A stretch of DNA of 64,000 bases from an uncultured Lachnospiraceae bacterium (GTDB taxonomy: Bacteria > Bacillota > Clostridia > Lachnospirales > Lachnospiraceae). The notes beneath the pieces were generated by a model. The model searched no databases, was not told where the DNA came from, and saw nothing but the letters and a program-made list of their open reading frames with translations. How positions within the stretch are numbered: the first letter of the stretch is position 1; each line of letters begins with the position of its first letter. The position numbers and the translations under genes are program-made. Below are positions 1 through 64,000 of the stretch, piece after piece. Location: positions 1-64,000 of the forward strand of contig CADBCZ010000006.1 of NCBI GenBank assembly GCA_902793335.1, written 5' to 3'.

Positions 1-1
1 C

Positions 2-274
2 AAGATGACAATGAATCGTAAGAATGTGCAGGGAAAGGTAGGTGACATTATGGGAGGAAAGGTATTAGAGTTAGATATAATCAAAGCGCGTCATGAAGGA
101 ATTGAAGAGGGCAGAGCAGAGGGCATGGCATTGGGAAGTGATAAAGAGTTTATCCATAGCGTAGAAAGACTTATGGAATACAGCGATATAACTGCTGCCA
201 AAGCCTGTGAGATGTTAGGTAGACCCATTGATGAATATGAGGAAGCTAAGAAGAAGATGCTTGTAAATGTGTGA
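2..274 (+). CDS. C-terminal part of an Rpn-family (PD-(D/E)XK nuclease/transposase-like) protein, cut by the window edge
   Basis: The reading frame is open from the first bases of the window and ends at TGA 272-274. The visible 89-90 residues are charged and include the segment GIEEGRAEGMALG followed by a helical tail. This Glu/Gly/Arg spacer is typical of the C-terminus of Rpn-type recombination-promoting nucleases, which often carry GxxEGxxEG repeats after the catalytic domain. The catalytic part would lie upstream and is not visible, so the family call is an inference from the tail alone. It may also be a decayed fragment. Confidence 0.5.
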   Translation, partial: KMTMNRKNVQGKVGDIMGGKVLELDIIKARHEGIEEGRAEGMALGSDKEFIHSVERLMEYSDITAAKACEMLGRPIDEYEEAKKKMLVNV

Positions 275-310
275 GTGCCTTGGGATGGTTTTTGTGTATT
301 AAACTCCTTC

Positions 311-339
311 TTGACCTACTATCGCTGTGGCGATATAAT
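311..339 (+). promoter_or_regulatory. promoter of the DUF3990/XRE pair
   Basis: TTGACC at 311-316 and a perfect TATAAT at 334-339 are separated by exactly 17 bp. Transcription would begin near 346, so an ATG at 348 would be leaderless. This supports the TTG start at 369, which has a GGGGGTG ribosome site just upstream. Confidence 0.6.
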
Positions 340-368
340 ATGATCGAATGAGTACTGGGGGTGTTTTT

Positions 369-1040
369 TTGATTGTATATCATGGTTCAGATCATATAAT
401 TGAAGTTCCTGTTTATAATGGTAGCAAACGCACTAATGAGTACGGTTATGGTTTCTACACAACCGAAAGTCTCGAACTTGCCAAAGAATGGGCATGTTCC
501 GATAATACGAATGGATTTGCCAATTCATATGAGGTTGAACTTAGTGGACTTAATATATTGAATCTTAATGCTCCGGAATATAACATCCTTAACTGGTTAG
601 CTATCCTTACAAAATATAGATCCTATTGGCAAAAGACCAGTATTGCTGAAGAAGCCAAGAATTATTTGCAACAACATTTCTTTGTTGATCCTACACCTTA
701 CGATGTAATTATTGGATATAGGGCTGATGACTCGTACTTCTCATTTGTCCAGGATTTTGTTGCAGGAACCATCTCTCTTTCAAAGTTGTCTGAGGCAATG
801 CGTCTTGGAAAACTAGGAGAACAGATAGTATTCAAAAGTAAAGAAGCATTTTCACGTATCAGATTTATAGAAGCAGAACCTGTCGATGCAACTACTTACT
901 ATGAAAAGAAAAGTGACAGAGACAGAGATGCCAGACGACAATACCGCATAACCAGACAAGAAGCGGACAATATTAACGATATATTTATGATTGATATTAT
1001 GAGAGAAGGGATTGAAAATGGAGATTCGCGCCTACGATGA
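369..1040 (+). CDS. DUF3990-domain protein, putative ADP-ribosyltransferase-like toxin
   Basis: About 223 residues from the TTG start at 369; an in-frame ATG exists at 348 but would be almost leaderless. The N-terminus reads IVYHGSDHIIEVP and is followed by YGYGFYTTESLELAKEWA. The YHGS...G.GFYTT pattern is typical of DUF3990 proteins, whose fold is related to ADP-ribosyltransferases (family knowledge). The 3' end overlaps the next gene, an XRE-type protein, by 23 bp, so the two are translationally coupled in toxin-first order. I infer a toxin-antitoxin module; no catalytic activity can be shown from sequence alone. There is no signal peptide, so it should be cytosolic. Confidence 0.7.
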   Translation: MIVYHGSDHIIEVPVYNGSKRTNEYGYGFYTTESLELAKEWACSDNTNGFANSYEVELSGLNILNLNAPEYNILNWLAILTKYRSYWQKTSIAEEAKNYLQQHFFVDPTPYDVIIGYRADDSYFSFVQDFVAGTISLSKLSEAMRLGKLGEQIVFKSKEAFSRIRFIEAEPVDATTYYEKKSDRDRDARRQYRITRQEADNINDIFMIDIMREGIENGDSRLR

Positions 1041-1656
1041 AATATATATTGGCTCTGCTCAATATATCTTAGGACACGCTGTGGACTTTGCTGTAATGTC
1101 TTTGAATATCAGTCCGGATATGTTTGGAAACGTGTTTGCAACATCTTCGGTTTCTACGCAATTTGCCAACGGTAATCCTCGTTATGTTGCTGGTATGAAC
1201 GGTTGTGAACTTGCCAGATGTGTTCTTGAAGAAACACATATGACATTTACCGATACTGAAGATGTAATGTATCTAGATAAATCGCCGGAATATTGGGCAG
1301 GCTGGGTACTGGCATTTTATCAATGGTACACCAATCGATCTTTCATGGAAATTCTTGGTGCTGTTCCACTTTCGCAAATCATATCGATGTATTCGGTATA
1401 TCATGAGATGGATATTCTTCGATTTGTCGAGCACATGGATGAACTTTTACATGAAGCAAATCCATATACTCGTCTTAAAACCAGACGTTTAAACAATGGA
1501 ATGTCGCAATCAGAACTTGCATCAGAATCGGGGGTCGCACTACGCCAGATTCAGCTTTTTGAACAGAGGAGGCGTAATATTAATAACGCAGCGGCTATAA
1601 CGCTTTTACAATTGAGCAAAGCTCTACACTGTCATATAGAGGATTTGATGGATTAA
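1018..1656 (+). CDS. XRE-family helix-turn-helix protein, probable antitoxin of the DUF3990 pair
   Basis: 213 residues. I chose ATG 1018 because GAGAGAAGGG lies about 8 bp upstream; a TTG two codons earlier is less likely. The last ~65 residues form a Cro/C1-type HTH (RLKTRRLNNGMSQSELASES, then SGVALRQIQLFEQRRRN). The first ~145 residues are a separate domain without a known motif, a layout I associate with antitoxin partners of DUF3990 proteins. It starts inside the end of the toxin-like gene, so both are made from one transcript. Autoregulation of the promoter at 311-339 is likely by analogy with other HTH antitoxins. Confidence 0.65.
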   Translation: MEIRAYDEIYIGSAQYILGHAVDFAVMSLNISPDMFGNVFATSSVSTQFANGNPRYVAGMNGCELARCVLEETHMTFTDTEDVMYLDKSPEYWAGWVLAFYQWYTNRSFMEILGAVPLSQIISMYSVYHEMDILRFVEHMDELLHEANPYTRLKTRRLNNGMSQSELASESGVALRQIQLFEQRRRNINNAAAITLLQLSKALHCHIEDLMD

Positions 1657-1668
1657 TTGGGAGGAAAT

Positions 1669-1746
1669 ATGATGAAGGGGAAATTTAATGTATGTAGACG
1701 CTTGATGGCAATTCTTAATGAGGGCTATAGACTTGCTCGGAGTTAA
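1669..1746 (+). CDS. possible 25-codon small protein downstream of the toxin-antitoxin pair
   Basis: ATG 1669 (or 1672) follows the strong ribosome site GGGAGGAAA at 1660-1667 and is open for 25 codons to TAA 1744-1746. The peptide begins MMKGKFNVCRRLMAIL and is basic. It starts 12 bp after the XRE gene, so it could be the third gene of that operon. With no homologue recognised it may equally be the remnant of a larger gene. Confidence 0.35.
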   Translation: MMKGKFNVCRRLMAILNEGYRLARS

Positions 1747-1814
1747 AGGAAAGAAACAGAAGATTAAATAAAAACCATAGAAGACCTTGAATTCCTGTAT
1801 GTAGGAATGATACA

Positions 1815-3098
1815 ATGAAAGACAACAATAATTTTATGGAGAGGTTATGGAGGGTAACAGATTTGGATAATAATAATTATATACGTTGTAAAGAGTGTGG
1901 ATGTATTACAGGGATAAAGTTACAGATTGGAAGTCAGGCACAGCATCCTATAGTTGTAACATGCGGGAAGTGCGGTAATTCCATGAAGGGAAAGGCAAGT
2001 ATCGATCACGCGAATGCCGGCTTTAAGTTTGAATTTGAAAATGCAGAAGTGGTTGATGCCGCCTCAGCAGATTACACGGTTGAGTGTTCAGGGGAATTTC
2101 CAACTAAGAAGAGTTGTGAAGTGACAGATGCAGATAAGATGATAAGTTCGCCGCTTGACAGTGTGAAGAATTGTATGAAGAGTGAGCAGTATTATGAACA
2201 GTTTGCACAGACTATTGCGCAGCTTAAGGAAACCGAATCAAAATGGAGTAAGTATCGAAAAATTTTCGAACTGTCTCAAAGCAACAGTCCTGAGTTGATT
2301 TCTGAGATACAGAAGGAGTTCAAGGGTCCGCATTTTCAGTGTCGCAACAGACATGAAACAATACGTGCAGTTCATATGGTTGAATTGCTTGGTTTTTATA
2401 CTTCAATCAGAAAAGATATATTGCAGAATATGCAATTTTCCAATGATATACTGAAGCTTAATTCGTCTCAGATGAAGGATTTTATTGGTTATCTTAATTC
2501 TCATGACGGATATCATTTAGATGAATTGCAGTCTGTTATTTACAGGATATATGATGAATTCATGGAAATTTATCAGAATTTGATTCCTGCGTTATCACTT
2601 CAATATTGCAAGGAAGATGCGTTTGATTTTGAGGAAGACGGAACCACTGCAAGCACCTTGGACAGTGTGAAACAATTCTACATTGATGTGTATGAGGCGC
2701 TTGGAACATTATTGATTATTCCGGTTGGTTTCAACAACATCAAGTACAGAGCAGATTATAATTCTATGAGTCCGGTTGATGATAAAGTATCATCCATGGA
2801 TGATTTTATTGGGCAGGACAAGGCAGCAAGATTTAACTTCTGTTTAGACAGTGAGATTTATACCGGATTCTTAGATGCCAAGGTTAATGCAAAATTGAGA
2901 AAGGCATTGGAAAACAAAGATTATGAATATGATACATTGAAGCAGATGATAACATATGGTGATGAGGATGGGCTTAAGAAATCCACAGAGTATCTTCTTG
3001 AGATGGAAGATGAGGCTATGTGCATGTTTCAGGCAATTCTTGGTATATCAGAGTATATGTATCGTATGAATGAAGCGATATTGATATTTGGCATGTAG
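1815..3098 (+). CDS. unknown protein with an N-terminal zinc ribbon
   Basis: 427 residues, not recognised as a named family. Residues ~25-58 contain CKECG and, ~25 residues on, CGKCG, which together give a four-cysteine zinc ribbon. The remainder is acidic, largely helical and has no membrane segment. Its position next to an Rpn tail and a toxin-antitoxin pair suggests accessory DNA. An AGGA about 8 bp before ATG 1815 supports the start weakly, and ATG 1836 is an alternative. No function is proposed. Confidence 0.6.
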   Translation: MKDNNNFMERLWRVTDLDNNNYIRCKECGCITGIKLQIGSQAQHPIVVTCGKCGNSMKGKASIDHANAGFKFEFENAEVVDAASADYTVECSGEFPTKKSCEVTDADKMISSPLDSVKNCMKSEQYYEQFAQTIAQLKETESKWSKYRKIFELSQSNSPELISEIQKEFKGPHFQCRNRHETIRAVHMVELLGFYTSIRKDILQNMQFSNDILKLNSSQMKDFIGYLNSHDGYHLDELQSVIYRIYDEFMEIYQNLIPALSLQYCKEDAFDFEEDGTTASTLDSVKQFYIDVYEALGTLLIIPVGFNNIKYRADYNSMSPVDDKVSSMDDFIGQDKAARFNFCLDSEIYTGFLDAKVNAKLRKALENKDYEYDTLKQMITYGDEDGLKKSTEYLLEMEDEAMCMFQAILGISEYMYRMNEAILIFGM

Positions 3099-3248
3099 AA
3101 ACTGATCAGACTCAATGAAAGATGAAAATGACCGCAGTCAAGGGATGCTCATATGGTGAAAATGGGATAGAGCGCGTTTCCTCAACTACGGCCGATGAAT
3201 TAATGCGTGTTTTATTATAACAAAGATTTTCAGGAATTCAATATTTTT

Positions 3249-3280
3249 CATTCGACAATAATCGACACTAATGTCGAATG
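3249..3280. repeat. inverted repeat in the 3.1-3.39 kb gene-free stretch
   Basis: CATTCGACA at 3249-3257 is repeated inverted as TGTCGAATG at 3272-3280, with further TCGACA/TGTCGA symmetry inside. It lies about 110 bp before the GIY-YIG gene. It could be an operator or the end of a decayed element. I see nothing else in 3099-3392. Confidence 0.4.
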
Positions 3281-3392
3281 TGTGATCAGGGTGAGCAAGA
3301 AATATTTGGTAGCAAGTTCGGAGGCGATATGTTAAACTGTACTAGGATGTGAAAAGTTTAATTATTTCGGTACATAAGGAGCCGGAAACGCG

Positions 3393-3641
3393 ATGAAAGA
3401 TAAAGCATATACATATATGGTTGAGTGCTCGGATGGAACCTTATATACCGGATGGACATTTGATTTACAGAAAAGGATTAATGCTCATAACAGTGGGAAG
3501 GGAGCGAAATATACCCGATCCAGACGCCCTGTCAAGCTGGTTTATTATGAGACTTTTGATAGCAAATCGGAAGCTATGAAAAGAGAGATTGAAATCAAAA
3601 AGCTGAAGCGAAAAGACAAACTGAAGCTTAAAGTCTATTGA
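3393..3641 (+). CDS. GIY-YIG domain protein, UPF0213/YhbQ-like
   Basis: 82 residues, the usual size of this family. The motif appears as [15 protein letters not shown], where the GIY and YIG strands read YMV and YTG, followed by [22 protein letters not shown], the conserved helix and basic loop. The C-terminus is lysine-rich. The family is a single-domain nuclease-like fold whose cellular role is poorly defined; DNA repair or recombination has been suggested. AAGGAG lies ~11 bp before ATG 3393. It stands alone, 21 bp before the end of the pilT leader. Confidence 0.85.
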
Positions 3642-3716
3642 ATTTTTATATAACAAGAAATTTTGGTACGGTTAACAGGTTGTTTTGTTTGTGTTGGAGA
3701 GAGGTTATTTACAGAT

Positions 3717-4778
3717 ATGAAAAAGATAGATATGATTATACAGTTTTCGGAGAAGAGTAACTGTTCTGATATTCATATTACGGCAGGAAGCGGAATTGTC
3801 GGAAGGCATTACGGAGTGTTAAGACGGTTAGAGAATCCATATTCGGAAGAGGAATTAAATGAGATTATTTTGTCTATGATTTCCAATGAGGAGGATTTGA
3901 AAAGCTATATAGCGGGAAGAGATTTGGATTTCGCTTATCAGTCTGAGGTTGGTTTACGTTGTCGTGTCAACCTCTATCACCAGAAGGGAAAGTTTGTGGC
4001 GAGTCTGCGTATCATGGGTGCGAGGATTCCGAAGTTGGAGGATATGGCACTTCCGCAGGATACACTTATTTCTCTTGCAGAACAACCAAGAGGTCTGGTG
4101 CTTGTAACGGGACCTACAGGCTCAGGAAAATCTACTACCCTTGCGGCCATGATTGATTACATAAATAGAAATCGTGCAGAGCATATTATTACTGTGGAGG
4201 ATCCTACAGAGTTTGTATATACCGAGGACAAGTCTATGATTCACCAAAGGGAGATAGGTACGGATGTTGAGAGCTTTGCATCGGCGCTGCGTTCTGCACT
4301 TCGTGAGGACCCTGATATCATATTGTTGGGAGAGATGCGTGACTACGAGACTATTTCGGCGGCTATAACAGCGGCTGAGACAGGGCATTTGGTATTTGGA
4401 ACGCTTCACACAATTTCAGCTGCTGAATCTATCGGACGTATTATCGATGTATTTCCACCTCACTCGCAGAATCAGATTCGTACCCAGTTGGCGGCAGTGC
4501 TCCGCGGAGTTGTATCTCAACAGCTCTTACCGAGAAAGGATGGCGACGGACGAATTGCGGCAACAGAGATATTAGTTGGTAATGACGCGGTTGCCAATAT
4601 GATAAGACAGGACAAGACTCATCAGTTAGAGACTGCAATGCAGTCGGGACAGGCGGTTGGAATGCATACGTTAAACATGGATCTTGCGCGTTTGGTACAG
4701 GAGGGGCTTATAACAGAGGAAGTTGCAAAGAAATGCTCCCCTACTCTTAATATTAAGCCTGAACAAAGTCAAATTTAA
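3717..4778 (+). CDS. pilT: PilT-type twitching-motility ATPase
   Basis: 353 residues from ATG 3717, chosen because GGAGAGAGG lies ~12 bp upstream; the frame itself opens earlier with a TTG. The N-terminal domain carries CSDIHIT, the PilT/GspE N-domain hallmark. The RecA-like domain has Walker A GPTGSGKST (~residue 133), an Asp box, Walker B DPDIILLGEMRD, the His box GHLVFGTLHT and AAVLRGVVSQQLLPR near the end. PilT hexamers power retraction of type IV pili at the inner face of the membrane. No other pilus gene is in the window, so its pilus must be encoded elsewhere. It is 20 bp upstream of the sugar transferase and probably co-transcribed with it. Confidence 0.9.
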   Translation: MKKIDMIIQFSEKSNCSDIHITAGSGIVGRHYGVLRRLENPYSEEELNEIILSMISNEEDLKSYIAGRDLDFAYQSEVGLRCRVNLYHQKGKFVASLRIMGARIPKLEDMALPQDTLISLAEQPRGLVLVTGPTGSGKSTTLAAMIDYINRNRAEHIITVEDPTEFVYTEDKSMIHQREIGTDVESFASALRSALREDPDIILLGEMRDYETISAAITAAETGHLVFGTLHTISAAESIGRIIDVFPPHSQNQIRTQLAAVLRGVVSQQLLPRKDGDGRIAATEILVGNDAVANMIRQDKTHQLETAMQSGQAVGMHTLNMDLARLVQEGLITEEVAKKCSPTLNIKPEQSQI

Positions 4779-4798
4779 AATTGTGAAGGATTATGCAT

Positions 4799-6169
4799 AT
4801 GTCAAAGAAATTAATCAAGCAAATGATTCGTAATATATATATGCTTTTGAGCCTGGCAATGGCATTTTGCTCGGCAATCTGGCTCTGGTACTGGAATGTC
4901 GGAGTAGGCTGGGACAAAGGCTATTTTGGCGGACGAACTCTTGTGACGGTAGGGGTCTTGTATTCTATCGTTTACTTTTCGTTTTCCAAGATGTATAAGG
5001 CACACAAAATCGGTGCTTATCATCTCATGGAGTTGTCATTTTCTCAGATGCTTTCTTACGGAATCAGCGATGCTGTACTTTTGGTCGCTGCTTTCTTCTG
5101 GTTCCATAATTTCCAAAGAATAGATATAAGGTTGTTTATACTGGCGTTTTTTATCCAGAATTTAATTATAACGCTGGTAACATTTTTCATGAATCGTCTC
5201 CATGCCAAATTTGACGAGCCGCACAGGGTAGCTATAATCTACGGTGACGAGTCTTATCCGCTTTTGGTGGAGAAAATGAAAGCTTATCCCTATAGATATC
5301 GTATAATGGGTTGTATTGATCAGAATTCGAACAGAAGGGATATGTATAAAATACTCAACAGATGTCACGATATCTATCTATACAAGGTGGATGTTGCGCT
5401 ACGCGAGGAGATTCTGTTATTCTGCGAGTACAGACATATAGATATTCATTTTTCCATAGGTATTGAGGATATAAATGTGCGCGGGTGCGAGGTCTCGACC
5501 TTCTTTGATACCCCGTTTTTGAGAAACCGCAGAACGGATGTTGTATGGTATTATCCGATTGTGAAGAGACTTGCGGACATTTTTCTGTCGTTGCTTGCCC
5601 TTATCATTTCTGCACCATTTATGATAATTACTGCGATTGCAATAAAGTTAGAGGATGGCGGTAGCGTATTATATCTTCAGAAAAGATTGACCAGGGATAA
5701 TAAGTCATTTTATATATACAAGTTCAGGAGTATGCGTGAGAATTCCGAAAAAAGCGCACGACTTGCCGAAGCGGGCGACAAGAGAATCACAAAGGTTGGC
5801 CGTGTGATAAGAAGATTCCGTATCGATGAGATACCGCAGTTATTTAATATCTTAAAGGGTGATATGACTATAGTGGGTCCAAGACCTGAACGCCCTGAGA
5901 TTGCGAAAGAATATGAGGAGATTCTGCCTGAGTTTGCAATGCGACTTAAAGTAAAAGCAGGCCTAACAGGCTATGCCCAGGTGTACGGAAAATATAACAC
6001 TACACCTGAGGATAAGCTTAAGTTAGACCTGATATATATATCGCAAAGATCGTTGATGATGGATCTTCAGATAATGTTCTATACCGTTAAGATACTGTTC
6101 CTTCCGGAAAGTACCGAGGGGGTCAGTGCCGACCAGTTGACCGCAGTCAAAAATCCTGGCGGTAAATAG
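4799..6169 (+). CDS. exopolysaccharide polyprenyl-phosphate sugar-1-phosphate transferase
   Basis: 457 residues from ATG 4799; GAAGGA at 4785-4790 fits this start better than ATG 4793, two codons upstream. The N-terminal half has four to five hydrophobic segments and a Rossmann-like region (VAIIYGDE, ~145-153). One more membrane helix (~255-280) precedes the catalytic bacterial sugar transferase domain: YIYKFRSM, FRIDEIPQLFNILKGDM, VGPRPERPE and GLTGYAQVYGKYN. Enzymes of this type move a sugar-1-phosphate from a nucleotide sugar to undecaprenyl phosphate, starting exopolysaccharide or glycan repeat synthesis. The sugar cannot be read from sequence. Confidence 0.88.
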   Translation: MSKKLIKQMIRNIYMLLSLAMAFCSAIWLWYWNVGVGWDKGYFGGRTLVTVGVLYSIVYFSFSKMYKAHKIGAYHLMELSFSQMLSYGISDAVLLVAAFFWFHNFQRIDIRLFILAFFIQNLIITLVTFFMNRLHAKFDEPHRVAIIYGDESYPLLVEKMKAYPYRYRIMGCIDQNSNRRDMYKILNRCHDIYLYKVDVALREEILLFCEYRHIDIHFSIGIEDINVRGCEVSTFFDTPFLRNRRTDVVWYYPIVKRLADIFLSLLALIISAPFMIITAIAIKLEDGGSVLYLQKRLTRDNKSFYIYKFRSMRENSEKSARLAEAGDKRITKVGRVIRRFRIDEIPQLFNILKGDMTIVGPRPERPEIAKEYEEILPEFAMRLKVKAGLTGYAQVYGKYNTTPEDKLKLDLIYISQRSLMMDLQIMFYTVKILFLPESTEGVSADQLTAVKNPGGK

Positions 6170-6174
6170 AGTTT

Positions 6175-6564
6175 TCAGTGATCGTAATCATCATCATAAT
6201 CGTCATCAAGGTCATGATGATCGCTCATGAATTCTCTGTTGGTAACTCTCTTGGTATCACGCTGCTTCTCAACCAGTTCTGAAAGCTGTTCTTTAACTTC
6301 CTTAGGGTTCTTGATGCTTAAGATGTCAAAATCCTTCATGCTTTTGTCTGCAGAGCAGCAATGGATTGTTCCCACACCGAATAATCTCTGTCCGAAACTG
6401 CGGCTTAAAGACACATCCATAATTCTGTATAATCTTACTTCATCTTCCTTCTTATTGAGAAAACCCTGTTCGATAAAAAGTCTTTCTTCCGTCATGCTGT
6501 ATTTTGTAAAAGAAAGTGGTAACCCGAATAAAGTTCTCTTTCTGTCGCTCCATAAATATTCCAT
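6175..6564 (-). CDS. bacterial PH-domain (YdbS-like) small protein
   Basis: 129 residues from the ATG at 6562-6564, chosen because GGAGG sits 5 bp before it; the open frame extends 12 codons further up. The pattern YSMTEERLFIEQGFLNKKEDEVRLYRI followed by DVSLSRSFGQRLFGVGTI matches the core of bacterial PH-like domains, where a strand-turn-strand unit with a polar face is followed by the F/R-rich segment. A lysine/glutamate helix and an Asp/His tail (DDDYDDDYDH) follow. There is no membrane helix. It converges on the sugar transferase with 5 bp between stops. Confidence 0.6.
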   Translation of the reverse strand: MEYLWSDRKRTLFGLPLSFTKYSMTEERLFIEQGFLNKKEDEVRLYRIMDVSLSRSFGQRLFGVGTIHCCSADKSMKDFDILSIKNPKEVKEQLSELVEKQRDTKRVTNREFMSDHHDLDDDYDDDYDH

Positions 6565-6675
6565 AATATCCTCCATTCTCTGTTTCGATAATATATGCAT
6601 TCATAATACTCTAAATTGAATACAAATTCAACTATAAGCAGCTAAATTGTTCAGCATTTATCCGCATTTTTAACA

Positions 6676-6704
6676 TTGCTTATTTACATAAATATCTGTA
6701 TAAT
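6676..6704 (+). promoter_or_regulatory. promoter of the secreted amidase gene
   Basis: TTGCTT at 6676-6681 and TATAAT at 6699-6704 with a 17-bp spacer; the gene starts at 6762 after AAGGAGATAAATA. Confidence 0.6.
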
Positions 6705-6761
6705 GTAGGATGTGCGTTTTTGTATGATAATAGTAGGAAAAAGAAAACAAGGAGATAAATA

Positions 6762-8360
6762 ATGTTAAGAAAACATATTAACTGTAAAACCGTCGTTTTG
6801 TCTTCCTGTATGCTGATAGGTGCTTTGTTATCATTTAATAAAGCCACAGTATCGGCGACAGCGACTACACAGGAACAGACTCAGACTACCACGACAACTA
6901 CGACTGCTGCAACAACGACAGTGCAGACTGTAAACGGAATGTTAAGCACCGGTTTATCACCCGCGCAGTCGAAGGTTTTAGTTATCGATCCGGGACATTG
7001 TAAGTCCCATCCGGGGGCAGCCTCACATGGTCTTAAGGAAGAGGATGTTGTTCTTGATATTTCACAGGCGGCATATGATGAATTGTTAGAGTATGGAGAC
7101 ATTACGGTCTACATGACTAGAGAGGACGGAGGCTGTTGTACACATCTTGGATGTGGAAGCAGTTGCCTGTATGCAAGAAGTAATTATGCGCAGAAGTTAG
7201 ACGCGGATTTTCTTTTGAGTGTCCATATAAATGCGGGCTATTCAAGCGGCGCGAATGCTTTGGTTGCATACAATTCAGGTTATCACGACAGTGTAAGAGT
7301 TGAGACACAGGCATTTGGAAGGATTGCACTTCGTGAGCTTAAGAAATTAGGAATTGTCAACAAGGGATTTCTTTTAAGAAAATCAGGTGCCGGAAACAGA
7401 TATCCTAACGGAAAACTTTGCGATTATTATGCGCTTGTAAGACGCGGTGTGGTTGATCAGATTCCATCAGTCATAATGGAACATGGTTATGTGACCAGCT
7501 CTTCTGACTGTAAGAAGTTTTTTAAGACCAAGGCTAAGAGAGATAAGGTCGGAGTGGCAGATGCAAATGCTATAATAAGTTATTTCGGTCTTTCCAAAAA
7601 GACAATTGAGGGTGAAATGGTTACGGAGAACGGCTCTACATTCTTCAAGGATACAACCGGTAACAAGGTCTGCGGATGGGTTAAACATGATGGAGACTGG
7701 TATTACTTTGATGAAACTACAGGACATATGAAAACCGGATTTTTGGAGCAGGGCGATAATACTTATTATTTAAGTCCCGGAACAGGTGAGATGGCGGTAG
7801 GTGCATTTAAGACTGAGGGCAATGAGTATATGGCAAAAGGTAATGGAACCTTGGTCAAGGGTGCGATGCATACAGACGGAGTGGGAACTTATCTCTATGA
7901 TGTTGCAGGTAGAAAACTTGGTAATGGTTTCCATACTCTTAATAACGATACTTATTATGTAGTGAGTAGTAAAAAGGTTGCCCGCGGACTTACCAAGATT
8001 AGCGGCAAGTATTACGGTTTTGATTCCCAGAGCGGAAAAATGTTATATGGTGTCCAGACTTTGGGAGGAAAGAATTATTACTTTGATCCACAGACAGGTG
8101 TTGCCGCAAGAAATCAGATGATTCAGGTTGAAGATGAGACATACTATTATGGCAAAAAGGCGGCAGAGCAGACCGGATGGGTTAAATATAAAGGTGCAAA
8201 GTATTATTTTGACAAGTATTCGGCAGAGATGATAAAGGGCTGGAAGAAGATTAAGGGCAAGTATTACTACTTTGATGAAGAGACCGGCAAGATGGCAAAG
8301 AGTACCTGGATAGGCAACTATTATGTCAATAAGAAAGGTGTCAGAACCAAGAAGAGATAA
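6762..8360 (+). CDS. secreted N-acetylmuramoyl-L-alanine amidase (Amidase_3) with cell-wall-binding repeats
   Basis: 532 residues. A signal peptide covers ~1-33, followed by a Thr/Gln-rich linker. The amidase domain (~70-275) shows LVIDPGHCKSHPGA, the Glu of LKEEDVVLD, LSVHINAG and IMEHGYVT, supplying the two zinc histidines and catalytic glutamates of the AmiC/CwlD group, which cleaves the MurNAc-L-Ala bond. From ~290 on, about eight repeats of the type GWVKHDGDWYYFDETTG resemble choline/glucan-binding repeats, rich in Tyr, Trp and Gly. The protein should act in the wall and anchor non-covalently to wall polymers. It has its own promoter. Confidence 0.9.
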   Translation: MLRKHINCKTVVLSSCMLIGALLSFNKATVSATATTQEQTQTTTTTTTAATTTVQTVNGMLSTGLSPAQSKVLVIDPGHCKSHPGAASHGLKEEDVVLDISQAAYDELLEYGDITVYMTREDGGCCTHLGCGSSCLYARSNYAQKLDADFLLSVHINAGYSSGANALVAYNSGYHDSVRVETQAFGRIALRELKKLGIVNKGFLLRKSGAGNRYPNGKLCDYYALVRRGVVDQIPSVIMEHGYVTSSSDCKKFFKTKAKRDKVGVADANAIISYFGLSKKTIEGEMVTENGSTFFKDTTGNKVCGWVKHDGDWYYFDETTGHMKTGFLEQGDNTYYLSPGTGEMAVGAFKTEGNEYMAKGNGTLVKGAMHTDGVGTYLYDVAGRKLGNGFHTLNNDTYYVVSSKKVARGLTKISGKYYGFDSQSGKMLYGVQTLGGKNYYFDPQTGVAARNQMIQVEDETYYYGKKAAEQTGWVKYKGAKYYFDKYSAEMIKGWKKIKGKYYYFDEETGKMAKSTWIGNYYVNKKGVRTKKR

Positions 8361-8427
8361 TGGTGTTTAGAGGGTTAAATGAAGGTTCCAGAGGGTTGCC
8401 GGATTTGTTGCAAACGCAAATAAAAAC

Positions 8428-8456
8428 TTGTAAAATGACCGTTTTTTTGGTAAAAT
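8428..8456 (+). promoter_or_regulatory. promoter of glgP
   Basis: TTGTAA at 8428-8433 and TAAAAT at 8451-8456, spaced 17 bp; AAGGAGG precedes the ATG at 8497. Confidence 0.55.
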
Positions 8457-8496
8457 AGACGATGGATATTGTATATTTCAAGGAGGGTTTATTAAG

Positions 8497-10968
8497 ATGG
8501 CTAGAAAGTTGGACTTTGACAAAGAAGCATTTAAGAAGGAAGTTGTAAACAACGTTAAGTCTCTTTATCGTAGAACTATTGATGATGCATCACAGCAGCA
8601 GGTTTTTCAGGCTGTTTGTTATGCAATCAAGGATACTATAATTGATCAGTGGATTGCAACTCACAAAGAGTATGAGAAGAAGAATGCTAAGACAGTATAT
8701 TATCTGTCTATGGAGTTCTTGATGGGTAGAGCTCTTGGTAATAACCTTATCAACTTGACATTTTATGATGAGGTTAAGGAAGCTCTTGATGAGTTGGGAT
8801 TTGATATTAATGTAATAGAGGATCAGGAGCCTGATGCAGCGCTTGGTAACGGTGGTTTGGGACGTCTTGCAGCCTGCTTCCTGGATTCGTTATCAACTCT
8901 TGGTTATCCTGCTTACGGATGCGGTATCAGATATCGCTATGGTATGTTCCGTCAGGAGATAAAAGACGGTTATCAGATTGAGAAACCGGATGATTGGTTA
9001 AGAGACGGCAATCCGTTCGAAATTCGCCGTAATGAGTATGCGTGTGAGGTTAAGTTCGGCGGTCATGTAAGAGTTGATTACAAGGATGGAAAGAATCAAT
9101 TCGTTCAGGAGGGATATTCTTCTATCCGTGCCGTACCGTATGACCTTCCGGTAATTGGATATGGTAATAACGTTGTTAACACATTAAGAATCTGGGATGC
9201 AGAGGCAATCTCTGATTTCAACCTTGATTCATTTGATAAAGGAGAGTACCAGAAGGCGGTAGAACAGCAGAACCTTGCAAGAACTATTGTTGAGGTGCTT
9301 TATCCTAACGATAATCACTATGCAGGTAAAGAGCTTAGATTGAAGCAGCAGTATTTCTTCATCTCAGCATCTATCCAGACTGCACTTAAGAAATTTAAAG
9401 AGAATAATTCAGATCTTCACGATATTCCTAATAAGCTCACATTCCAGCTTAACGATACTCATCCTACCGTTACTGTTGCAGAGCTTATGAGAATTTTGGT
9501 TGACGAAGAAGGTCTTAACTGGGATGAGGCTTGGGATATCACTTGTCGTACATGTGCATATACCAACCATACCATCATGGCAGAGGCTTTGGAGAAATGG
9601 CCAATCGAGTTGTTCTCAAGACTTCTTCCTCGTGTATATCAGATTATTGAAGAGATTGACAGAAGATATGTCAACATGATACGTGAGAAGTATCCTAACA
9701 ATCCTGAGAAGGTTAAGAACATGGCTATCCTCTATGATGGTCAGGTTAAGATGGCACACCTTGCTATTGCTGGTTCATATTCAGTTAACGGTGTTGCTGC
9801 CCTTCATACAGAGATACTTAAGAAACGTGAGCTTAAGGACTTCTATGAGATGAGACCTGAGCAGTTCAATAACAAGACTAACGGTATTACCCAGAGACGT
9901 TTCTTGTTACATGGTAACCCGCTCTTAGCTGAATGGGTAACTTCTAAGATTGGTGATGAGTGGATCACAGATCTTCCTCACATTGCTAAGCTTAAAGTAT
10001 ATGTTGATGATGAGAAGTGTCAGCAGGAATTCATGAATATCAAGTATCAGAATAAGGTACGTCTTGCAGCTTACATCAAAGAGCATAATGGTATTGAGGT
10101 AGACCCTCGTTCAATCTTTGATGTTCAGGTTAAACGTCTTCATGAGTATAAGAGACAGCTTATGAACATCCTTCATGTAATGCATCTCTATACTGAGATT
10201 AAGGAGCATCCGGAGAAGGATATCGTACCTCGTACATTTATCTTTGGTGCGAAGGCGGCAGCGGGATATAAGAGAGCTAAGCTTACAATTAAGCTTATTA
10301 ACTCGGTTGCTGATGTTATCAACAATGATGAATCTATCAAAGGTAAGATCAAGGTTGTATTCATCGAGAACTACCGTGTATCTAACGCCGAGCTTATAAT
10401 TGCAGCTGCTGATGTATCAGAACAGATTTCAACAGCTTCACGTGAGGCTTCAGGAACAGGTAACATGAAGTTCATGTTAAATGGTGCTCCGACAATCGGA
10501 ACAATGGATGGTGCTAACGTTGAGATCGTTGAAGAGGTTGGTGCTGAGAATGCATTTATCTTCGGTCTTTCGGCAGATGAGGTTATGGCTTATGAGCGTG
10601 ATCACAGCTACAAGCCTAGAGATATATACAACAGCAATGCCAATGTTCGCCGTGTGCTTACACAGCTTATCAACGGTACCTATAACGAGGATACAGAGCT
10701 GTTTAGAGACCTGTATGATTCGCTCGTTGAGGGAGATGTATACTTTACATTGAAGGATTTCGATTCTTATTGTGAGGCTCATGACAAGATTGATGAGGCA
10801 TACAGAGACGAGAAGAGATGGGCTAAGATGGCTATGCTTAATACAGCATGTGCAGGTAAGTTCTCTTCTGACCGTACTATCGAGCAGTATGCTAAAGAAA
10901 TCTGGAACCTTGAGAAAGTAACTGTTAAGATGCCTAAGGCACCTGCGAAGAAGAAAACTTCTAAGTGA
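8497..10968 (+). CDS. glgP: glycogen/alpha-glucan phosphorylase
   Basis: 823 residues, normal length for the GT35 family. It shows YYLSMEFLMGRALGNNL and ALGNGGLGRLAACFLDS near the N-terminus, KRLHEYKRQLMNI in the phosphate-binding region, and EASGTGNMKFMLNGA, whose Lys forms the Schiff base with pyridoxal phosphate. The enzyme releases glucose-1-phosphate from glycogen or maltodextrin in the cytosol. This fits with the maltodextrin uptake locus at 27.8-36.9 kb. It is monocistronic, with its own promoter and terminator. Confidence 0.97.
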   Translation: MARKLDFDKEAFKKEVVNNVKSLYRRTIDDASQQQVFQAVCYAIKDTIIDQWIATHKEYEKKNAKTVYYLSMEFLMGRALGNNLINLTFYDEVKEALDELGFDINVIEDQEPDAALGNGGLGRLAACFLDSLSTLGYPAYGCGIRYRYGMFRQEIKDGYQIEKPDDWLRDGNPFEIRRNEYACEVKFGGHVRVDYKDGKNQFVQEGYSSIRAVPYDLPVIGYGNNVVNTLRIWDAEAISDFNLDSFDKGEYQKAVEQQNLARTIVEVLYPNDNHYAGKELRLKQQYFFISASIQTALKKFKENNSDLHDIPNKLTFQLNDTHPTVTVAELMRILVDEEGLNWDEAWDITCRTCAYTNHTIMAEALEKWPIELFSRLLPRVYQIIEEIDRRYVNMIREKYPNNPEKVKNMAILYDGQVKMAHLAIAGSYSVNGVAALHTEILKKRELKDFYEMRPEQFNNKTNGITQRRFLLHGNPLLAEWVTSKIGDEWITDLPHIAKLKVYVDDEKCQQEFMNIKYQNKVRLAAYIKEHNGIEVDPRSIFDVQVKRLHEYKRQLMNILHVMHLYTEIKEHPEKDIVPRTFIFGAKAAAGYKRAKLTIKLINSVADVINNDESIKGKIKVVFIENYRVSNAELIIAAADVSEQISTASREASGTGNMKFMLNGAPTIGTMDGANVEIVEEVGAENAFIFGLSADEVMAYERDHSYKPRDIYNSNANVRRVLTQLINGTYNEDTELFRDLYDSLVEGDVYFTLKDFDSYCEAHDKIDEAYRDEKRWAKMAMLNTACAGKFSSDRTIEQYAKEIWNLEKVTVKMPKAPAKKKTSK

Positions 10969-11005
10969 TATTAACTTATATAAGAGTAGATATTGTTTAA
11001 TTTAA

Positions 11006-11040
11006 TTAGGAACCGCCACAAAAAGCGGTTCCTAATCTTT
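11006..11040 (+). terminator. rho-independent terminator of glgP
   Basis: TTAGGAACCGC at 11006-11016 pairs with GCGGTTCCTAA at 11025-11035 around an 8-nt loop; a short T-rich tail follows. Confidence 0.7.
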
Positions 11041-11128
11041 AGATTTTAGATGATGCAACAACTTATGGCTCTTTCTCAAAAATAAAAAATATTAAAAGTA
11101 ATGTCAAATGACAAGGAGGACTAACAAA

Positions 11129-11779
11129 GTGAAAAGTATCAAAAAATTAACAGTAATGCTCAGTATGATCATGGTGGCATGTTTTGTAACCGGATGTGCA
11201 CTTGGAAGCTTCGATGCCAGCGGTTATGTAAGATCATGTCTTGACGCTAACTTACATGGTGAGTTCGAAGAGTATGCTAAGATCACCAGATCAGAAGTAT
11301 CAGAGGTAGAGAGTCTCTACAACAGTTTCTTGGATTCAGATCTTGAGTTCTTAAGCGCTTACAAGGCTGACGATGCGAAAAAACAGCAGTTCCGTGAGCT
11401 TTTCATCAAACTTTACAAGAACACCAAGTATGAAGTAGGTGAGGCTACTAAGGGAGATGACGGATCATACTCAGTACCTGTTAAGGTATATAAGATGGAT
11501 GTATTCAAGAATGTTATGGCTAACATTGAGGCTGATATGACTAAATGGGCTGAGGACCAGGTTGCAGCAGGAACTACACCTTCAACAGACGACATCTACG
11601 CATATGTATTGGATTATATGTATGATGCAATGGCTAAAGAGGTCGATAATCCTCAGTATGAAGAGCCTGTAGATAGTTCTATCAAGGTTGCTAAGAATTC
11701 AGAAGGTGCATATGGTGTTGACCAGACAGAGCTTCAGAATCTTCTTGAGTCTATGATTGATATCGAGAATGCACAGTAA
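11129..11779 (+). CDS. putative lipoprotein
   Basis: 216 residues from GTG 11129, which follows AAGGAGG at 9 bp; the ATG seven codons earlier would put that ribosome site inside the gene. The N-terminus has a basic start, a hydrophobic stretch and the lipobox FVTGC, so it should be a lipoprotein facing outward. The mature part is acidic, mostly helical and resembles the loose DUF5105-type family of Firmicutes lipoproteins; that assignment is weak. It lies between glgP and acpP, with a terminator after it. Confidence 0.7.
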   Translation: MKSIKKLTVMLSMIMVACFVTGCALGSFDASGYVRSCLDANLHGEFEEYAKITRSEVSEVESLYNSFLDSDLEFLSAYKADDAKKQQFRELFIKLYKNTKYEVGEATKGDDGSYSVPVKVYKMDVFKNVMANIEADMTKWAEDQVAAGTTPSTDDIYAYVLDYMYDAMAKEVDNPQYEEPVDSSIKVAKNSEGAYGVDQTELQNLLESMIDIENAQ

Positions 11780-11833
11780 TAATTATACATAAATGCATGT
11801 GTAATACATTTGCATTGAACTGTATTTTCTTAA

Positions 11834-11878
11834 AAAAAGGATTCGCGAGGATGTATAAACATCCGGCGAATCCTTTTT
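11834..11878. terminator. bidirectional terminator between lipoprotein gene and acpP
   Basis: AAAAGGATTCGC pairs with GCGAATCCTTTT, enclosing a second stem GGATGT/ACATCC. T-runs occur in both directions and the flanking genes converge. Confidence 0.8.
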
Positions 11879-11912
11879 GTGTTAAAAATAAATATCTTAA
11901 TCTTATCTGATA

Positions 11913-12146
11913 TTAAGCCTCAACGCCATGAGCCTTCAAGTACTCGATTACATCCTCAACAGTAGCGATATTCTCAAGCTCCTCTGAAGGAATCTCAACG
12001 TCGTACTCTTCCTCAAGAGCCATAACCAACTCGAATAAATCTAATGAGTCTGCGCCTAAATCCTCTTTGAAATTAGAAGTTAATTCGATTTCGCTCTCAT
12101 CTACAGAAAGCTGCTCAGCGATAATCTCTTTCATCTTTTCTAACAT
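11913..12146 (-). CDS. acpP: acyl carrier protein
   Basis: 77 residues, acidic and helical. The pantetheine attachment serine is in [17 protein letters not shown], with KEDL just before it. It carries growing acyl chains in fatty acid synthesis. No other fab gene is adjacent, which is unusual because acpP often sits with fabF or fabK. A phosphopantetheinyl transferase able to activate it is at 59.6 kb. The gene has its own near-consensus promoter with an overlapping 18-bp palindrome. Confidence 0.95.
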
Positions 12147-12209
12147 GTCATATCTCCTTTATTACTTTATTCTTGATGCCATTTCGGCTTACGAAACTTA
12201 TCAAGAAAG

Positions 12210-12238
12210 ACTATACAACATGTTGTATATACTGTCAA
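12210..12238 (-). promoter_or_regulatory. acpP promoter with overlapping palindromic operator
   Basis: On the minus strand TTGACA (12233-12238), a 17-bp spacer and TATAGT (12210-12215) form a near-perfect promoter. The palindrome TATACAACATGTTGTATA occupies 12212-12229, covering the spacer and most of the -10 box, where a bound repressor would block RNA polymerase. It does not match the FapR or FabT sites I know. Confidence 0.7.
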
Positions 12239-12258
12239 GATTTCAAGGAAAAAATTTT

Positions 12259-13170
12259 CTATTCCATAAATTCCATAGGATTTACAGGTGTGTCACCCTT
12301 CAACATCTCAAAGAATAAATGGCTTCCTTCCTCTTCAAAACTGTCAGTTGGCTTTCCGATAGTTCCTACAGATTCGCCTGCTTTGACGAAATCGCCCTCC
12401 TTGACGTAGATGGTGTCTAACTGACCGTATACGGCGCTGTAATCGTTGCCAAGATATATTGTTACCAGGTTGCCATATGTGTTATCGCTGGTCACTTTGA
12501 CAACCTTTCCAAGATATGCATTCTTGACAGTGGAGCCGCTTCCGGCAGCTATGAGCATTCCGGGGTTAGTTCTGTACTGATCTAAGGTCTTGTAATAAAC
12601 CGTAGTCTCCATGCTAAATGGCAAAATAACTTCACCCTTTACGGGCCATGAGATGGTCTTATCGCTGCCGAAATTTAACTCGCCTACGTCAGCGGTTACA
12701 GGCAGTTGTTTGCCATCCTCTGTGGCATCATCTGCAGTTTTACCTGCATTCTCCGATATGTCTTTGCCGTTGTTTTCTGTGGTGGCATCAGTGTTGTTGT
12801 TTTCTGTAATGGATTTATCTGTTATCTGTACGTTCTTCTTCTGGAGATTTTTAGATGCCTCAGAATCCGGAATGTTATCCACGGCCTCTTTATTACTTCT
12901 GGTGCGATTTGCAGTATCGGGATCTGTGGCGTTGACCTTGGCATTTTTTTCTTTCCTGTTAGTATTTTCGTTATAATGGTCGGCATTTGTGTTGATTGAG
13001 GAGTAATCAGAAGACTGGTTTAAGTCAATCTCGTTTTCTTCGTAAGCCCCACCGTCTCTTCCTGTTGTATATACAGCAATCAAAGCAATAATTGCAAGAA
13101 TACCGACTCCTAAAGCAATGTAAAAAGCGTTATCTTTGATCTTTTGTAACACTGTAGAATTATCATTCAT
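12259..13170 (-). CDS. SpoIIQ-like protein with degenerate M23 (LytM) domain
   Basis: 304 residues from ATG 13168-13170, placed after AGAGGTG; an ATG two codons earlier is possible. One membrane helix (~20-40) is followed by an Asn/Asp/Lys-rich linker and a C-terminal M23 fold (~190-300). The usual zinc residues are mostly missing: NPGMLIAAG stands where HxGxDIAAP is expected, YGQL replaces YxHL, and SHLFFEM replaces HLHFE. Only one histidine remains. This is similar to SpoIIQ, which acts as a scaffold across the forespore septum rather than as an enzyme. Its nearness to a SpoIID-like gene supports the comparison. Confidence 0.7.
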   Translation of the reverse strand: MNDNSTVLQKIKDNAFYIALGVGILAIIALIAVYTTGRDGGAYEENEIDLNQSSDYSSINTNADHYNENTNRKEKNAKVNATDPDTANRTRSNKEAVDNIPDSEASKNLQKKNVQITDKSITENNNTDATTENNGKDISENAGKTADDATEDGKQLPVTADVGELNFGSDKTISWPVKGEVILPFSMETTVYYKTLDQYRTNPGMLIAAGSGSTVKNAYLGKVVKVTSDNTYGNLVTIYLGNDYSAVYGQLDTIYVKEGDFVKAGESVGTIGKPTDSFEEEGSHLFFEMLKGDTPVNPMEFME

Positions 13171-13234
13171 ATTCATCACCTCTGTGTATATCTTTTCCAC
13201 AGAAGCAATAAATTATTCAATCACAGAAAAATAA

Positions 13235-14695
13235 TTATTTCAACTGATAGCTGACACTTAAGGTTGTTATGTTTCCAACGGCATCCTTGGCGTAATACAT
13301 GACTTTGTAGGGCTCATCATTGTCATACTTTAGTGGTTTTGAGATGCTTAATTCAACATGCTTGCTATTGTCTTTTGCTTCGACTAGTGAGAGAAGATAA
13401 TTGTCATCTTCTGCATTTTCTCTTTTGATTTCTCTTTGATACTCATTTTTCAAGGTGAGGGTAGGGGCTTCTAAGTCTACGTCTACTGAGAGAACAACGA
13501 CATCGGAAAAGTTGCCCTCTGAATCCTGTGCCCTGTAACGGATATTACATTTTCCATAGGTTTTCTCAAACACTTCCGAGTAGTCCACGATTATATAGTC
13601 ATTTGAAAGCTCCTCGCCGCTGTCGAAGGCGGTAACATTTTCCTTGAGTAGCTCTGCCAGATTATCATTAGATACAGTATCGCTTACGGCGATTGTTGAG
13701 TGTAGCTGGTTGACTTCAAGAATAGGACTTTCATCATCCTTTACAGTAAATGTTGCTGTCACAGAGGTTTCTTTTCCGTCTTCTGTGGATATACTGTAAG
13801 TAACCGGGTAATTGCCGCATTTTTCATTATCGACTACGCCCGAAATCTTCATACGTCCGGTTATATCCTTTCCTTCTTTATCAAGGACTGTAACACCGGC
13901 GGTTATGTCAAAATCGCTGTATCTGTCAATTACCTTGTCATAGGCACCGATTATTACAGGCCAATCCTTCATGTATGGATTATTCTCGTCGGGATCGGTG
14001 GGATCCCAGTTGTCCTTTGGTTTTTTTTCGATTTGTAAAGCCTGAGGTCTGCCAAGCGGTCCCTCGTAATCGCTTTGGTATATTTCAACGATAGTTCCCT
14101 TACTGCAGTTGTCGTACACCCATTTAGCATCAATTACCGATAATCTGACGCAGCCTGCCGACACACTTTTTCCGAGGTTATTGTATTCCTCTACCTCCAG
14201 ATTTGCTTTATCCCTGGTGTAATACGGCACAGAGTGAAATAAAATGTTACCGGTTATGCTGACAGCGTATTGTCCGTAGCAGTCGCCAAAAAGCTCACGC
14301 CATTTAAATCTGTCGCCAAGCCCGAATATTCCCTCAGGAGTGTTGTCAGCTTCGCCTACAGAGCAGAGCATTGCCTTGACGGGCTTATTGTAATATCCGT
14401 TATCGCCAACCTCGTAGACGGTAACTACATTGGCTTTTTTGTTGACCTTGATAGCGTAGGGCTTGCCGTTATCATGGATTGCAGAACCGTTGTATTTGTC
14501 TTGCTTTATCAAAGCTTTCCTGTCGTTGCTTGAGAGATCTTTAATTTTGATTCCGTCATAGCCTGCCGTGTTCGATTTATCAATCCTGTAGCCGGACATG
14601 GTAGCAACGCCATTATAACGTTTTGCTACCCAGATTGATATAAATCCCATTAATATCATCAACGGAAGGTATGCCAAAAAGAATTTATGTCTCAT
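13235..14695 (-). CDS. L,D-transpeptidase (YkuD) with C-terminal Ig-like domains
   Basis: 487 residues from ATG 14693-14695, which has AAGGAT 8 bp upstream. One N-terminal membrane anchor is followed by a YkuD domain (~75-230) with ILFHSVPYY and the catalytic SAGCVRLS. These enzymes form 3-3 cross-links in peptidoglycan or attach proteins to it, outside the membrane. The C-terminal half (~255-480) has two to three DUF5011/Ig-like repeats with VLDKEGKDIT and DDESPILEV. It has its own promoter and lies between the SpoIIQ-like and SpoIID-like genes. Confidence 0.88.
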   Translation of the reverse strand: MRHKFFLAYLPLMILMGFISIWVAKRYNGVATMSGYRIDKSNTAGYDGIKIKDLSSNDRKALIKQDKYNGSAIHDNGKPYAIKVNKKANVVTVYEVGDNGYYNKPVKAMLCSVGEADNTPEGIFGLGDRFKWRELFGDCYGQYAVSITGNILFHSVPYYTRDKANLEVEEYNNLGKSVSAGCVRLSVIDAKWVYDNCSKGTIVEIYQSDYEGPLGRPQALQIEKKPKDNWDPTDPDENNPYMKDWPVIIGAYDKVIDRYSDFDITAGVTVLDKEGKDITGRMKISGVVDNEKCGNYPVTYSISTEDGKETSVTATFTVKDDESPILEVNQLHSTIAVSDTVSNDNLAELLKENVTAFDSGEELSNDYIIVDYSEVFEKTYGKCNIRYRAQDSEGNFSDVVVLSVDVDLEAPTLTLKNEYQREIKRENAEDDNYLLSLVEAKDNSKHVELSISKPLKYDNDEPYKVMYYAKDAVGNITTLSVSYQLK

Positions 14696-14751
14696 GTTAT
14701 TTATCCTTATAAATGTAAGATTAAAAATGGGCAATATTGTTACGTAACCTC

Positions 14752-14781
14752 AATATATCAGATGCTTACAGTTTGTGTCAA
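14752..14781 (-). promoter_or_regulatory. promoter of the L,D-transpeptidase gene
   Basis: On the minus strand TTGACA (14776-14781) and TATATT (14752-14757) are separated by 18 bp, inside the 137-bp gap after the SpoIID-like gene. Confidence 0.55.
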
Positions 14782-14832
14782 TTATGTAATGTAGGCTGAT
14801 AACTGATACTGTGTAATAAATGTTACTGACAC

Positions 14833-15744
14833 TTATTCCCTGCTGTCTGTTATTATGACGTCTTTGTAGTAGTGTGCAATAATATCCTCCATGCTACATC
14901 CGTTAGCAGCCATGTGATTGGCACCAAATTGTGAAATGCCCAGACAGTTGCCTTTTCCAAGACATACTATCCTGACAGCGTTGCCTGTTTTTTCGACATA
15001 GAAATTGGTTGACGCAAGATTAAGCATTTCCTGAATTTCCTCGCCTGAGTAGGAAGTGCCGGAAATATTCGCTTTCTTTACAAATCCGTTTTCCGTACTT
15101 TCTTCTATATTGATGTCTAAATCCGAAAACTCATACTGATTCATGTAATCAATGGCTTCGACATCGCTGTTGCTGTCAACGGATTGAAGATAGGGTATAT
15201 CCGCATCTAATATTTCCAAAGCTGATGCAGTCTTTCCGATACTCACCTCGTGATACATGGCTGTTATTAGCTCGTTGTTATGTTTAAGCACTCTTCCTGC
15301 GGTATTTATCACGGCCTGTTCAACTTTGCTTTCGTATTTATCGTATTTTTTTCTTCCCCATAATTCTTCTCTGTCCTCTGTGGTGAGGTATTGATATGAG
15401 AGGTCAGTGGCCTTATTGCTGTTTTTTTCCTCGATTTCCTTTAAGACATTTGTGCGAATCAGCACTGCCTGAGTCTTTAAGGCTTCTGTTTCGTAATCCG
15501 GTGGTATTACGCCGGGCATTATGCCCAAAACGTATTCCTCAACGTCTATACTCTTAATAAGCCCATTTACCTCAATCAGTATTTCTTTGCCCATATAATG
15601 GTCTTTGAGGCTGTCATGGTCTTTGCCTATAACAAAATCAGAGTCAAAAAAATGATATATGTAACAGCAGACCTGCGGAAAAAGAAGCATTACAGCCATA
15701 AAGATCAATAACGATTTAAGTCCGGATTTTATACGCTTTTTCAT
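14833..15744 (-). CDS. SpoIID/LytB-domain protein, probably catalytically impaired
   Basis: 303 residues with an N-terminal membrane anchor (~8-30). The SpoIID domain is seen in VEEYVLGIMPGVIPPDYETE, ALKTQAVLIRTN and GNCLGISQFGANHMAANG. SpoIID is a lytic transglycosylase that trims peptidoglycan during engulfment. In active members the first motif continues as ...GEMP with a catalytic Glu; here it is GVIP, so that Glu appears to be Val. The late motif has lost the usual GHGVGMSQ histidine (CLGISQ). I infer a structural rather than enzymatic role. The ribosome site lies inside the terminator hairpin of the upstream gene. Confidence 0.75.
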   Translation of the reverse strand: MKKRIKSGLKSLLIFMAVMLLFPQVCCYIYHFFDSDFVIGKDHDSLKDHYMGKEILIEVNGLIKSIDVEEYVLGIMPGVIPPDYETEALKTQAVLIRTNVLKEIEEKNSNKATDLSYQYLTTEDREELWGRKKYDKYESKVEQAVINTAGRVLKHNNELITAMYHEVSIGKTASALEILDADIPYLQSVDSNSDVEAIDYMNQYEFSDLDINIEESTENGFVKKANISGTSYSGEEIQEMLNLASTNFYVEKTGNAVRIVCLGKGNCLGISQFGANHMAANGCSMEDIIAHYYKDVIITDSRE

Positions 15745-15780
15745 AAAAAAACCTCCCCCACTATTATATGTGGAGGAGGT
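15745..15780 (-). terminator. terminator of cellobiose phosphorylase overlapping the SpoIID-like ribosome site
   Basis: On the minus strand ACCTCCTCCAC pairs with GTGGGGGAGGT (11 positions, one mismatch, 8-nt loop) and is followed by seven T. The last T abuts the ATG of the SpoIID-like gene, whose only Shine-Dalgarno (GGGGGAGG) is the 3' arm of the stem. Confidence 0.75.
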
Positions 15781-15803
15781 CGTTATTATTCGAGGTTTTT
15801 AGA

Positions 15804-18263
15804 TTAGCCCATTACAACTTCTACTTTATGTGTAGCACCGTCGCCAAATACAGGAATTACATTGCCTTCTACTGCATTTCCGTCAACAGTCATGCTCTTA
15901 ACACCCTTGTTAACGTGGTCAGGGTTAGAAACCTTAATTTCAAATGTGTCGCCACGGAACTGACGGGTTGCTGTAAGACCATCCCACTCCTTAGGAATAG
16001 AAGGATCAATCTTTAATCCGTTCCAATCGGGCTGAACACCTAAGATGTACTGTGAAATAGCTACGAAGTTCCATGCAGCGGTACCTGTAAGCCATGAGTT
16101 CTTACCCTCGCCGAAACGATCTGCATCCTTACCTGCGATCATCTGACCGTATACGTAAGGCTCTGTTCTGTGAAGGTCTGAGATTTCCTCGTTAAATGCA
16201 GGAGCGATCTTTGAATAGTACTCAAATGCCTTATCACCACGGCCTGCATAAGCTTCTGCACAGATGATCCATGCGTTGTTATGGCAGAAGATACCGGCAT
16301 TCTCTTTGTATCCACCCGGATAGGTAGAGATCTCACCGTACTTAACATAGTACTTTGTAAATGCTGGATTGTTAAGAACAAGTCCGTGCTTTGTATTTAA
16401 GTATTTGTCGATAGAATCAAGAGTTTTGATATCAGCACCCTGATCCTTACCGATTTCAGACATAACAGCGAATCCCTGAGGTTCGATGAAGATCTTACCT
16501 TCTTCACATTCCTTAGAACCCATCTTCTGTCCTTCGTTATCGTAAGCACGTAAGAACCAGTCGCCATCAAAAGCGCTGTCCATAATGTTCTTTTTCATTT
16601 TATCAATCTCAGCCTGAGCTTTTGCAGCCTCATCGTCCATTCCCTTGTATTTAAGGATATCAACGAATGCAGGACCTGTGTATGTAAACAATGTAGCAAC
16701 CATAACAGACTCAGCTGTCTTGGAATATCCACCCTCTGCCTTAAACATTGGTGAGGTATATGTCTGGAAGCTCTCACCCGGCTGCTCAGAGTAGCATGAA
16801 AGGTTGATACAGTCATTCCAGTCAGCACGCATTGCAAGAGGTAATCCGTGAGGACCAACGTTGTTGCATACATGGTAGAATGAAACCATGAGGTGATCAA
16901 GCATAGGCTTAGCCTTAGACTCGTCATTGTCATAAGGAACCATCTCGTCAAGGATTGAGTAATCGCCTGTCTCCTTGATGTAAGCTGCTACTGAAAGGAT
17001 CATCCATAATGGATCGTCAGAGAAGTCACCACCGATGTCGGAGTTACCCTTCTTTGTAAGTGGCTGATACTGATGGTAGCATCCTCCGTCAGGAAGCTGT
17101 GTTGAAGCAAGGTCGATAAGCCTTTCTCTTGCTCTGTCCGGAATCTGATGAACGAATCCTAAGAGATCCTGGTTAGAATCACGGAATCCCATTCCACGTC
17201 CGATACCTGACTCGAAGTATGAAGCTGAACGAGAAAGGTTAAATGTCACCATACACTGATACTGGTTCCAGATATTAACCATACGGTTAACCTTCTCATC
17301 AGGAGTGTTGACTGTGTAGATTCCAAGAAGCTTATCCCATGTAGCTTTAAGCTCTGCAAGTCCCTCTGCTACTTTCTCAGGAGTGTTGTACTTCTCGATC
17401 ATTGCGTGAGCAACCTCTTTGTTAAGAGTCTTGCCGTCTGCCTCGAACTTCTTGTCAACAGGGTTCTCAGCGTAACCTAAGATGAAGATTAAGTTCTTGC
17501 TCTCACCAGGCTGTAAAGTAATCTCTTTGTAGTGGGAAGCGATTGGAGACCAACCGTCAGCTACCGAGTTAGAAGCTTTACCTGCCTCAACTACCTGTGG
17601 CTCGCCAAATCCGTTGTAGAGTCCAAGGAATGACTCACGATCTGTATCATATCCGTCTATATCTGTATTAACTGTGTAAAATGCATAATGATTACGACGC
17701 TCATTGTATTCGGTTCTGTGATAGATTGTAGACCCTTCAATCTCAACGCGTCCTGTATTAAAGTTTCTCTGGAAGTTAGTAGTATCATCCTGAGCATCCC
17801 AGAGACACCACTCAACGAAAGAGAAGAGTTTAAGTGTCTTGGCAGAACTTCCTTCGTTAGTGATTACAAAATTCTGGACTTCTCCTGTATAATTCTGTGG
17901 AACGAAGAAAGTAACTTCTGATTTAATGTCATTCTTCTTACCTGTAATCCTGGTATATCCCATACCATGACGACATTCATATTCATCAAGAGTAGTCTTG
18001 ACCGGTGACCATCCCGGACTCCATACTGTCTCGCCATCTTTAATATAGAAATAACGTCCTCCCATATCAACAGGTACATTGTTGTAACGATAACGTGTTA
18101 TTCTACGAAGACGTGCATCTTTATAGAAACTGTATCCACCTGCTGTGTTAGAAATCAATGAGAAGAAATCCTGTGTTCCTAAATAATTAATCCATGGATA
18201 TGGAGTTTTTGGAGATGTGATAACATACTCTTTGTTGGCATCATCAAAATAACCAAATTTCAT
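15804..18263 (-). CDS. cellobiose phosphorylase (GH94)
   Basis: 819 residues, the length expected for GH94 cellobiose phosphorylases. The N-terminus [20 protein letters not shown] and the core motifs [17 protein letters not shown] and [11 protein letters not shown] (~residue 482, holding the likely catalytic Asp) are characteristic. The enzyme splits cellobiose with phosphate into glucose-1-phosphate and glucose in the cytosol. No signal peptide is present, as expected. No transporter is adjacent, so cellobiose uptake must be encoded elsewhere. It has its own promoter and terminator. Confidence 0.93.
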
Positions 18264-18320
18264 GCAAATAAACCTCTCTTTCTTTGTGCTAATTGTCCCT
18301 TTAGGGTGAATTACAAGGAT

Positions 18321-18349
18321 ATTATATTATATGTAGGTGGAAAAGACAA
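18321..18349 (-). promoter_or_regulatory. promoter of the cellobiose phosphorylase gene
   Basis: On the minus strand TTGTCT (18344-18349) and TATAAT (18321-18326) are 17 bp apart; a second TATAAT overlaps at 18326-18331 with a poor spacing. Confidence 0.55.
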
Positions 18350-18433
18350 CAAAAAAAGATGATAAAAAGCAGAAAATAATTAGAGAAAATATACATATGC
18401 GCATAAGTTATAAAAAACCATGTGCTAATATAA

Positions 18434-18476
18434 CAAAAAAATACCCAAAGTCGTCATTTTCACAACTTTGGGTATT
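18434..18476 (-). terminator. terminator of tRNA-Pro
   Basis: On the minus strand AATACCCAAAG pairs with CTTTGGGTATT and is followed by a run of seven T. Confidence 0.8.
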
Positions 18477-18484
18477 CGCATCTA

Positions 18485-18559
18485 TCGGAATGACAGGACT
18501 TGAACCTGCGACCTCCACATCCCTAATGTGGCGCTCTAGCCAAACTGAGCCACATCCCG
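18485..18559 (-). tRNA. tRNA-Pro (anticodon AGG)
   Basis: The minus strand folds into a complete cloverleaf: acceptor CGGGATG/CATTCCG, D stem GCTC/GAGC, anticodon stem CCACA/TGTGG with loop TTAGGGA, T stem GCAGG/CCTGT with TTCAAGT. The anticodon is AGG and the discriminator base A with C1-G72, as in tRNA-Pro. CCA is not encoded. A34 in a proline tRNA is uncommon in bacteria. Confidence 0.92.
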
Positions 18560-18766
18560 TTGACTTACCTAGAGCATTCTACTACATTTTAATCAAAATG
18601 TCACTACCTTTTTTAAATTTTTTATCCTTAATAAAATAGGGTATATATTTTCAAACAATTGTCAAATTTCTTGTTGTGGAATCATTTCATGTATAGTATT
18701 ATGTGTGTGTACTTATTTATTTGTATATATTACATTAGAGATTATAACTGATAATGGGAGATTGCT

Positions 18767-19213
18767 ATGCTGGAAAAAGCTATCGAAATTGCAGTTGAAG
18801 CCCACAGAGGCCAGATTGATAAAGCCGGTAAGATCTACATTCTTCACCCGATGCGTATCATGCTGCGCGGAAAGAATGAAACGGAGCAGATTGTAGGTAT
18901 TCTTCATGATGTTGTGGAGGATACGCCTGTTACATTGGAGATGTTAAGACTTGAAGGTTTTAATGATGAGATACTCGCTGCAATAGAGTGTATTACCAAG
19001 AATCAGGGTGAGGATTATGGTGATTTTATTGACAGGGTTTTAACTAATCCGCTTGCAACCCAGATTAAGCTATATGATCTTGAGGATAATATGAACCGTG
19101 AAAGGATACCATTCCCTACAGAGAATGATGAGAAACGGTTTGAAAAGTATGAGAAATATCATCGTGTCGTTTCTGACAAGGTTAATGAATACCGTTTACA
19201 GGGACTGCTCTGA
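18767..19213 (+). CDS. RelA/SpoT-type HD-domain hydrolase-like protein
   Basis: 148 residues, a single HD domain. Key elements are AHRGQIDKAGKIYILHP, GILHDVVEDTP holding the HD and ED metal ligands, and YDLEDNMN in the place of the KLADRLHN motif. The layout matches stand-alone (p)ppGpp hydrolase-like proteins (the MESH1-like part of RelA/SpoT) with no synthetase domain. It may remove alarmone or another nucleotide; the substrate is not certain. It is transcribed alone upstream of the aldose epimerase. Confidence 0.75.
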   Translation: MLEKAIEIAVEAHRGQIDKAGKIYILHPMRIMLRGKNETEQIVGILHDVVEDTPVTLEMLRLEGFNDEILAAIECITKNQGEDYGDFIDRVLTNPLATQIKLYDLEDNMNRERIPFPTENDEKRFEKYEKYHRVVSDKVNEYRLQGLL

Positions 19214-19253
19214 TATTACCTAATTTACTAAAATTTCTGAAAGGAGAACATTA

Positions 19254-20264
19254 ATGACTACTAGTTGTAAAGAGATTATACTGGATAAGGAACCGGTAAT
19301 CGAGATGAGAGCAGGAGGATTTCTTGCGATAATTGTTCCTTCCATAGGAAGTAATGTTGCAAGACTTAGAGACTGCAAGAATAAGATTGAGATATTAAGA
19401 TACAGCAAGGAGAAGCCTATTACCAAGCTTCGCCGCAACATGGTTACATATGGAATGCCGACACTTTATCTTCCAAACCGTTTGGACAGAGGAATATTGA
19501 AGACAAGTGATGATACATACAGGTTGCCTATTAATGAAGCAAGATTCCAGAATTTTATTCATGGCTTCCTTCATTCAAGACCGTACGAAGTAGTTGAGTA
19601 TAAGGTTGAGGGAGACAAGGCTATTGTTAAGACAAAGTATGAGTATGATGAGAAAGATGAGTTCTTTACATATCTTCCTATCAAATTCATGTCATATTTA
19701 GAATTCGTGTTAGATGAAGAAGGTTTACACTATTCATTTACCATGACTAACCTGTCTAATAAGCAGATGCCTTACGGTGTATGCAATCACACCTCATTTA
19801 TGGCACCTAATGTCAATGGAAGTAAGGCTACAGATATAAGACTTACACTTCCTGCCATAAAGGCGCTTCCGTTAAATGAGCGCCAGCTTCCGGTGGCTCC
19901 TTATAAGAAGGATATTTCCGCTTATGATGAGAAGTATGTTAAAGGTACAGCGCAGATGATCAAGGTTCCTGTTGACAATGATATGTATGAGATCGGAACT
20001 TTGAGAGTAGACGGTAAGCCGGTTCACGGTGTGGTTATCACAGATAAGAGAACCGGAAAGCGTATCTGCTATGATGTTGATGAAACATTTAAGTTCTTTA
20101 TTGTATGGAATGACCGCGGAACCAAGGATTATTTCTGCCCGGAACCGATGAGCTGGATGATAGATGCACCAAATCTTGATCTTCCTGCAGAGGAGTCGGG
20201 ATATATCGAGCTTGCACCGGGAGAGTCTAAGACTGTTACAGAGCATATTTATACTATCGCATAG
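19254..20264 (+). CDS. aldose 1-epimerase family protein
   Basis: 336 residues with AAGGAG 7-8 bp before the start. The beta-sandwich pattern includes HGFLHSRPYEV (first catalytic His), CNHTSFMAP and, near the end, FFIVWNDRGTKDYFCPEPMSW, which carries the conserved Glu/Trp area. Members convert alpha and beta anomers of sugars, usually galactose or glucose. It is cytosolic. A second, distinct epimerase is at 50.0 kb. Confidence 0.8.
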   Translation: MTTSCKEIILDKEPVIEMRAGGFLAIIVPSIGSNVARLRDCKNKIEILRYSKEKPITKLRRNMVTYGMPTLYLPNRLDRGILKTSDDTYRLPINEARFQNFIHGFLHSRPYEVVEYKVEGDKAIVKTKYEYDEKDEFFTYLPIKFMSYLEFVLDEEGLHYSFTMTNLSNKQMPYGVCNHTSFMAPNVNGSKATDIRLTLPAIKALPLNERQLPVAPYKKDISAYDEKYVKGTAQMIKVPVDNDMYEIGTLRVDGKPVHGVVITDKRTGKRICYDVDETFKFFIVWNDRGTKDYFCPEPMSWMIDAPNLDLPAEESGYIELAPGESKTVTEHIYTIA

Positions 20265-20305
20265 GCTTGAATAATTCTTATAAATGATAGAGAACGGAGA
20301 TTGAT

Positions 20306-21148
20306 ATGTGGTATGTGATTCAGACAATGAGTGGAAAAGAACACGAAGTATGTCTGTGGATTAACACATTTGTTGATAAAAGTCTGTTTACGAGATGTTT
20401 TGTTCCGCTATATGAAGATGTGTGGCGTAAAGAGGGTATCGGGCATATCAGTATTAAAAGATTATTTACGGGGTATCTGTTTATAGAGACAGATACCCCT
20501 GAGGAGATACATGAAGCACTTAAGGACATTTCTCAGATGACAGTGCTTCTTTCTGCTGATGATAAGAACGAGAAGACATTTATTCCGCTGCATAGAGAGG
20601 AAGAGATTTTCTTAGATTCAATACTTTCGGATGGTATCATGAAGGTCAGCTACGTTCATATGAGTAAGAACGGCAGGATCAATATGGTAATAGGACCGCT
20701 TCAGTCATATACTGACAGGATTGTAAGAGTTGACGTTCCTCACAGAAGAGCTATCGTTGATATTCCTATTATGGGTGAGAGTAAAAGGCTCAAATTTGGA
20801 CTGTGGTTAGATAAGGATTCCAAGCTTGCATGGATTGAGGAAGAGAAGCAAAAACGCCTGATAGATGATGAAGACAGGAAAGAGGTTGTGCCTGACAATC
20901 CGTGGGATTGGAAAGCATGGAAGAAGGTCAACGAGGATAGAAAGAAGACCGTGGTAAATGAAGACGCCTTTGGACACAAGGTTGGAGGTTTTGTTATAAA
21001 CACTACCGGAATATATGGTGATACGCCACTTGAGATTGTTGAGGTTCATCCTGAGAAGGACAGTATAGTGGTTATGGCTCCTTTATTTGGGAATCTCATC
21101 AGGGTTGAGATGACGACCGATGAGGTTGAAGTGGTGCAGAACAGATAG
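20306..21148 (+). CDS. LoaP-like NusG-family antiterminator with an extra C-terminal KOW-like domain
   Basis: 280 residues. The NGN domain begins MWYVIQTMSGKEHEVCLWIN and includes KRLFTGYLFIETDTPEE. A KOW domain follows at ~120-165 (INMVIGPLQSYTDRIVRVDV, then LKFGLWLD). Up to that point it matches LoaP, a NusG paralogue that prevents termination in long exopolysaccharide or metabolite operons. An additional ~110 residues hold a charged linker and a second KOW-like segment (GGFVINTTGIYGDTPLEIVE, ~235-275). This makes the protein about 100 residues longer than usual. Its target operon is not visible here; the polysaccharide genes at 63 kb are a guess. Confidence 0.8.
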   Translation: MWYVIQTMSGKEHEVCLWINTFVDKSLFTRCFVPLYEDVWRKEGIGHISIKRLFTGYLFIETDTPEEIHEALKDISQMTVLLSADDKNEKTFIPLHREEEIFLDSILSDGIMKVSYVHMSKNGRINMVIGPLQSYTDRIVRVDVPHRRAIVDIPIMGESKRLKFGLWLDKDSKLAWIEEEKQKRLIDDEDRKEVVPDNPWDWKAWKKVNEDRKKTVVNEDAFGHKVGGFVINTTGIYGDTPLEIVEVHPEKDSIVVMAPLFGNLIRVEMTTDEVEVVQNR

Positions 21149-21375
21149 TCTTTACTACATTTGGAACGTTTATTCACGTTTTAAGGAGTGTTGCATATAT
21201 TATACTATGTTCTTTATCTGCATTTAGAATTTTGTCCATGATAAATATTGACTTTAGTTAATATATTGATGATGTAAAACAATGCCGTTGTGCCTAAACG
21301 CAGGAAAATGTGATATGATAGTTGAATGGTAATATACTATTCGTCTAGGAACAGGGGCTTAATGATATAGCATAT

Positions 21376-22158
21376 ATGAAAGACAGATACAAACATTTAT
21401 ATACTAACACAGAAAGAAAAAAATATAATAACACAAGCCGGAAAAGAGTGAAACTCACAAAGAAACAGCGTGTTCTTGCCAGGCTCAGCTTTGGCACATT
21501 GCTGATTTTTGTGGGCATTGTTTTGCTAGGTGGTGCTTACAGGTTTGTTCAGGATATTATAAGAGGCAATGATTCTGATACGGAGGACACCGAGGAGATT
21601 ATAGAGGTTCCTGCACTTGTAGGGGTGGCTGAACGTTTTCCTGACCTGCCTATTACTGAGGATTTTCTCTCAATCAATGAATTCTCGCGTCCGGGGATTG
21701 TGTTGTCCTCAAACCCTGAATATGTGGTGATTCATTATACGGCTAATCCCGGTTCTACGGCAAAACAAAACAGGGATTATTTTGAGGGCCTCAAAGACAG
21801 TCATTTTACATATGCGAGTGCACAGTTTGTGATAGGTCTTGAGGGTGAGATAGAACAGTGTGTTCCGTGTAATGAGATTGCATATTGTTCAAACAGTATG
21901 AATGATAACTGCATTTCCATAGAAATGTGTCATCCTGATGAGGGTGGTAATTTTAATGATGCAACATACAATAACTGCGTGTTTTTGGTGGCGCATCTCA
22001 TGAATTATTATCATATGGATATGGACCATTTAATAAGACATTATGATGTTACAGGTAAGAACTGTCCCAAGTATTTTGTTGAACATCCGGACAGATGGGA
22101 TGTTTTTAAGGATTACGTCAAAGAGTATAGAAGGAAATTCAAGCAGGAAGATGAGTAA
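21376..22158 (+). CDS. membrane-anchored N-acetylmuramoyl-L-alanine amidase (Amidase_2)
   Basis: 260 residues. A basic cytosolic head of ~35 residues is followed by one membrane helix and an acidic linker. The Amidase_2 domain (~110-245) supplies zinc ligands in YVVIHYTANPG, LIRHYDVTGKNCPKYF and the catalytic surroundings of CISIEMCHPDEGG. It should cut the MurNAc-Ala bond outside the membrane. The ribosome site is weak (AGGGGC). It stands between loaP and upp with a 227-bp leader in which I find no clear motif. Confidence 0.88.
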   Translation: MKDRYKHLYTNTERKKYNNTSRKRVKLTKKQRVLARLSFGTLLIFVGIVLLGGAYRFVQDIIRGNDSDTEDTEEIIEVPALVGVAERFPDLPITEDFLSINEFSRPGIVLSSNPEYVVIHYTANPGSTAKQNRDYFEGLKDSHFTYASAQFVIGLEGEIEQCVPCNEIAYCSNSMNDNCISIEMCHPDEGGNFNDATYNNCVFLVAHLMNYYHMDMDHLIRHYDVTGKNCPKYFVEHPDRWDVFKDYVKEYRRKFKQEDE

Positions 22159-22218
22159 ATTAATTCGGCAAAAGAGCGGATAATTTATAAATTTACATAT
22201 GAGAAAGGGGAGAAAATT

Positions 22219-22854
22219 ATGATAACAGAAAATGTAAAAATTATGGATCACCCATTGATTCAGCACAAAATATCAATGTTAAGAGATGAAAATACAGGAA
22301 CTAACGAATTCCGCAAATTAGTTGAAGAGATAGCAACACTTATGGGATATGAGGCACTTCGAGATCTTCCTCTTGAGGATGTTGAGGTTAAGACTCCTAT
22401 TGAGACGTGTATGACACCTATGATCTCAGGTAAGAAGTTAGCGATTGTTCCGATACTTAGAGCAGGTCTTGGTATGGTAAATGGTATAACATCCCTTGTA
22501 CCTACTGCAAAAGTTGGACATATAGGTCTTTGCAGAAATGAAGTGACTCATGAGCCTGAGGAGTACTACTGCAAGCTGCCAAGCCCTATAGAGCAGAGAA
22601 CTATCGTGGTATGTGATCCGATGTTGGCAACGGGTGGTTCTGCAATTGCGGCAGTTAATTTTATCAAGGAAAGACATGGAAAGAACATCAAGTTTATGTG
22701 TATCATAGCAGCTCCTGAAGGAATTGACAGACTTATGAAAGCTCATCCTGATATCCAGTTATACGTTGGACATCTTGACAGATGTCTTAACGAGGATGCC
22801 TATATTTGTCCGGGACTTGGCGATGCAGGTGACAGAATCTTCGGCACTAAGTGA
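22219..22854 (+). CDS. upp: uracil phosphoribosyltransferase
   Basis: 211 residues, typical length. The PRPP-binding loop reads [17 protein letters not shown], preceded by [11 protein letters not shown] and followed by [14 protein letters not shown], all diagnostic. The enzyme makes UMP from uracil and PRPP. No permease gene follows. GAAAGGGGAGAAA precedes the start, and a hairpin follows the stop. Confidence 0.97.
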
Positions 22855-22898
22855 TCCGGTTTTAATTGGTTACTTTAATGATATAGAAGAGCATAACA

Positions 22899-22924
22899 AA
22901 GGGGTGTCAAATATGACACCCCTT
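22899..22924. terminator. hairpin between upp and the convergent Ig-like gene
   Basis: AAGGGGTGTCA and TGACACCCCTT form an 11-bp stem with a 4-nt loop. The T-tract is weak in either direction, but the site is between convergent genes. Confidence 0.65.
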
Positions 22925-22960
22925 AAATCTTGTGTTTTATAAAATTAAAATATACAATTG

Positions 22961-23302
22961 TTACAGTCTGAACTTAATCTGGACAGGTTCGCGAAGGGAT
23001 TGACCTCCACGTGATTTCACCTTGGTTGTAATATGCAGGTAATAATCTGTATCCTGTGCATAAGGTTCAAGCGGTTCTAACTCGATTTCCATGTTTTCAT
23101 CATCATACTTGAATTTCGCCGCCATCTTCGCACCGGTTTCACTTTCGACATACAGATTCTCAGAGTTGATAGTACTTGGATCAAGTGCTGTAGTGAAACG
23201 ACATCTCCAGACAAAATTACCGGTTTTAAAACTTAAATTCTGTTTAACTCTATTCTCGTAACCTTTTGGTACATCTTCTATCTCAATGAATTTCTTTGCC
23301 AT
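22961..23302 (-). CDS. small single-domain Ig-like protein (SbsA/Big_5-type), no signal peptide
   Basis: 113 residues. The pattern WRCRFTTALDPSTINSENLY, then ELEPLEPYAQDTDYYLHITT and GQSLREPVQIKF matches one SbsA-type Ig-like fold, normally repeated in extracellular proteins. Here it is alone and lacks a signal peptide, so it may be cytosolic or a fragment. Function unknown. It is preceded by a good GGAGG ribosome site. Confidence 0.6.
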   Translation of the reverse strand: MAKKFIEIEDVPKGYENRVKQNLSFKTGNFVWRCRFTTALDPSTINSENLYVESETGAKMAAKFKYDDENMEIELEPLEPYAQDTDYYLHITTKVKSRGGQSLREPVQIKFRL

Positions 23303-23420
23303 GTCCGTGAAACCTCCTTGTATATAATGATGTTGATTGCTTGTAAAAGAATTAATATAAGATAATGCTATGTAAATATTATGTAGCTTCCATAAGCACT
23401 AATTAATTATACCACACTTA

Positions 23421-23996
23421 TCACTTATATTCCAGTCCAACAAGGAATGCTTTCTGATTAATCTCTATTGTCTTAGGTGGAACTGTGTTCTCGATTACCT
23501 TAAGCCAGTCTTCCTTAGAGAAGTCCATGTGCTGTGCAGCAAGACCTAAAACTATATTGTTAAATACTCTTGCATTTCCAAGCTTTAATGCCTCTGCAGA
23601 TGCATCGATTGAATAAACCTTATAAGTCTTTGAAAGATTCTCAATAATATTCTCGGGATACTGTGCAGCACCTGTTACAACAGTGATAGGATCCATTCTC
23701 TGGTCGTTAATAATAAGTGCTCCGTCAGGTTTAAGGAAGTGTGCATAGCGGAGTGCTTCAAGACGCTCAAACGCGATAAGCACATCTGCCTGACCTTCTT
23801 CAACGATAGGCTCGCTTACTTTCTCACCGTATCTTACAAATGTTACTACGGAACCACCACGCTGTGCCATTCCGTGAACCTCTGATAACTTTACATCATA
23901 TCCTGCGGTAAGTATGATACCGCCGAGTATTCGGCTTGTGAGCAGAGTTCCCTGTCCACCTACACCGACTATCATAATATTCTTTGTTTCGCTCAT
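23421..23996 (-). CDS. iorB: indolepyruvate:ferredoxin oxidoreductase, beta subunit
   Basis: 191 residues with the gamma-type oxidoreductase fold: VGVGGQGTLLTSRILGGIIL at the N-terminus, VHGMAQRGGSVV and ALIINDQRMDPI. Together with IorA it converts aryl pyruvates from aromatic amino acid breakdown to aryl acetyl-CoA and reduced ferredoxin. GGGAGGG lies 8 bp before the ATG and the gene is 14 bp behind iorA, so they form an operon. Confidence 0.93.
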   Translation of the reverse strand: MSETKNIMIVGVGGQGTLLTSRILGGIILTAGYDVKLSEVHGMAQRGGSVVTFVRYGEKVSEPIVEEGQADVLIAFERLEALRYAHFLKPDGALIINDQRMDPITVVTGAAQYPENIIENLSKTYKVYSIDASAEALKLGNARVFNNIVLGLAAQHMDFSKEDWLKVIENTVPPKTIEINQKAFLVGLEYK

Positions 23997-24010
23997 TTTG
24001 CTTACCCTCC

Positions 24011-25783
24011 CTATTTCTCTACAGTCTCAATTGCATCGAACGGACATAAGTTCTTGCAGAGACCACAGCCGTTACACATTGTCGGGTCGATTGAGATTGT
24101 ACCGTCTTCGTTCTTTGTAAGTGCAGGACATCCGGGCTTTAGGCACATACCACACTTCTTACATTTCTCCGGAACGGGTACGCATTTATTAGGGAAGTGA
24201 ACTTCTTTGAGAAGTGCACATGGAGACTTTGTGATGATAACGGATACCGCATCTCTTGCAACTTCTTCCTTGATAACTTCTTCCAGCTTCTTGATGTCGA
24301 AGGCATTGACCTCCTGAACATGCTCGATTCCAAGAGACTTGCATAGACCGAGGATGTTAATGGCAGGAACAACCTTTCCCTGTAAGGTTTTTCCTGTTGC
24401 AGCATGATCCTGATGACCTGTCATACCGGTGGTTGAGTTGTCGAGGATGATAACTGTACCTGTACCCTGGTTGTAGACCATGTTCATAAGTGAGTTGACA
24501 CCTGTATGCATAAATGTTGAATCACCGATAACGGCAACCCAGTTCTTGACGTAGTCTTTGCCCTTAGCCATCTCCATACCGTGAAGAGATGAGATTGAAG
24601 CACCCATACAGATGGTGGTATCTACAACTGAAAGCGGCGCAACTGCACCTAAAGTGTAGCATCCGATATCGCCTGCAGCGTGGATCTTTAACTTATTAAG
24701 TACTGTGTATACGCTTCTGTGAGGACAACCGGGACAGAGAAGAGGTGGACGTGCCGGAACTTCAGCAGGTTTGTTGAGGTTTAAATCCTGTTTTAAAACT
24801 ACTTCTCTTAAGAGGTTGGCACTGTATTCACCCTGAAGAGTAAATGCTTCCTTACCGATACATTTAATTCCCATTGCCTTAACCTGCTCTTCGATTACAG
24901 GCTCTAACTCCTCGAATATGTATAATGTTTCAACTTTAGAGGCAAACTCCTCAATAAGCTTCTTAGGGATCGGATGAACAAGACCGAGCTTTAATACTGA
25001 AGCCGTAGGACAAGCTTCCTTAACATATGTATAAGGAATTCCGCTTGTGATAAAACCAATCTTTGTATCATTTATCTCCATACGGTTAAGAGGAATATCT
25101 TTTGAAAAGCCTGTCTCAGCAACCTTAAGTGTATTGGCATCCTCAGCCATATCCTTGATACGTTTCTCAACTACAAGATGTCGTTTGATGGCATTACCGG
25201 GCATCATAACGTTTTTGGCAATATTTCTCTCGTAAGGTTTGTCCTCTGGAACAACCCTGTCCTCTAAGGCAACTAATCCCTGTGAGTGTGCCAGTCTTGT
25301 TGTTGTACGCAAAACGATTGGTGTGTCATATTTCTCTGAAAGGTCAAATGCCAACTTCATGAAGTCCTTGGCTTCCTGTGAGTCTGACGGTTCTAAAACA
25401 GGAACCTGGGCGGCACGACATATCTGTCTTGTATCCTGCTCGTTCTGCGAACTGTACATTCCCGGATCGTCAGCGACTACTGCCACAAGACCGCCGTTGG
25501 ATCCTATATAAGAGACAGTGTACATTGGATCGGCAGCTACGTTAAATCCAACATGCTTCATAGATGCCATTGAACGGACACCGCTTATTGATGCGCCTAT
25601 GGCAACTTCCATTGCAACCTTCTCATTCGGAGCCCACTCACAGTAGACTTCCGGATATTTCACTAAATTCTCACTGATTTCTGTACTTGGCGTACCGGGA
25701 TAAGCAGATGATACTTTGACTCCCGCTTCATAGGCACCGCGGGCGATAGCCTCGTTGCCAAGCATAACTTTCTTTTCACTCAT
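24011..25783 (-). CDS. iorA: indolepyruvate:ferredoxin oxidoreductase, alpha subunit
   Basis: 590 residues. The N-terminal pyrimidine-binding domain begins GNEAIARGAYEAGVKVSSAY. The C-terminal half has the thiamine diphosphate region (GDIGCYTLGAVAPL, VAVIGDSTFMHTG, ILDNSTTGMTGHQDH) and a ferredoxin domain with CKKCGMCLKPGCP and CNGCGLCKNLCP for two 4Fe-4S clusters. The enzyme is oxygen-sensitive and points to an anaerobe. GGAGGA precedes the start. Confidence 0.96.
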   Translation of the reverse strand: MSEKKVMLGNEAIARGAYEAGVKVSSAYPGTPSTEISENLVKYPEVYCEWAPNEKVAMEVAIGASISGVRSMASMKHVGFNVAADPMYTVSYIGSNGGLVAVVADDPGMYSSQNEQDTRQICRAAQVPVLEPSDSQEAKDFMKLAFDLSEKYDTPIVLRTTTRLAHSQGLVALEDRVVPEDKPYERNIAKNVMMPGNAIKRHLVVEKRIKDMAEDANTLKVAETGFSKDIPLNRMEINDTKIGFITSGIPYTYVKEACPTASVLKLGLVHPIPKKLIEEFASKVETLYIFEELEPVIEEQVKAMGIKCIGKEAFTLQGEYSANLLREVVLKQDLNLNKPAEVPARPPLLCPGCPHRSVYTVLNKLKIHAAGDIGCYTLGAVAPLSVVDTTICMGASISSLHGMEMAKGKDYVKNWVAVIGDSTFMHTGVNSLMNMVYNQGTGTVIILDNSTTGMTGHQDHAATGKTLQGKVVPAINILGLCKSLGIEHVQEVNAFDIKKLEEVIKEEVARDAVSVIITKSPCALLKEVHFPNKCVPVPEKCKKCGMCLKPGCPALTKNEDGTISIDPTMCNGCGLCKNLCPFDAIETVEK

Positions 25784-25940
25784 GAAAGCTTCCTCCTGAT
25801 TGTTACTTATAAAAATCTTTTTAATGATTTATGAGTTGCTTTGTTTATTCGAAATTAAAGCAACACTTAGAAAACATTATAACGGAAATGTGAAGATTTG
25901 TCATTAAGGAATTTATGGTATACAACATCGCTGAGGCAGA

Positions 25941-27524
25941 ATGGAAGTAAAAATATACAAAAAAAGGATGAAAAAGAAAGTTTTAGGTGGTTTACTGAGC
26001 ATTGTTTTGGTACTTTGTTGCATCATGAGCAGTGTTTCTGTTGCATCGGCAGCATCAAAGACCACATACTCTCCTAAGGCGTTAGGAGAAGATGTTGCGC
26101 TGACTAATCCGTATATGGGTTGGGTGCCTAATGCAAAAGAGTACGGTAGCATAACACAGGATGTTACTCTGGTGTATGTTCCTATACTGTGGAAGGATCT
26201 CCAGCCTAATAGTGCAGATGATTTCGCATGGGATACTATCAGAAAGACTTATCATTTTTCAGATTGGGAGAAACAGGGAGTTAAGTTTGTAATCCGTTTT
26301 TATATGGATGATCCTGTAAGCTCAAGTAAAGAGATCAAAAGTAAGCATATGGATATTCCCGCTTGGCTTGATAAAGAGATAGGTCATGCAGGTACAGAGT
26401 ATTATTTTAAGAATGGCGGTACCTATTGGGAAGGTTTTTCACCTGATTATAACAATAAGAAATTTAATATGAGATATCCTAACTCATATGCAAGAGATAA
26501 AAAGATGGGTCTTTTCAATGATATGTTTGGAGACGTAGCGTCATGGGAAGAAGACTGGGGACAGAAGAAGAAGCTTGAAAATACTAAGATGAATGATTTT
26601 TGGAAATACGCTTCTTCAGGTGGTGAGTTTGCTAACGGAGATTCTAAAAAATATTTAAACAAGTCCAATATTGATGTATGTATTTCGCAGGCTAAGGAAG
26701 GACACGTAAGCTGGTTGGGACCTTGTACTCCTGCAAAGATCAAGAAGAATGACAGTACATACCAGAAGTATGTTGACAAGTTGCTTGCTAAAATGGGTTA
26801 TAGATTTAGAATCGGTAAAGTCGAGTTTAATAATACTATGAAAGCTGATTCGGAAAATGAAATCGTTATGAAATGGTATAACGATGGTGTTGCTCCATTC
26901 TACTATAACTGGAGTGTTAAAATCGGTCTGGCAAACAGCGAGGGAGTTGTCACATATTCAACATTTGATAACGTTGATATCAGAAAATGGCTTCCAACCT
27001 CTGATGCAGAAGGTAAGAATGGTTACGAGATTAAGGGCAAGTTAAAGGTTCCGGCAGAAGTGGCTGACGGAAAGTATACATTGGTGACATGTATTTCAGA
27101 TCCTTCTACACATGAGCCGGGTGTTAATCTTGCTATCGAGGGAAAGATAGATTCGTCTAAGAAATATGACTGGTATAATGTTGGTAGTGTAACTGTTTCT
27201 ACAAAGACAGTAAAAGAAGAAAAGCCGGTTGCAGCTACAACAGAGACACCTGTAACAGCGGCACCTGCAAGCACAAGTGATGATCCTGATTTTGGAATCG
27301 ACTGGTCAAACATCAAATCTTCTGTAAGTTCTTCAAGTCAGGATGCCAAGTCTATTAAAGTATATCAGGACAGTGAGAACGTATATATCAGAGTAGAGGG
27401 AAATAATTTTGAAGAACTCAGCCAGTTATATATTGATTCTGATGGAACCAAGAAAACAGGATTTAAGGATAAGACGTATTGGCCAAATACAGGATTGAAT
27501 ATCTTAGTAGAGGCAGGATGTTAA
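25941..27524 (+). CDS. secreted DUF4832/DUF4874-like protein with frameshifted C-terminus
   Basis: 527 residues in the open frame. The signal peptide covers ~1-38. The next part, TNPYMGWVPNAKEYGS and VPILWKDLQPNSADDFAWD, resembles the glycosidase-like N-domain of DUF4874/DUF4832 proteins, and the later GYRFRIGKVEFNN starts the beta-sandwich half. A Thr/Pro-rich linker and a final domain follow. The frame stops at TAA 27522, but the +1 frame continues without a stop from 27517 to 27603 with DVKKTKKDREVVCTLPKKGN and YLYIPINK, a plausible end of the last beta domain. I read this as a single-base frameshift near 27516 and the protein as slightly truncated. A polysaccharide-related role is inferred only. 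Confidence 0.7.
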   Translation: MEVKIYKKRMKKKVLGGLLSIVLVLCCIMSSVSVASAASKTTYSPKALGEDVALTNPYMGWVPNAKEYGSITQDVTLVYVPILWKDLQPNSADDFAWDTIRKTYHFSDWEKQGVKFVIRFYMDDPVSSSKEIKSKHMDIPAWLDKEIGHAGTEYYFKNGGTYWEGFSPDYNNKKFNMRYPNSYARDKKMGLFNDMFGDVASWEEDWGQKKKLENTKMNDFWKYASSGGEFANGDSKKYLNKSNIDVCISQAKEGHVSWLGPCTPAKIKKNDSTYQKYVDKLLAKMGYRFRIGKVEFNNTMKADSENEIVMKWYNDGVAPFYYNWSVKIGLANSEGVVTYSTFDNVDIRKWLPTSDAEGKNGYEIKGKLKVPAEVADGKYTLVTCISDPSTHEPGVNLAIEGKIDSSKKYDWYNVGSVTVSTKTVKEEKPVAATTETPVTAAPASTSDDPDFGIDWSNIKSSVSSSSQDAKSIKVYQDSENVYIRVEGNNFEELSQLYIDSDGTKKTGFKDKTYWPNTGLNILVEAGC

Positions 27525-27649
27525 GAAGACTAAGAAGGATAGGGAAGTTGTCTGTACACTTCCTAAAAAAGGAAACTATTTATACATTCCTATCAACAAA
27601 TAATTGTGTGAATATATCCTGTAAAATGTGAGTATAAGTAATAAAGTTG

Positions 27650-27679
27650 ACGGCGGTCAAATTTGACCGCTGTTTTTTT
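27650..27679 (+). terminator. terminator of the DUF4832-like gene
   Basis: A 24-bp near-perfect palindrome with core GCGGTCAAATTTGACCGC is followed by seven T. The same core returns at 36941. Confidence 0.85.
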
Positions 27680-27712
27680 ACTTTATTAAAAAATATTTTA
27701 TCAATAAAAAGA

Positions 27713-27741
27713 TTGACTTGGCAGTAGTAAAAAGATATAAT
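27713..27741 (+). promoter_or_regulatory. promoter of the GH31-lacI genes
   Basis: TTGACT at 27713-27718 and a perfect TATAAT at 27736-27741 with a 17-bp spacer. Confidence 0.8.
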
Positions 27742-27749
27742 AAAAGAAA

Positions 27750-27769
27750 TTAGTTGACCGCTTAACTAA
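27750..27769 (+). promoter_or_regulatory. LacI-family operator, site 1
   Basis: TTAGTTGACCGCTTAACTAA is an imperfect 9-2-9 palindrome centred on CG, the arrangement LacI-family repressors recognise. It starts 8 bp after the -10 box, so a bound repressor would block initiation. The matching site 2 is at 31268-31287. Confidence 0.75.
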
Positions 27770-27806
27770 ATGACTTGGTTTTATGATTAAATATTAAAGG
27801 AATATT

Positions 27807-30128
27807 ATGGTTAAAGGAGAGAAATACAGAATATCTGTTTTGACAGATCGGCTTGTGAGACTTGAATATAACAAGCAGGGAAAGTTTGTTGATGAACCCA
27901 CACAGGCAATTGTAAACAGAAGTTTACCATCGACTGAGTACTCGGTTTTAGAGGAAAATGGTAATGTTTTGATTGATACCGGGGCTTTGTTGATAAAATA
28001 TGATAAAAAGGAATTCAGTTCTCTGGGATTATCCATAAATGTCAAGAGCAGCGGTAATACCTGGAATTATAGTATTGTTCATGGTAACTCTGACAGGAAT
28101 CTTTTTGGAACAGCGAGAACTTTGGATGGAGCTGACGGTTCCATCTGGTTGGATAACGGAATATTTGGAGAAAAAGGTTTTGCTGTTTTGGATGACAGCA
28201 GCAGCTTAATTAATGTGGATGGTGAGTTTATTCCAAGAGAATCAGAAGGAATAGACATCTACTTTTTTGGATATGACAAGGATTATCGTGGTGGGTTAAA
28301 TGATTATTTTGCCATCTCCGGACGTCCTCCTATGATACCAAGATATGCGCTTGGTAACTGGTGGAGCAGATACTATAGATATACCCAGGACGGCTACATT
28401 GAACTTTTAGACAGACTTAAGGAGGAGAATATCCCGTTGTCTGTTGCGGTTTTGGATATGGACTGGCATCTGACAGAGGTGGATCAGAAGTATGGAACAG
28501 GATGGACAGGCCATACATGGAACAAAGAATTATTCCCGGATTATCGTGGTTTTTTAAAGGGACTTAAAGACAGAGGGCTGGCTGTTACATTAAATCTTCA
28601 TCCGGCTGATGGAATAAGAGGATTTGAGGAGCAGTATGACAGAGTGGCTGATCGTCTTGGACTAGACAAAGAATCAGAAGAAACGGCAGAGTTTGATTTT
28701 GAAAATAAGGATTTTCGGGATGCTTATTTTGAGGAAGTAATGCACCCTTATGAGGACGACGGAGTAGATTTCTGGTGGATTGACTGGCAACAGGGAACTA
28801 AGGGAAAAAGCGGTAACGCTGATCCGCTATTTCTTTTGAATTATTATCATTTCCATGATAAGGAGAGAAATGGCCAAAGACCGATGATCTTTTCAAGATA
28901 TGCCGGTATTGGTAGTCATCGATATCCGATTGGTTTTTCAGGAGATACAATAACTACATGGAGGAGTCTGGCATTCCAGCCGTACTTTACATCTACTGCA
29001 TCTAATATAGGATACGGATTCTGGAGTCATGATATCGGCGGACACATGATGGGAGATAAGGATGAGGAGAGGCTCATACGTTGGATTCAATTTGGTGTGT
29101 TCTCACCTATTATGAGACTTCACAGCAGCAACAGTCCGTTCTTTAACAAAGAACCGTGGAATGTTTCTTTGCCTTACAGGAACATTATGGGCGACTTTAT
29201 GAGACTGCGACACAGACTTATACCTTATCTGTATACGATGAATTATCTTTCATACAGCAAAGGACAAATGCTTGTAGAGCCTGTTTATTACAGGGAGCCT
29301 GATGATCCGGAGGCGTATCGTGTGCCAAACGAATACTTCTTTGGAAATAACCTTTTAGTCGGTGCCATTACAAGTAAACAGGATGCTGAGTTTAGACTTG
29401 CAAGAGTAAATATGCTTATTCCTGAGGGAAGATGGGTAGACATATTTAACGGAAGGATTTATAATGGCAGACAGAAAAAGAATCTTTACAGAAAGGTATC
29501 AGAGATTCCGGTTCTAATACCTGCAGGAGGAATTGTTCCGCTTGCAACTGATGTTTTAGAGAATGGTGTCGAGAATCCTAAGGATTTGCAGATACTGGTT
29601 GGTGCAGGGGCTGATGGAGCATTTACATTATATGAAGACGATGGAATCAGTACCGGATATAAAGAAGGGAAATGTGTCACTACCACATTTACAACCAGGA
29701 CTCTGACTGACGGGACAGTTGAAGTAAGAATTGCCCGTCCTGAAGGGGACTTGTCGTTGATACCTGCTGTAAGAGATTACGAGATTGTGTTATATGGTGT
29801 GGATGTCGTTGATGAGGCGGATATGGAACCGCAGTTTATTCACGACCCAAAGATGCACACCGTAAAAACAACCGTGTCAGGTATTGCGACGAGTGAGGAA
29901 GCAAAGATTACATTTAGAGGACTTACTCTGGCTCAAAACGACTTTAGAGAGGTTGTATTTGATATACTTGAGAATGCCTGGTGTGAAACGGCTGTTAAGG
30001 AAAGTGCTTATAATGCAGCGTTAAATGCAGCTGACAGCAGTGAATATTATACATGGGTCAGCGAGAGCGATATAAATGCCAATCTTGCAGAAGCACTAAA
30101 AGAAGTACTTGACCGGAGGAAAATATGA
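27807..30128 (+). CDS. GH31 alpha-glucosidase
   Basis: 773 residues, no signal peptide, so it acts on imported oligosaccharides. The N-terminal beta-sandwich precedes the TIM barrel with RYALGNWWSRYYRY, VAVLDMDWH, WWIDWQQG (nucleophile Asp) and GFSGDTITTW (acid/base Asp), then the C-terminal beta domains. The enzyme releases glucose from the non-reducing end of alpha-glucans. It is the first gene of the LacI-controlled locus and overlaps lacI by 4 bp (ATGA). Confidence 0.95.
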   Translation: MVKGEKYRISVLTDRLVRLEYNKQGKFVDEPTQAIVNRSLPSTEYSVLEENGNVLIDTGALLIKYDKKEFSSLGLSINVKSSGNTWNYSIVHGNSDRNLFGTARTLDGADGSIWLDNGIFGEKGFAVLDDSSSLINVDGEFIPRESEGIDIYFFGYDKDYRGGLNDYFAISGRPPMIPRYALGNWWSRYYRYTQDGYIELLDRLKEENIPLSVAVLDMDWHLTEVDQKYGTGWTGHTWNKELFPDYRGFLKGLKDRGLAVTLNLHPADGIRGFEEQYDRVADRLGLDKESEETAEFDFENKDFRDAYFEEVMHPYEDDGVDFWWIDWQQGTKGKSGNADPLFLLNYYHFHDKERNGQRPMIFSRYAGIGSHRYPIGFSGDTITTWRSLAFQPYFTSTASNIGYGFWSHDIGGHMMGDKDEERLIRWIQFGVFSPIMRLHSSNSPFFNKEPWNVSLPYRNIMGDFMRLRHRLIPYLYTMNYLSYSKGQMLVEPVYYREPDDPEAYRVPNEYFFGNNLLVGAITSKQDAEFRLARVNMLIPEGRWVDIFNGRIYNGRQKKNLYRKVSEIPVLIPAGGIVPLATDVLENGVENPKDLQILVGAGADGAFTLYEDDGISTGYKEGKCVTTTFTTRTLTDGTVEVRIARPEGDLSLIPAVRDYEIVLYGVDVVDEADMEPQFIHDPKMHTVKTTVSGIATSEEAKITFRGLTLAQNDFREVVFDILENAWCETAVKESAYNAALNAADSSEYYTWVSESDINANLAEALKEVLDRRKI

Positions 30129-31132
30129 ACTTAAAGGATATCGCAAAACTTGCAGGGGTCAGCTCTGCTACGGTTTCAAATGTATTGAATGGCAATTATC
30201 AAAAAGTCTCTGAGAAGACCAGAGAAAAGATTGAGAAAATAATTAAAGAGAATGGCTACAAACCCAATGCCATGGCAAGATCTCTGGCTATGAATGAGAG
30301 CAGGATAATCGGTCTTGTGGTTCCGTATATTGGGCCTCAGGAGAATTTTATGAACAGTCCGTACTACGCGCATATGATCGCGGAACTTGAGAGATATGTA
30401 AGAAACAGGGATTATTATCTTATGCTCAGGTGTGTCGGTGACTGTAGGGAAGTTATTCCGCTTTTGTCATCATGGAATGTGGATGGGGCGTTTTTCTTAG
30501 GAGTTATGGAAAAGGAAGTCCCGGAAATTAAATCGGCCTTAGATGTGCCTGTGTTGTTTATCGATACCTATACAGATGAGAAAAATGTGGTCAATGTAGG
30601 TATTGATGATTACAGAGGCGGATATCTCTCAGCAAGATATCTCCTGGGAAAAGGTCACAGAAAGATTGCATTGGCGACGCCTGATTATAAGAATTCGGGT
30701 GTTATCAATGAAAGATACAGGGGATTTATTGATGCCTGCAGGGAGAGTGATGTCGAGATAGCTGATGAAGATTGTTTTAGAACTGATACAGCTTATCAGT
30801 CTGCTATAAAGATTGGACAGGATATTTTTTTGTCGGGTAGAGGATACACTGCGGTTGCTACCATGTCGGATATCGTTGCATTAGGTGTTATCGAGGGCTT
30901 GAGACAATGTGGAGTGAACGTGCCTGATGATGTGTCGGTAATCGGTTTTGACAATCTTCCTGAAAGCGAGTCTATGGGCTCTAAGCTGACTACGATTGGA
31001 CAGAATTTCAGAGAGAAGGCTGATGTTGCCGGTGACTGGCTGTTCAAAATGTTAGGCTCAGATGAGGAGTTTGACGTAGATGTTCATCTGCCGATCAATT
31101 TAATTGAGGGACAAACTGTCAGAAATATATAA
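30125..31132 (+). CDS. LacI-family transcriptional regulator of the maltodextrin locus
   Basis: 335 residues. The HTH and hinge are MNLKDIAKLAGVSSATVSNV, LNGNYQKVSEKTREKI and NAMARSLAMNES. A sugar-binding domain follows, with GIDDYRGGYLSARYL and VIGFDNLPESESMGSKLTTI. GGAGGAAAAT precedes the start inside the GH31 gene. Two matching operators, one upstream of its own transcript and one upstream of the transporter, point to this protein as their repressor; maltose or a maltodextrin would be the natural inducer (inference). Confidence 0.9.
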   Translation: MNLKDIAKLAGVSSATVSNVLNGNYQKVSEKTREKIEKIIKENGYKPNAMARSLAMNESRIIGLVVPYIGPQENFMNSPYYAHMIAELERYVRNRDYYLMLRCVGDCREVIPLLSSWNVDGAFFLGVMEKEVPEIKSALDVPVLFIDTYTDEKNVVNVGIDDYRGGYLSARYLLGKGHRKIALATPDYKNSGVINERYRGFIDACRESDVEIADEDCFRTDTAYQSAIKIGQDIFLSGRGYTAVATMSDIVALGVIEGLRQCGVNVPDDVSVIGFDNLPESESMGSKLTTIGQNFREKADVAGDWLFKMLGSDEEFDVDVHLPINLIEGQTVRNI

Positions 31133-31140
31133 AGCTTAAG

Positions 31141-31177
31141 AGGACTTTGCCAAAAAACAGGCAAGGTCCTTTTTTTG
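31141..31177 (+). terminator. terminator after lacI
   Basis: AGGACTTTGCC and GGCAAGGTCCT pair around an A-rich loop and are followed by eight T. Confidence 0.88.
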
Positions 31178-31238
31178 TGTAAAATTGACAAAGAATTTAA
31201 AAATCTATTAGAAAAATTGTAGAAAAGGAAATTGCTTA

Positions 31239-31287
31239 TTGACGAAAAGGGGATAAGTGGTTATACTCTAGTAAAGCGATTAACTAA
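31239..31287 (+). promoter_or_regulatory. promoter of the transporter genes with LacI-family operator, site 2
   Basis: TTGACG (31239-31244), 17-bp spacer, TATACT (31262-31267). The sequence CTAGTAAAGCGATTAACTAA at 31268-31287 follows at once; its reverse complement begins TTAGTTAATCGCTTTACT, matching site 1 at most positions with the same central CG. Confidence 0.75.
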
Positions 31288-31373
31288 TTAACAAATAACA
31301 ATGTCGCGCAATACACATAATAATATATAAAGTGGGTGAGTAAAGCGCAAAACCTAAAGGAGGTAATTTTATA

Positions 31374-32667
31374 ATGAAACTTAAAAAAAATTTCAGCACT
31401 TGCACTTGGTTTAATGCTTGCTGTATCAGCAGTTGGATGTGGAGAGTCTTCATCAGGTAACGGTACATCAGCAGTTGCGGAGAAAGAATCACAGACTAAA
31501 GCAGATGACACTGCTTCGTCAGGAGAATCGGAGAAGGTTGAACTTAAGATCTGGGTTCCTGAGGAGGAAGTAGAATTAACAGACCAGATGGTTAAGACTT
31601 TTGATGATATTCATGATGAATTTGATATTAACTATGAGATTGCGGTTGTAGGTATTGACGAGGCACCTCAGGCACTTGAGACAGATGCGGATACCGCCGC
31701 AGACATTTTCTACACACCAAGCGGTGGAGTAGGCGACCTTGTATCAAAGGGACTTCTTCTTCCAATCACCAAAGACTATGATACCATTGCTTCAGATCTT
31801 CCTGAGAGCGCACTTGATGCAGTAACAATTGACGATCTTACATATGCGGTACCATTTTCACCTAATACATACTTCATGTATTATAACAAGGATCTTTTCA
31901 CTGAGGATGAGGTTAAGAACTTAGATACAATGATGGCTAAGGATCTCGGTGATGGTTTCTACAATTTCAGTACGCAGATTACAAATTCTTGGTATATTGA
32001 AATGTTCTTCCTTGGAAATGGATGTACACTTTTCGGAGAAGACGGAACAGATCCTTCAAACTGTACATTTAATGATGATAAGGGTCTTGCAGCAGCTCAG
32101 TACATTATCGACCTTGCAAAGAATCCTAAGTACATGGAAGATGCTGACGGTGTAGGCGGAGCAGCATTTAAGGAAGGTAAGCTTGGAGCAGTTACTTCCG
32201 GAGCATGGAGTGCACCTGAATTTAAAGAGGCACTTGGAGACAAGCTTGGTGCTGTTGCACTTCCTACAGCTAACATCGGCGGTTCTGATGTTCAGCTTTC
32301 AAACTTCGTAGATTTTAAGACTATAACAGTTAAGTCAAATACACAGTATCCTCTTGCTGCACAGCAGCTTGCAGTATACCTTGCAAATCAGGAGAACGCA
32401 CTCACAAGATATGAGAAGCAGGGTGACGTTCCTGTACTTAAGTCATTGGCAGAAAGCTCAGCTATTGCAGATGATTTCGTAGCTCAGGCACTTAACAATC
32501 AGGCAGCATTTGCAACTAACCAGCCAAGTATCCCTAAGATGGGTGACTACTGGGATCCGGCTCAGGCACTTGGTGAAGGAATCTATAACGGAGAGATTAC
32601 ATCAGATAACATTGGACAGCAGCTTGACTCTCTTGTAGAAAGCATTACAGGTACATTAAACGAATGA
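31374..32667 (+). CDS. malE: maltodextrin-type ABC transporter solute-binding lipoprotein, frameshifted in the signal peptide
   Basis: The strong ribosome site AAAGGAGG (31356-31363) leads to ATG 31374, but that frame ends early. The lipoprotein frame is +1 from it and reads ISALALGLMLAVSAVGCGES, a signal peptide with lipobox, followed by ~400 residues of a family 1 binding protein (KIWVPEEEVELTDQMVKTF, TSGAWSAPEFKEALG). Removing one A from the A8 tract at 31383-31390 joins ATG, KLKK and this frame. The binding domain has no other damage and the permeases downstream are intact. It may be a sequencing error, a phase-variable tract or read by transcript slippage. Confidence 0.85.
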
Positions 32668-32686
32668 TTTTTAAGAGGTGAAGATT

Positions 32687-34045
32687 GTGAAAGAATATAA
32701 GAATAGAAACCTGATAACAATTTTTACCAAAGGTGATATTTTTTCAAAACTATCTTATATTGTCTGTGGCGCATCTAATATGCGCCAAGGGCAGGTAATT
32801 AAAGGTTTGCTCTTCCTGCTATTGGAGATTAGTTACATTTTCTTTATGATCACTAACGGAGCGGGATTGTTAAGGAATCTGACGACACTGGGTGATAATC
32901 TTCAGGGGATGCAGTTTAACGAAGAGTTGGGTATTTATGAAATGATGGCCGGTGACAACTCCATGCTTATTCTCTTATATGGAGTAATAGCGGTGGTTGT
33001 AACCATTTCATTCATAGCTGTTTGGTATTTCTCGATTGTTTCCGGAGAAGCTGCAAGAAAAAGGGCTTCCGAGGGAAAGAAAAACAAAGGGTTTATTGAG
33101 GATGTTAAGAGTCTTACCAATGAGAATATAAGATATCTTCTTTTGGCTATTCCGGTTATCGGACTTTTAATATTTACGGTGATGCCGCTTCTATACATGA
33201 TATTGATGGCATTTACCAATTATGATCAGGAACACCAGCCACCAGGAAATCTTTTTGACTGGGTAGGTATCAAGAATTTCATAACACTTCTTTCTACAGG
33301 TGACAAGCTTTCGTCAACGTTCTGGCCTGTATTTGGATGGACTTTAATCTGGTGCGTATTCTCTACATTCACATGCTATTTTGGCGGAATGATTCTTGCG
33401 ATGGTTATCAATTCTAAAGGCATTAGATTTAAAAAGGTCTGGAGAACAGTATTTATCTTTACCATGGCAATCCCTTCATTTATATCTTTACGAGTTGTGG
33501 CCACAATGCTGGGTGAGAGAGGAATATTAAATGTGCTTTTGCAGAAGTGGGGATTTGTTGAAAAAGCTCTTCCGTTTCTCTCGAATGCAAATTGGGCGAG
33601 AGTATCGGTTATTGCAGTTAACATGTGGATAGGTATTCCGGTAACAATGCTTATGGTCAGTGGAATATTGATGAACATTCCTGAGGAACTTTATGAGAGT
33701 GCAAGAATTGACGGTGCAGGTCCGGTTACCATTTTTCGGAAGATTACTTTCCCGTACATGTGGTTTGTAACAACACCATATTTGATTGCAAATCTTATCA
33801 GTAACTTTAACAACTTTAATACTATTTATTTCCTCACTGGAGGTGAGCCTCATACCTTGAATTATTACAAGGGTGCCGGCCAGACAGATCTGCTGGTTAC
33901 ATGGCTCTATAAGCTGACTAAGGACAGTAATGACTATAACCTTGCGGCAACTATAGGTATTATCATATTTATAATTTCTGCAATATTTACAGTGATTACC
34001 TTCTCCAGATCAGGTTCTTTGAAAAATGAGGAGGGCTTCCAATAA
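32687..34045 (+). CDS. malF: maltodextrin ABC transporter permease, MalF-type
   Basis: 452 residues from GTG 32687, 6 bp after AGAGGTG; the GTG at 32678 overlaps that ribosome site. About seven membrane helices are visible. The EAA loop reads YESARIDGAGPVTIFRKITF, and PNYDQEHQPP-like spacing and NYYKGAGQTDLLVTWLYKLT near the end fit MalF-type permeases. It forms the membrane channel with MalG. The ATPase (MsmK/MalK type) is not in the window, as is common for Gram-positives where a shared ATPase is used. Confidence 0.92.
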   Translation: MKEYKNRNLITIFTKGDIFSKLSYIVCGASNMRQGQVIKGLLFLLLEISYIFFMITNGAGLLRNLTTLGDNLQGMQFNEELGIYEMMAGDNSMLILLYGVIAVVVTISFIAVWYFSIVSGEAARKRASEGKKNKGFIEDVKSLTNENIRYLLLAIPVIGLLIFTVMPLLYMILMAFTNYDQEHQPPGNLFDWVGIKNFITLLSTGDKLSSTFWPVFGWTLIWCVFSTFTCYFGGMILAMVINSKGIRFKKVWRTVFIFTMAIPSFISLRVVATMLGERGILNVLLQKWGFVEKALPFLSNANWARVSVIAVNMWIGIPVTMLMVSGILMNIPEELYESARIDGAGPVTIFRKITFPYMWFVTTPYLIANLISNFNNFNTIYFLTGGEPHTLNYYKGAGQTDLLVTWLYKLTKDSNDYNLAATIGIIIFIISAIFTVITFSRSGSLKNEEGFQ

Positions 34046-35214
34046 TGAATAATAAGAATGTAATAGGTTTAAACCTTAAATATTTCGATTATGCGGTAGG
34101 GTGCGTTTTTCTCATGGCTGTCTCACTGATATTACCGTATATAAATGTGGCCGAAGGACGTAAGAATTTTATTTCGGCAGTAATTGGACTTGTAAAATGC
34201 TCAAATGGGCAGAGTATTAATCTGGTGGTATATCTGACAGCAATAATAACCATTGCTTCGTTGATTATAGGATTGATAAGCTTTTATGCCACCTCTGTGA
34301 GAATTGTTAAGATATGGCAGGTAATTCAGGCGTTTGCAACTGCATTTTGGACTTTCCTGTTGTTTGCCAGCAAGACAATTCTTGAGAAGGCTGAAATTGC
34401 AAAGGGATTTACTAATAAACAGTTGTCATTTGGATTCTGGATTGGAATACTTGCAGCTTATGTGGGACTTGTACTGATAATGAGAACAACCAGAACCAAT
34501 GTGGGATATTTCTTCCCTAAGAATCTTACCCTGCAAAACTTTACAAACCTGTTTGGCAATAATAGTGTAATACCGTTTAAAAAGTGGTGGGTTAATACAT
34601 TTATTGTGGCTACGGCAAGCTGTATTATAAATACACTGATAATTCTGGCTACTTCATTTACCTTAAGTAGAACCAGATTTGCCGGAAGAAAAGCATTCAT
34701 GAACGTACTCATGGTTATAGGTCTTTTTCCTGGATTTATGTCCCTGATAGCGGTCTATAATATTTTAAAGGGATTAGGACTTAATCAGTCGTTGTTGGCA
34801 TTGGTAGTGGTCGGAGCTGCCGGAGCTGCTATGGGATACCATGTGACTAAAGGATTTTTTGATACAATTCCGAAGGCAATTGATGAAGCTGCTATTATTG
34901 ATGGTGCTACAAGATTCCAGATCTTTACCCATATAACGCTTCCGCTTTCAAAGCCGATTATTGTTTATACAGTTCTTGGAAGTTTTCTTGCATCATGGTC
35001 AGACTACATTTTCCCAAGTATGCTCTTTGGAGATAAGCAGAGTTCATATACTGTTGCGGTAGGTCTTTACTGGCTTACTGATTTTAGAAGAATTGACAGG
35101 TATTATACACAGTTTGCGGCAGGTGCAGTTATTGTAGCGGTGCCGATCGTAATTCTCTTCATATGGTTGCAGAGATACTATGTAGAAGGTCTGTCAGGTT
35201 CTGTGAAAGGTTAA
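34045..35214 (+). CDS. malG: maltodextrin ABC transporter permease, MalG-type
   Basis: 389 residues; its ATG shares one base with the malF stop (TAATG). It has six or more membrane helices and the EAA loop IDEAAIIDGATRFQIFTHIT followed by LPLSKPIIVYT. The N-terminus is longer than in standard MalG (extra helices to ~residue 150). Second half of the uptake channel. Confidence 0.92.
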   Translation: MNNKNVIGLNLKYFDYAVGCVFLMAVSLILPYINVAEGRKNFISAVIGLVKCSNGQSINLVVYLTAIITIASLIIGLISFYATSVRIVKIWQVIQAFATAFWTFLLFASKTILEKAEIAKGFTNKQLSFGFWIGILAAYVGLVLIMRTTRTNVGYFFPKNLTLQNFTNLFGNNSVIPFKKWWVNTFIVATASCIINTLIILATSFTLSRTRFAGRKAFMNVLMVIGLFPGFMSLIAVYNILKGLGLNQSLLALVVVGAAGAAMGYHVTKGFFDTIPKAIDEAAIIDGATRFQIFTHITLPLSKPIIVYTVLGSFLASWSDYIFPSMLFGDKQSSYTVAVGLYWLTDFRRIDRYYTQFAAGAVIVAVPIVILFIWLQRYYVEGLSGSVKG

Positions 35215-35227
35215 TTGGAATTTTATT

Positions 35228-36886
35228 ATGATTAATTGGATAGAAAGTATATATAGTGATACTTCATTAGAGTTTGTTAATAACCCCGCACCGTCCATCG
35301 GGAATAAAATTATGATATCCATTCGATTTTTCGATGATTCCTCCGTAAAAAATGCTTTCGTTGTCAAGATGGTTAACGGTGCGGAGAGTTATATAGAGAT
35401 GAAAAAAACATCCAAAAGGCTTGGAAAACTGGTCTATTACGCTGCCGAGATAGAGGTTACGGAACCACGTCTTTCTTATCATTTTGTTATTGGCTGTGAT
35501 GATGTGATCTATTATTACACTCAGGCAGGTGTAACAACCTATGTTCCGGATAACGCAGACAATTTTGTAATACTGGCAGATTTTGTTCAGCCTGAATGGG
35601 TAAATGATGCCGTGTTTTATCAGATTTTTCCTGCCGCTTTCGGTGGATTATCAGGTGTAATTGACAGGATACCATATCTCAAGAGTTTGGGAGTAAACGC
35701 AATCTATTTAAATCCGATATTTAGCGGACCTTCTAATCACAAATATGATTGTGTTGATTATTTTCATGTGGATGAGGATTTTGGCGGTGATGAGGCACTG
35801 GCTGAGCTTTCGAAAAAGTTGCATGAAAATGACATGAAACTGATATTGGATATTTCGATAAACCATACCGGAATAGAATATCCATGGGTGAAGGAAAAAA
35901 GACATTTTTACTTTAAAAAAGAAGATGGCAGCTTAGAGGGATGGGCAGGCTTTGACGGATTGCCTGTTCTTGATTACAGGAATGAAGAATTAAGAGATAT
36001 CATTTACCGAGGTAAGGACTCGGTGCTTCGCAAGTGGCTAAACCTCCCTTATAACATTGATGGCTGGCGTTTTGATGTGGCTGATGTTTTTGCGAGACAT
36101 AACGACGTACAACTCTCTGATGAGATATGGAGAGAAGTCTGTGATGCTATAAGAGAAGAGAATCCGAAGGCGTTCATAATAGGTGAGCACTGGGGAAGCT
36201 GCGACGAATATCTTCAGGGTGACCTTTGGAATACACCGATGAACTATTATGGTTACGGAAGAATAATCAGACAGTTCTTGGGACTTCCGGAGCTCTTCAC
36301 TTCAAGGTGTGAAAAGCTTGCCGGTATTCCGTATAAAATGACTGCGGAGGATGTGGTTGAAAGAACGCGTGAGCATTACAGACATCTTCCGGGAGTAATA
36401 GCGCGTTCACAGATGAATCTCTATGACAGTCATGACGTTCCAAGAATTCATAACTATGAGGGATTTGGTTTTAATAAAGTGAAAATGGCGGTTATATCAG
36501 AACTGATGTGGACAGGGATTCCATGTGTGTATTATGGTGATGAGCTTGGAATTGATGGCTATACACATCATGATTCGGGATTCAGATTCGATATGCCGGT
36601 GAAGCTTCCTCAAAATTCTGGTGAAAACGAATACTATGATCTCTATAAATGGATGATAGACCTTAGAAGAAATGAACCTGTTTTTGCCTGCGGAGGACGC
36701 AAGGTAATTTACGTAAAGGACTACATAATAGCAGTTGCAAGGTTCTTTGGGGACAAGGCATATGTTGGAGTTCTCTCGATGGAAAAAGAACCGAAGCATG
36801 TAATACTTCCTTTAGAAGGTCTTGGTTTTGAGGATATAGCGATTGACATTGCGCCTGAATCAGGAAAACTCATAGAAATTGCATAA
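35228..36886 (+). CDS. GH13 alpha-amylase family enzyme (neopullulanase/maltogenic type)
   Basis: 552 residues without a signal peptide. An N-terminal starch-binding-like domain (~1-115) precedes the barrel: LILDISINHTG (region I), GWRFDVADV (nucleophile Asp), FIIGEHWG (acid/base Glu) and LYDSHDVPRI. The N-domain and intracellular location match cyclomaltodextrinase/neopullulanase enzymes, which trim imported maltodextrins or cyclodextrins. It is last in the transporter operon, 13 bp behind malG. Confidence 0.92.
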   Translation: MINWIESIYSDTSLEFVNNPAPSIGNKIMISIRFFDDSSVKNAFVVKMVNGAESYIEMKKTSKRLGKLVYYAAEIEVTEPRLSYHFVIGCDDVIYYYTQAGVTTYVPDNADNFVILADFVQPEWVNDAVFYQIFPAAFGGLSGVIDRIPYLKSLGVNAIYLNPIFSGPSNHKYDCVDYFHVDEDFGGDEALAELSKKLHENDMKLILDISINHTGIEYPWVKEKRHFYFKKEDGSLEGWAGFDGLPVLDYRNEELRDIIYRGKDSVLRKWLNLPYNIDGWRFDVADVFARHNDVQLSDEIWREVCDAIREENPKAFIIGEHWGSCDEYLQGDLWNTPMNYYGYGRIIRQFLGLPELFTSRCEKLAGIPYKMTAEDVVERTREHYRHLPGVIARSQMNLYDSHDVPRIHNYEGFGFNKVKMAVISELMWTGIPCVYYGDELGIDGYTHHDSGFRFDMPVKLPQNSGENEYYDLYKWMIDLRRNEPVFACGGRKVIYVKDYIIAVARFFGDKAYVGVLSMEKEPKHVILPLEGLGFEDIAIDIAPESGKLIEIA

Positions 36887-36940
36887 CTCTTAAATATAGT
36901 ATCTGTATATATTAATAAATGAATAGTTGTGTGAAATATC

Positions 36941-36966
36941 AACGGCGGTCAAATTTGACCGCCGTT
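36941..36966. terminator. 26-bp perfect palindrome between GH13 gene and thrS
   Basis: Each half begins AACGGCGGTCAAA. It contains the core seen in the terminator at 27650, lies between convergent genes and is likely a shared transcription end, although no long T-run follows on either strand. Confidence 0.6.
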
Positions 36967-36970
36967 AAAA

Positions 36971-39004
36971 TTATGCATCCATCTGTGTGAGTGATTTAGT
37001 TCTGATCTCTTCACAAATCTTATTTACAAATGTATTAAGCTCCATAGAACCGAGATCGCCGTCCTCACCACGCTTACGTACAGAAACAGTTTTGCTTTCC
37101 TGCTCGTTGGCACCAACGATGAGCATGTAAGGTAACTTCTGAAGTCTTGCCTCACGTATCTTGTAACCGATCTTCTCTGCACGATCATCCATAGTAGCAA
37201 GGATACCGTTCTTCTTAAGCTCTTTTAATATCTCTTCGCCATACTCATGGAACTTCTCAGAGATAGGAAGAATACGAACCTGCTCAGGGGCAAGCCAAGT
37301 AGGGAATGCACCTGCGTATTTCTCGATAAGCCATGCAAGAGTCCTCTCATAACATCCCATTGATGTTCTGTGAATGATATAAGGGTATTTTCTCTCGCCG
37401 TCCTTGTCGACATATGTCATGTCATAACGCTTTGCAAGGAACATATCAAGCTGTATTGTGATCATTGTATCTTCCTTACCGTATACGTTCTTGGCCTGAA
37501 TATCAAGTTTAGGACCGTAGAATGCTGCCTCGCCGTCAGCCTCAACATACTCAAGACCAATCTCGTCAAGAATCTCTCTCATGTAGTCCTGAACCTTGTT
37601 CCAGTCATCGGCAGTACCAAGATATTTGCCTGAATCGTTCGGATCCCATTTTGACATACGGTATGTTACGTCTTCTTCTACACCGAGAGTTGTAAGACAA
37701 TATTTTGCAAGAGAAACACAGTTCTTGAACTCGTCCTTGATCTGCTCAGGAGTACATACGAGATGTCCCTCTGAGATAGTGAACTGACGGACACGTGTAA
37801 GACCGTGCATCTCACCTGAATCCTCGTTACGGAAGAGAGTAGAAGTCTCACCCATTCTGTAAGGGAGATCTCTGTAACTCTTAGGTTTTGCTTTATATAC
37901 GAAATACTGGAACGGACATGTCATAGGACGAAGAGCCATAACCTCTTTGCCGTCAGCATTTAAATGAACATTCTCCTGTGCGTGCTTCATGCATGTTTCA
38001 GGATCTGCGTATGCAGATGGATCGTCTGTATCACTGTCGTCATCATTTAATACGAACATTCCGTCTTTGTAGTGGAACCAGTGGTCAGAGAGCTTATAAA
38101 GATTACTCTTTGCCATAAGAGGAGTACGTGTTCTCACATAGCCCCACTCATTGTCCTCAAGATCCTCAATCCAACGCTGTAATGTCTGGATTATTTTAGT
38201 ACCTTTAGGCATGAAAAGAGGAAGTCCCTGTCCGATAACGTCTACAGTTGTGAAAAGTTCAAGCTCGCGGCCGAGTCTGTTGTGATCGCGTTCTTTGATA
38301 GTCTCTAAGAAGGCAAGGCGTGCTTCGAGATCCTCTTTCTTTGTATAAGCTGTACCATATATACGTGTGAGCATCTTCTTGCTTGAATCACCTCTCCAGT
38401 AAGCGCCTGATGATGATGTGAGTTTGAAGAATTTAACAGGTTTTGTGCTCATAAGATGTGGTCCTGCACAGAGATCTGTAAACTCACCCTGCTCATAGAA
38501 TGAAAGCTCCGCATCCTCAGGAAGATCCTCGATAAGCTCTACCTTATATGGCTCATTTCTATCTTGCATGAACTTGATTGCCTCTGCTCTTGATAAAGTA
38601 AATCTCTTGATAGGAAGATTCTCTTTGACAACCTTCTTCATCTCAGCCTCAATCTTATCAAGATCTTCTCTTGTAAGTGACTGCATATCGAAATCGTAGT
38701 AGAATCCCTCATCGATTGCAGGTCCGATAGTACATTTTGCATCGGGATAAAGACGCTTAACAGCCTGTGCCATAATATGTGCAGCAGTATGTCTGAAAGC
38801 TTTCTTACCCTCGTCATCGTTAAATGTGAGAATATTAAGTGTGCAGTCTGAACTGATTTCGGTTCTTAAGTCAACAACTTTGCCGTCAACCTCTCCTGCA
38901 CATGCGTTTCTTGCTAATCCTTCGCTGATATCCTTTGCGATATCAAGTACACTCATTGCTCCTTCGTATTCCTTGAAGGAACCGTCTTTCAATGTGATCT
39001 TCAT
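36971..39004 (-). CDS. thrS: threonyl-tRNA synthetase
   Basis: 677 residues with the full domain order: TGS domain (~1-62), the editing domain with HTAAHIMAQAVKRLYP, the class II catalytic core with MRPMTCPFQYFVYK and GEMHGLTRVRQFTISEGH, and a C-terminal anticodon-binding domain (ILPISEKFHEYGEE). AAGGAGAT precedes the start. Regulation probably comes from the T-box ~700 bp upstream, across a small gene and an inserted repeat element. Confidence 0.97.
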   Translation of the reverse strand: MKITLKDGSFKEYEGAMSVLDIAKDISEGLARNACAGEVDGKVVDLRTEISSDCTLNILTFNDDEGKKAFRHTAAHIMAQAVKRLYPDAKCTIGPAIDEGFYYDFDMQSLTREDLDKIEAEMKKVVKENLPIKRFTLSRAEAIKFMQDRNEPYKVELIEDLPEDAELSFYEQGEFTDLCAGPHLMSTKPVKFFKLTSSSGAYWRGDSSKKMLTRIYGTAYTKKEDLEARLAFLETIKERDHNRLGRELELFTTVDVIGQGLPLFMPKGTKIIQTLQRWIEDLEDNEWGYVRTRTPLMAKSNLYKLSDHWFHYKDGMFVLNDDDSDTDDPSAYADPETCMKHAQENVHLNADGKEVMALRPMTCPFQYFVYKAKPKSYRDLPYRMGETSTLFRNEDSGEMHGLTRVRQFTISEGHLVCTPEQIKDEFKNCVSLAKYCLTTLGVEEDVTYRMSKWDPNDSGKYLGTADDWNKVQDYMREILDEIGLEYVEADGEAAFYGPKLDIQAKNVYGKEDTMITIQLDMFLAKRYDMTYVDKDGERKYPYIIHRTSMGCYERTLAWLIEKYAGAFPTWLAPEQVRILPISEKFHEYGEEILKELKKNGILATMDDRAEKIGYKIREARLQKLPYMLIVGANEQESKTVSVRKRGEDGDLGSMELNTFVNKICEEIRTKSLTQMDA

Positions 39005-39046
39005 AATATATCTCCTTTTTGTTTATATACATATTTATGGTTTTTG

Positions 39047-39330
39047 GCGAAACTCTCGATAAAGTATATGCGTGTGCAGAAATACCGAACAGCTGACAGT
39101 TCATAGATTGCGGAGGGCTTTGTGAATTGTCAGTACTTAATGAGTAGGCACACTAGTGTGGCTACGAATTTAGTACTGTTACAATGAGCAACGCGAGCGA
39201 GATCCCCTCTCTCTTAGCGAATGCTATGCATGAGCTTAGAGACAGGGCATGCCTTGTGCTGCGGGTCCCGAAGCAATTATGACTGTCACTGGAGGTATTT
39301 GCATACGCTGAAAAACTATAAGAGTTTCGC
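39047..39330. repeat. structured element A with inverted GCGAAACTCT ends
   Basis: The 284-bp gene-free region starts with GCGAAACTCTC and ends with AGAGTTTCGC. Inside is a second pair of arms (GACAGTTCATA near 39106 and TATGACTGTC near 39280). The first 23 bases equal the reverse complement of the right end of element C. It lies in the transcript between the 97-codon gene and thrS. No ORF is convincing within it. Confidence 0.65.
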
Positions 39331-39343
39331 ATAAAAACCGGGA

Positions 39344-39637
39344 TTACTCTTCTTCAGTCTCAGGTCCATTCCCATTATTAGAAATGTTGAAATAGAATCC
39401 TTTTTTTATAGGTGAAAATACAAATCCAAGTATTATTCCCGACATAAAAGCTATTGCGCCGAATGTGAGAAGATTCTTTCTTGTGGTGGTTTTCTCTGCG
39501 TTGAAGAAATTAAAAACATTTCCTTTTGCAGTGGTAAGTCCTGTGTCAAACATGCCTTTTGCATTGATTAATCCTGAATCAATAGCAGATTTTGCTGTTG
39601 AAAAACTATCATTTACTGTGTTCATCATTTCATTCAT
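39344..39637 (-). CDS. small membrane protein behind the T-box
   Basis: 97 residues from ATG 39635-39637, which has AAGGAGG 7 bp upstream; the frame opens further back through the T-box terminator. An amphipathic helical N-terminus with repeat-like DSGLINAKGMFDTGLTTAKG is followed by one membrane helix (LLTFGAIAFMSGIILGFVF) and an acidic tail. Not recognised as a family. It is the first gene after the T-box and so should be induced with thrS when charged tRNA-Thr falls. Confidence 0.65.
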   Translation of the reverse strand: MNEMMNTVNDSFSTAKSAIDSGLINAKGMFDTGLTTAKGNVFNFFNAEKTTTRKNLLTFGAIAFMSGIILGFVFSPIKKGFYFNISNNGNGPETEEE

Positions 39638-39680
39638 AAGACTACCTCCTTGAAAAAACATTGTATTGTGTTTTAAATAT

Positions 39681-39950
39681 AAAAACCCCTGACACAAGAA
39701 TAATCTTATGTCAGGGGCGATTAATCGCGGTTCCACCCTGCTTTTTGTCTCTTTATATAATATTCATCGATAAAATATAGAAGAGAACTCTTCATATGAC
39801 GATATCGGAGTCACCGGTCATTATTAATGACTGCTCGGAGGTGGTTTTCCAAAAGAATTCGAATAGGCTTATTCCAGAACTTTAACCGCAGTTAAATGTA
39901 AGCCCTCTCTGGAAACGAAATACTGATGTACTGTCCTCGTCATTGCATTA
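39681..39950 (-). promoter_or_regulatory. T-box riboswitch, probably threonine-specific
   Basis: On the minus strand the T-box sequence AGGGTGGAACCGCG (39726-39739) is followed by a terminator hairpin CCCCTGACA...GTCAGGGG and five T (39681-39717). Stem I carries the AGTA loop-E motif, a GAGG/CCTC helix, AATGAC/GTCATT below it and AGAGAG in the upper part. The base triplet just before the CCTC strand is ACC followed by A, which fits a threonine specifier. The next genes are a 97-codon membrane protein and thrS. Confidence 0.85.
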
Positions 39951-39971
39951 ACTATATTAAAATATATGGTG

Positions 39972-40000
39972 ATTGTAGTCCATTGTGCGTCAAAAGTCAA
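39972..40000 (-). promoter_or_regulatory. promoter of the T-box transcript
   Basis: On the minus strand TTGACT (39995-40000) and TACAAT (39972-39977) are spaced 17 bp, just upstream of stem I. Confidence 0.6.
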
Positions 40001-40020
40001 TTGTTAATTGTAAAGCTGCA

Positions 40021-41880
40021 TCAGATTTTAATATAAGTAGAATAAATCCATCCCTTATATGTTTTGCTGCCCTTTGTAAACTGAACATTATACCAGGTTC
40101 CAGTTTTGGTCTTTTTAGTCTTTAAGATTGCAACTTTCTTGTTCTTTCCGACAGTAGTAACCTTCTTCGAGGTCACGCTGGATTTCTTTCTGACATTTAC
40201 CTTGGAAGTTTTCACTTTACCCTGCTTAACTTCGGTTACAACACCTGCCGGAATGTATCCTGCAACACCGCTATAGCTTGTCCTGAACCATTTATTACCT
40301 GCATCGTCGTATTCTGCAAAGGTTGCTTTGACAAATGAGTTCTTCTTGACTGTCTGTACAACTTCTGAGTTTAAATCCTTTTGTGCATACACGTTAGAAG
40401 CTACTTTTGGAAGTATAAGTTTTGTGTAGCTTGTCTTTGTATATTTAGCGGCAATGTTTGAAAAATCACCATATGATGATGCACCGCTTAATGTTCTGAA
40501 GGCGCGTATTCTATAGAAGTAACACTGTCCCTCTGCAAGCCCTGTATTTTTAAATGAAGTAGTGTCTGCATTGTTTATAGTGCCTATAAGTGTATATTCA
40601 CCGTTTAAAGAGTTTGCACGATATATTTCGTATCCTGAGATGTTGGCACCGGCAGTCCAGCTAAGTGTAATACTGTTTTTTGTCTTAGCTGATGATGAGA
40701 GATTGCCAATAACAGGGATCGGTGTCGGATCAACTATCTTGAAAGCAACGTTTTTGGTTCCTACATAACTGCCTGTACCGGTTATTGTAATTGTTGCAAT
40801 TCCCGGTGCTATGTTGTTAGCGTATGTTACTGTGTAGTCGGTTCCGTTTGTAAGTGTCTTTTCGCCGATAGTTACGTTTAATCCCGGTGTCAATGCGGCT
40901 CCTGTACAGTTCTGATCGGCAATAGGTGTGATAACTGCATTTGCAATGCTGTTTGCTGCAGGAACATAGTAGAAGTTCATATCAACTTTGCCGGTGATTC
41001 CCTGTACGGTTCCGCTGCTTGAATACTGCCAGTAGTTAAATGATCCGGGATATGTGGTTGATGTAGTGTAGTTGGCAAGCCATATCGGATAATATCCGCT
41101 TATCATCTCTGCATTTAAATGGTTGTTGAGCATATCAGGGTTTGCATATACCATCGGTGTGTATTTGTTTGTTTCCTGAATTTTCTTACAAAATGCAAGA
41201 CAAACGTTGGTTGCTTCGTCCTTTGAAAGGTTGGCGGCACGAAGTCTACTGTCTTTTGGTGATGCAAACTCATAGTCGAGTACGAGTGGGAGAGTGATGT
41301 TTCTCTCGCCGATTCTGTTGAGAATAAACTGTGCCTCGGCGACAGCCTCTTCTTCGGTTATTGCCTGTGAGTAAATGTATAATCCGACGTTTAATCCGGC
41401 AGCAAGTGCACCGTCAACGTTCTGTGTATAATATGAATCGGCAAACAGATTTCCGGCCGAACCGTAACCGCGACCGCCGACACGGATAAATGCAAAATCA
41501 ATTCCTGATGCCTTGACCTGTTTCCAGTCGATAGGCTTTCCGTTTTGATACTGAGATACATCGATACCGTTCACAATAGTCATACCGTCGAATCTGTCCT
41601 GATGAGTGTAAGTGGTGTTTGTGAAAGTGCTTACTGTCTGTGAACTTCCGTAGCTGTTAAATGGTGTAAATGATAATTCGCTGTCGTTAAGACCTGTACA
41701 ACCATCCATAAAGAATTCTTTTGGTATATCTTCGCCTGAAAGTCTTCCTGCGCCAGGATCTTCACAGCTTGCGGCGTGAGAAGTAAGACTTATAGGTGAA
41801 ACAACATTTACTATAAGAAATGAAGCTAACGATAAGACGGATAGTTTTGATGCTAGTTTAGTTTTGAAATGTTTCTTCAT
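40021..41880 (-). CDS. secreted GH25 muramidase with Ig/Fn3 and SH3 domains
   Basis: 619 residues. Signal peptide ~1-38. The GH25 domain (~103-300) shows GIDVSQYQNGKPIDWKQVKA, FAFIRVGG, LPLVLDYEFA (catalytic acids) and PIWLANYTT. A beta domain (~310-385), an Fn3 domain (NSITLSWTAGANISGYEIYR, ~400-475) and two SH3-like wall-binding units with VNVRKKSSVTSKKV follow. It cuts the MurNAc-GlcNAc bond and should work in wall turnover. It has no partner gene next to it. Confidence 0.92.
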   Translation of the reverse strand: MKKHFKTKLASKLSVLSLASFLIVNVVSPISLTSHAASCEDPGAGRLSGEDIPKEFFMDGCTGLNDSELSFTPFNSYGSSQTVSTFTNTTYTHQDRFDGMTIVNGIDVSQYQNGKPIDWKQVKASGIDFAFIRVGGRGYGSAGNLFADSYYTQNVDGALAAGLNVGLYIYSQAITEEEAVAEAQFILNRIGERNITLPLVLDYEFASPKDSRLRAANLSKDEATNVCLAFCKKIQETNKYTPMVYANPDMLNNHLNAEMISGYYPIWLANYTTSTTYPGSFNYWQYSSSGTVQGITGKVDMNFYYVPAANSIANAVITPIADQNCTGAALTPGLNVTIGEKTLTNGTDYTVTYANNIAPGIATITITGTGSYVGTKNVAFKIVDPTPIPVIGNLSSSAKTKNSITLSWTAGANISGYEIYRANSLNGEYTLIGTINNADTTSFKNTGLAEGQCYFYRIRAFRTLSGASSYGDFSNIAAKYTKTSYTKLILPKVASNVYAQKDLNSEVVQTVKKNSFVKATFAEYDDAGNKWFRTSYSGVAGYIPAGVVTEVKQGKVKTSKVNVRKKSSVTSKKVTTVGKNKKVAILKTKKTKTGTWYNVQFTKGSKTYKGWIYSTYIKI

Positions 41881-42178
41881 TATTATGCTTTCTCCTTGAT
41901 TTTTTTCATATTATATATGAATAAGTAGTAAAAATCCAGTGGTGACTACTGGAAACAAAATGATGTTAGAAATCCTATGTGAAAGAACGGTGAAAAAAGA
42001 TTAAAATATTATGTAGGAAATGTTAATATTTGTAATTTTATTGGTGAAATTGCACTATGCAACGCTGAAAAAATACAATTTTTTAAAATATTTGTAAAAA
42101 AGCGAAAAAGTACTTGCATTTTGTTTTTTTATATACTATAATCACTACTGTTGCTAAGGAAAACAACAAAATATGTAC
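41881..42178. other. gene-free stretch between the muramidase gene and tRNA-Lys
   Basis: About 300 AT-rich bases hold the divergent upstream regions. TTGCAT (42114-42119), 17 bp, TATAAT (42137-42142) is the tRNA-Lys promoter. A small CCAGT/ACTGG hairpin lies near 41937-41953. I see nothing else. Confidence 0.6.
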
Positions 42179-42251
42179 GGGCCGCTAGCTCATTTGGTAG
42201 AGCACCTGACTCTTAATCAGGGTGTGCGGGGTTCGAGCCCCCGGCGGCCCA
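42179..42251 (+). tRNA. tRNA-Lys (anticodon CTT)
   Basis: A complete cloverleaf: acceptor GGGCCGC/GCGGCCC, D stem GCTC/GAGC, anticodon stem CCTGA/TCAGG with loop CTCTTAA, T stem CGGGG/CCCCG. CCA is not encoded. The Wadjet-like genes start 135 bp downstream, a common site for inserted DNA. Confidence 0.95.
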
Positions 42252-42255
42252 CTGA

Positions 42256-42300
42256 AGGAATCGATTTGATGACAATAAGCATTGGGTCGGTTCTTTTTTT
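42256..42300 (+). terminator. terminator of tRNA-Lys
   Basis: AGGAATCGA pairs with TCGGTTCTT (two G-T pairs), followed by a run of T. Confidence 0.65.
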
Positions 42301-42386
42301 GTCTCTAATAACCCTTTACATTTTATACTATAACCATTAAAATTAGTAGTTGATTGCTAAATTCTAGAAGTGACCGGGGAAAAAGA

Positions 42387-43922
42387 ATGGCCGAAAGATA
42401 TATAATGATTCACGATATTCTAAGCGAGCATCGTGATCGAATGTTTAATCTGAAGAAATATTATCCTTTTTTTGTGTTGTCTGAGACGACATTTAACCAG
42501 TATAAGGACGGAAAGTATAGCGAGTTGGACATGGGATATATAACCATGGCAACTCTGCGTTTTCTTATACAGGAGAACAATTTCAGAGAGAGAGAAGTTA
42601 CCTATGAAGAGTATGAAGAGTTTCTGCTTGAACTCCTCCATAGGGATTTTTTGCTGTCTGAAACTGAGGAAGAGGAGAAAGAACTTGCCGGTTATATATT
42701 TGATAAGATTAAAAATGACGGAAAGGCATTTACTTTTTCTTATTATGATCCGGAACTGAAAAAGAAGATGAATGCCAGAGTCAAGCTTATTGATAGTAGG
42801 ATTGTTGACGGTGTGGTGCTTTATCAGGTTACGACGGATGGTATTGAATTCTATCTTGATACGAAAGAGATTAAGGACGAGAGTAATATATCGGTACAGC
42901 AGCTTCTTCTTGAGAAAATGATAGAGTCGGAGAACTTTGCAGGCGGAATAGAGGTAGTTAAGAGAATCAATAATGAGGTTAGCAAATTGGCGCTTCAAAA
43001 GAAGGAAGTACTTGAGCTTCTAAGCTATGACATAATAGCGGGTGCCAAGGCGAGTGAGGATTATATGGCGACTGTGGCAAAGTGGTTTGATGATGAATCA
43101 AAGCTTTTTGAAAAGAACAGAGCACTTATCGATAAAGCATTTTCCAAGGCGAATTCTGAGGGTGAGAGTATCGACGGAGGTAACGCGGTTCTCTTGGAAA
43201 TTCACAGATTAGATACCGAGCTTAAGAGAACTATTATAAGACATGGTGAGCTTATAAGAGAGACCATAGAGCTTCAGAATATTGCAGATGAAATGATAGG
43301 AAGGGCGAAGCTTAGAAAGTTAAGACCTGTATTTGACTTCCGTAATGCGCTTAATACGTGTATGAAAGCGGATGCTCCGGAAAGACTTTCGATAATGGTT
43401 GGACCGCTGCTTTTGCCGAAGCTTACTAAGAGTTTCAATGCAGAATGTATTGACAGAATGCTTGAGAGTAAAGCAGATAATAACGATTACGGAGAAAAGG
43501 TCGAGAAGAAAGAGCTTGATCCTGATTTTAAATATGAGGATGAGATAGAAGAGGGAAGAATTAACGAGAATTTCACGAGGTTATTTGAAGAGCTTTTAGA
43601 GCAGCTCTGGAAGCATGGAAAGACAACATTGTCTCTTCTTATGTCTATATATGAGATTAAGTTTGGAAAAGATATCTACAACAACGGAGATGTATATTCG
43701 TTCCTGGTTCATTTGGCTCAGAAGAACAGGTATGACATGAGCTTGATGTCCGGCAAGCAGGATACGTTCTTAGAAGGAATAGTTATGGACAATATGAGTA
43801 CACCTAAGCGTGAGCAGTATGGAAAGCTGGTGTTTGAGATATCATTTAATGAAGAAGAGGTACTTAAGTTTGGCGCAAATGAAGAGTACAGCATAACCGA
43901 TATGAGCTTTGAAATCGTGTGA
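42387..43922 (+). CDS. JetA-like kleisin subunit of a Wadjet-type SMC complex
   Basis: 511 residues from ATG 42387 after GGGGAAA; a TTG 11 codons earlier is weaker. The N-terminal ~120 residues look like a winged-helix region (HDILSEHRDRMFNLKKYYPF) and the middle is a long helical region (residues ~180-330). I see no enzyme motif. Size, order and neighbours fit JetA of Wadjet systems or MksF/MukF-type kleisins, which bridge the two heads of the SMC subunit. The identification rests mainly on the two following genes. I think it closest to type III Wadjet, but cannot confirm this. Confidence 0.7.
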   Translation: MAERYIMIHDILSEHRDRMFNLKKYYPFFVLSETTFNQYKDGKYSELDMGYITMATLRFLIQENNFREREVTYEEYEEFLLELLHRDFLLSETEEEEKELAGYIFDKIKNDGKAFTFSYYDPELKKKMNARVKLIDSRIVDGVVLYQVTTDGIEFYLDTKEIKDESNISVQQLLLEKMIESENFAGGIEVVKRINNEVSKLALQKKEVLELLSYDIIAGAKASEDYMATVAKWFDDESKLFEKNRALIDKAFSKANSEGESIDGGNAVLLEIHRLDTELKRTIIRHGELIRETIELQNIADEMIGRAKLRKLRPVFDFRNALNTCMKADAPERLSIMVGPLLLPKLTKSFNAECIDRMLESKADNNDYGEKVEKKELDPDFKYEDEIEEGRINENFTRLFEELLEQLWKHGKTTLSLLMSIYEIKFGKDIYNNGDVYSFLVHLAQKNRYDMSLMSGKQDTFLEGIVMDNMSTPKREQYGKLVFEISFNEEEVLKFGANEEYSITDMSFEIV

Positions 43923-43957
43923 AAATGAGCGTCTGACAGGAAGGATAAGATATAGAT

Positions 43958-44668
43958 ATGGAAATGAAGAATCTGGAAAAAGCGATGGATATATATGCGC
44001 GCCTGGTGACGGGAGAAGAGATTGGAAGAAGCGGAGCTAACGCCTCCTTATATGAGGATTATTACAGCAATGCAGAGGTTTATGAGATTTTGGGCGTGTT
44101 GCTCAAAAAACTAAACCTTCATATATATGAATATAAGGAAAGTCTTTTTTTAACGCCCGGAGACGGTAACAGGGTTTTCGGTTATACCAACGAGGAGCTT
44201 AAGCGTGCCATGGGTCTTCGATATAACAAAGAGCTTTATCTTGCATTTTTTATAATATATGAAATAATGCTTTCGTTTTATTCGGATTCTGCTTCTTATC
44301 AGTTCAAGGAGTACATCAGGATTGAGAATATAGTTGAGGATGTTACCAAGTCATTGTCGGTGTTTACAAAGGATATTGCCATTTATGACATGGAACAGGA
44401 GAAAGAGGAAAGTTTCAAGACAGTGGCGCTTTTCTGGGATGAGCTTCCGGCAAGTACTTCTGAAAATCAGGAGGATTTAAGAGCGTCGAGAGCGTCAAAG
44501 TCGAGCTTTGTGAAACTTGTTTTTAACTTTATGATAAATGAGAACTTATTTGTTGAAGTGAGCGGACGTTATTATCCGACCATGCGCGTTAAGGCGTTGA
44601 TTGAGAATTATTTTGAGGATTATCGCGGAGAGATATACGATGCACTTTCTAATAAAAAGGAAGATTAG
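43958..44668 (+). CDS. JetB-like (DUF6063) subunit of a Wadjet-type SMC complex
   Basis: 236 residues. The sequence YSNAEVYEILGVLLKKLNLH, then LFLTPGDGNRVFGYTNEELK and LYLAFFIIYEIMLSFYSD matches my memory of DUF6063, the small winged-helix (kite-type) subunit found between a JetA-like and an SMC-like gene. It should bind the JetA-like kleisin. The TAG stop is the first base triplet of the inverted element B. Confidence 0.7.
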   Translation: MEMKNLEKAMDIYARLVTGEEIGRSGANASLYEDYYSNAEVYEILGVLLKKLNLHIYEYKESLFLTPGDGNRVFGYTNEELKRAMGLRYNKELYLAFFIIYEIMLSFYSDSASYQFKEYIRIENIVEDVTKSLSVFTKDIAIYDMEQEKEESFKTVALFWDELPASTSENQEDLRASRASKSSFVKLVFNFMINENLFVEVSGRYYPTMRVKALIENYFEDYRGEIYDALSNKKED

Positions 44669-44754
44669 GTAATTGCGAAACTCTTTTTCTTCTTGTTTTT
44701 TGTGCATAATATACACAACTCAATACTCAAATTTCGTAGTTTCGCGATTACCTA
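44666..44754. repeat. structured element B between the jetB-like and jetC-like genes
   Basis: TAGGTAATTGCGAAACT at 44666-44682 is repeated inverted as AGTTTCGCGATTACCTA at 44738-44754 with one G-T pair in RNA. The left arm starts at the stop codon of the JetB-like gene and the right arm ends one base before the AGGGAGGA-type ribosome site of the JetC-like gene. A TTGTG/CACAA hairpin is nested inside. The arms share GCGAAACT with elements A and C. Confidence 0.7.
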
Positions 44755-44767
44755 GGGAGGAATGAAT

Positions 44768-47700
44768 ATGCCGAATATTAACAGAATTCGTGTCAACAAT
44801 GTTAAATATAATTTTGGAACACAGGGATATGATGATTTTTCTATGCGTATGTATGGAAAGAACACCCTTTATGATCTTGCCAACGGTGGCGGTAAGAGTG
44901 TACTTATGCTGCTTTTGCTGCAGAATCTGATACCTAATTGTACCCTGGATGAGAAACAGCCTATTGAGAAGCTGTTCAGAACGGGTGGTGGAAACACAAC
45001 CATTCATTCCCTTGTTGAGTGGAAGCTTGATGATAAGGATATCAAGGAAGGGATGCGCTACATGACCACAGGCTTCTGCGCCAGAAAGGCAAAGGAGGGG
45101 AACGGTGACGCAGATGATGCGACCTTATCTCTTCCTGAGGAAGTATTAAACAGCGCGGTTTCAGGTGCGGACGGTGAAAAAATATCGGGAAAATCTGTGG
45201 TTAGGGACAATGCGTCCATCGAGTATTTTAACTACTGTATTTTCTATCGTGATTATAATGAAAATGATATCATTAATCTTCCCCTTCAGAATAATAAGGA
45301 GAGGATTACTTATAGTGGACTTAAGAACTATCTTAAGGACCTTTCGAGACGTAATTTAAACATTAAGGTTTATGTGTTTGAGAGAAAAGGTGAATACCAG
45401 CGTTTTATCAGCAAATACGGTCTTTTTGAGAGTCAGTGGGAGATAATCCGAGGAATCAATAAGACAGAGGGACATGTCCGTACATATTTTGAGAACCGTT
45501 ATAAGACTACAAGAAAAGTGGTAGAGGATCTTCTTATAGAAGAGATAATTGAGAAGGCATTTCTTGTAAAGACGGAGCAGGATGATGTAAATGAAGATAT
45601 GGCAAAAACTCTTCTCGACATCAAGGATAAATTAGTCGAGCTTTCCAAAAAGAAAAAAGAGATATCCAATTTCGATAAGGAAACGGAGCTCATGCATTTA
45701 CTTGAGGGAAGAGTATCGTCTTTCCTTACCCTTTATGAGGAGAAGGACAGACTTACAGGTACTTTGTCGGATATATATGCGACAGGGGAACATTTATGTG
45801 AAAAAGGCGAAGAGGAGATAGAGGAGAGAAAGAAAAAGAAGGAAGAACTTGAGGAAAAGTTAAATCTCCATCGCAGAAAAACAGAGGAATTAAAGATTAT
45901 AAAGGACCAGCATGAGTTAAAGACAACCTCAGATGATCTCTTAACTTCCCAGGCGCATGTGACTAAGGCTGATGATGAGCTTTCGGCAGCAAAGAGAGAG
46001 CTTGAGCTTAAAGAGAGTATCAATGATTACATCCAATATATGAATGACAGCGCGGCTGTCTTAGAGAATCAGGCGGTTATAGATGCCTCTAGGGAGGATA
46101 ATTCCGACATTTTGCAAAAGCTTCATGTATATGCATTTACCAAGAAGAAGCTTGATGACGAGAAGCTTAAAGATTTAAGGGAGCAGTTAGAGGTTAAGAA
46201 GAACCTTCTGGCAAAAGAAAGTAAAAGGCTTGAACAGTTGTCTCAGGTGAGAGAAGAGGGGGCTACTGCGCTTGCGGTTGCGAAGAGCCACAGGGAGAGA
46301 TTTCTTGCTGAATATGAGAAGTACATGGAAGAAATCCGCAAGGTAAGATCTAATATTTCACTGCTTGTTCTTTCCGATATCGGTCAGCTGATGGAGGAAC
46401 TTGAACGCGAGGGCAAGGATATGGAGGAACGCGAGGCCGAATTAAATGCTTCCATGTCTTTGGATGTTGATAAGATAAGTGAACTTAGACAGAAGATATT
46501 TGAATCTGATATAGAACGTGAACAGTTGACAAAAGAGGCTGAAGAAGCGGATGAAAAGCTTTCGGTATACCTCGAAAACAAGGACAGACTTAAGAAGATG
46601 CTCCAGATATATGATGTGAAGGAGCCTGATCGCTTATATGATACGGTTAAGGAAAGAGCCTTTAAGCACACGATAACTCTTGCTGAACTTGAAAAGACTG
46701 TTGCCCGTGTGAAGAAGCATTTGTCAGGTGTGCGAGAGGGAAGGATTATCGAAGAACCGGGTGCGGTGACTAAGGTTAAGGATTACATGGAAAGTCGTCA
46801 TGGCATATTCCTTCTTTCAGGAGTGGATTACCTCTCTGCACTCCCTGTAGCAAATCGCGAGGACTTGCTTGGACGTTTCCCTATGCTTCCTTACGGAGTT
46901 GTGACTGATGACTTTGAGATTATTGAGGATGATATTAAGATTCATGAGTTAGATCTTAAAAATCAGATGGTGCCTGTGTTTGACAGGAAGAAGCTGGAAT
47001 CTCCTTATATTCCGGAGCAGACAGAAGGGATGCTTTTGCTTGCAAAGGAACACGGGGTGTTTATTAAAGAGGAAGCGCAGCTTGCAGAGGCACAGCGCCT
47101 GGAAAATGAACTTGCAGAACTTGAGGAAGAGTATGCTTCTCTAAAGGAGCTTGAAAAGACTTATGATGAGGATCTCATTTACATCTCTGCTCTTCATGGG
47201 GTTTCTTTGGAAAATGCCGAGGGCAGGGTAAGAGAGACTAAAGAAAAACTTATCGAGCATGAGCGCTTAGGTGAGAAGTATGAGAATCAGTTAAAGGCGA
47301 CAGAAGCTCATATGGAGCAGATGAAAAATGAAGCTGCGACTATAAAAGAAAAACTGGCAAGCAATAATCGGGATCAAATTAAGGTTGCCGGAATTGTTTC
47401 TATGAGCAGGCAGGCAGATGAGGCTAAGAAGCAGTTAGATTTCTATGAGGCTGAGGTTAAGAGGCTCTCAAACGATACCGAGCAGGCGGCTTCTGAGTAT
47501 GAGAATGTAAGGCTTAAAGAGGGTGAGCTCAAAGCCTTGGTTGAGTATATGGAGCAGCAGATTAGCGATACACTTAAAGAGTGGGAGGAGCTTTATAAGG
47601 AATATTACGTTGATGAGAATTTGACTGCGATTAATATTTCGGAGGAACAGCTTCGTGCGGAGTTCCTGGCTGCATGTGCACTTGATAAAGAAGCAAATAT

Positions 47701-49330
47701 AATATTAGAGGATAAGCAGAAACTCATAGAGACTCTTAAGGTGAGTATGGAGAGAAGCTTAAAACTGATAGCCAGAAGGAATATATCTGTAGAAGAACTT
47801 GAGGAGTTGAGGAGTAAAGGAGAACTTCATCCTGTGTCTGAAGATTACTTGAGCCAGTTGTCAGGATATGTTTCGCAGATATCGGTAAGATGTGACCAGT
47901 TAAGAGATGAGACGAAGAAGAAGGAAAAGGCTGTCACTAGGATAGAGGGAAGAATTGAGCAGGCGCTTTCGGCACTTTCGGAGAGATTTGGCGTGGAAGC
48001 AACAAATAAACTTGGTGAGATTCTGGATAAAATGAAGTCTGGTTTAGACAGCTCTTCATATGAAAATGATTCTTCAAATCCTGCTCTTTACAGAAAAGAA
48101 GAGGTCGTTCAGGCTTTGGCTGAAAGTGACAGGATACTTAAGGAGATATCTGCTGAAATCAAGAAGTATAATGAGGAGTATCAGCGATATGTCAAGAATC
48201 ACAGCGTGATAGTTGATCTTTATAAGGATGTTAAGAGAATAGTTCAGTCGGAAGAGATTGATATAAGCGGTGGAAATGTTCTTATGGGCGAGCAGAAGGA
48301 TATCAGAGAAACCTTTGAGGAAAGCCTTCTGGCATATGATAAGAGCAACAAATCCTTGTCGAGAGCTAAGCAGGAGCTGTTGAACTTTAAGACACAGACT
48401 GCCAATACATTTTTTGCTATGGGAGCATTTGAACTTTCCAACTCTCTTAAGGAGGATGTGGAGATTCCGGATACCTATGAGGATGCAAAGAATCTGCTTG
48501 GTAATATACGTGAAATGATATCTTATATAGGCCTTGAAAAGGAAAGAGTACTTCAGGGTATCGAGGATATGGAGACTATCAAGAATAATTTTGAGAATCA
48601 GTGTATCGAGAGATGCAAGGATGTAAGGATGGAGCTTGATAAGCTGCCGAAACTCTCCCGTATCCAGTTGGACGGCGAGATGATACAGATGGTAAATCTC
48701 ACAATCCCTTATGTTAAGGACGAGTTTATAAAGCAGCGAATGTCTGATTATATTGATGAGGTGGTTGGCGGTGCTGACCGCTTTGACGATAACAATGACC
48801 GTATCAAATACATCAAGAATATGCTGTTACTTAAGAAGCTGTTTGGTGTCATGGTCACAGATATGAATGCTATCAAATTGAAGCTTTACAAGAGAGAGCG
48901 AATCAAGGACCAGAGTAGATATCTAAGATATGAGGAAGCTGTTGGAAGTACAGGACAGTCCCAGGGTATATATATTCAGTTCCTTGTTTCCATCATCAAT
49001 TATATTTCGGGGATGTATGCGCCGGAGGCTGAAGCTTCCGAGCTTAAGAAGGTAATCTTTATTGATAATCCTTTCGGTGCTGCTAAGGATATATATATTT
49101 GGGAACCTATTTTCGCGCTGCTTGCAACCAACAATGTACAGCTTATCGTACCTGCCCGTGGTGCGACACCTGCGATAACCAATCGTTTTGATGTCAACTA
49201 CATTTTGGGACAGCAGCTTGTCGGCGGAAGACAGCAGACGGTAGTGGTAGACTACAGAAGTCAGGTTGAGACGAGTGAGATGGAGTACGAGAATCTCGAG
49301 TATAGTCAGGCAACGTTTGACTTCCTATAA
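44768..49330 (+). CDS. JetC-like SMC ATPase of a Wadjet-type complex
   Basis: 1520 residues from ATG 44768 (GGAGG 7 bp upstream; ATG 44762 is too close). The N-terminal head has Walker A NGGGKSVLMLLLL (~40-44). Long coiled coils run through ~300-630 and ~780-1270 and enclose a hinge-like globular region (~650-770, KDYMESRHGIFLLSGVDYL). The C-terminal head has the signature STGQSQGIYIQFL and Walker B KKVIFIDNPFG, where the usual Glu after Asp is Asn. With the two genes before it this forms an SMC complex of the MukBEF/Wadjet group, which extrudes DNA loops. No JetD gene follows. Confidence 0.8.
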   Translation: MPNINRIRVNNVKYNFGTQGYDDFSMRMYGKNTLYDLANGGGKSVLMLLLLQNLIPNCTLDEKQPIEKLFRTGGGNTTIHSLVEWKLDDKDIKEGMRYMTTGFCARKAKEGNGDADDATLSLPEEVLNSAVSGADGEKISGKSVVRDNASIEYFNYCIFYRDYNENDIINLPLQNNKERITYSGLKNYLKDLSRRNLNIKVYVFERKGEYQRFISKYGLFESQWEIIRGINKTEGHVRTYFENRYKTTRKVVEDLLIEEIIEKAFLVKTEQDDVNEDMAKTLLDIKDKLVELSKKKKEISNFDKETELMHLLEGRVSSFLTLYEEKDRLTGTLSDIYATGEHLCEKGEEEIEERKKKKEELEEKLNLHRRKTEELKIIKDQHELKTTSDDLLTSQAHVTKADDELSAAKRELELKESINDYIQYMNDSAAVLENQAVIDASREDNSDILQKLHVYAFTKKKLDDEKLKDLREQLEVKKNLLAKESKRLEQLSQVREEGATALAVAKSHRERFLAEYEKYMEEIRKVRSNISLLVLSDIGQLMEELEREGKDMEEREAELNASMSLDVDKISELRQKIFESDIEREQLTKEAEEADEKLSVYLENKDRLKKMLQIYDVKEPDRLYDTVKERAFKHTITLAELEKTVARVKKHLSGVREGRIIEEPGAVTKVKDYMESRHGIFLLSGVDYLSALPVANREDLLGRFPMLPYGVVTDDFEIIEDDIKIHELDLKNQMVPVFDRKKLESPYIPEQTEGMLLLAKEHGVFIKEEAQLAEAQRLENELAELEEEYASLKELEKTYDEDLIYISALHGVSLENAEGRVRETKEKLIEHERLGEKYENQLKATEAHMEQMKNEAATIKEKLASNNRDQIKVAGIVSMSRQADEAKKQLDFYEAEVKRLSNDTEQAASEYENVRLKEGELKALVEYMEQQISDTLKEWEELYKEYYVDENLTAINISEEQLRAEFLAACALDKEANIILEDKQKLIETLKVSMERSLKLIARRNISVEELEELRSKGELHPVSEDYLSQLSGYVSQISVRCDQLRDETKKKEKAVTRIEGRIEQALSALSERFGVEATNKLGEILDKMKSGLDSSSYENDSSNPALYRKEEVVQALAESDRILKEISAEIKKYNEEYQRYVKNHSVIVDLYKDVKRIVQSEEIDISGGNVLMGEQKDIRETFEESLLAYDKSNKSLSRAKQELLNFKTQTANTFFAMGAFELSNSLKEDVEIPDTYEDAKNLLGNIREMISYIGLEKERVLQGIEDMETIKNNFENQCIERCKDVRMELDKLPKLSRIQLDGEMIQMVNLTIPYVKDEFIKQRMSDYIDEVVGGADRFDDNNDRIKYIKNMLLLKKLFGVMVTDMNAIKLKLYKRERIKDQSRYLRYEEAVGSTGQSQGIYIQFLVSIINYISGMYAPEAEASELKKVIFIDNPFGAAKDIYIWEPIFALLATNNVQLIVPARGATPAITNRFDVNYILGQQLVGGRQQTVVVDYRSQVETSEMEYENLEYSQATFDFL

Positions 49331-49345
49331 AATTCGGGTTTGTAC

Positions 49346-49523
49346 GCGAAACTCTTTAAATTTTTTCATGTATAGCAGTTTGTTTTTATGTTTCTTATAA
49401 CGCGTGCGCTTGGATAAAAAGTTTTATTTCTATGACTGAAAAACTTTTTACCATTCGCTTCGCGTTAATAATATATTAATCAGACAAACTGCTATACGAG
49501 ATATACTTTATCGAGAGTTTCGC
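49346..49523. repeat. structured element C downstream of the jetC-like gene
   Basis: 178 bp bounded by GCGAAACTCT and AGAGTTTCGC. Nested inside are TATAGCAGTTTGT/ACAAACTGCTATA and AAAAAGTTTT/AAAACTTTTT arms. Its right end reads, on the other strand, GCGAAACTCTCGATAAAG..., identical to the left end of element A over 23 bases. It stands where the fourth Wadjet gene would be expected. Confidence 0.7.
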
Positions 49524-49596
49524 TAGTCCTTTGTTGGACGGGGCAGTGAGCATAAAAGCAAGCCGGTTATCGGAGCCGTTTTACAATATTATTGCC

Positions 49597-49902
49597 TCAA
49601 TAATATGAAACCAATTGATCAATAGGAATACGAGTGGCGCTGTGTCTGTCCGGAGCGGCCTGCTCATCTTTTGCATAGCCTATTGTCGATATGTTAATCG
49701 GTTCAAGATTATCCGGCAAATCGAATTCTTTTTTGATTACGTCGGGCTTGAAATAACATACCCATACTGAACCGAGTCCCAGTTCTGTTGCCTGTAACAT
49801 CATATGGTCTGTTAAGATTGTCGCATCTATATCTGCAGACTGCTTGTTGTCAATAAATGCATAATTATCTATGGCAAATATTTTAGAGGCTGACAATGAC
49901 AA
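49597..49902 (-). pseudogene. N-terminally truncated nitroreductase-family remnant
   Basis: The ~101 visible residues match the C-terminal half of a nitroreductase: IDATILTDHMMLQATELGLG, VWVCYFKPDVIKKEFDLPDN and ISTIGYAKDE. Full members have 170-200 residues with an FMN-binding N-terminus that is absent; the sequence before it is the promoter region of the divergent epimerase gene. No good start codon or ribosome site is present. A decayed gene is the simplest reading. Confidence 0.75.
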
Positions 49903-49924
49903 ATGTGTCTTTGTGTGATATAAT
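49896..49924 (+). promoter_or_regulatory. promoter of the aldose epimerase gene at 50.0 kb
   Basis: ATGACA (49896-49901) and TATAAT (49919-49924) with a 17-bp spacer. Confidence 0.6.
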
Positions 49925-50009
49925 CAATTGGGTTAAAATGCCGATTCTTTATTGAATTGGTTTAGGTAATTTAATTTCGGGGGCGAATACGATTATGGAG
50001 GAGAAATAT

Positions 50010-50885
50010 ATGCAGGCAATAATGGAAAATGACAAATTAAAAGTAACTATCAACCATTTTGGAGCGGAGCTTTCAAGCCTTTTCAATAAGGAGACAGGAG
50101 AGGAGTATATGTGGAACGCGGATGAGAAGTTCTGGAAACGTTCGGCGCCTGTACTTTTTCCGTTCGTTGGTAGTCTTAAGAATAAAGAGTTTTTGTATGA
50201 CGGCAAGGCATATCCTATGGGACAGCATGGCTTTGCGCGAGATATGGAGTTTTCGTTTGTGTCAAACAGCGGAACGGAATGCTGGTTTTCTCTTTCGTCA
50301 GACGATTCAACATATGAGAAGTATCCGTTTGCATTTACTTTGGAAATCGGTTATAAGCTTGACGGAGATACCTTGAAGGTTATCTGGAAGGTGGTAAATG
50401 AAGACGAGAAGGATATGTACTTCTCTGTTGGCGGACATCCCGCATTTATGTGCCCGATAGGTGATAAGGGTAAGCAGACAGACTACTTTATCGAGTTCGA
50501 TACGGATAAGGATCTGACATATTCAAAGCTTTCGGAAAACGGTCTTGTATATAAGAAGGATGCAATTTTAAAGACTGACGGTGGAAAGCTTAAGGTAGAT
50601 GAACATTTATTTGACGAGGATGCCCTTGTTGTCGAGGGAGAGCAGGTGCATGTGGTGTCTTTGTGCAGACCTGATGGAGAGAGATACCTCACGGTGAAGT
50701 TTGATGCTCCGTTATTCGGACTCTGGTCTCCTGCAGGTAAGGGAGCACCGTTTGTGTGTATTGAGCCTTGGTATGGTCGATGCGATAGCGAGGAGTTTTC
50801 CGGAACGCTTGAGCAGAGAGAGTACGGACATACTCTTGAAGCGGGCGAAGAGTTTGAAGTAAGTTACGATATCGTGATAGGATAA
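50010..50885 (+). CDS. aldose 1-epimerase family protein (YeaD/LacX-like)
   Basis: 291 residues from ATG 50010, 6 bp after GGAGGAG; the ATG at 49995 would overlap that site. Key parts are FGAELSSLFNKETGEEYMWN, GQHGFARDMEF (catalytic His), SVGGHPAFMCP (second His) and CIEPWYGR (catalytic Glu), as in the LacX-like branch. It interconverts sugar anomers in the cytosol. It differs clearly from the epimerase at 19.3 kb. Confidence 0.88.
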   Translation: MQAIMENDKLKVTINHFGAELSSLFNKETGEEYMWNADEKFWKRSAPVLFPFVGSLKNKEFLYDGKAYPMGQHGFARDMEFSFVSNSGTECWFSLSSDDSTYEKYPFAFTLEIGYKLDGDTLKVIWKVVNEDEKDMYFSVGGHPAFMCPIGDKGKQTDYFIEFDTDKDLTYSKLSENGLVYKKDAILKTDGGKLKVDEHLFDEDALVVEGEQVHVVSLCRPDGERYLTVKFDAPLFGLWSPAGKGAPFVCIEPWYGRCDSEEFSGTLEQREYGHTLEAGEEFEVSYDIVIG

Positions 50886-50954
50886 CGCGATAGTCGATAA
50901 TTTTTATCATTAAGATAAATATATAAGATATTTTAATAATTTGGGAGATATACA

Positions 50955-52331
50955 ATGAGTGCACGTTCAACATTTGCCGTATGGGCAGGCAAGATTACAA
51001 CAAAAATATTAAAGCTTACGGGGAGTGGCGGAACAAGTCTTCCCGGCAAAGTTGTGCTTAAAATCTGCCCGGACATTCTAAGGCATCTGGCTAAGGATAT
51101 GAAAATTATTTGCGTTACCGGAACTAACGGAAAGACAACCACCTGTCATGTTATACGTGACATGATAGAGGCGGGCGGCAGCACCGTATTCTGTAATGAC
51201 GCGGGTGCTAATATGTTGGGCGGCGTTGTGTCTGCTTTTGTAAGCGCGGCAAAGGTAAACGGCAAGGTTGAAACGGACTATGCACTTCTTGAGTGCGACG
51301 AGGCGGCTCTTAAGTCGATAGTAGAGTATTTTGGAGAGCTGGATGTAACTGCGGTTGTGACCAATGTATTCAGAGACCAGCTTGACCGCTATGGCGAGGT
51401 TTTGACCACGGTTAATAAGATAAGAGCGGGACTTGAGCAGCTTCCGAACGTGAAGCTTGTGCTTAATGCGGATTGTTCGCTTACAAGCTCATTAAGCGAT
51501 CTTCCACACAAGGAGTTGTATTATTTCGGAGTAAATGCACCTCTTTACGAGGGAACATCTAAGGACATATCCGATGCGGTGTACTGCATACACTGTAAGA
51601 CAAAGTATAAATATCACTATCATACCTTTGGGCATCTTGGTGGCTTCTACTGCGAGAAGTGCGAATATCAGAGAAAGGAGCCACAGGTATCTCTGCAAAA
51701 GGTGCTTGAGTGGAAGGACGGCTCTGAGGTCGTTGAGATGGATGTGTTTGGAAATACGGTTAAGGCAGAAGTGATGCTTCCGGGTGGATATAACCTCTAT
51801 AACGCATTGGCTGCATCTGCTATCGGACATCTTATCGGTCTTTCGGATGAGAATATAGTTTCCGTGCTTGGAGGACTTTCAACTCACTTTGGTCGAATGG
51901 AAGAAGTAATGCTTTCCGATTCTAAACTGCATTTAGTACTTGTCAAAAATCCGGCAGGATTTAACGAGGTGGTACAGTTTCTGATTCAGCAGCGTCCAAC
52001 CGGCACAATCGTTTTCGGTTTAAATGATAACTATGCCGACGGTAAGGATATTTCGTGGATATATGATGTGGAATTTGAAAGACTGACAGAAGCAGCAGCG
52101 GGAGCGGAACATTTCTACTTTACAGGCAAACGTGCTTATGATATGCAGTTGAGACTTAAGTATGCGGATTTTGATACATCTAAGTTTATGGTGGAAAAAG
52201 ATTATAAGACATTGATAACAACTTTAAAACAGCAGGGACAGGAGACCTTTTTGGTGCTTTCCTACACTTGTATGTTAGAGTTCAGAGACAAGCTGGCTGA
52301 GTTTGTACCGCTTGCAAAATATTCCAAATAA
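50955..52331 (+). CDS. murT: lipid II isoglutaminyl synthase, MurT subunit
   Basis: 458 residues of the Mur ligase fold with P-loop VTGTNGKTTTCHVIRD, NVFRDQLDRYGE and HFGRMEEVML. A four-cysteine zinc ribbon unique to MurT is inserted (CIHCKTKYKYHYHTFGH and CEKC). The C-terminal MurT domain has KNPAGFNEV. With GatD it amidates D-Glu in lipid II to D-isoglutamine, needed for cross-linking. GatD is two genes downstream instead of adjacent. Confidence 0.95.
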   Translation: MSARSTFAVWAGKITTKILKLTGSGGTSLPGKVVLKICPDILRHLAKDMKIICVTGTNGKTTTCHVIRDMIEAGGSTVFCNDAGANMLGGVVSAFVSAAKVNGKVETDYALLECDEAALKSIVEYFGELDVTAVVTNVFRDQLDRYGEVLTTVNKIRAGLEQLPNVKLVLNADCSLTSSLSDLPHKELYYFGVNAPLYEGTSKDISDAVYCIHCKTKYKYHYHTFGHLGGFYCEKCEYQRKEPQVSLQKVLEWKDGSEVVEMDVFGNTVKAEVMLPGGYNLYNALAASAIGHLIGLSDENIVSVLGGLSTHFGRMEEVMLSDSKLHLVLVKNPAGFNEVVQFLIQQRPTGTIVFGLNDNYADGKDISWIYDVEFERLTEAAAGAEHFYFTGKRAYDMQLRLKYADFDTSKFMVEKDYKTLITTLKQQGQETFLVLSYTCMLEFRDKLAEFVPLAKYSK

Positions 52332-52350
52332 TAACAGGTAGAGGTGGGTT

Positions 52351-54255
52351 ATGGCAGAACATATTTTACTTATGATATACCCTATATTATTGATGGTTTT
52401 AACATTTTTCGGTGCAAAGCGCTCAAAGAAGGGAGAGCTTGCATCGGATTTTATGAAGCCTGCTCAGACTAAGCTTATTCAGGGTGCTGCCTGTATGGCT
52501 GTTGTGATACACCACCTCACTCAACATATTTCAAAATACGGTTATGCCAACAAGGGACCTATCGGTATTTTTAATTACATAGGAATCCTGTTTACGGCAA
52601 TCTTCTTTTTTGTATCTGGTTATGGACTTATCACGAGTGTATATAATAAGGAAGGTTATCTCGATACATTTCTGACCAAAAGACTTCCGACCGTACTTAT
52701 TCCCTTTTGTCTGATAAATGTAATGGGCGTTTTGTTACTTGCTGTTGGTCTCGGTGTCAGATACACAGTTTCTGAGGCTTTAAGTGATATATTCGGATTT
52801 ACGCTCATTAATAGCAACGGATGGTTTATAATAGAAATAGTAATAATATATATCATCTTTTTTGCGGCATTTACCTTATTTAAGAATAAGGATGTGGCGT
52901 TATTGGTTGTGAGTGTTGCTGTGTTACTTCTTATCATATACAGTTACAATCAGGGACATGATGCAAACGGTGTAAAGGCAAGCTGGTTTAAAGGTGAATG
53001 GTGGTTTAACTCTACGATAACATTTATATTCGGTATGGTGTTTGCAAGATTTAAGGATGCTATATCAGGCTTTTGCAACAGACATTACAGAATTATCCTT
53101 GTCATAACCGCGATACTTTTTGTTTTGACGGTTGCGGCATCGATTTATACGGTTATACGTTATGGCTATTATATAGAAGGATATGTAGGTCCGGTAAAAT
53201 ACGGTAAACTGCTCACTTTAATTTCCCAGATGGCGGCATGTATTGTATCAACCATGTTGGTGATTATTTTGAATATGCGCATAACCTTAGGCAATAAAGC
53301 GCTTTCATTTATAAGTAAAATCAGCGTTGAGTTGTTTTTGATACATGGCTATTTTTTGGAAAAGATATTCGGCAGTGTGAGAATGGGAGACATGACCAGA
53401 TTTGCTGTTGTAATCATAAGCAGTGTAGCTTTTACGGTAGCGGTTTCGCCGGTTATAAGATGGATCGTTAATAAGGTTACAGCGCTGCTTAGCAGGAAAA
53501 AGGTATATAACGATACCCTTGAGGGAGCTATTGCCAAAAAGAACAGAGAAAAGATGGTCAAAACCTGGAAGATGTTGGGCTCTGTTGCCGCTCTTCTTTG
53601 CTGTATAGTGTTTTTCTCATTGACCATAGGAAAGCGTTTGATATACATGATTCAGTTTTCGACGGAGACTGATGCAATCGCTGATGCTAAAGTTGGCGAT
53701 GTGGTTAAATGGGGACATTTTGATACGGACAGACGCCCCGGAAGAGAGCGCCTTGAATGGATAGTGATAAAGAAAGACGGAAATGAGATATGTCTCGTAA
53801 CCAAACAGGGAATAGATGGATGTTGGTATAATCAAAAACACGAGGCGGTTTCGTGGGATAATTCGGATATAAGGCAGTTGCTTAACAGCGATGAGTATTA
53901 TGATATGTTCAGTAACTTCGAGATGGATGTGATAATTGAGAAAAACGGCGATCTTGTGTCGCTGTTGACAACAGATGAGGCTATGGAAGCATTTAATGAT
54001 GATGCTGACAGAGAACTTGATATCACGGATGAGGCTGAACTTAAGGGAACTAATATCAATACCTTGAGTAAGGTGGATAAATGGGATATGAAGGGATATC
54101 GTTCTTCGTGGTGGTGGTTAAGAAGGCCGGGTAACGAAGCGGACGTATATGCACCGGTGGTTACCGTTAACGGAGAGGTGGCTGAACACGAGAAGGAAGT
54201 CAACAGAACAGGCGGAGCGATAAGACCTGTTATATGGATAGAACTTGAAAAATAG
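52351..54255 (+). CDS. membrane acyltransferase (type 3) fused to a DUF6273 domain
   Basis: 634 residues. About ten membrane helices (~1-390) form an acyltransferase_3 domain; the conserved His is in CMAVVIHHLTQHI and the motif FFFVSGYGLI follows. A further helix (~410-435) leads to an external C-terminal domain: KWGHFDTDRRPGRERLEW, WYNQKHEAVSWDNSDIRQLL and WWWLRRPGNEADV, the DUF6273 pattern. Acyltransferases of this kind move acetyl groups onto sugars outside the membrane. Between murT and gatD, with 19 and 51 bp gaps, it suggests a peptidoglycan or wall-glycan substrate (inference). Confidence 0.82.
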   Translation: MAEHILLMIYPILLMVLTFFGAKRSKKGELASDFMKPAQTKLIQGAACMAVVIHHLTQHISKYGYANKGPIGIFNYIGILFTAIFFFVSGYGLITSVYNKEGYLDTFLTKRLPTVLIPFCLINVMGVLLLAVGLGVRYTVSEALSDIFGFTLINSNGWFIIEIVIIYIIFFAAFTLFKNKDVALLVVSVAVLLLIIYSYNQGHDANGVKASWFKGEWWFNSTITFIFGMVFARFKDAISGFCNRHYRIILVITAILFVLTVAASIYTVIRYGYYIEGYVGPVKYGKLLTLISQMAACIVSTMLVIILNMRITLGNKALSFISKISVELFLIHGYFLEKIFGSVRMGDMTRFAVVIISSVAFTVAVSPVIRWIVNKVTALLSRKKVYNDTLEGAIAKKNREKMVKTWKMLGSVAALLCCIVFFSLTIGKRLIYMIQFSTETDAIADAKVGDVVKWGHFDTDRRPGRERLEWIVIKKDGNEICLVTKQGIDGCWYNQKHEAVSWDNSDIRQLLNSDEYYDMFSNFEMDVIIEKNGDLVSLLTTDEAMEAFNDDADRELDITDEAELKGTNINTLSKVDKWDMKGYRSSWWWLRRPGNEADVYAPVVTVNGEVAEHEKEVNRTGGAIRPVIWIELEK

Positions 54256-54306
54256 AAAATTCACAAAATTTAATTATAAAAAGATTATCAGGAAAAGAGG
54301 TTGGTT

Positions 54307-55047
54307 ATGTCAGAAAAATGCTTACATATATGTCATCTATATTATGACATTTTAAATCTGTATGGTGATAACGGTAATATTCGCACTTTGGAGAAGCGCC
54401 TTGAATGGAGGGGGATAGATTCAAAGGTATCGAGGGTTACATTTGGTTCTGTGCCCGAAGACAATGACTACGATATCATTTTCATTGGCGGAGGGCAGGA
54501 TTTTGAACAGGAAATCTTAGTTAAGGATTTGTTTGAGCATAAGTCGGACTGGTTAAAGGCTGAGATTGAAAAAGGTACGGTAATTCTTGCTATTTGCGGA
54601 GGATATCAGATGCTTGGAAAATATTATGAAGCAGCTGATGGCACCAGGGTTGATTTCCTGGGTGGTATTGATATCTATACAACCGCGGGCGATAAGAGAA
54701 TGATTGGTAATTTCATATATGAATATACCGATGCATCGGGAAATACCTTTCCTATCGTAGGGTTTGAAAACCACAACGGTCAGACATGGCTTGGGGAAAA
54801 TGTCAAACCGATGGGAACGATAGTTAAGGGGTTTGGAAATAACGGTGAGGATAAAACAGAGGGTGCAAGATATAAAAATGTTTTCGCAACATATTCTCAC
54901 GGCCCGTTGCTTCCTAAGAATGCAAGACTTGCGGATGAACTTTTGTCTATTGCATATGAGAATAAGTACGGTGAGAAGCTTCCCGATCTTGAGCACGAGA
55001 TGGAAGATGCTGCATTAAATGATATTGCTAAGCAGTTGGGGTATTAA
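54307..55047 (+). CDS. gatD: lipid II isoglutaminyl synthase, GatD glutamine amidotransferase subunit
   Basis: 246 residues from ATG 54307, 6 bp after AGAGG; a TTG two codons earlier is less likely. The CobB/CobQ-type amidotransferase shows IFIGGGQDFEQE, the nucleophile Cys in ILAICGGYQMLG and the catalytic His in TYSHGPLLPKN. It supplies ammonia from glutamine to MurT. Last gene of the murT group. Confidence 0.94.
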   Translation: MSEKCLHICHLYYDILNLYGDNGNIRTLEKRLEWRGIDSKVSRVTFGSVPEDNDYDIIFIGGGQDFEQEILVKDLFEHKSDWLKAEIEKGTVILAICGGYQMLGKYYEAADGTRVDFLGGIDIYTTAGDKRMIGNFIYEYTDASGNTFPIVGFENHNGQTWLGENVKPMGTIVKGFGNNGEDKTEGARYKNVFATYSHGPLLPKNARLADELLSIAYENKYGEKLPDLEHEMEDAALNDIAKQLGY

Positions 55048-55073
55048 TATTAGTATTACAGGGGTGAATATAA

Positions 55074-56573
<1,500 letters not shown>

Positions 56574-56710
56574 TGATTATAACAAAATTTTTAAGAAAAT
56601 ATTCATTTTTTATCATATTTTTTAAATATTAAAAACACAGAATAAACACATACTATCTGTAATATCGTTAAAAAGATTAATAAAATCCGGATACGTTAGG
56701 AGTGGTTTTT

Positions 56711-57478
56711 ATGATAAATATGATATTAATGGGTTCGTTCGTTTATTCGAGTGGATTAGGTCGTTATGGTAGTTATAGCAGTGGATATCTGACATATCTT
56801 ATATTCCTGTTGCCGGCTATGCTTCTTGGTCTTTGGGCACAGATGAAGGTTAAAGGAACTTTTGAAAAATACAATCTGATTGAGAACTCTAAGGGGATGA
56901 CCGGTGCACAGGCAGCCAGAATGGTGCTTGATCAAAATGGTCTTTCTTATGTGAGGATAGAGCATATTCCGGGTGAGCTTACTGATCACTATGATCCGCA
57001 CGGGCAGGTTATAAGATTGTCGACATCGGTATACGGTTCTACGAGTGTAGGAGCTATCGGGGTTGCTGCTCACGAAGCAGGTCATGCCGTTCAGCATGCA
57101 GAGGGATATGCACCTATAAAGATTAGAAATACAATAATTCCGGCATGCAATATTGGTTCCAGAGTGGGACCGCTGATGATAATTATCGGTTGTCTTATGG
57201 CAGGTTCGATGGGAAGAACGCTTATATTCTATGGTATATTGTTGTTTTCGCTGGTAGCTCTTTTCCAGCTGGTCACGTTGCCTGTTGAGTTTGATGCTTC
57301 AAATAGGGCATTGATGGCTATAAAGGATAGCGGGATTTTTGATAATGAAGATTATGACGGAGCCAAAAAGGTTCTCTCGGCAGCTGCGATGACTTACGTT
57401 GCGGCTTTGGTGACAACACTGTCACAGATGTTTTATTATGCAACACGTTATCTTGGCGTTGGAAGAAGGCGCGACTAG
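56711..57478 (+). CDS. YugP-type zinc metallopeptidase, membrane bound
   Basis: 255 residues from ATG 56711, 8 bp after TAGGAG. It has an N-terminal membrane helix, the zinc site VAAHEAGHAVQHAEGY and two or three further helices, followed by PVEFDASNRAL, all typical of the PF04298 family. The substrate is unknown. Confidence 0.92.
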   Translation: MINMILMGSFVYSSGLGRYGSYSSGYLTYLIFLLPAMLLGLWAQMKVKGTFEKYNLIENSKGMTGAQAARMVLDQNGLSYVRIEHIPGELTDHYDPHGQVIRLSTSVYGSTSVGAIGVAAHEAGHAVQHAEGYAPIKIRNTIIPACNIGSRVGPLMIIIGCLMAGSMGRTLIFYGILLFSLVALFQLVTLPVEFDASNRALMAIKDSGIFDNEDYDGAKKVLSAAAMTYVAALVTTLSQMFYYATRYLGVGRRRD

Positions 57479-57500
57479 GGCAAGTTAAGAATTTCTTAAT

Positions 57501-57529
57501 TTGACGGATTTGTTTTTTTGCGGTAAACT
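57501..57529 (+). promoter_or_regulatory. promoter of the DUF1002 gene
   Basis: TTGACG (57501-57506), 17 bp, TAAACT (57524-57529). The small palindrome TTAAGAATTTCTTAA sits directly before it (57485-57499). Confidence 0.55.
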
Positions 57530-57558
57530 CTGTGATGAAATATAAGGAGGACATTATA

Positions 57559-58470
57559 ATGAGAAAGCTTACTAAGGGTGTGTCATCTGTTTTAATGGCT
57601 GCGGTTATGACTTTATCACTTCCTGCAGCGGGACTTACGGTTCATGCAGATGCTTTGTCTGATGCAGCACCGGAAGATGTATATGTGTCATTTGGAGCAG
57701 ATCTTAAAGATGATGAGAAAGATAAGGTCATGGACCTTATGGGAATCGATGAAGATGATCTGTCTGATTATACGGTCGGAGAGATAACTAATGAAGACGA
57801 ACATGAATATTTAGGAGATTACTTAGATGATAGTGTTATAGGTTCAAGAGCGTTATCATCTGTTGTGGTAATTGTTGGCGATGAAGGTGACGGTATCGAT
57901 GTTGAAACTAAGAATATATCATACTGTACACCGGGAATGTATACTAATGCATTGATTACAGCGGGAATCAAGGATGCAGATGTTATTGTTGCGGGACCAT
58001 TTGAGATAACAGGTACTGCTGCGCTTGTAGGTGCAATGAGAGCATATTCTGCTCTGACAGGCGAGACTATTTCCTCTGCAAGTATGGATACTGCGGTAAA
58101 TGAGCTTGTAGTTACCAGTCAGATGGCGCAGGAGGGCAATATCAGCGCGGATGATGTGGAGCAGTTGATGGCATTTGTTAAAGCTAAGGTTGTCGAGGAG
58201 AATCTTAACAATGAGGAAGCTATAAGCAAGGCTATCGATCAGGGTGCATCAGAGCTTGGAATAACTGTTACTGAGCAGGAGAAAGAATCTATTATTTCAT
58301 TGATGAAGAAGATAAATGATCTCGATCTTGATCTCGACAGTATGAAGTCACAGGCTAAAGATCTGTTCAATAAGCTTGAGGATATGGGAATTGACAAGGA
58401 AAAAGCTAAGAGCTTCTTCCAGAAGATAGTGGATGCGTTGACTGAGTTTTTCAAGGATATTTTCGATTGA
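57559..58470 (+). CDS. secreted DUF1002 (YpuA-like) protein
   Basis: 303 residues from ATG 57559, 8 bp after AAGGAGG; the open frame starts nine codons further up. A signal peptide (~1-32) is followed by the DUF1002 core: VYVSFGADLKDDEKDKVMDL, VVVIVGDEGDGIDVET, AGPFEITGTAALVGAMRAY. The C-terminal ~100 residues are amphipathic helices. Cell-surface location is expected and function is not known. Confidence 0.85.
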   Translation: MRKLTKGVSSVLMAAVMTLSLPAAGLTVHADALSDAAPEDVYVSFGADLKDDEKDKVMDLMGIDEDDLSDYTVGEITNEDEHEYLGDYLDDSVIGSRALSSVVVIVGDEGDGIDVETKNISYCTPGMYTNALITAGIKDADVIVAGPFEITGTAALVGAMRAYSALTGETISSASMDTAVNELVVTSQMAQEGNISADDVEQLMAFVKAKVVEENLNNEEAISKAIDQGASELGITVTEQEKESIISLMKKINDLDLDLDSMKSQAKDLFNKLEDMGIDKEKAKSFFQKIVDALTEFFKDIFD

Positions 58471-58516
58471 TGTGAACACTGTACAAGTTAAGAGAGACTA
58501 TAAGGGATAGGTTTTG

Positions 58517-59524
58517 ATGACCGATCCCTTTTCTTTTGATCAAAATAAACGTTTTTTGTATGCAGGAGAGTTTGTGTGGAATACTATTGATATATTTTTG
58601 TTGGAAAGAGGGATGGCTTTGTTATATGAGTTTAAACGTGGCCGGGTGGGGTTTATTACGTATAGGGAGTTGGAAGATGATTACGTCATGTATGATTTTC
58701 CTAAAGAGACACTTGTGGAATGTAATGACAATCCGCATAATTTTAGAAGCGACATTATAGTCTCGCGTGAGCTTGTGTTTGTTGTGTTGGATCTGTTAAG
58801 ACTGCCTTATGTTTCAGAGGAAAAGGACAGGCTGGCGTTGTATATCAGAAATGATCTGATATTGTTCGTGTCGATTATAGATCCTGATGAGAGTATACTT
58901 AAAATGTTTAACCAATCAGTTCAACATTTTGAAGATAAAAGGATAATGAAGGAGAGCGAACCGGAAAAATTTCTGTGCTATTTTCTCGACGCTCTTATAC
59001 TGAATGACAGAAAGTTTCTGGAAAATATGGAACATAATATGAGTGTGCTGGAAAGAGACATATTAAATGACAATTCGGATAAGGAGTTTATAAATGAGAT
59101 ATTGTCTCTGAAGAAGGAACTGATGTATATCTGGAATTATTACGATCAGCTCATAGATTTAGGCGAGATATTGCGCGACAATGAGATGGAGTTGTTTCCC
59201 GTGTCTAACCTGAAGGGATTTGAAGCATTTACAAAGCGGGTGATAAGACTCAATGAAAATGTTATCAGTTTGAAGGAGTATACTGTGCAGCTTAAGGAGA
59301 CTTATGAGGCTGTGCTTTCATTTAAACTTAACAACATTATGAAGCTGTTTACGGTGATTACGGCTATTTTTCTGCCGCTGTCGCTTATAGTGGGGTGGTA
59401 TGGAATGAATTTCTATAACATGCCGGAGCTTAAATGGAAGTATGGATATTCGTCGGTTGTTGTTCTGTCAGTATTTGTTGTTATATTTTGTCTGGCGATG
59501 TTTAAAAAGCGAAAACTGTTGTAG
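58517..59524 (+). CDS. CorA-family divalent cation transporter
   Basis: 335 residues from ATG 58517; a TTG lies one codon before it. A soluble N-domain with a long helix region (~150-265) leads to two C-terminal membrane helices. The first ends in the signature YGMN (SLIVGWYGMNFYNMPELKW), which selects hydrated Mg2+ in CorA pores. Mg2+ uptake is the likely role. Confidence 0.9.
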   Translation: MTDPFSFDQNKRFLYAGEFVWNTIDIFLLERGMALLYEFKRGRVGFITYRELEDDYVMYDFPKETLVECNDNPHNFRSDIIVSRELVFVVLDLLRLPYVSEEKDRLALYIRNDLILFVSIIDPDESILKMFNQSVQHFEDKRIMKESEPEKFLCYFLDALILNDRKFLENMEHNMSVLERDILNDNSDKEFINEILSLKKELMYIWNYYDQLIDLGEILRDNEMELFPVSNLKGFEAFTKRVIRLNENVISLKEYTVQLKETYEAVLSFKLNNIMKLFTVITAIFLPLSLIVGWYGMNFYNMPELKWKYGYSSVVVLSVFVVIFCLAMFKKRKLL

Positions 59525-59640
59525 GGCAGACAGCGGTAACAACCAAGGTAAAGGCATAGATTATAGTTGAATATTCTATATCGCGGTATTAAAATGAATT
59601 TGTAAAATTTCAAGAATATTAATATTACGGGTGAGATAAT

Positions 59641-60387
59641 ATGCTAAAAGGTTGTTATATTGACTTAAACTGCGAATGTTCCAAAGAGGAGCTGCAGACA
59701 TTATATAATTTGTTGATTTCGGACAGAAGGGCTGTGGTTGACAGGCTGGTAAATGCAGAGATGAAGAAAAAACAGATAATCACGGGAGCTTTTCTGCAGT
59801 ACGCACTCTGCACACATTTGCAAATTCCGGCAGGAAATCTGAAATTTACCTACAATGAGCACGGAAAACCCGGTCTTGAAATTCCGGGCGTACATTTCAA
59901 TATGTCACATTCAGGGGATTACGCAATGATTGTAATTAGTGATCATCCTGTCGGAGTTGATATAGAGAAAAAAAGAACCGATAAGACGGGAGTTGCCAAA
60001 AGATGTTTTTGCAGGGATGAGTACGATGATATAATGAGCGGTAAAGACGAGGCTGAAGTGGCTGACCGATTTTTGGAGTATTGGACTTTGAAAGAGGCAT
60101 ATGTCAAGTATTTGGGTAGGGGGCTTAGTGTTCCCTTTAATTCCTTTAAACTTATCTGCGAAGGGAAAGAGTACCGTGTTGCGGAGGGGGATAAGGCTTT
60201 TGCGAGCACAGAGTTGGCTCTTTCTAAAGATGTTATATTAAGATCGTATGGATTTGCACGCGGGTATAGATACTCTGTATGTTTTGAGACGGGATGTATG
60301 GCAGATTCTTTGGTTGGAGACGGGGATGACTTTAAGCCGAAAAAGGTCGATATAAGAGATATTATGAGTGATGTGTTCTGGTATTAG
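59641..60387 (+). CDS. 4'-phosphopantetheinyl transferase, Sfp type
   Basis: 248 residues. Hallmarks are FNMSHSGDYAMIVISDHPVG, GVDIEKK (metal ligands) and WTLKEAYVKYLGRGL. It transfers phosphopantetheine from CoA to carrier proteins. No peptide or polyketide synthase gene is in the window; acpP at 11.9 kb is a possible substrate. Confidence 0.92.
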   Translation: MLKGCYIDLNCECSKEELQTLYNLLISDRRAVVDRLVNAEMKKKQIITGAFLQYALCTHLQIPAGNLKFTYNEHGKPGLEIPGVHFNMSHSGDYAMIVISDHPVGVDIEKKRTDKTGVAKRCFCRDEYDDIMSGKDEAEVADRFLEYWTLKEAYVKYLGRGLSVPFNSFKLICEGKEYRVAEGDKAFASTELALSKDVILRSYGFARGYRYSVCFETGCMADSLVGDGDDFKPKKVDIRDIMSDVFWY

Positions 60388-60456
60388 TATAATACGTTAT
60401 AAATGCAGAATTGGGAAAATAGGAAATGGATATTTTAACCATTTTTATATTTTTTG

Positions 60457-60485
60457 TTGACAAACGTAATATGTTGGTGTATTCT
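60457..60485 (+). promoter_or_regulatory. strong promoter of the Ig-repeat surface protein
   Basis: Consensus TTGACA (60457-60462), 17 bp, TATTCT (60480-60485). AAGGAGAGG precedes the gene start. Confidence 0.7.
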
Positions 60486-60523
60486 TAGAAACGAATCAAA
60501 AAAATGAAGGAGAGGATATCAAG

Positions 60524-61612
60524 ATGAAGAAGATGGTAAAATCTGCTGTAGTTGCTCTTGCACTTGCTTTATCATTAAGCGCTGGTGTTAGCACAACTGC
60601 AAACGCAAAGACAAAAGTAACTGTTAAGAAAGTAGTTTCTGTAAACAAGTTAACAGGATCTAAGAAGATTACTTTAACAAAGGGTAAGAAAGCTACTTTG
60701 AAGACAACTGTAACTGTTAAGCCTAACAAGGCAGCTAACAAGAAAGTAACTTACAAGTCTTCTAAGAAGTCTGTTGCTTCTGTTACTAAGAAGGGTGTAA
60801 TTAAGGCTGAGAAAGTTGGTACAGCTAAGATTACTGTTACTTCTAAGAAGAACAAGAAGAAGAAAGCTACTGTAACTGTTAAGGTTGTTAAGGGTAAAGT
60901 TACTAAGGTTGCTTTTGATCAGACAGCTGTAAGACTTGATCCTAATGCAACAGCTACAATCAAGGCTACTGTTAAGACTAAGGGTAAGAAGGCTAACAAA
61001 GCTCTTGTATGGAAGACAAGCGACGCTACTGTTGCTACTGTTTCTCCTAAGGGTGTTGTTACTGCTGTTAAGCCTGGTGTTGTTACAATCACAGCTACTT
61101 CTACAGACGGTACTAACAAGAAAGCTACTGCTACAGTTACTGTAAGCAAGACTACTCTTGCACTTGGTGCTGCTGAGTCATTCAAGGCTGACATCGAGCT
61201 TGATGCTACTAAGGTTGCTGCTGATTTCGAGAACATCGTTAAGGCTGCAGGTCTTAAAGACACAGATGCTGTAACATTAACAATCAACGCTAGAACTAAA
61301 GAGACAACTAAGACAGTTAAAGAGGCTAGAGAGTTCCTTAAGACTAACAAGGCTACTAAGGTTACTGTAACTGTTAAGGCTGCTCAGGCTAAGAAGTTCT
61401 CACCTGTTGCAATCGCTCTTACATCAGCTAAGGCTGTAACAGTTAACGGCGTTAAGTTCACAGATGTAACAGCTACATCACTTAAGATCGATGGTGTTGC
61501 ATTTGATTACACTGTTGAGGGTGCTAATGTAGTTATCGCTGGTGACATCACAGCTAACGCAAGCGTTAAGAAACTTGTTGATGCTAAGGTTATTACAGCT
61601 ACATTAAACTAA
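60524..61612 (+). CDS. secreted Big_2 Ig-like repeat protein, probably abundant
   Basis: 362 residues. Signal peptide MKKMVKSAVV...ANA (~1-28). Two Big_2 repeats are clear: KKSVASVTKKGVIKAEKVGT and SDATVATVSPKGVVTAVKPG. The C-terminal ~150 residues form a separate domain with no familiar motif. The protein is unusually rich in Lys, Thr, Val and Ala with few aromatic residues. Codon use is strongly skewed (GCT, GTT, ACT, AAG), unlike its neighbours. With the consensus promoter this suggests a major wall or S-layer-like component. Confidence 0.78.
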   Translation: MKKMVKSAVVALALALSLSAGVSTTANAKTKVTVKKVVSVNKLTGSKKITLTKGKKATLKTTVTVKPNKAANKKVTYKSSKKSVASVTKKGVIKAEKVGTAKITVTSKKNKKKKATVTVKVVKGKVTKVAFDQTAVRLDPNATATIKATVKTKGKKANKALVWKTSDATVATVSPKGVVTAVKPGVVTITATSTDGTNKKATATVTVSKTTLALGAAESFKADIELDATKVAADFENIVKAAGLKDTDAVTLTINARTKETTKTVKEAREFLKTNKATKVTVTVKAAQAKKFSPVAIALTSAKAVTVNGVKFTDVTATSLKIDGVAFDYTVEGANVVIAGDITANASVKKLVDAKVITATLN

Positions 61613-61648
61613 TCAATAATTAGCGACAATTAAGTATTAAATTTTATA

Positions 61649-61682
61649 CATAAGCTGTTGGATATGTGTCCAGCAGCTTATG
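61649..61682 (+). terminator. hairpin after the Ig-repeat gene
   Basis: CATAAGCTG and CAGCTTATG, extended by TTGGA/TCCAG, form a strong stem; the T-tract after it is weak. Confidence 0.65.
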
Positions 61683-61733
61683 TTCTGTAAAAGGGAAAAT
61701 TGTCTGGGTTATGTATCGGTAACGGAGGAGTAT

Positions 61734-63212
61734 ATGTTCGGAATCAGTAAAAGAAGTAAACTTAAAAGTCTGCTCATAATTGTAATTGCGGTATTATCAT
61801 GTGTGATGATTCCGGGTAAGGTTGTATTTGCAGGAGATATCAACAGTGACGAGGCAGGGTTGATAGCTGCTGCAAGTGGAACCTTTAGTTATGATGGAAA
61901 GACATATCGTGCAGGTTCTGCATATATTAATTCGTTAACTTCATATCTTTCGGGGGATGATGTGGACCTTACAGCTGAACAGTGTCAGAGTGCTATGGCT
62001 CAGATGTATGGAAGCGTTGCGGAAGGTATAGAGCGAGGTTATCTGTATGAAGTGGGCGGTGACTCGTCAACTGATAAAAAGGCAGGTTCTGAATCTGCAT
62101 ATGAAGATCCCGATGATGAAGAAGATACAGACGGAAAGAAAAGCGGATCGAAGACCACAACAGAAAAAAATGGGGAAGCTTCTGACGGAAATACAGAATT
62201 ACCTTCAGGTGATATAGATGTGTGGGATTCAATGTCTAATCAGACAGAGGCTAAGAATAAGTTACAGAATCGTCCTGAACAGGAAGAAGCCAATGCATCG
62301 GTTAAATTTGAAGACGGTGATATTGTAGTAACAACGAAGGACAATGAAAAAATTAATTTGTCTAAAAAAGAGCAGCTTATTCCGGACAGTGTTATATATA
62401 CCGTGGATGCAGTCGCAATCGTTGCGATAGTGATAACTATAATATGTTCGGTAATTCTTTTGGTAACTAAGTGTATGGTATTTATTAAGCCGAAGAGTCG
62501 AAGAGCAAGACCGGGACATACCAGAAGAAGAAAGATAAGAAGATATACCAGAAATATCATGACTATAACTACCGCTTTATCATTTATTGCTATTGTGGTA
62601 ATGGTTGGTATATATATTAGTATATTCAATAAAGATACAATTATGCAGAATATGCAGTCAAGTGGATATTTCAGATATGCTTATTCGGAATATATCTCTC
62701 AGATGGCAGAGCAGTATAAAGATACCAATACCATTCCGGAAGAGATATCAAGTTATGAAGACTTCCTGTTTAATGTAAAGCAGAATTCCATTAAGATATT
62801 GGATGGTGAAACGGATGTAAGAATTCCGGAAAGCAATGTTTCTCCGTATATTACAAATGTTAAGAAGAGTTATATGAAAGCCTTTTCTGTTGGAGGAATA
62901 ATATTTATTATTAATGGAATAATAGGTATAGTTTTCATGATATTCATGGATCAGAGAAGAGAGCGTGGAGTTAAGCATATAGCATTTGCAGAATTGTCTG
63001 CCAGTGCGGTAGCGGTAGCAATTACCATATATATGGCATTTATTAAACCATACTTACATTTATATATAGAACCTGACTATTTATACTTATTTATAATGGA
63101 ATGTATACTATGGAGTGTTAAAGTTATGACAAGTATTTCGGCTTTTGCGGTGGTACTTGCAATGTTACTGATTGGTATTTATAACTCGATGAGAAATAAA
63201 TCAGATTCTTAG
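61734..63212 (+). CDS. unknown membrane protein upstream of a CpsB-type gene
   Basis: 492 residues from ATG 61734, which follows CGGAGGAG; the frame opens 18 codons earlier. A signal peptide or first helix (~10-33) is followed by a low-complexity Asp/Glu/Ser/Thr/Lys external region (~110-195). Four to five membrane helices are then visible (~230-255, 280-305, 380-405, 425-445, 460-485) separated by a basic loop (KPKSRRARPGHTRRRKIRR). No family recognised. It is 11 bp before the CpsB-like gene, so a role in polysaccharide assembly is possible. Confidence 0.65.
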   Translation: MFGISKRSKLKSLLIIVIAVLSCVMIPGKVVFAGDINSDEAGLIAAASGTFSYDGKTYRAGSAYINSLTSYLSGDDVDLTAEQCQSAMAQMYGSVAEGIERGYLYEVGGDSSTDKKAGSESAYEDPDDEEDTDGKKSGSKTTTEKNGEASDGNTELPSGDIDVWDSMSNQTEAKNKLQNRPEQEEANASVKFEDGDIVVTTKDNEKINLSKKEQLIPDSVIYTVDAVAIVAIVITIICSVILLVTKCMVFIKPKSRRARPGHTRRRKIRRYTRNIMTITTALSFIAIVVMVGIYISIFNKDTIMQNMQSSGYFRYAYSEYISQMAEQYKDTNTIPEEISSYEDFLFNVKQNSIKILDGETDVRIPESNVSPYITNVKKSYMKAFSVGGIIFIINGIIGIVFMIFMDQRRERGVKHIAFAELSASAVAVAITIYMAFIKPYLHLYIEPDYLYLFIMECILWSVKVMTSISAFAVVLAMLLIGIYNSMRNKSDS

Positions 63213-63223
63213 GAGAAAATACA

Positions 63224-63952
63224 ATGGAGTATTTTGATATACACTGTCATATTCTTCCGGGAGTTGATGACGGTGCACAGACAATGGAAGAAGCTCTTTC
63301 TATGATTGACTTATCATATAAGGAGGGAACAAGAAGCATTCTCTTGACTCCTCATTATATGAGAGGAAAGAATAAGTGTACACGCGAAGAACTTAAGAAG
63401 CGTTTCGAAGAGTTCAAAACGGAAGTGCAGAAGAAGTATCCTGACCTTGATCTGTATTTTGGTACAGAAATCCTCTATGAGGAGGGAATTATTCAGGACT
63501 TGAAAGATGGAAAGATTCAGACAATGAATGACACCAAGTATGTTTTGGTGGAGTTTAATATAAGGACGAGTTACAGCCAGATATTTGATGCTATGCAGAA
63601 AATTCAAAACGCTAGATTTCGTCCTATCATTGCACATGTTGAGCGTTACAGATGTCTGTTTAAGCACATAGACAGGATAGATGAATTAACCAGAATGGAA
63701 GTTCTGCTGCAAATGAATATATCCAGTGTGTATGGCGGCATTTTGGATGAGAATGCGAGATGGTGCAAGAAGTTAGTGAGAGAGGGATATATCAGCTTCT
63801 TTGGTACCGATGCTCATGATATGGAAGAAAGAGCACCGTACATTAATGATTATGCTTCGTGGATTGAGAAGAAGTGTGGACAGGATTATCTGGAAAAAAC
63901 TTTTTCACGTAACCCGAAAAAAATGATTGAAAATAAATATATTTTTGATTAA
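63224..63952 (+). CDS. CpsB/CapC-type PHP-fold tyrosine-protein phosphatase
   Basis: 242 residues. Metal-binding motifs: FDIHCHILPGVDDGAQ, LLTPHYMRG, FGTEILYEE, IIAHVERYRCL and FFGTDAHDMEER. These manganese enzymes remove phosphate from the tyrosine kinase that controls chain length in capsule or exopolysaccharide assembly. A purine-rich ribosome-site-like sequence (TAGGAGA at ~63984) just before the window end suggests another gene of this locus follows. Confidence 0.92.
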   Translation: MEYFDIHCHILPGVDDGAQTMEEALSMIDLSYKEGTRSILLTPHYMRGKNKCTREELKKRFEEFKTEVQKKYPDLDLYFGTEILYEEGIIQDLKDGKIQTMNDTKYVLVEFNIRTSYSQIFDAMQKIQNARFRPIIAHVERYRCLFKHIDRIDELTRMEVLLQMNISSVYGGILDENARWCKKLVREGYISFFGTDAHDMEERAPYINDYASWIEKKCGQDYLEKTFSRNPKKMIENKYIFD

Positions 63953-64000
63953 ACTATTAACTGTTGCATGTGAGGAAAGAATATAGGAGATTATTTTATC

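Follow-up and report, generated by a model that had tools for sequence, protein, structure and literature searches.

A JetD-less type III Wadjet-like jetABC complex that appears to be vertically inherited in a clade of Lachnospiraceae-type bacteria

Smc-ScpAB, an SMC complex of the chromosome, tracks the phylogeny of its host and has an SMC_N head and the partners ScpA and ScpB. MksBEF and MukBEF also consist of an SMC, a kleisin and a KITE subunit whose genes come without a nuclease gene, and in Pseudomonas aeruginosa MksBEF coexists with Smc-ScpAB. Type III Wadjet systems differ from these in that the operon also encodes JetD, a Toprim nuclease. A review of SMC-based immunity (PMC10586767) suggests a Wadjet-like origin for MksBEF and MukBEF. 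For type I Wadjet, an IFDR motif at the JetB N-terminus is reported as the contact with JetD; a motif of this kind was not recognisable in our type III alignment.

The window, the whole 64,000-nt stretch of DNA that was analysed, carries jet genes at 42387-49330 on the forward strand (Table 1). The three co-directional genes were found as the sequence-only reading had described them, and its assignment of their order and features to JetA, JetB (DUF6063) and JetC was borne out by strong matches to PADLOC type III profiles. JetA matched JetA3 (PDLC00560, 711 bits, E 2e-214, residues 1-509), and JetB matched JetB3 (PDLC00571, 328 bits, E 7e-99) as well as Pfam PF19539 (DUF6063, 156.7 bits). The best PADLOC matches of JetC were JetC3 models, led by a full-length match to PDLC00581 at 1821.8 bits. 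All three type III subunits are present, nearly full length. An alternative ATG two codons upstream of the jetC start would give 1522 aa. No Pfam match at E up to 0.01 was found in JetA or JetC, so the locus has neither the SMC_N head nor the ScpA and ScpB partners of Smc-ScpAB. PDB sequence searches gave no match for JetC or JetA and none that was meaningful for the JetB profile. The AlphaFold2 models were of low confidence (pLDDT 50 for JetB, 53 for JetA); fold matches of the JetA model fell mostly on one helical stretch or on generic helical hairpins, and the weak matches included some MukEF/MukBEF chains. A plasmid collection searched with JetA gave no match.

Table 1. Features of the jetABC locus in the window
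Feature	Coordinates	Strand	Description
tRNA-Lys(ctt)	42179..42252	+	directly 5' of jetA
tRNA-Lys/jetA gap	42253..42386		134 bp; jetD position in JetD-bearing type III relatives
jetA	42387..43922	+	Wadjet type III JetA, presumed kleisin, 511 aa
jetB	43958..44668	+	DUF6063, Wadjet type III JetB, presumed KITE, 236 aa
jetC	44768..49330	+	SMC-like ATPase, type III JetC (PADLOC: DUF3584 domain), 1520 aa
inverted-repeat element	49370..49497		exact 14-bp arms, 3' of jetC
nitroreductase remnant	49597-49902	-	3' of jetC

The repeat element and truncated nitroreductase noted earlier behind jetC are both present, and the former is probably separate from the jet system. The absence of a linked jetD also stood, but the place after jetC where the gene had been expected did not. 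JetD-bearing type III relatives have the order D-A-B-C, so that the spot to check is the gap between tRNA-Lys and jetA. This gap is below the size of a jetD, and a remnant of the gene was looked for there and not found. The tRNA gene also lies 5' of jetA in eight of the ten close relatives scanned. With JetD3 profiles, the best score among the window's open reading frames was 6.1 bits, and among the best 12 matches of six-frame stop-to-stop pieces of 33001-58000 none reached E up to 10.

Nor was jetD detected at any of the 52 loci that make up this JetABC clade, the window's included (51 distinct, L015 and L071 being one locus that is counted twice here and in the totals of 44 and 48 below). 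The flanks were readable for at least 1.2 kb on each side in 39 of the 52 and were occupied by other genes; the other 13 had less than 1.2 kb on one side or a stretch in which jetA or jetC was incomplete or missing. Two sets of 20 loci served as controls. Among other type III loci within the family, 19 had jetD next to jetA, one of them truncated by a contig end, and the twentieth had it about 9.4 kb upstream. In other Bacillota families 19 loci had the two genes side by side, and the last is truncated by a contig end. The absence of jetD is clade-wide and not a local deletion. The earlier suggestion that JetABC had lost JetD or shifted to work without cutting was therefore supported and extends to the whole clade. 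We consider it probable that the locus descends from a type III Wadjet whose nuclease was lost, and that the motor has been maintained by vertical inheritance as an SMC complex resembling MksBEF.

The phylogeny of JetC supports this reading. Across 27 genomes with the JetD-less complex, JetC and RpoB distances correlated at 0.855 and the trees had 20 of 24 splits in common, whereas 20 genomes with JetD-bearing systems gave 0.384 and 1 of 17. Seven of the 34 clade genomes were left out of this comparison, four because the RpoB locus was unfetched or broken (G008, G025, G092, G129) and three for want of a full JetC (G002, G115, G197). The JetD-less genes often lie among conserved housekeeping genes. 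Neighbour families common to at least three loci touch 22 of 34 JetD-less loci but none of the 20 JetD-bearing loci, and the family's JetD-bearing type III Wadjet systems sit at scattered sites. The mobility typical of such a defence system, with scattered sites and a non-host phylogeny, was not seen in the JetD-less complex.

JetABC might still act against plasmids without cutting by JetD, either by trapping or compacting small circles or blocking their segregation, or by recruiting some other, unlinked nuclease. The ATPase motifs are intact and the relatives are Wadjet subunits. Moreover, a broader JetD profile, built on 14 sequences, gave weak unlinked matches (15.6-24.7 bits) in 8 of 35 clade genomes, namely G025, G040, G042, G067, G126, G182, G197 and G227. 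However, the agreement with RpoB and the housekeeping neighbourhoods are unlike the family's JetD-bearing type III systems, none of the eight flanking window proteins matched a PADLOC family, and a search for a conserved linked partner confined to carriers found none. We regard an anti-plasmid role as rather unlikely. A long TPR-type protein encoded after jetC in many clade loci was considered as a linked replacement subunit. Matches to it at E up to 1e-10, often covering only part of the profile (in the window genome too), occurred in 66 of 68 genomes, namely all 35 of the clade and 31 of 32 family members without the clade system, but not in G252, which carries locus L184. This indicated a family-wide neighbour rather than a dedicated partner, and the candidate was rejected. 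Among 15 non-carriers, one (L257) had dnaX-ybaB-recR beside the TPR gene without jetABC between them, and the other 14 had different surroundings; this fits insertion or loss alike.

A search of whole genomes for jetD bears on whether the gene is encoded elsewhere. Of the 34 clade genomes in the family sample, 31 lacked any strong match to JetD3; with the broader profile this was true of 32 out of 35. In the three remaining genomes, the window's among them, JetD3 lies within a second, complete jetDABC system. Weak and unlinked matches to the JetD profile PDLC00592 (at most 25.1 bits) turned up in 12 of the 34 and, like those to the broader profile, count against the preferred reading. The window genome does therefore encode a JetD, as had been considered, but only within the complete operon on contig C31, unlinked to the window jetABC; among the options raised earlier, lineage-wide loss is the best supported. 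The C31 operon is complete and encodes JetD3, so its nuclease might be borrowed in trans. This is very improbable, since most clade genomes have no strong match to borrow from and the two JetC proteins belong to different PADLOC subgroups, PDLC00581 in the window and PDLC00583 on C31. It was rejected as an explanation for the clade.

A jetD could also have been missed through assembly gaps or through profiles blind to divergent JetD, and the 13 loci with short flanks or an incomplete jetA or jetC leave some room for this. Against it stand the 39 readable loci, the detection of the divergent JetD of L184 by the first JetD profile at 96 bits, and a profile that picked up 19 JetDs from other Bacillota families, none of which had gone into building it. 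In addition, completeness is 90% or more and contamination 5% or less in 30 of the 35 clade genomes. We give this explanation slightly less weight still.

The ATPase motifs of JetC are intact. The window protein has Walker A NGGGKS, C-motif STGQ and Walker B IFIDNPFG; its Walker A and Walker B (DNPF) are those of type III Wadjet, as is the gene order A-B-C of the locus. The Asn in Walker B had been flagged as a possible defect, which the comparison did not support. D-N-P-F occurs in all 48 full-length clade JetCs, whose ATPase motifs are intact throughout, and in all 20 JetCs of the JetD-bearing comparison set; among the type III JetCs examined, only L185 and L186 depart from Asn, with Ser at this position. 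A Walker B lesion was thus rejected. The C-motif differs from the SGGE of the family's JetD-bearing type III systems, but STGQ is also found in the JetD-bearing near relatives L184 and L213 and so is not due to the loss of JetD. The genes are under purifying selection, with dN/dS of 0.016-0.075 in all three (computable in 18 of 26 comparisons, the other 8 yielding no dS; dS exceeded 1 in most pairs). Decay of jetABC from a former defence system is the least credible reading. One of 18 named relatives (L017) has jetC split over two frames, and the stretches of L006 and L008, which reach 4.7 and 9.3 kb 5' of jetB, yielded no jetA, but the low dN/dS, the intact motifs and the retention of both jetA and jetB across 0.6 to 7.4 kb of intervening DNA in 7 of 44 loci (6 distinct) argue against it.

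The nearest JetD-bearing relative is L184, whose JetABC is of the clade type with jetD upstream and which branches next to the JetD-less clade in trees built after removal of near-identical or surplus loci. Support for placing L184 with the clade was mixed (0.976 and 0.978 in one analysis, 0.595 in the other), as was that for the clade excluding L184 (0.895, 0.526 and 0.69). Since this near relative kept jetD, loss on at least one occasion is the simplest reading. L096, from G092 of the same family, fell outside L184 in both trees; its jetA side is cut by a contig end, and JetD was not found genome-wide in G092. Taken with L185, the position of L096 implies that jetD was either lost repeatedly or regained by L184. 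The second JetD-less line (L185 and L186), and perhaps L096, suggests that conversion occurred more than once.

The JetD-less complex stands beside Smc-ScpAB and does not replace it. Elsewhere the window genome encodes an Smc-type SMC_N protein and ScpA, and of the 35 clade genomes only G092, which is 91% complete, gave no ScpA; replacement was rejected on these grounds. Like Smc-ScpAB, the clade complex tracks host phylogeny, and its coexistence with Smc-ScpAB resembles that of MksBEF in P. aeruginosa. The nuclease-free gene set also corresponds to that of MksBEF and MukBEF, with the kleisin and KITE roles taken from the Wadjet family assignment. Unlike those complexes, the window JetABC belongs to the type III sequence group and has an extant JetD-bearing relative, and its function is putative. 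Of the 250 genomes sampled from the family, 34 carry the clade system, which shows it to be dispensable in the family.

On the preferred reading of a nuclease-free motor, jetD would have been lost at least once on the line to a clade of Lachnospiraceae-type bacteria. The remaining complex, with JetC as motor, JetA as kleisin and JetB as KITE, would then have been retained and vertically inherited beside Smc-ScpAB. It may still dimerise and extrude DNA loops using ATP, although it would be unable to cut DNA. From these comparisons we infer that it acts on the chromosome, where its main role may be in organisation, segregation or repair, as for the JetD-free MksBEF of P. aeruginosa. We put at about even odds the proposal that a type III Wadjet once able to cut plasmids has been converted into an additional SMC complex of the chromosome, which would parallel, independently, the origin proposed for MukBEF and MksBEF.

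A search of open-licence literature, mostly at the level of abstract openings, turned up no account of a type III lineage without JetD, and the clade would form a separate type III case next to those in the SMC-immunity review (PMC10586767). Counts of defence systems based on JetC or JetABC matches alone would class this vertically inherited complex as plasmid defence. A JetD-less complex, a JetD-bearing near relative and seemingly mobile JetD-bearing systems can be compared within one family, which makes the question directly testable. What was once a weapon may, as the clade suggests, now serve the cell in managing its own DNA. If this is true, the conversion of an SMC motor from defence to housekeeping could be tested step by step in this family through JetD-bearing relatives of the L184 type.

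The window's jetA, jetB and jetC were co-directional, as the sequence-only reading had described, and all lay on the plus strand. Against the PADLOC Wadjet models, all three proteins were assigned to type III with very strong scores (table), and a Pfam search gave no match for JetA or JetC. The repeat element and truncated nitroreductase described downstream of jetC were also confirmed; the arm of the inverted repeat had no further copy within the window at up to one mismatch. The remaining flanking genes encoded a ThrS-like protein (by eye), a GH25 protein, an aldose epimerase, MurT, an acyltransferase with DUF6273 and a GATase_3 protein, which we take to be GatD. The murT and gatD genes usually adjoin, and here the acyltransferase gene was placed between them. 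None of eight flanking proteins matched a PADLOC family (E up to 0.001). A tRNA-Lys preceded the jetA start by 134 bp. Since it stood directly 5' of jetA in 8 of the 10 close relatives scanned, it represents a shared context, not a mark of recent integration here.

Coordinates of the features discussed, counted within the window or the locus named
Feature	Sequence	Position	Strand	Remarks
jetA	window	42387-43922	+	PADLOC JetA3 PDLC00560, 711 bits, nearly full-length
jetB	window	43958-44668	+	PADLOC JetB3 PDLC00571, 328 bits, nearly full-length; Pfam DUF6063
jetC	window	44768-49330	+	PADLOC JetC3 PDLC00581, 1822 bits, nearly full-length
Inverted repeat	window	49370-49497		exact 14-bp arms; between jetC and nitroreductase remnant
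Nitroreductase C-terminal remnant	window	49597-49902	-	PF00881, positions 114-167 of 167
Acyltransferase with DUF6273	window	52351-54255
jetDABC, complete	L020 (G000:C31:18000-34000)	3762-11798		order jetD, jetA, jetB, jetC; PADLOC JetD3 PDLC00592 (306.7 bits), JetA3 PDLC00561, JetB3 PDLC00572, JetC3 PDLC00583
JetABC without JetD	L185	4901-11721		Walker A NGLGKT, Walker B DSPF
JetABC without JetD	L186	4467-11296		Walker A NGLGKT, Walker B DSPF; jetB short, jetC in two frames
Type III jetABC, other subgroup	L190	7656-14355
Lipoprotein-like gene	L007	695-1861
Lipoprotein-like gene	L011	8907-9956
Long protein downstream of jetC	L064	14296-17385
Long protein downstream of jetC	L065	1792-4764

When 250 genomes of the family, among them the assembly that contains the window (G000), were searched with JetB3, two separate groups emerged: the clade of the window (34 places in 34 genomes, 174-370 bits) and other type III systems (20 places in 20 genomes, 54-91 bits), which served as controls. 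Both occurred together in three genomes (G000, G151 and G174). The neighborhoods covered were those of the window and 33 further clade loci, of the 20 control loci, and of 18 relatives from named genome contigs. By title, 13 of these relatives are Lachnospiraceae, which points to Lachnospiraceae as the family; the remaining titles are Clostridia, Clostridiales, Clostridium (two) and Bacteroidales. We built a JetD profile from 18 control loci. It detected 19 of the 20 controls, necessarily including its 18 source loci, and had no hit in any of the 52 clade loci. A broader profile gave the same result, and six-frame, stop-to-stop pieces of these loci reached at most 10.8 bits against JetD. The flanks extended at least 1.2 kb on both sides in 39 of the 52 (L015 and L071 being one locus). 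In the controls, jetD adjoined jetA in 19 of 20, one of these cut by a contig end; in the remaining genome, G176, it lay about 9.4 kb upstream on the same contig. Genome-wide, each of the 20 control-group genomes matched PADLOC JetD3 (PDLC00592) strongly. Of the 31 genomes with the clade system only, none did so, and 12 had weak matches (25.1 bits or less). A 14-sequence JetD alignment that included the protein of L184, a JetD-bearing near relative, was searched against 38 genomes. Matches were strong only in G000, G151, G174, G252 (the genome of L184) and G389, in the last on a different contig from its clade-like locus; eight clade genomes matched weakly (15.6-24.7 bits) and the other 24 not at all at E up to 0.01. 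The absence of a linked jetD is clade-wide, and the original claim, made for the window, was too modest.

A JetD elsewhere in the genome had also been considered, and one does exist. Pfam JetD_C matched the assembly of the window (157 contigs totaling 3.6 Mb, 98.5% complete, 3.3% contamination) at a single place, weakly. This place was on contig C31, where we found a complete jetDABC. Its proteins and those of the window belong to different PADLOC subgroups; this JetD therefore comes with a JetABC of its own and is more than just the partner that the window lacks. In an assembly of 157 contigs, C31 could conceivably have been misbinned.

Other Bacillota families contributed 20 loci. In 19 of these, jetD lay directly upstream of jetA, as detected with a profile built without these loci; the other, L226, was cut by a contig end. 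An order-level scan of 12 loci found jetD in 8; the four without a hit were L185, L186, L190 and the clade member L191. L184 belongs to a different family of the same order and combined a clade-type JetABC, including the STGQSQG motif, with a jetD upstream (PADLOC JetD3, 154.7 bits). In the JetC trees it grouped with the JetD-less clade (support 0.976, 0.978 in one analysis, 0.595 in another), and the two were nested within a wider, almost wholly JetD-bearing set. JetD was probably present in the ancestry of the clade, and its loss is the simplest account. The loss was not necessarily single, since both trees placed L096, a deep-branching clade member from genome G092 of the same family, outside L184, and support for the clade without L184 was modest (0.895, 0.526, 0.69). 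The L096 contig begins inside jetB, with the jetA side cut off, and a genome-wide search of G092 (91% complete) found no JetD. L185 and L186, which come from another family of this order and have altered Walker A and Walker B motifs, look like one more line without JetD; this may reflect another loss, perhaps with altered ATPase function. No JetD was found near L190, although one is present in the related L192 and L195.

The Asn in Walker B (IFIDNPFG) had been flagged as suspect; type I JetC has Glu at this position. This suspicion was not supported, as DNPF occurred in every one of the 48 full-length JetCs of the clade and in all 20 JetD-bearing controls. Walker A (NGGGKS) and the C-motif (STGQSQGI) were equally invariant in the clade. 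The C-motif was SGGE (18) or SGAE (2) in the controls, and STGQ, SEGQ or SSGQ in JetD-bearing near relatives, and is therefore a subgroup mark, not a result of JetD loss. Pairwise dN/dS was 0.016-0.075 in 18 of 26 comparisons, with dS above 1 in most of these and beyond the correction limit in the other 8. The least saturated and hence most reliable pair, L012 and L013 (dS 0.83-1.07), gave 0.026 for jetA, 0.016 for jetB and 0.036 for jetC. Seven of the 44 loci in which all three genes were measured (6 distinct) had a jetA-jetB gap of 0.6 to 7.4 kb, with both genes kept. L006 and L008 retained jetB and jetC, and no jetA was found in the 4.7 and 9.3 kb upstream of jetB; as jetA of L009 stands 7.4 kb off, theirs may be further off or lost. 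Four relatives (L007, L009, L010 and L011) shared a lipoprotein-like gene between jetA and jetB. Overall, the clade jetABC is under selection and is maintained.

In the 27 clade genomes for which both sequences were available, the distances of JetC correlated with those of RpoB at 0.855 (0 of 2000 permutations as high), with 20 of 24 splits in common. JetA gave 0.841 and 17 splits against RpoB, and shared 16 with JetC. The same RpoB test on the family's 20 JetD-bearing systems gave 0.384 (53/2000) and 1 of 17 splits, or 0.588 (2/2000) and 2 of 14 without the three most divergent, figures that may be somewhat lowered because this set is smaller and partly more divergent. Neighbor families common to at least three loci accounted for 83 of 314 frames, touching 22 of 34 JetD-less loci, and for 0 of 165 frames in the 20 JetD-bearing loci. 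The commonest JetD-less setting was dnaX-ybaB-recR (read by eye) upstream of jetABC, in 12 loci; others had an fba-like or malic-enzyme-like neighbor, or the window-type GH25, epimerase, MurT and GatD. The trees and the neighboring genes both agree with vertical inheritance. Many clade loci also carried a long protein downstream of jetC, with a TPR-like N-terminal part, an acidic middle and a C-terminal part resembling an AAA+ ATPase by eye (KTGKT). Of 68 genomes searched for it, 66 gave matches; the one member compared with Pfam had no hit at E up to 1e-5.

We filed the locus as a derivative of type III Wadjet that lacks JetD and is inherited vertically. The Wadjet-like reading held for JetABC; the JetD needed for membership in Wadjet was lacking. 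In composition the system is like MksBEF, a likeness known here from genes and not an established membership of the MksB/MukB family by sequence. Searches of open-licence papers listed no account of a type III lineage without JetD; the sources drawn on included PMC10586767, PMC12786226, PMC12287153 and PMC10512200. By analogy with the Wadjet family, described in the literature mostly for type I, JetABC would be a dimeric loop extruder. Its descent, the housekeeping surroundings and the MksBEF precedent suggest that it may act on the chromosome. A non-cutting or differently armed plasmid defense is a possible alternative. A substitute for Smc-ScpAB it is not, as ScpA was found in 34 of 35 clade genomes (all except G092) and the window's genome also encodes a full-size SMC_N protein. 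With the clade system in only 34 of the 250 sampled genomes, the family can do without it.
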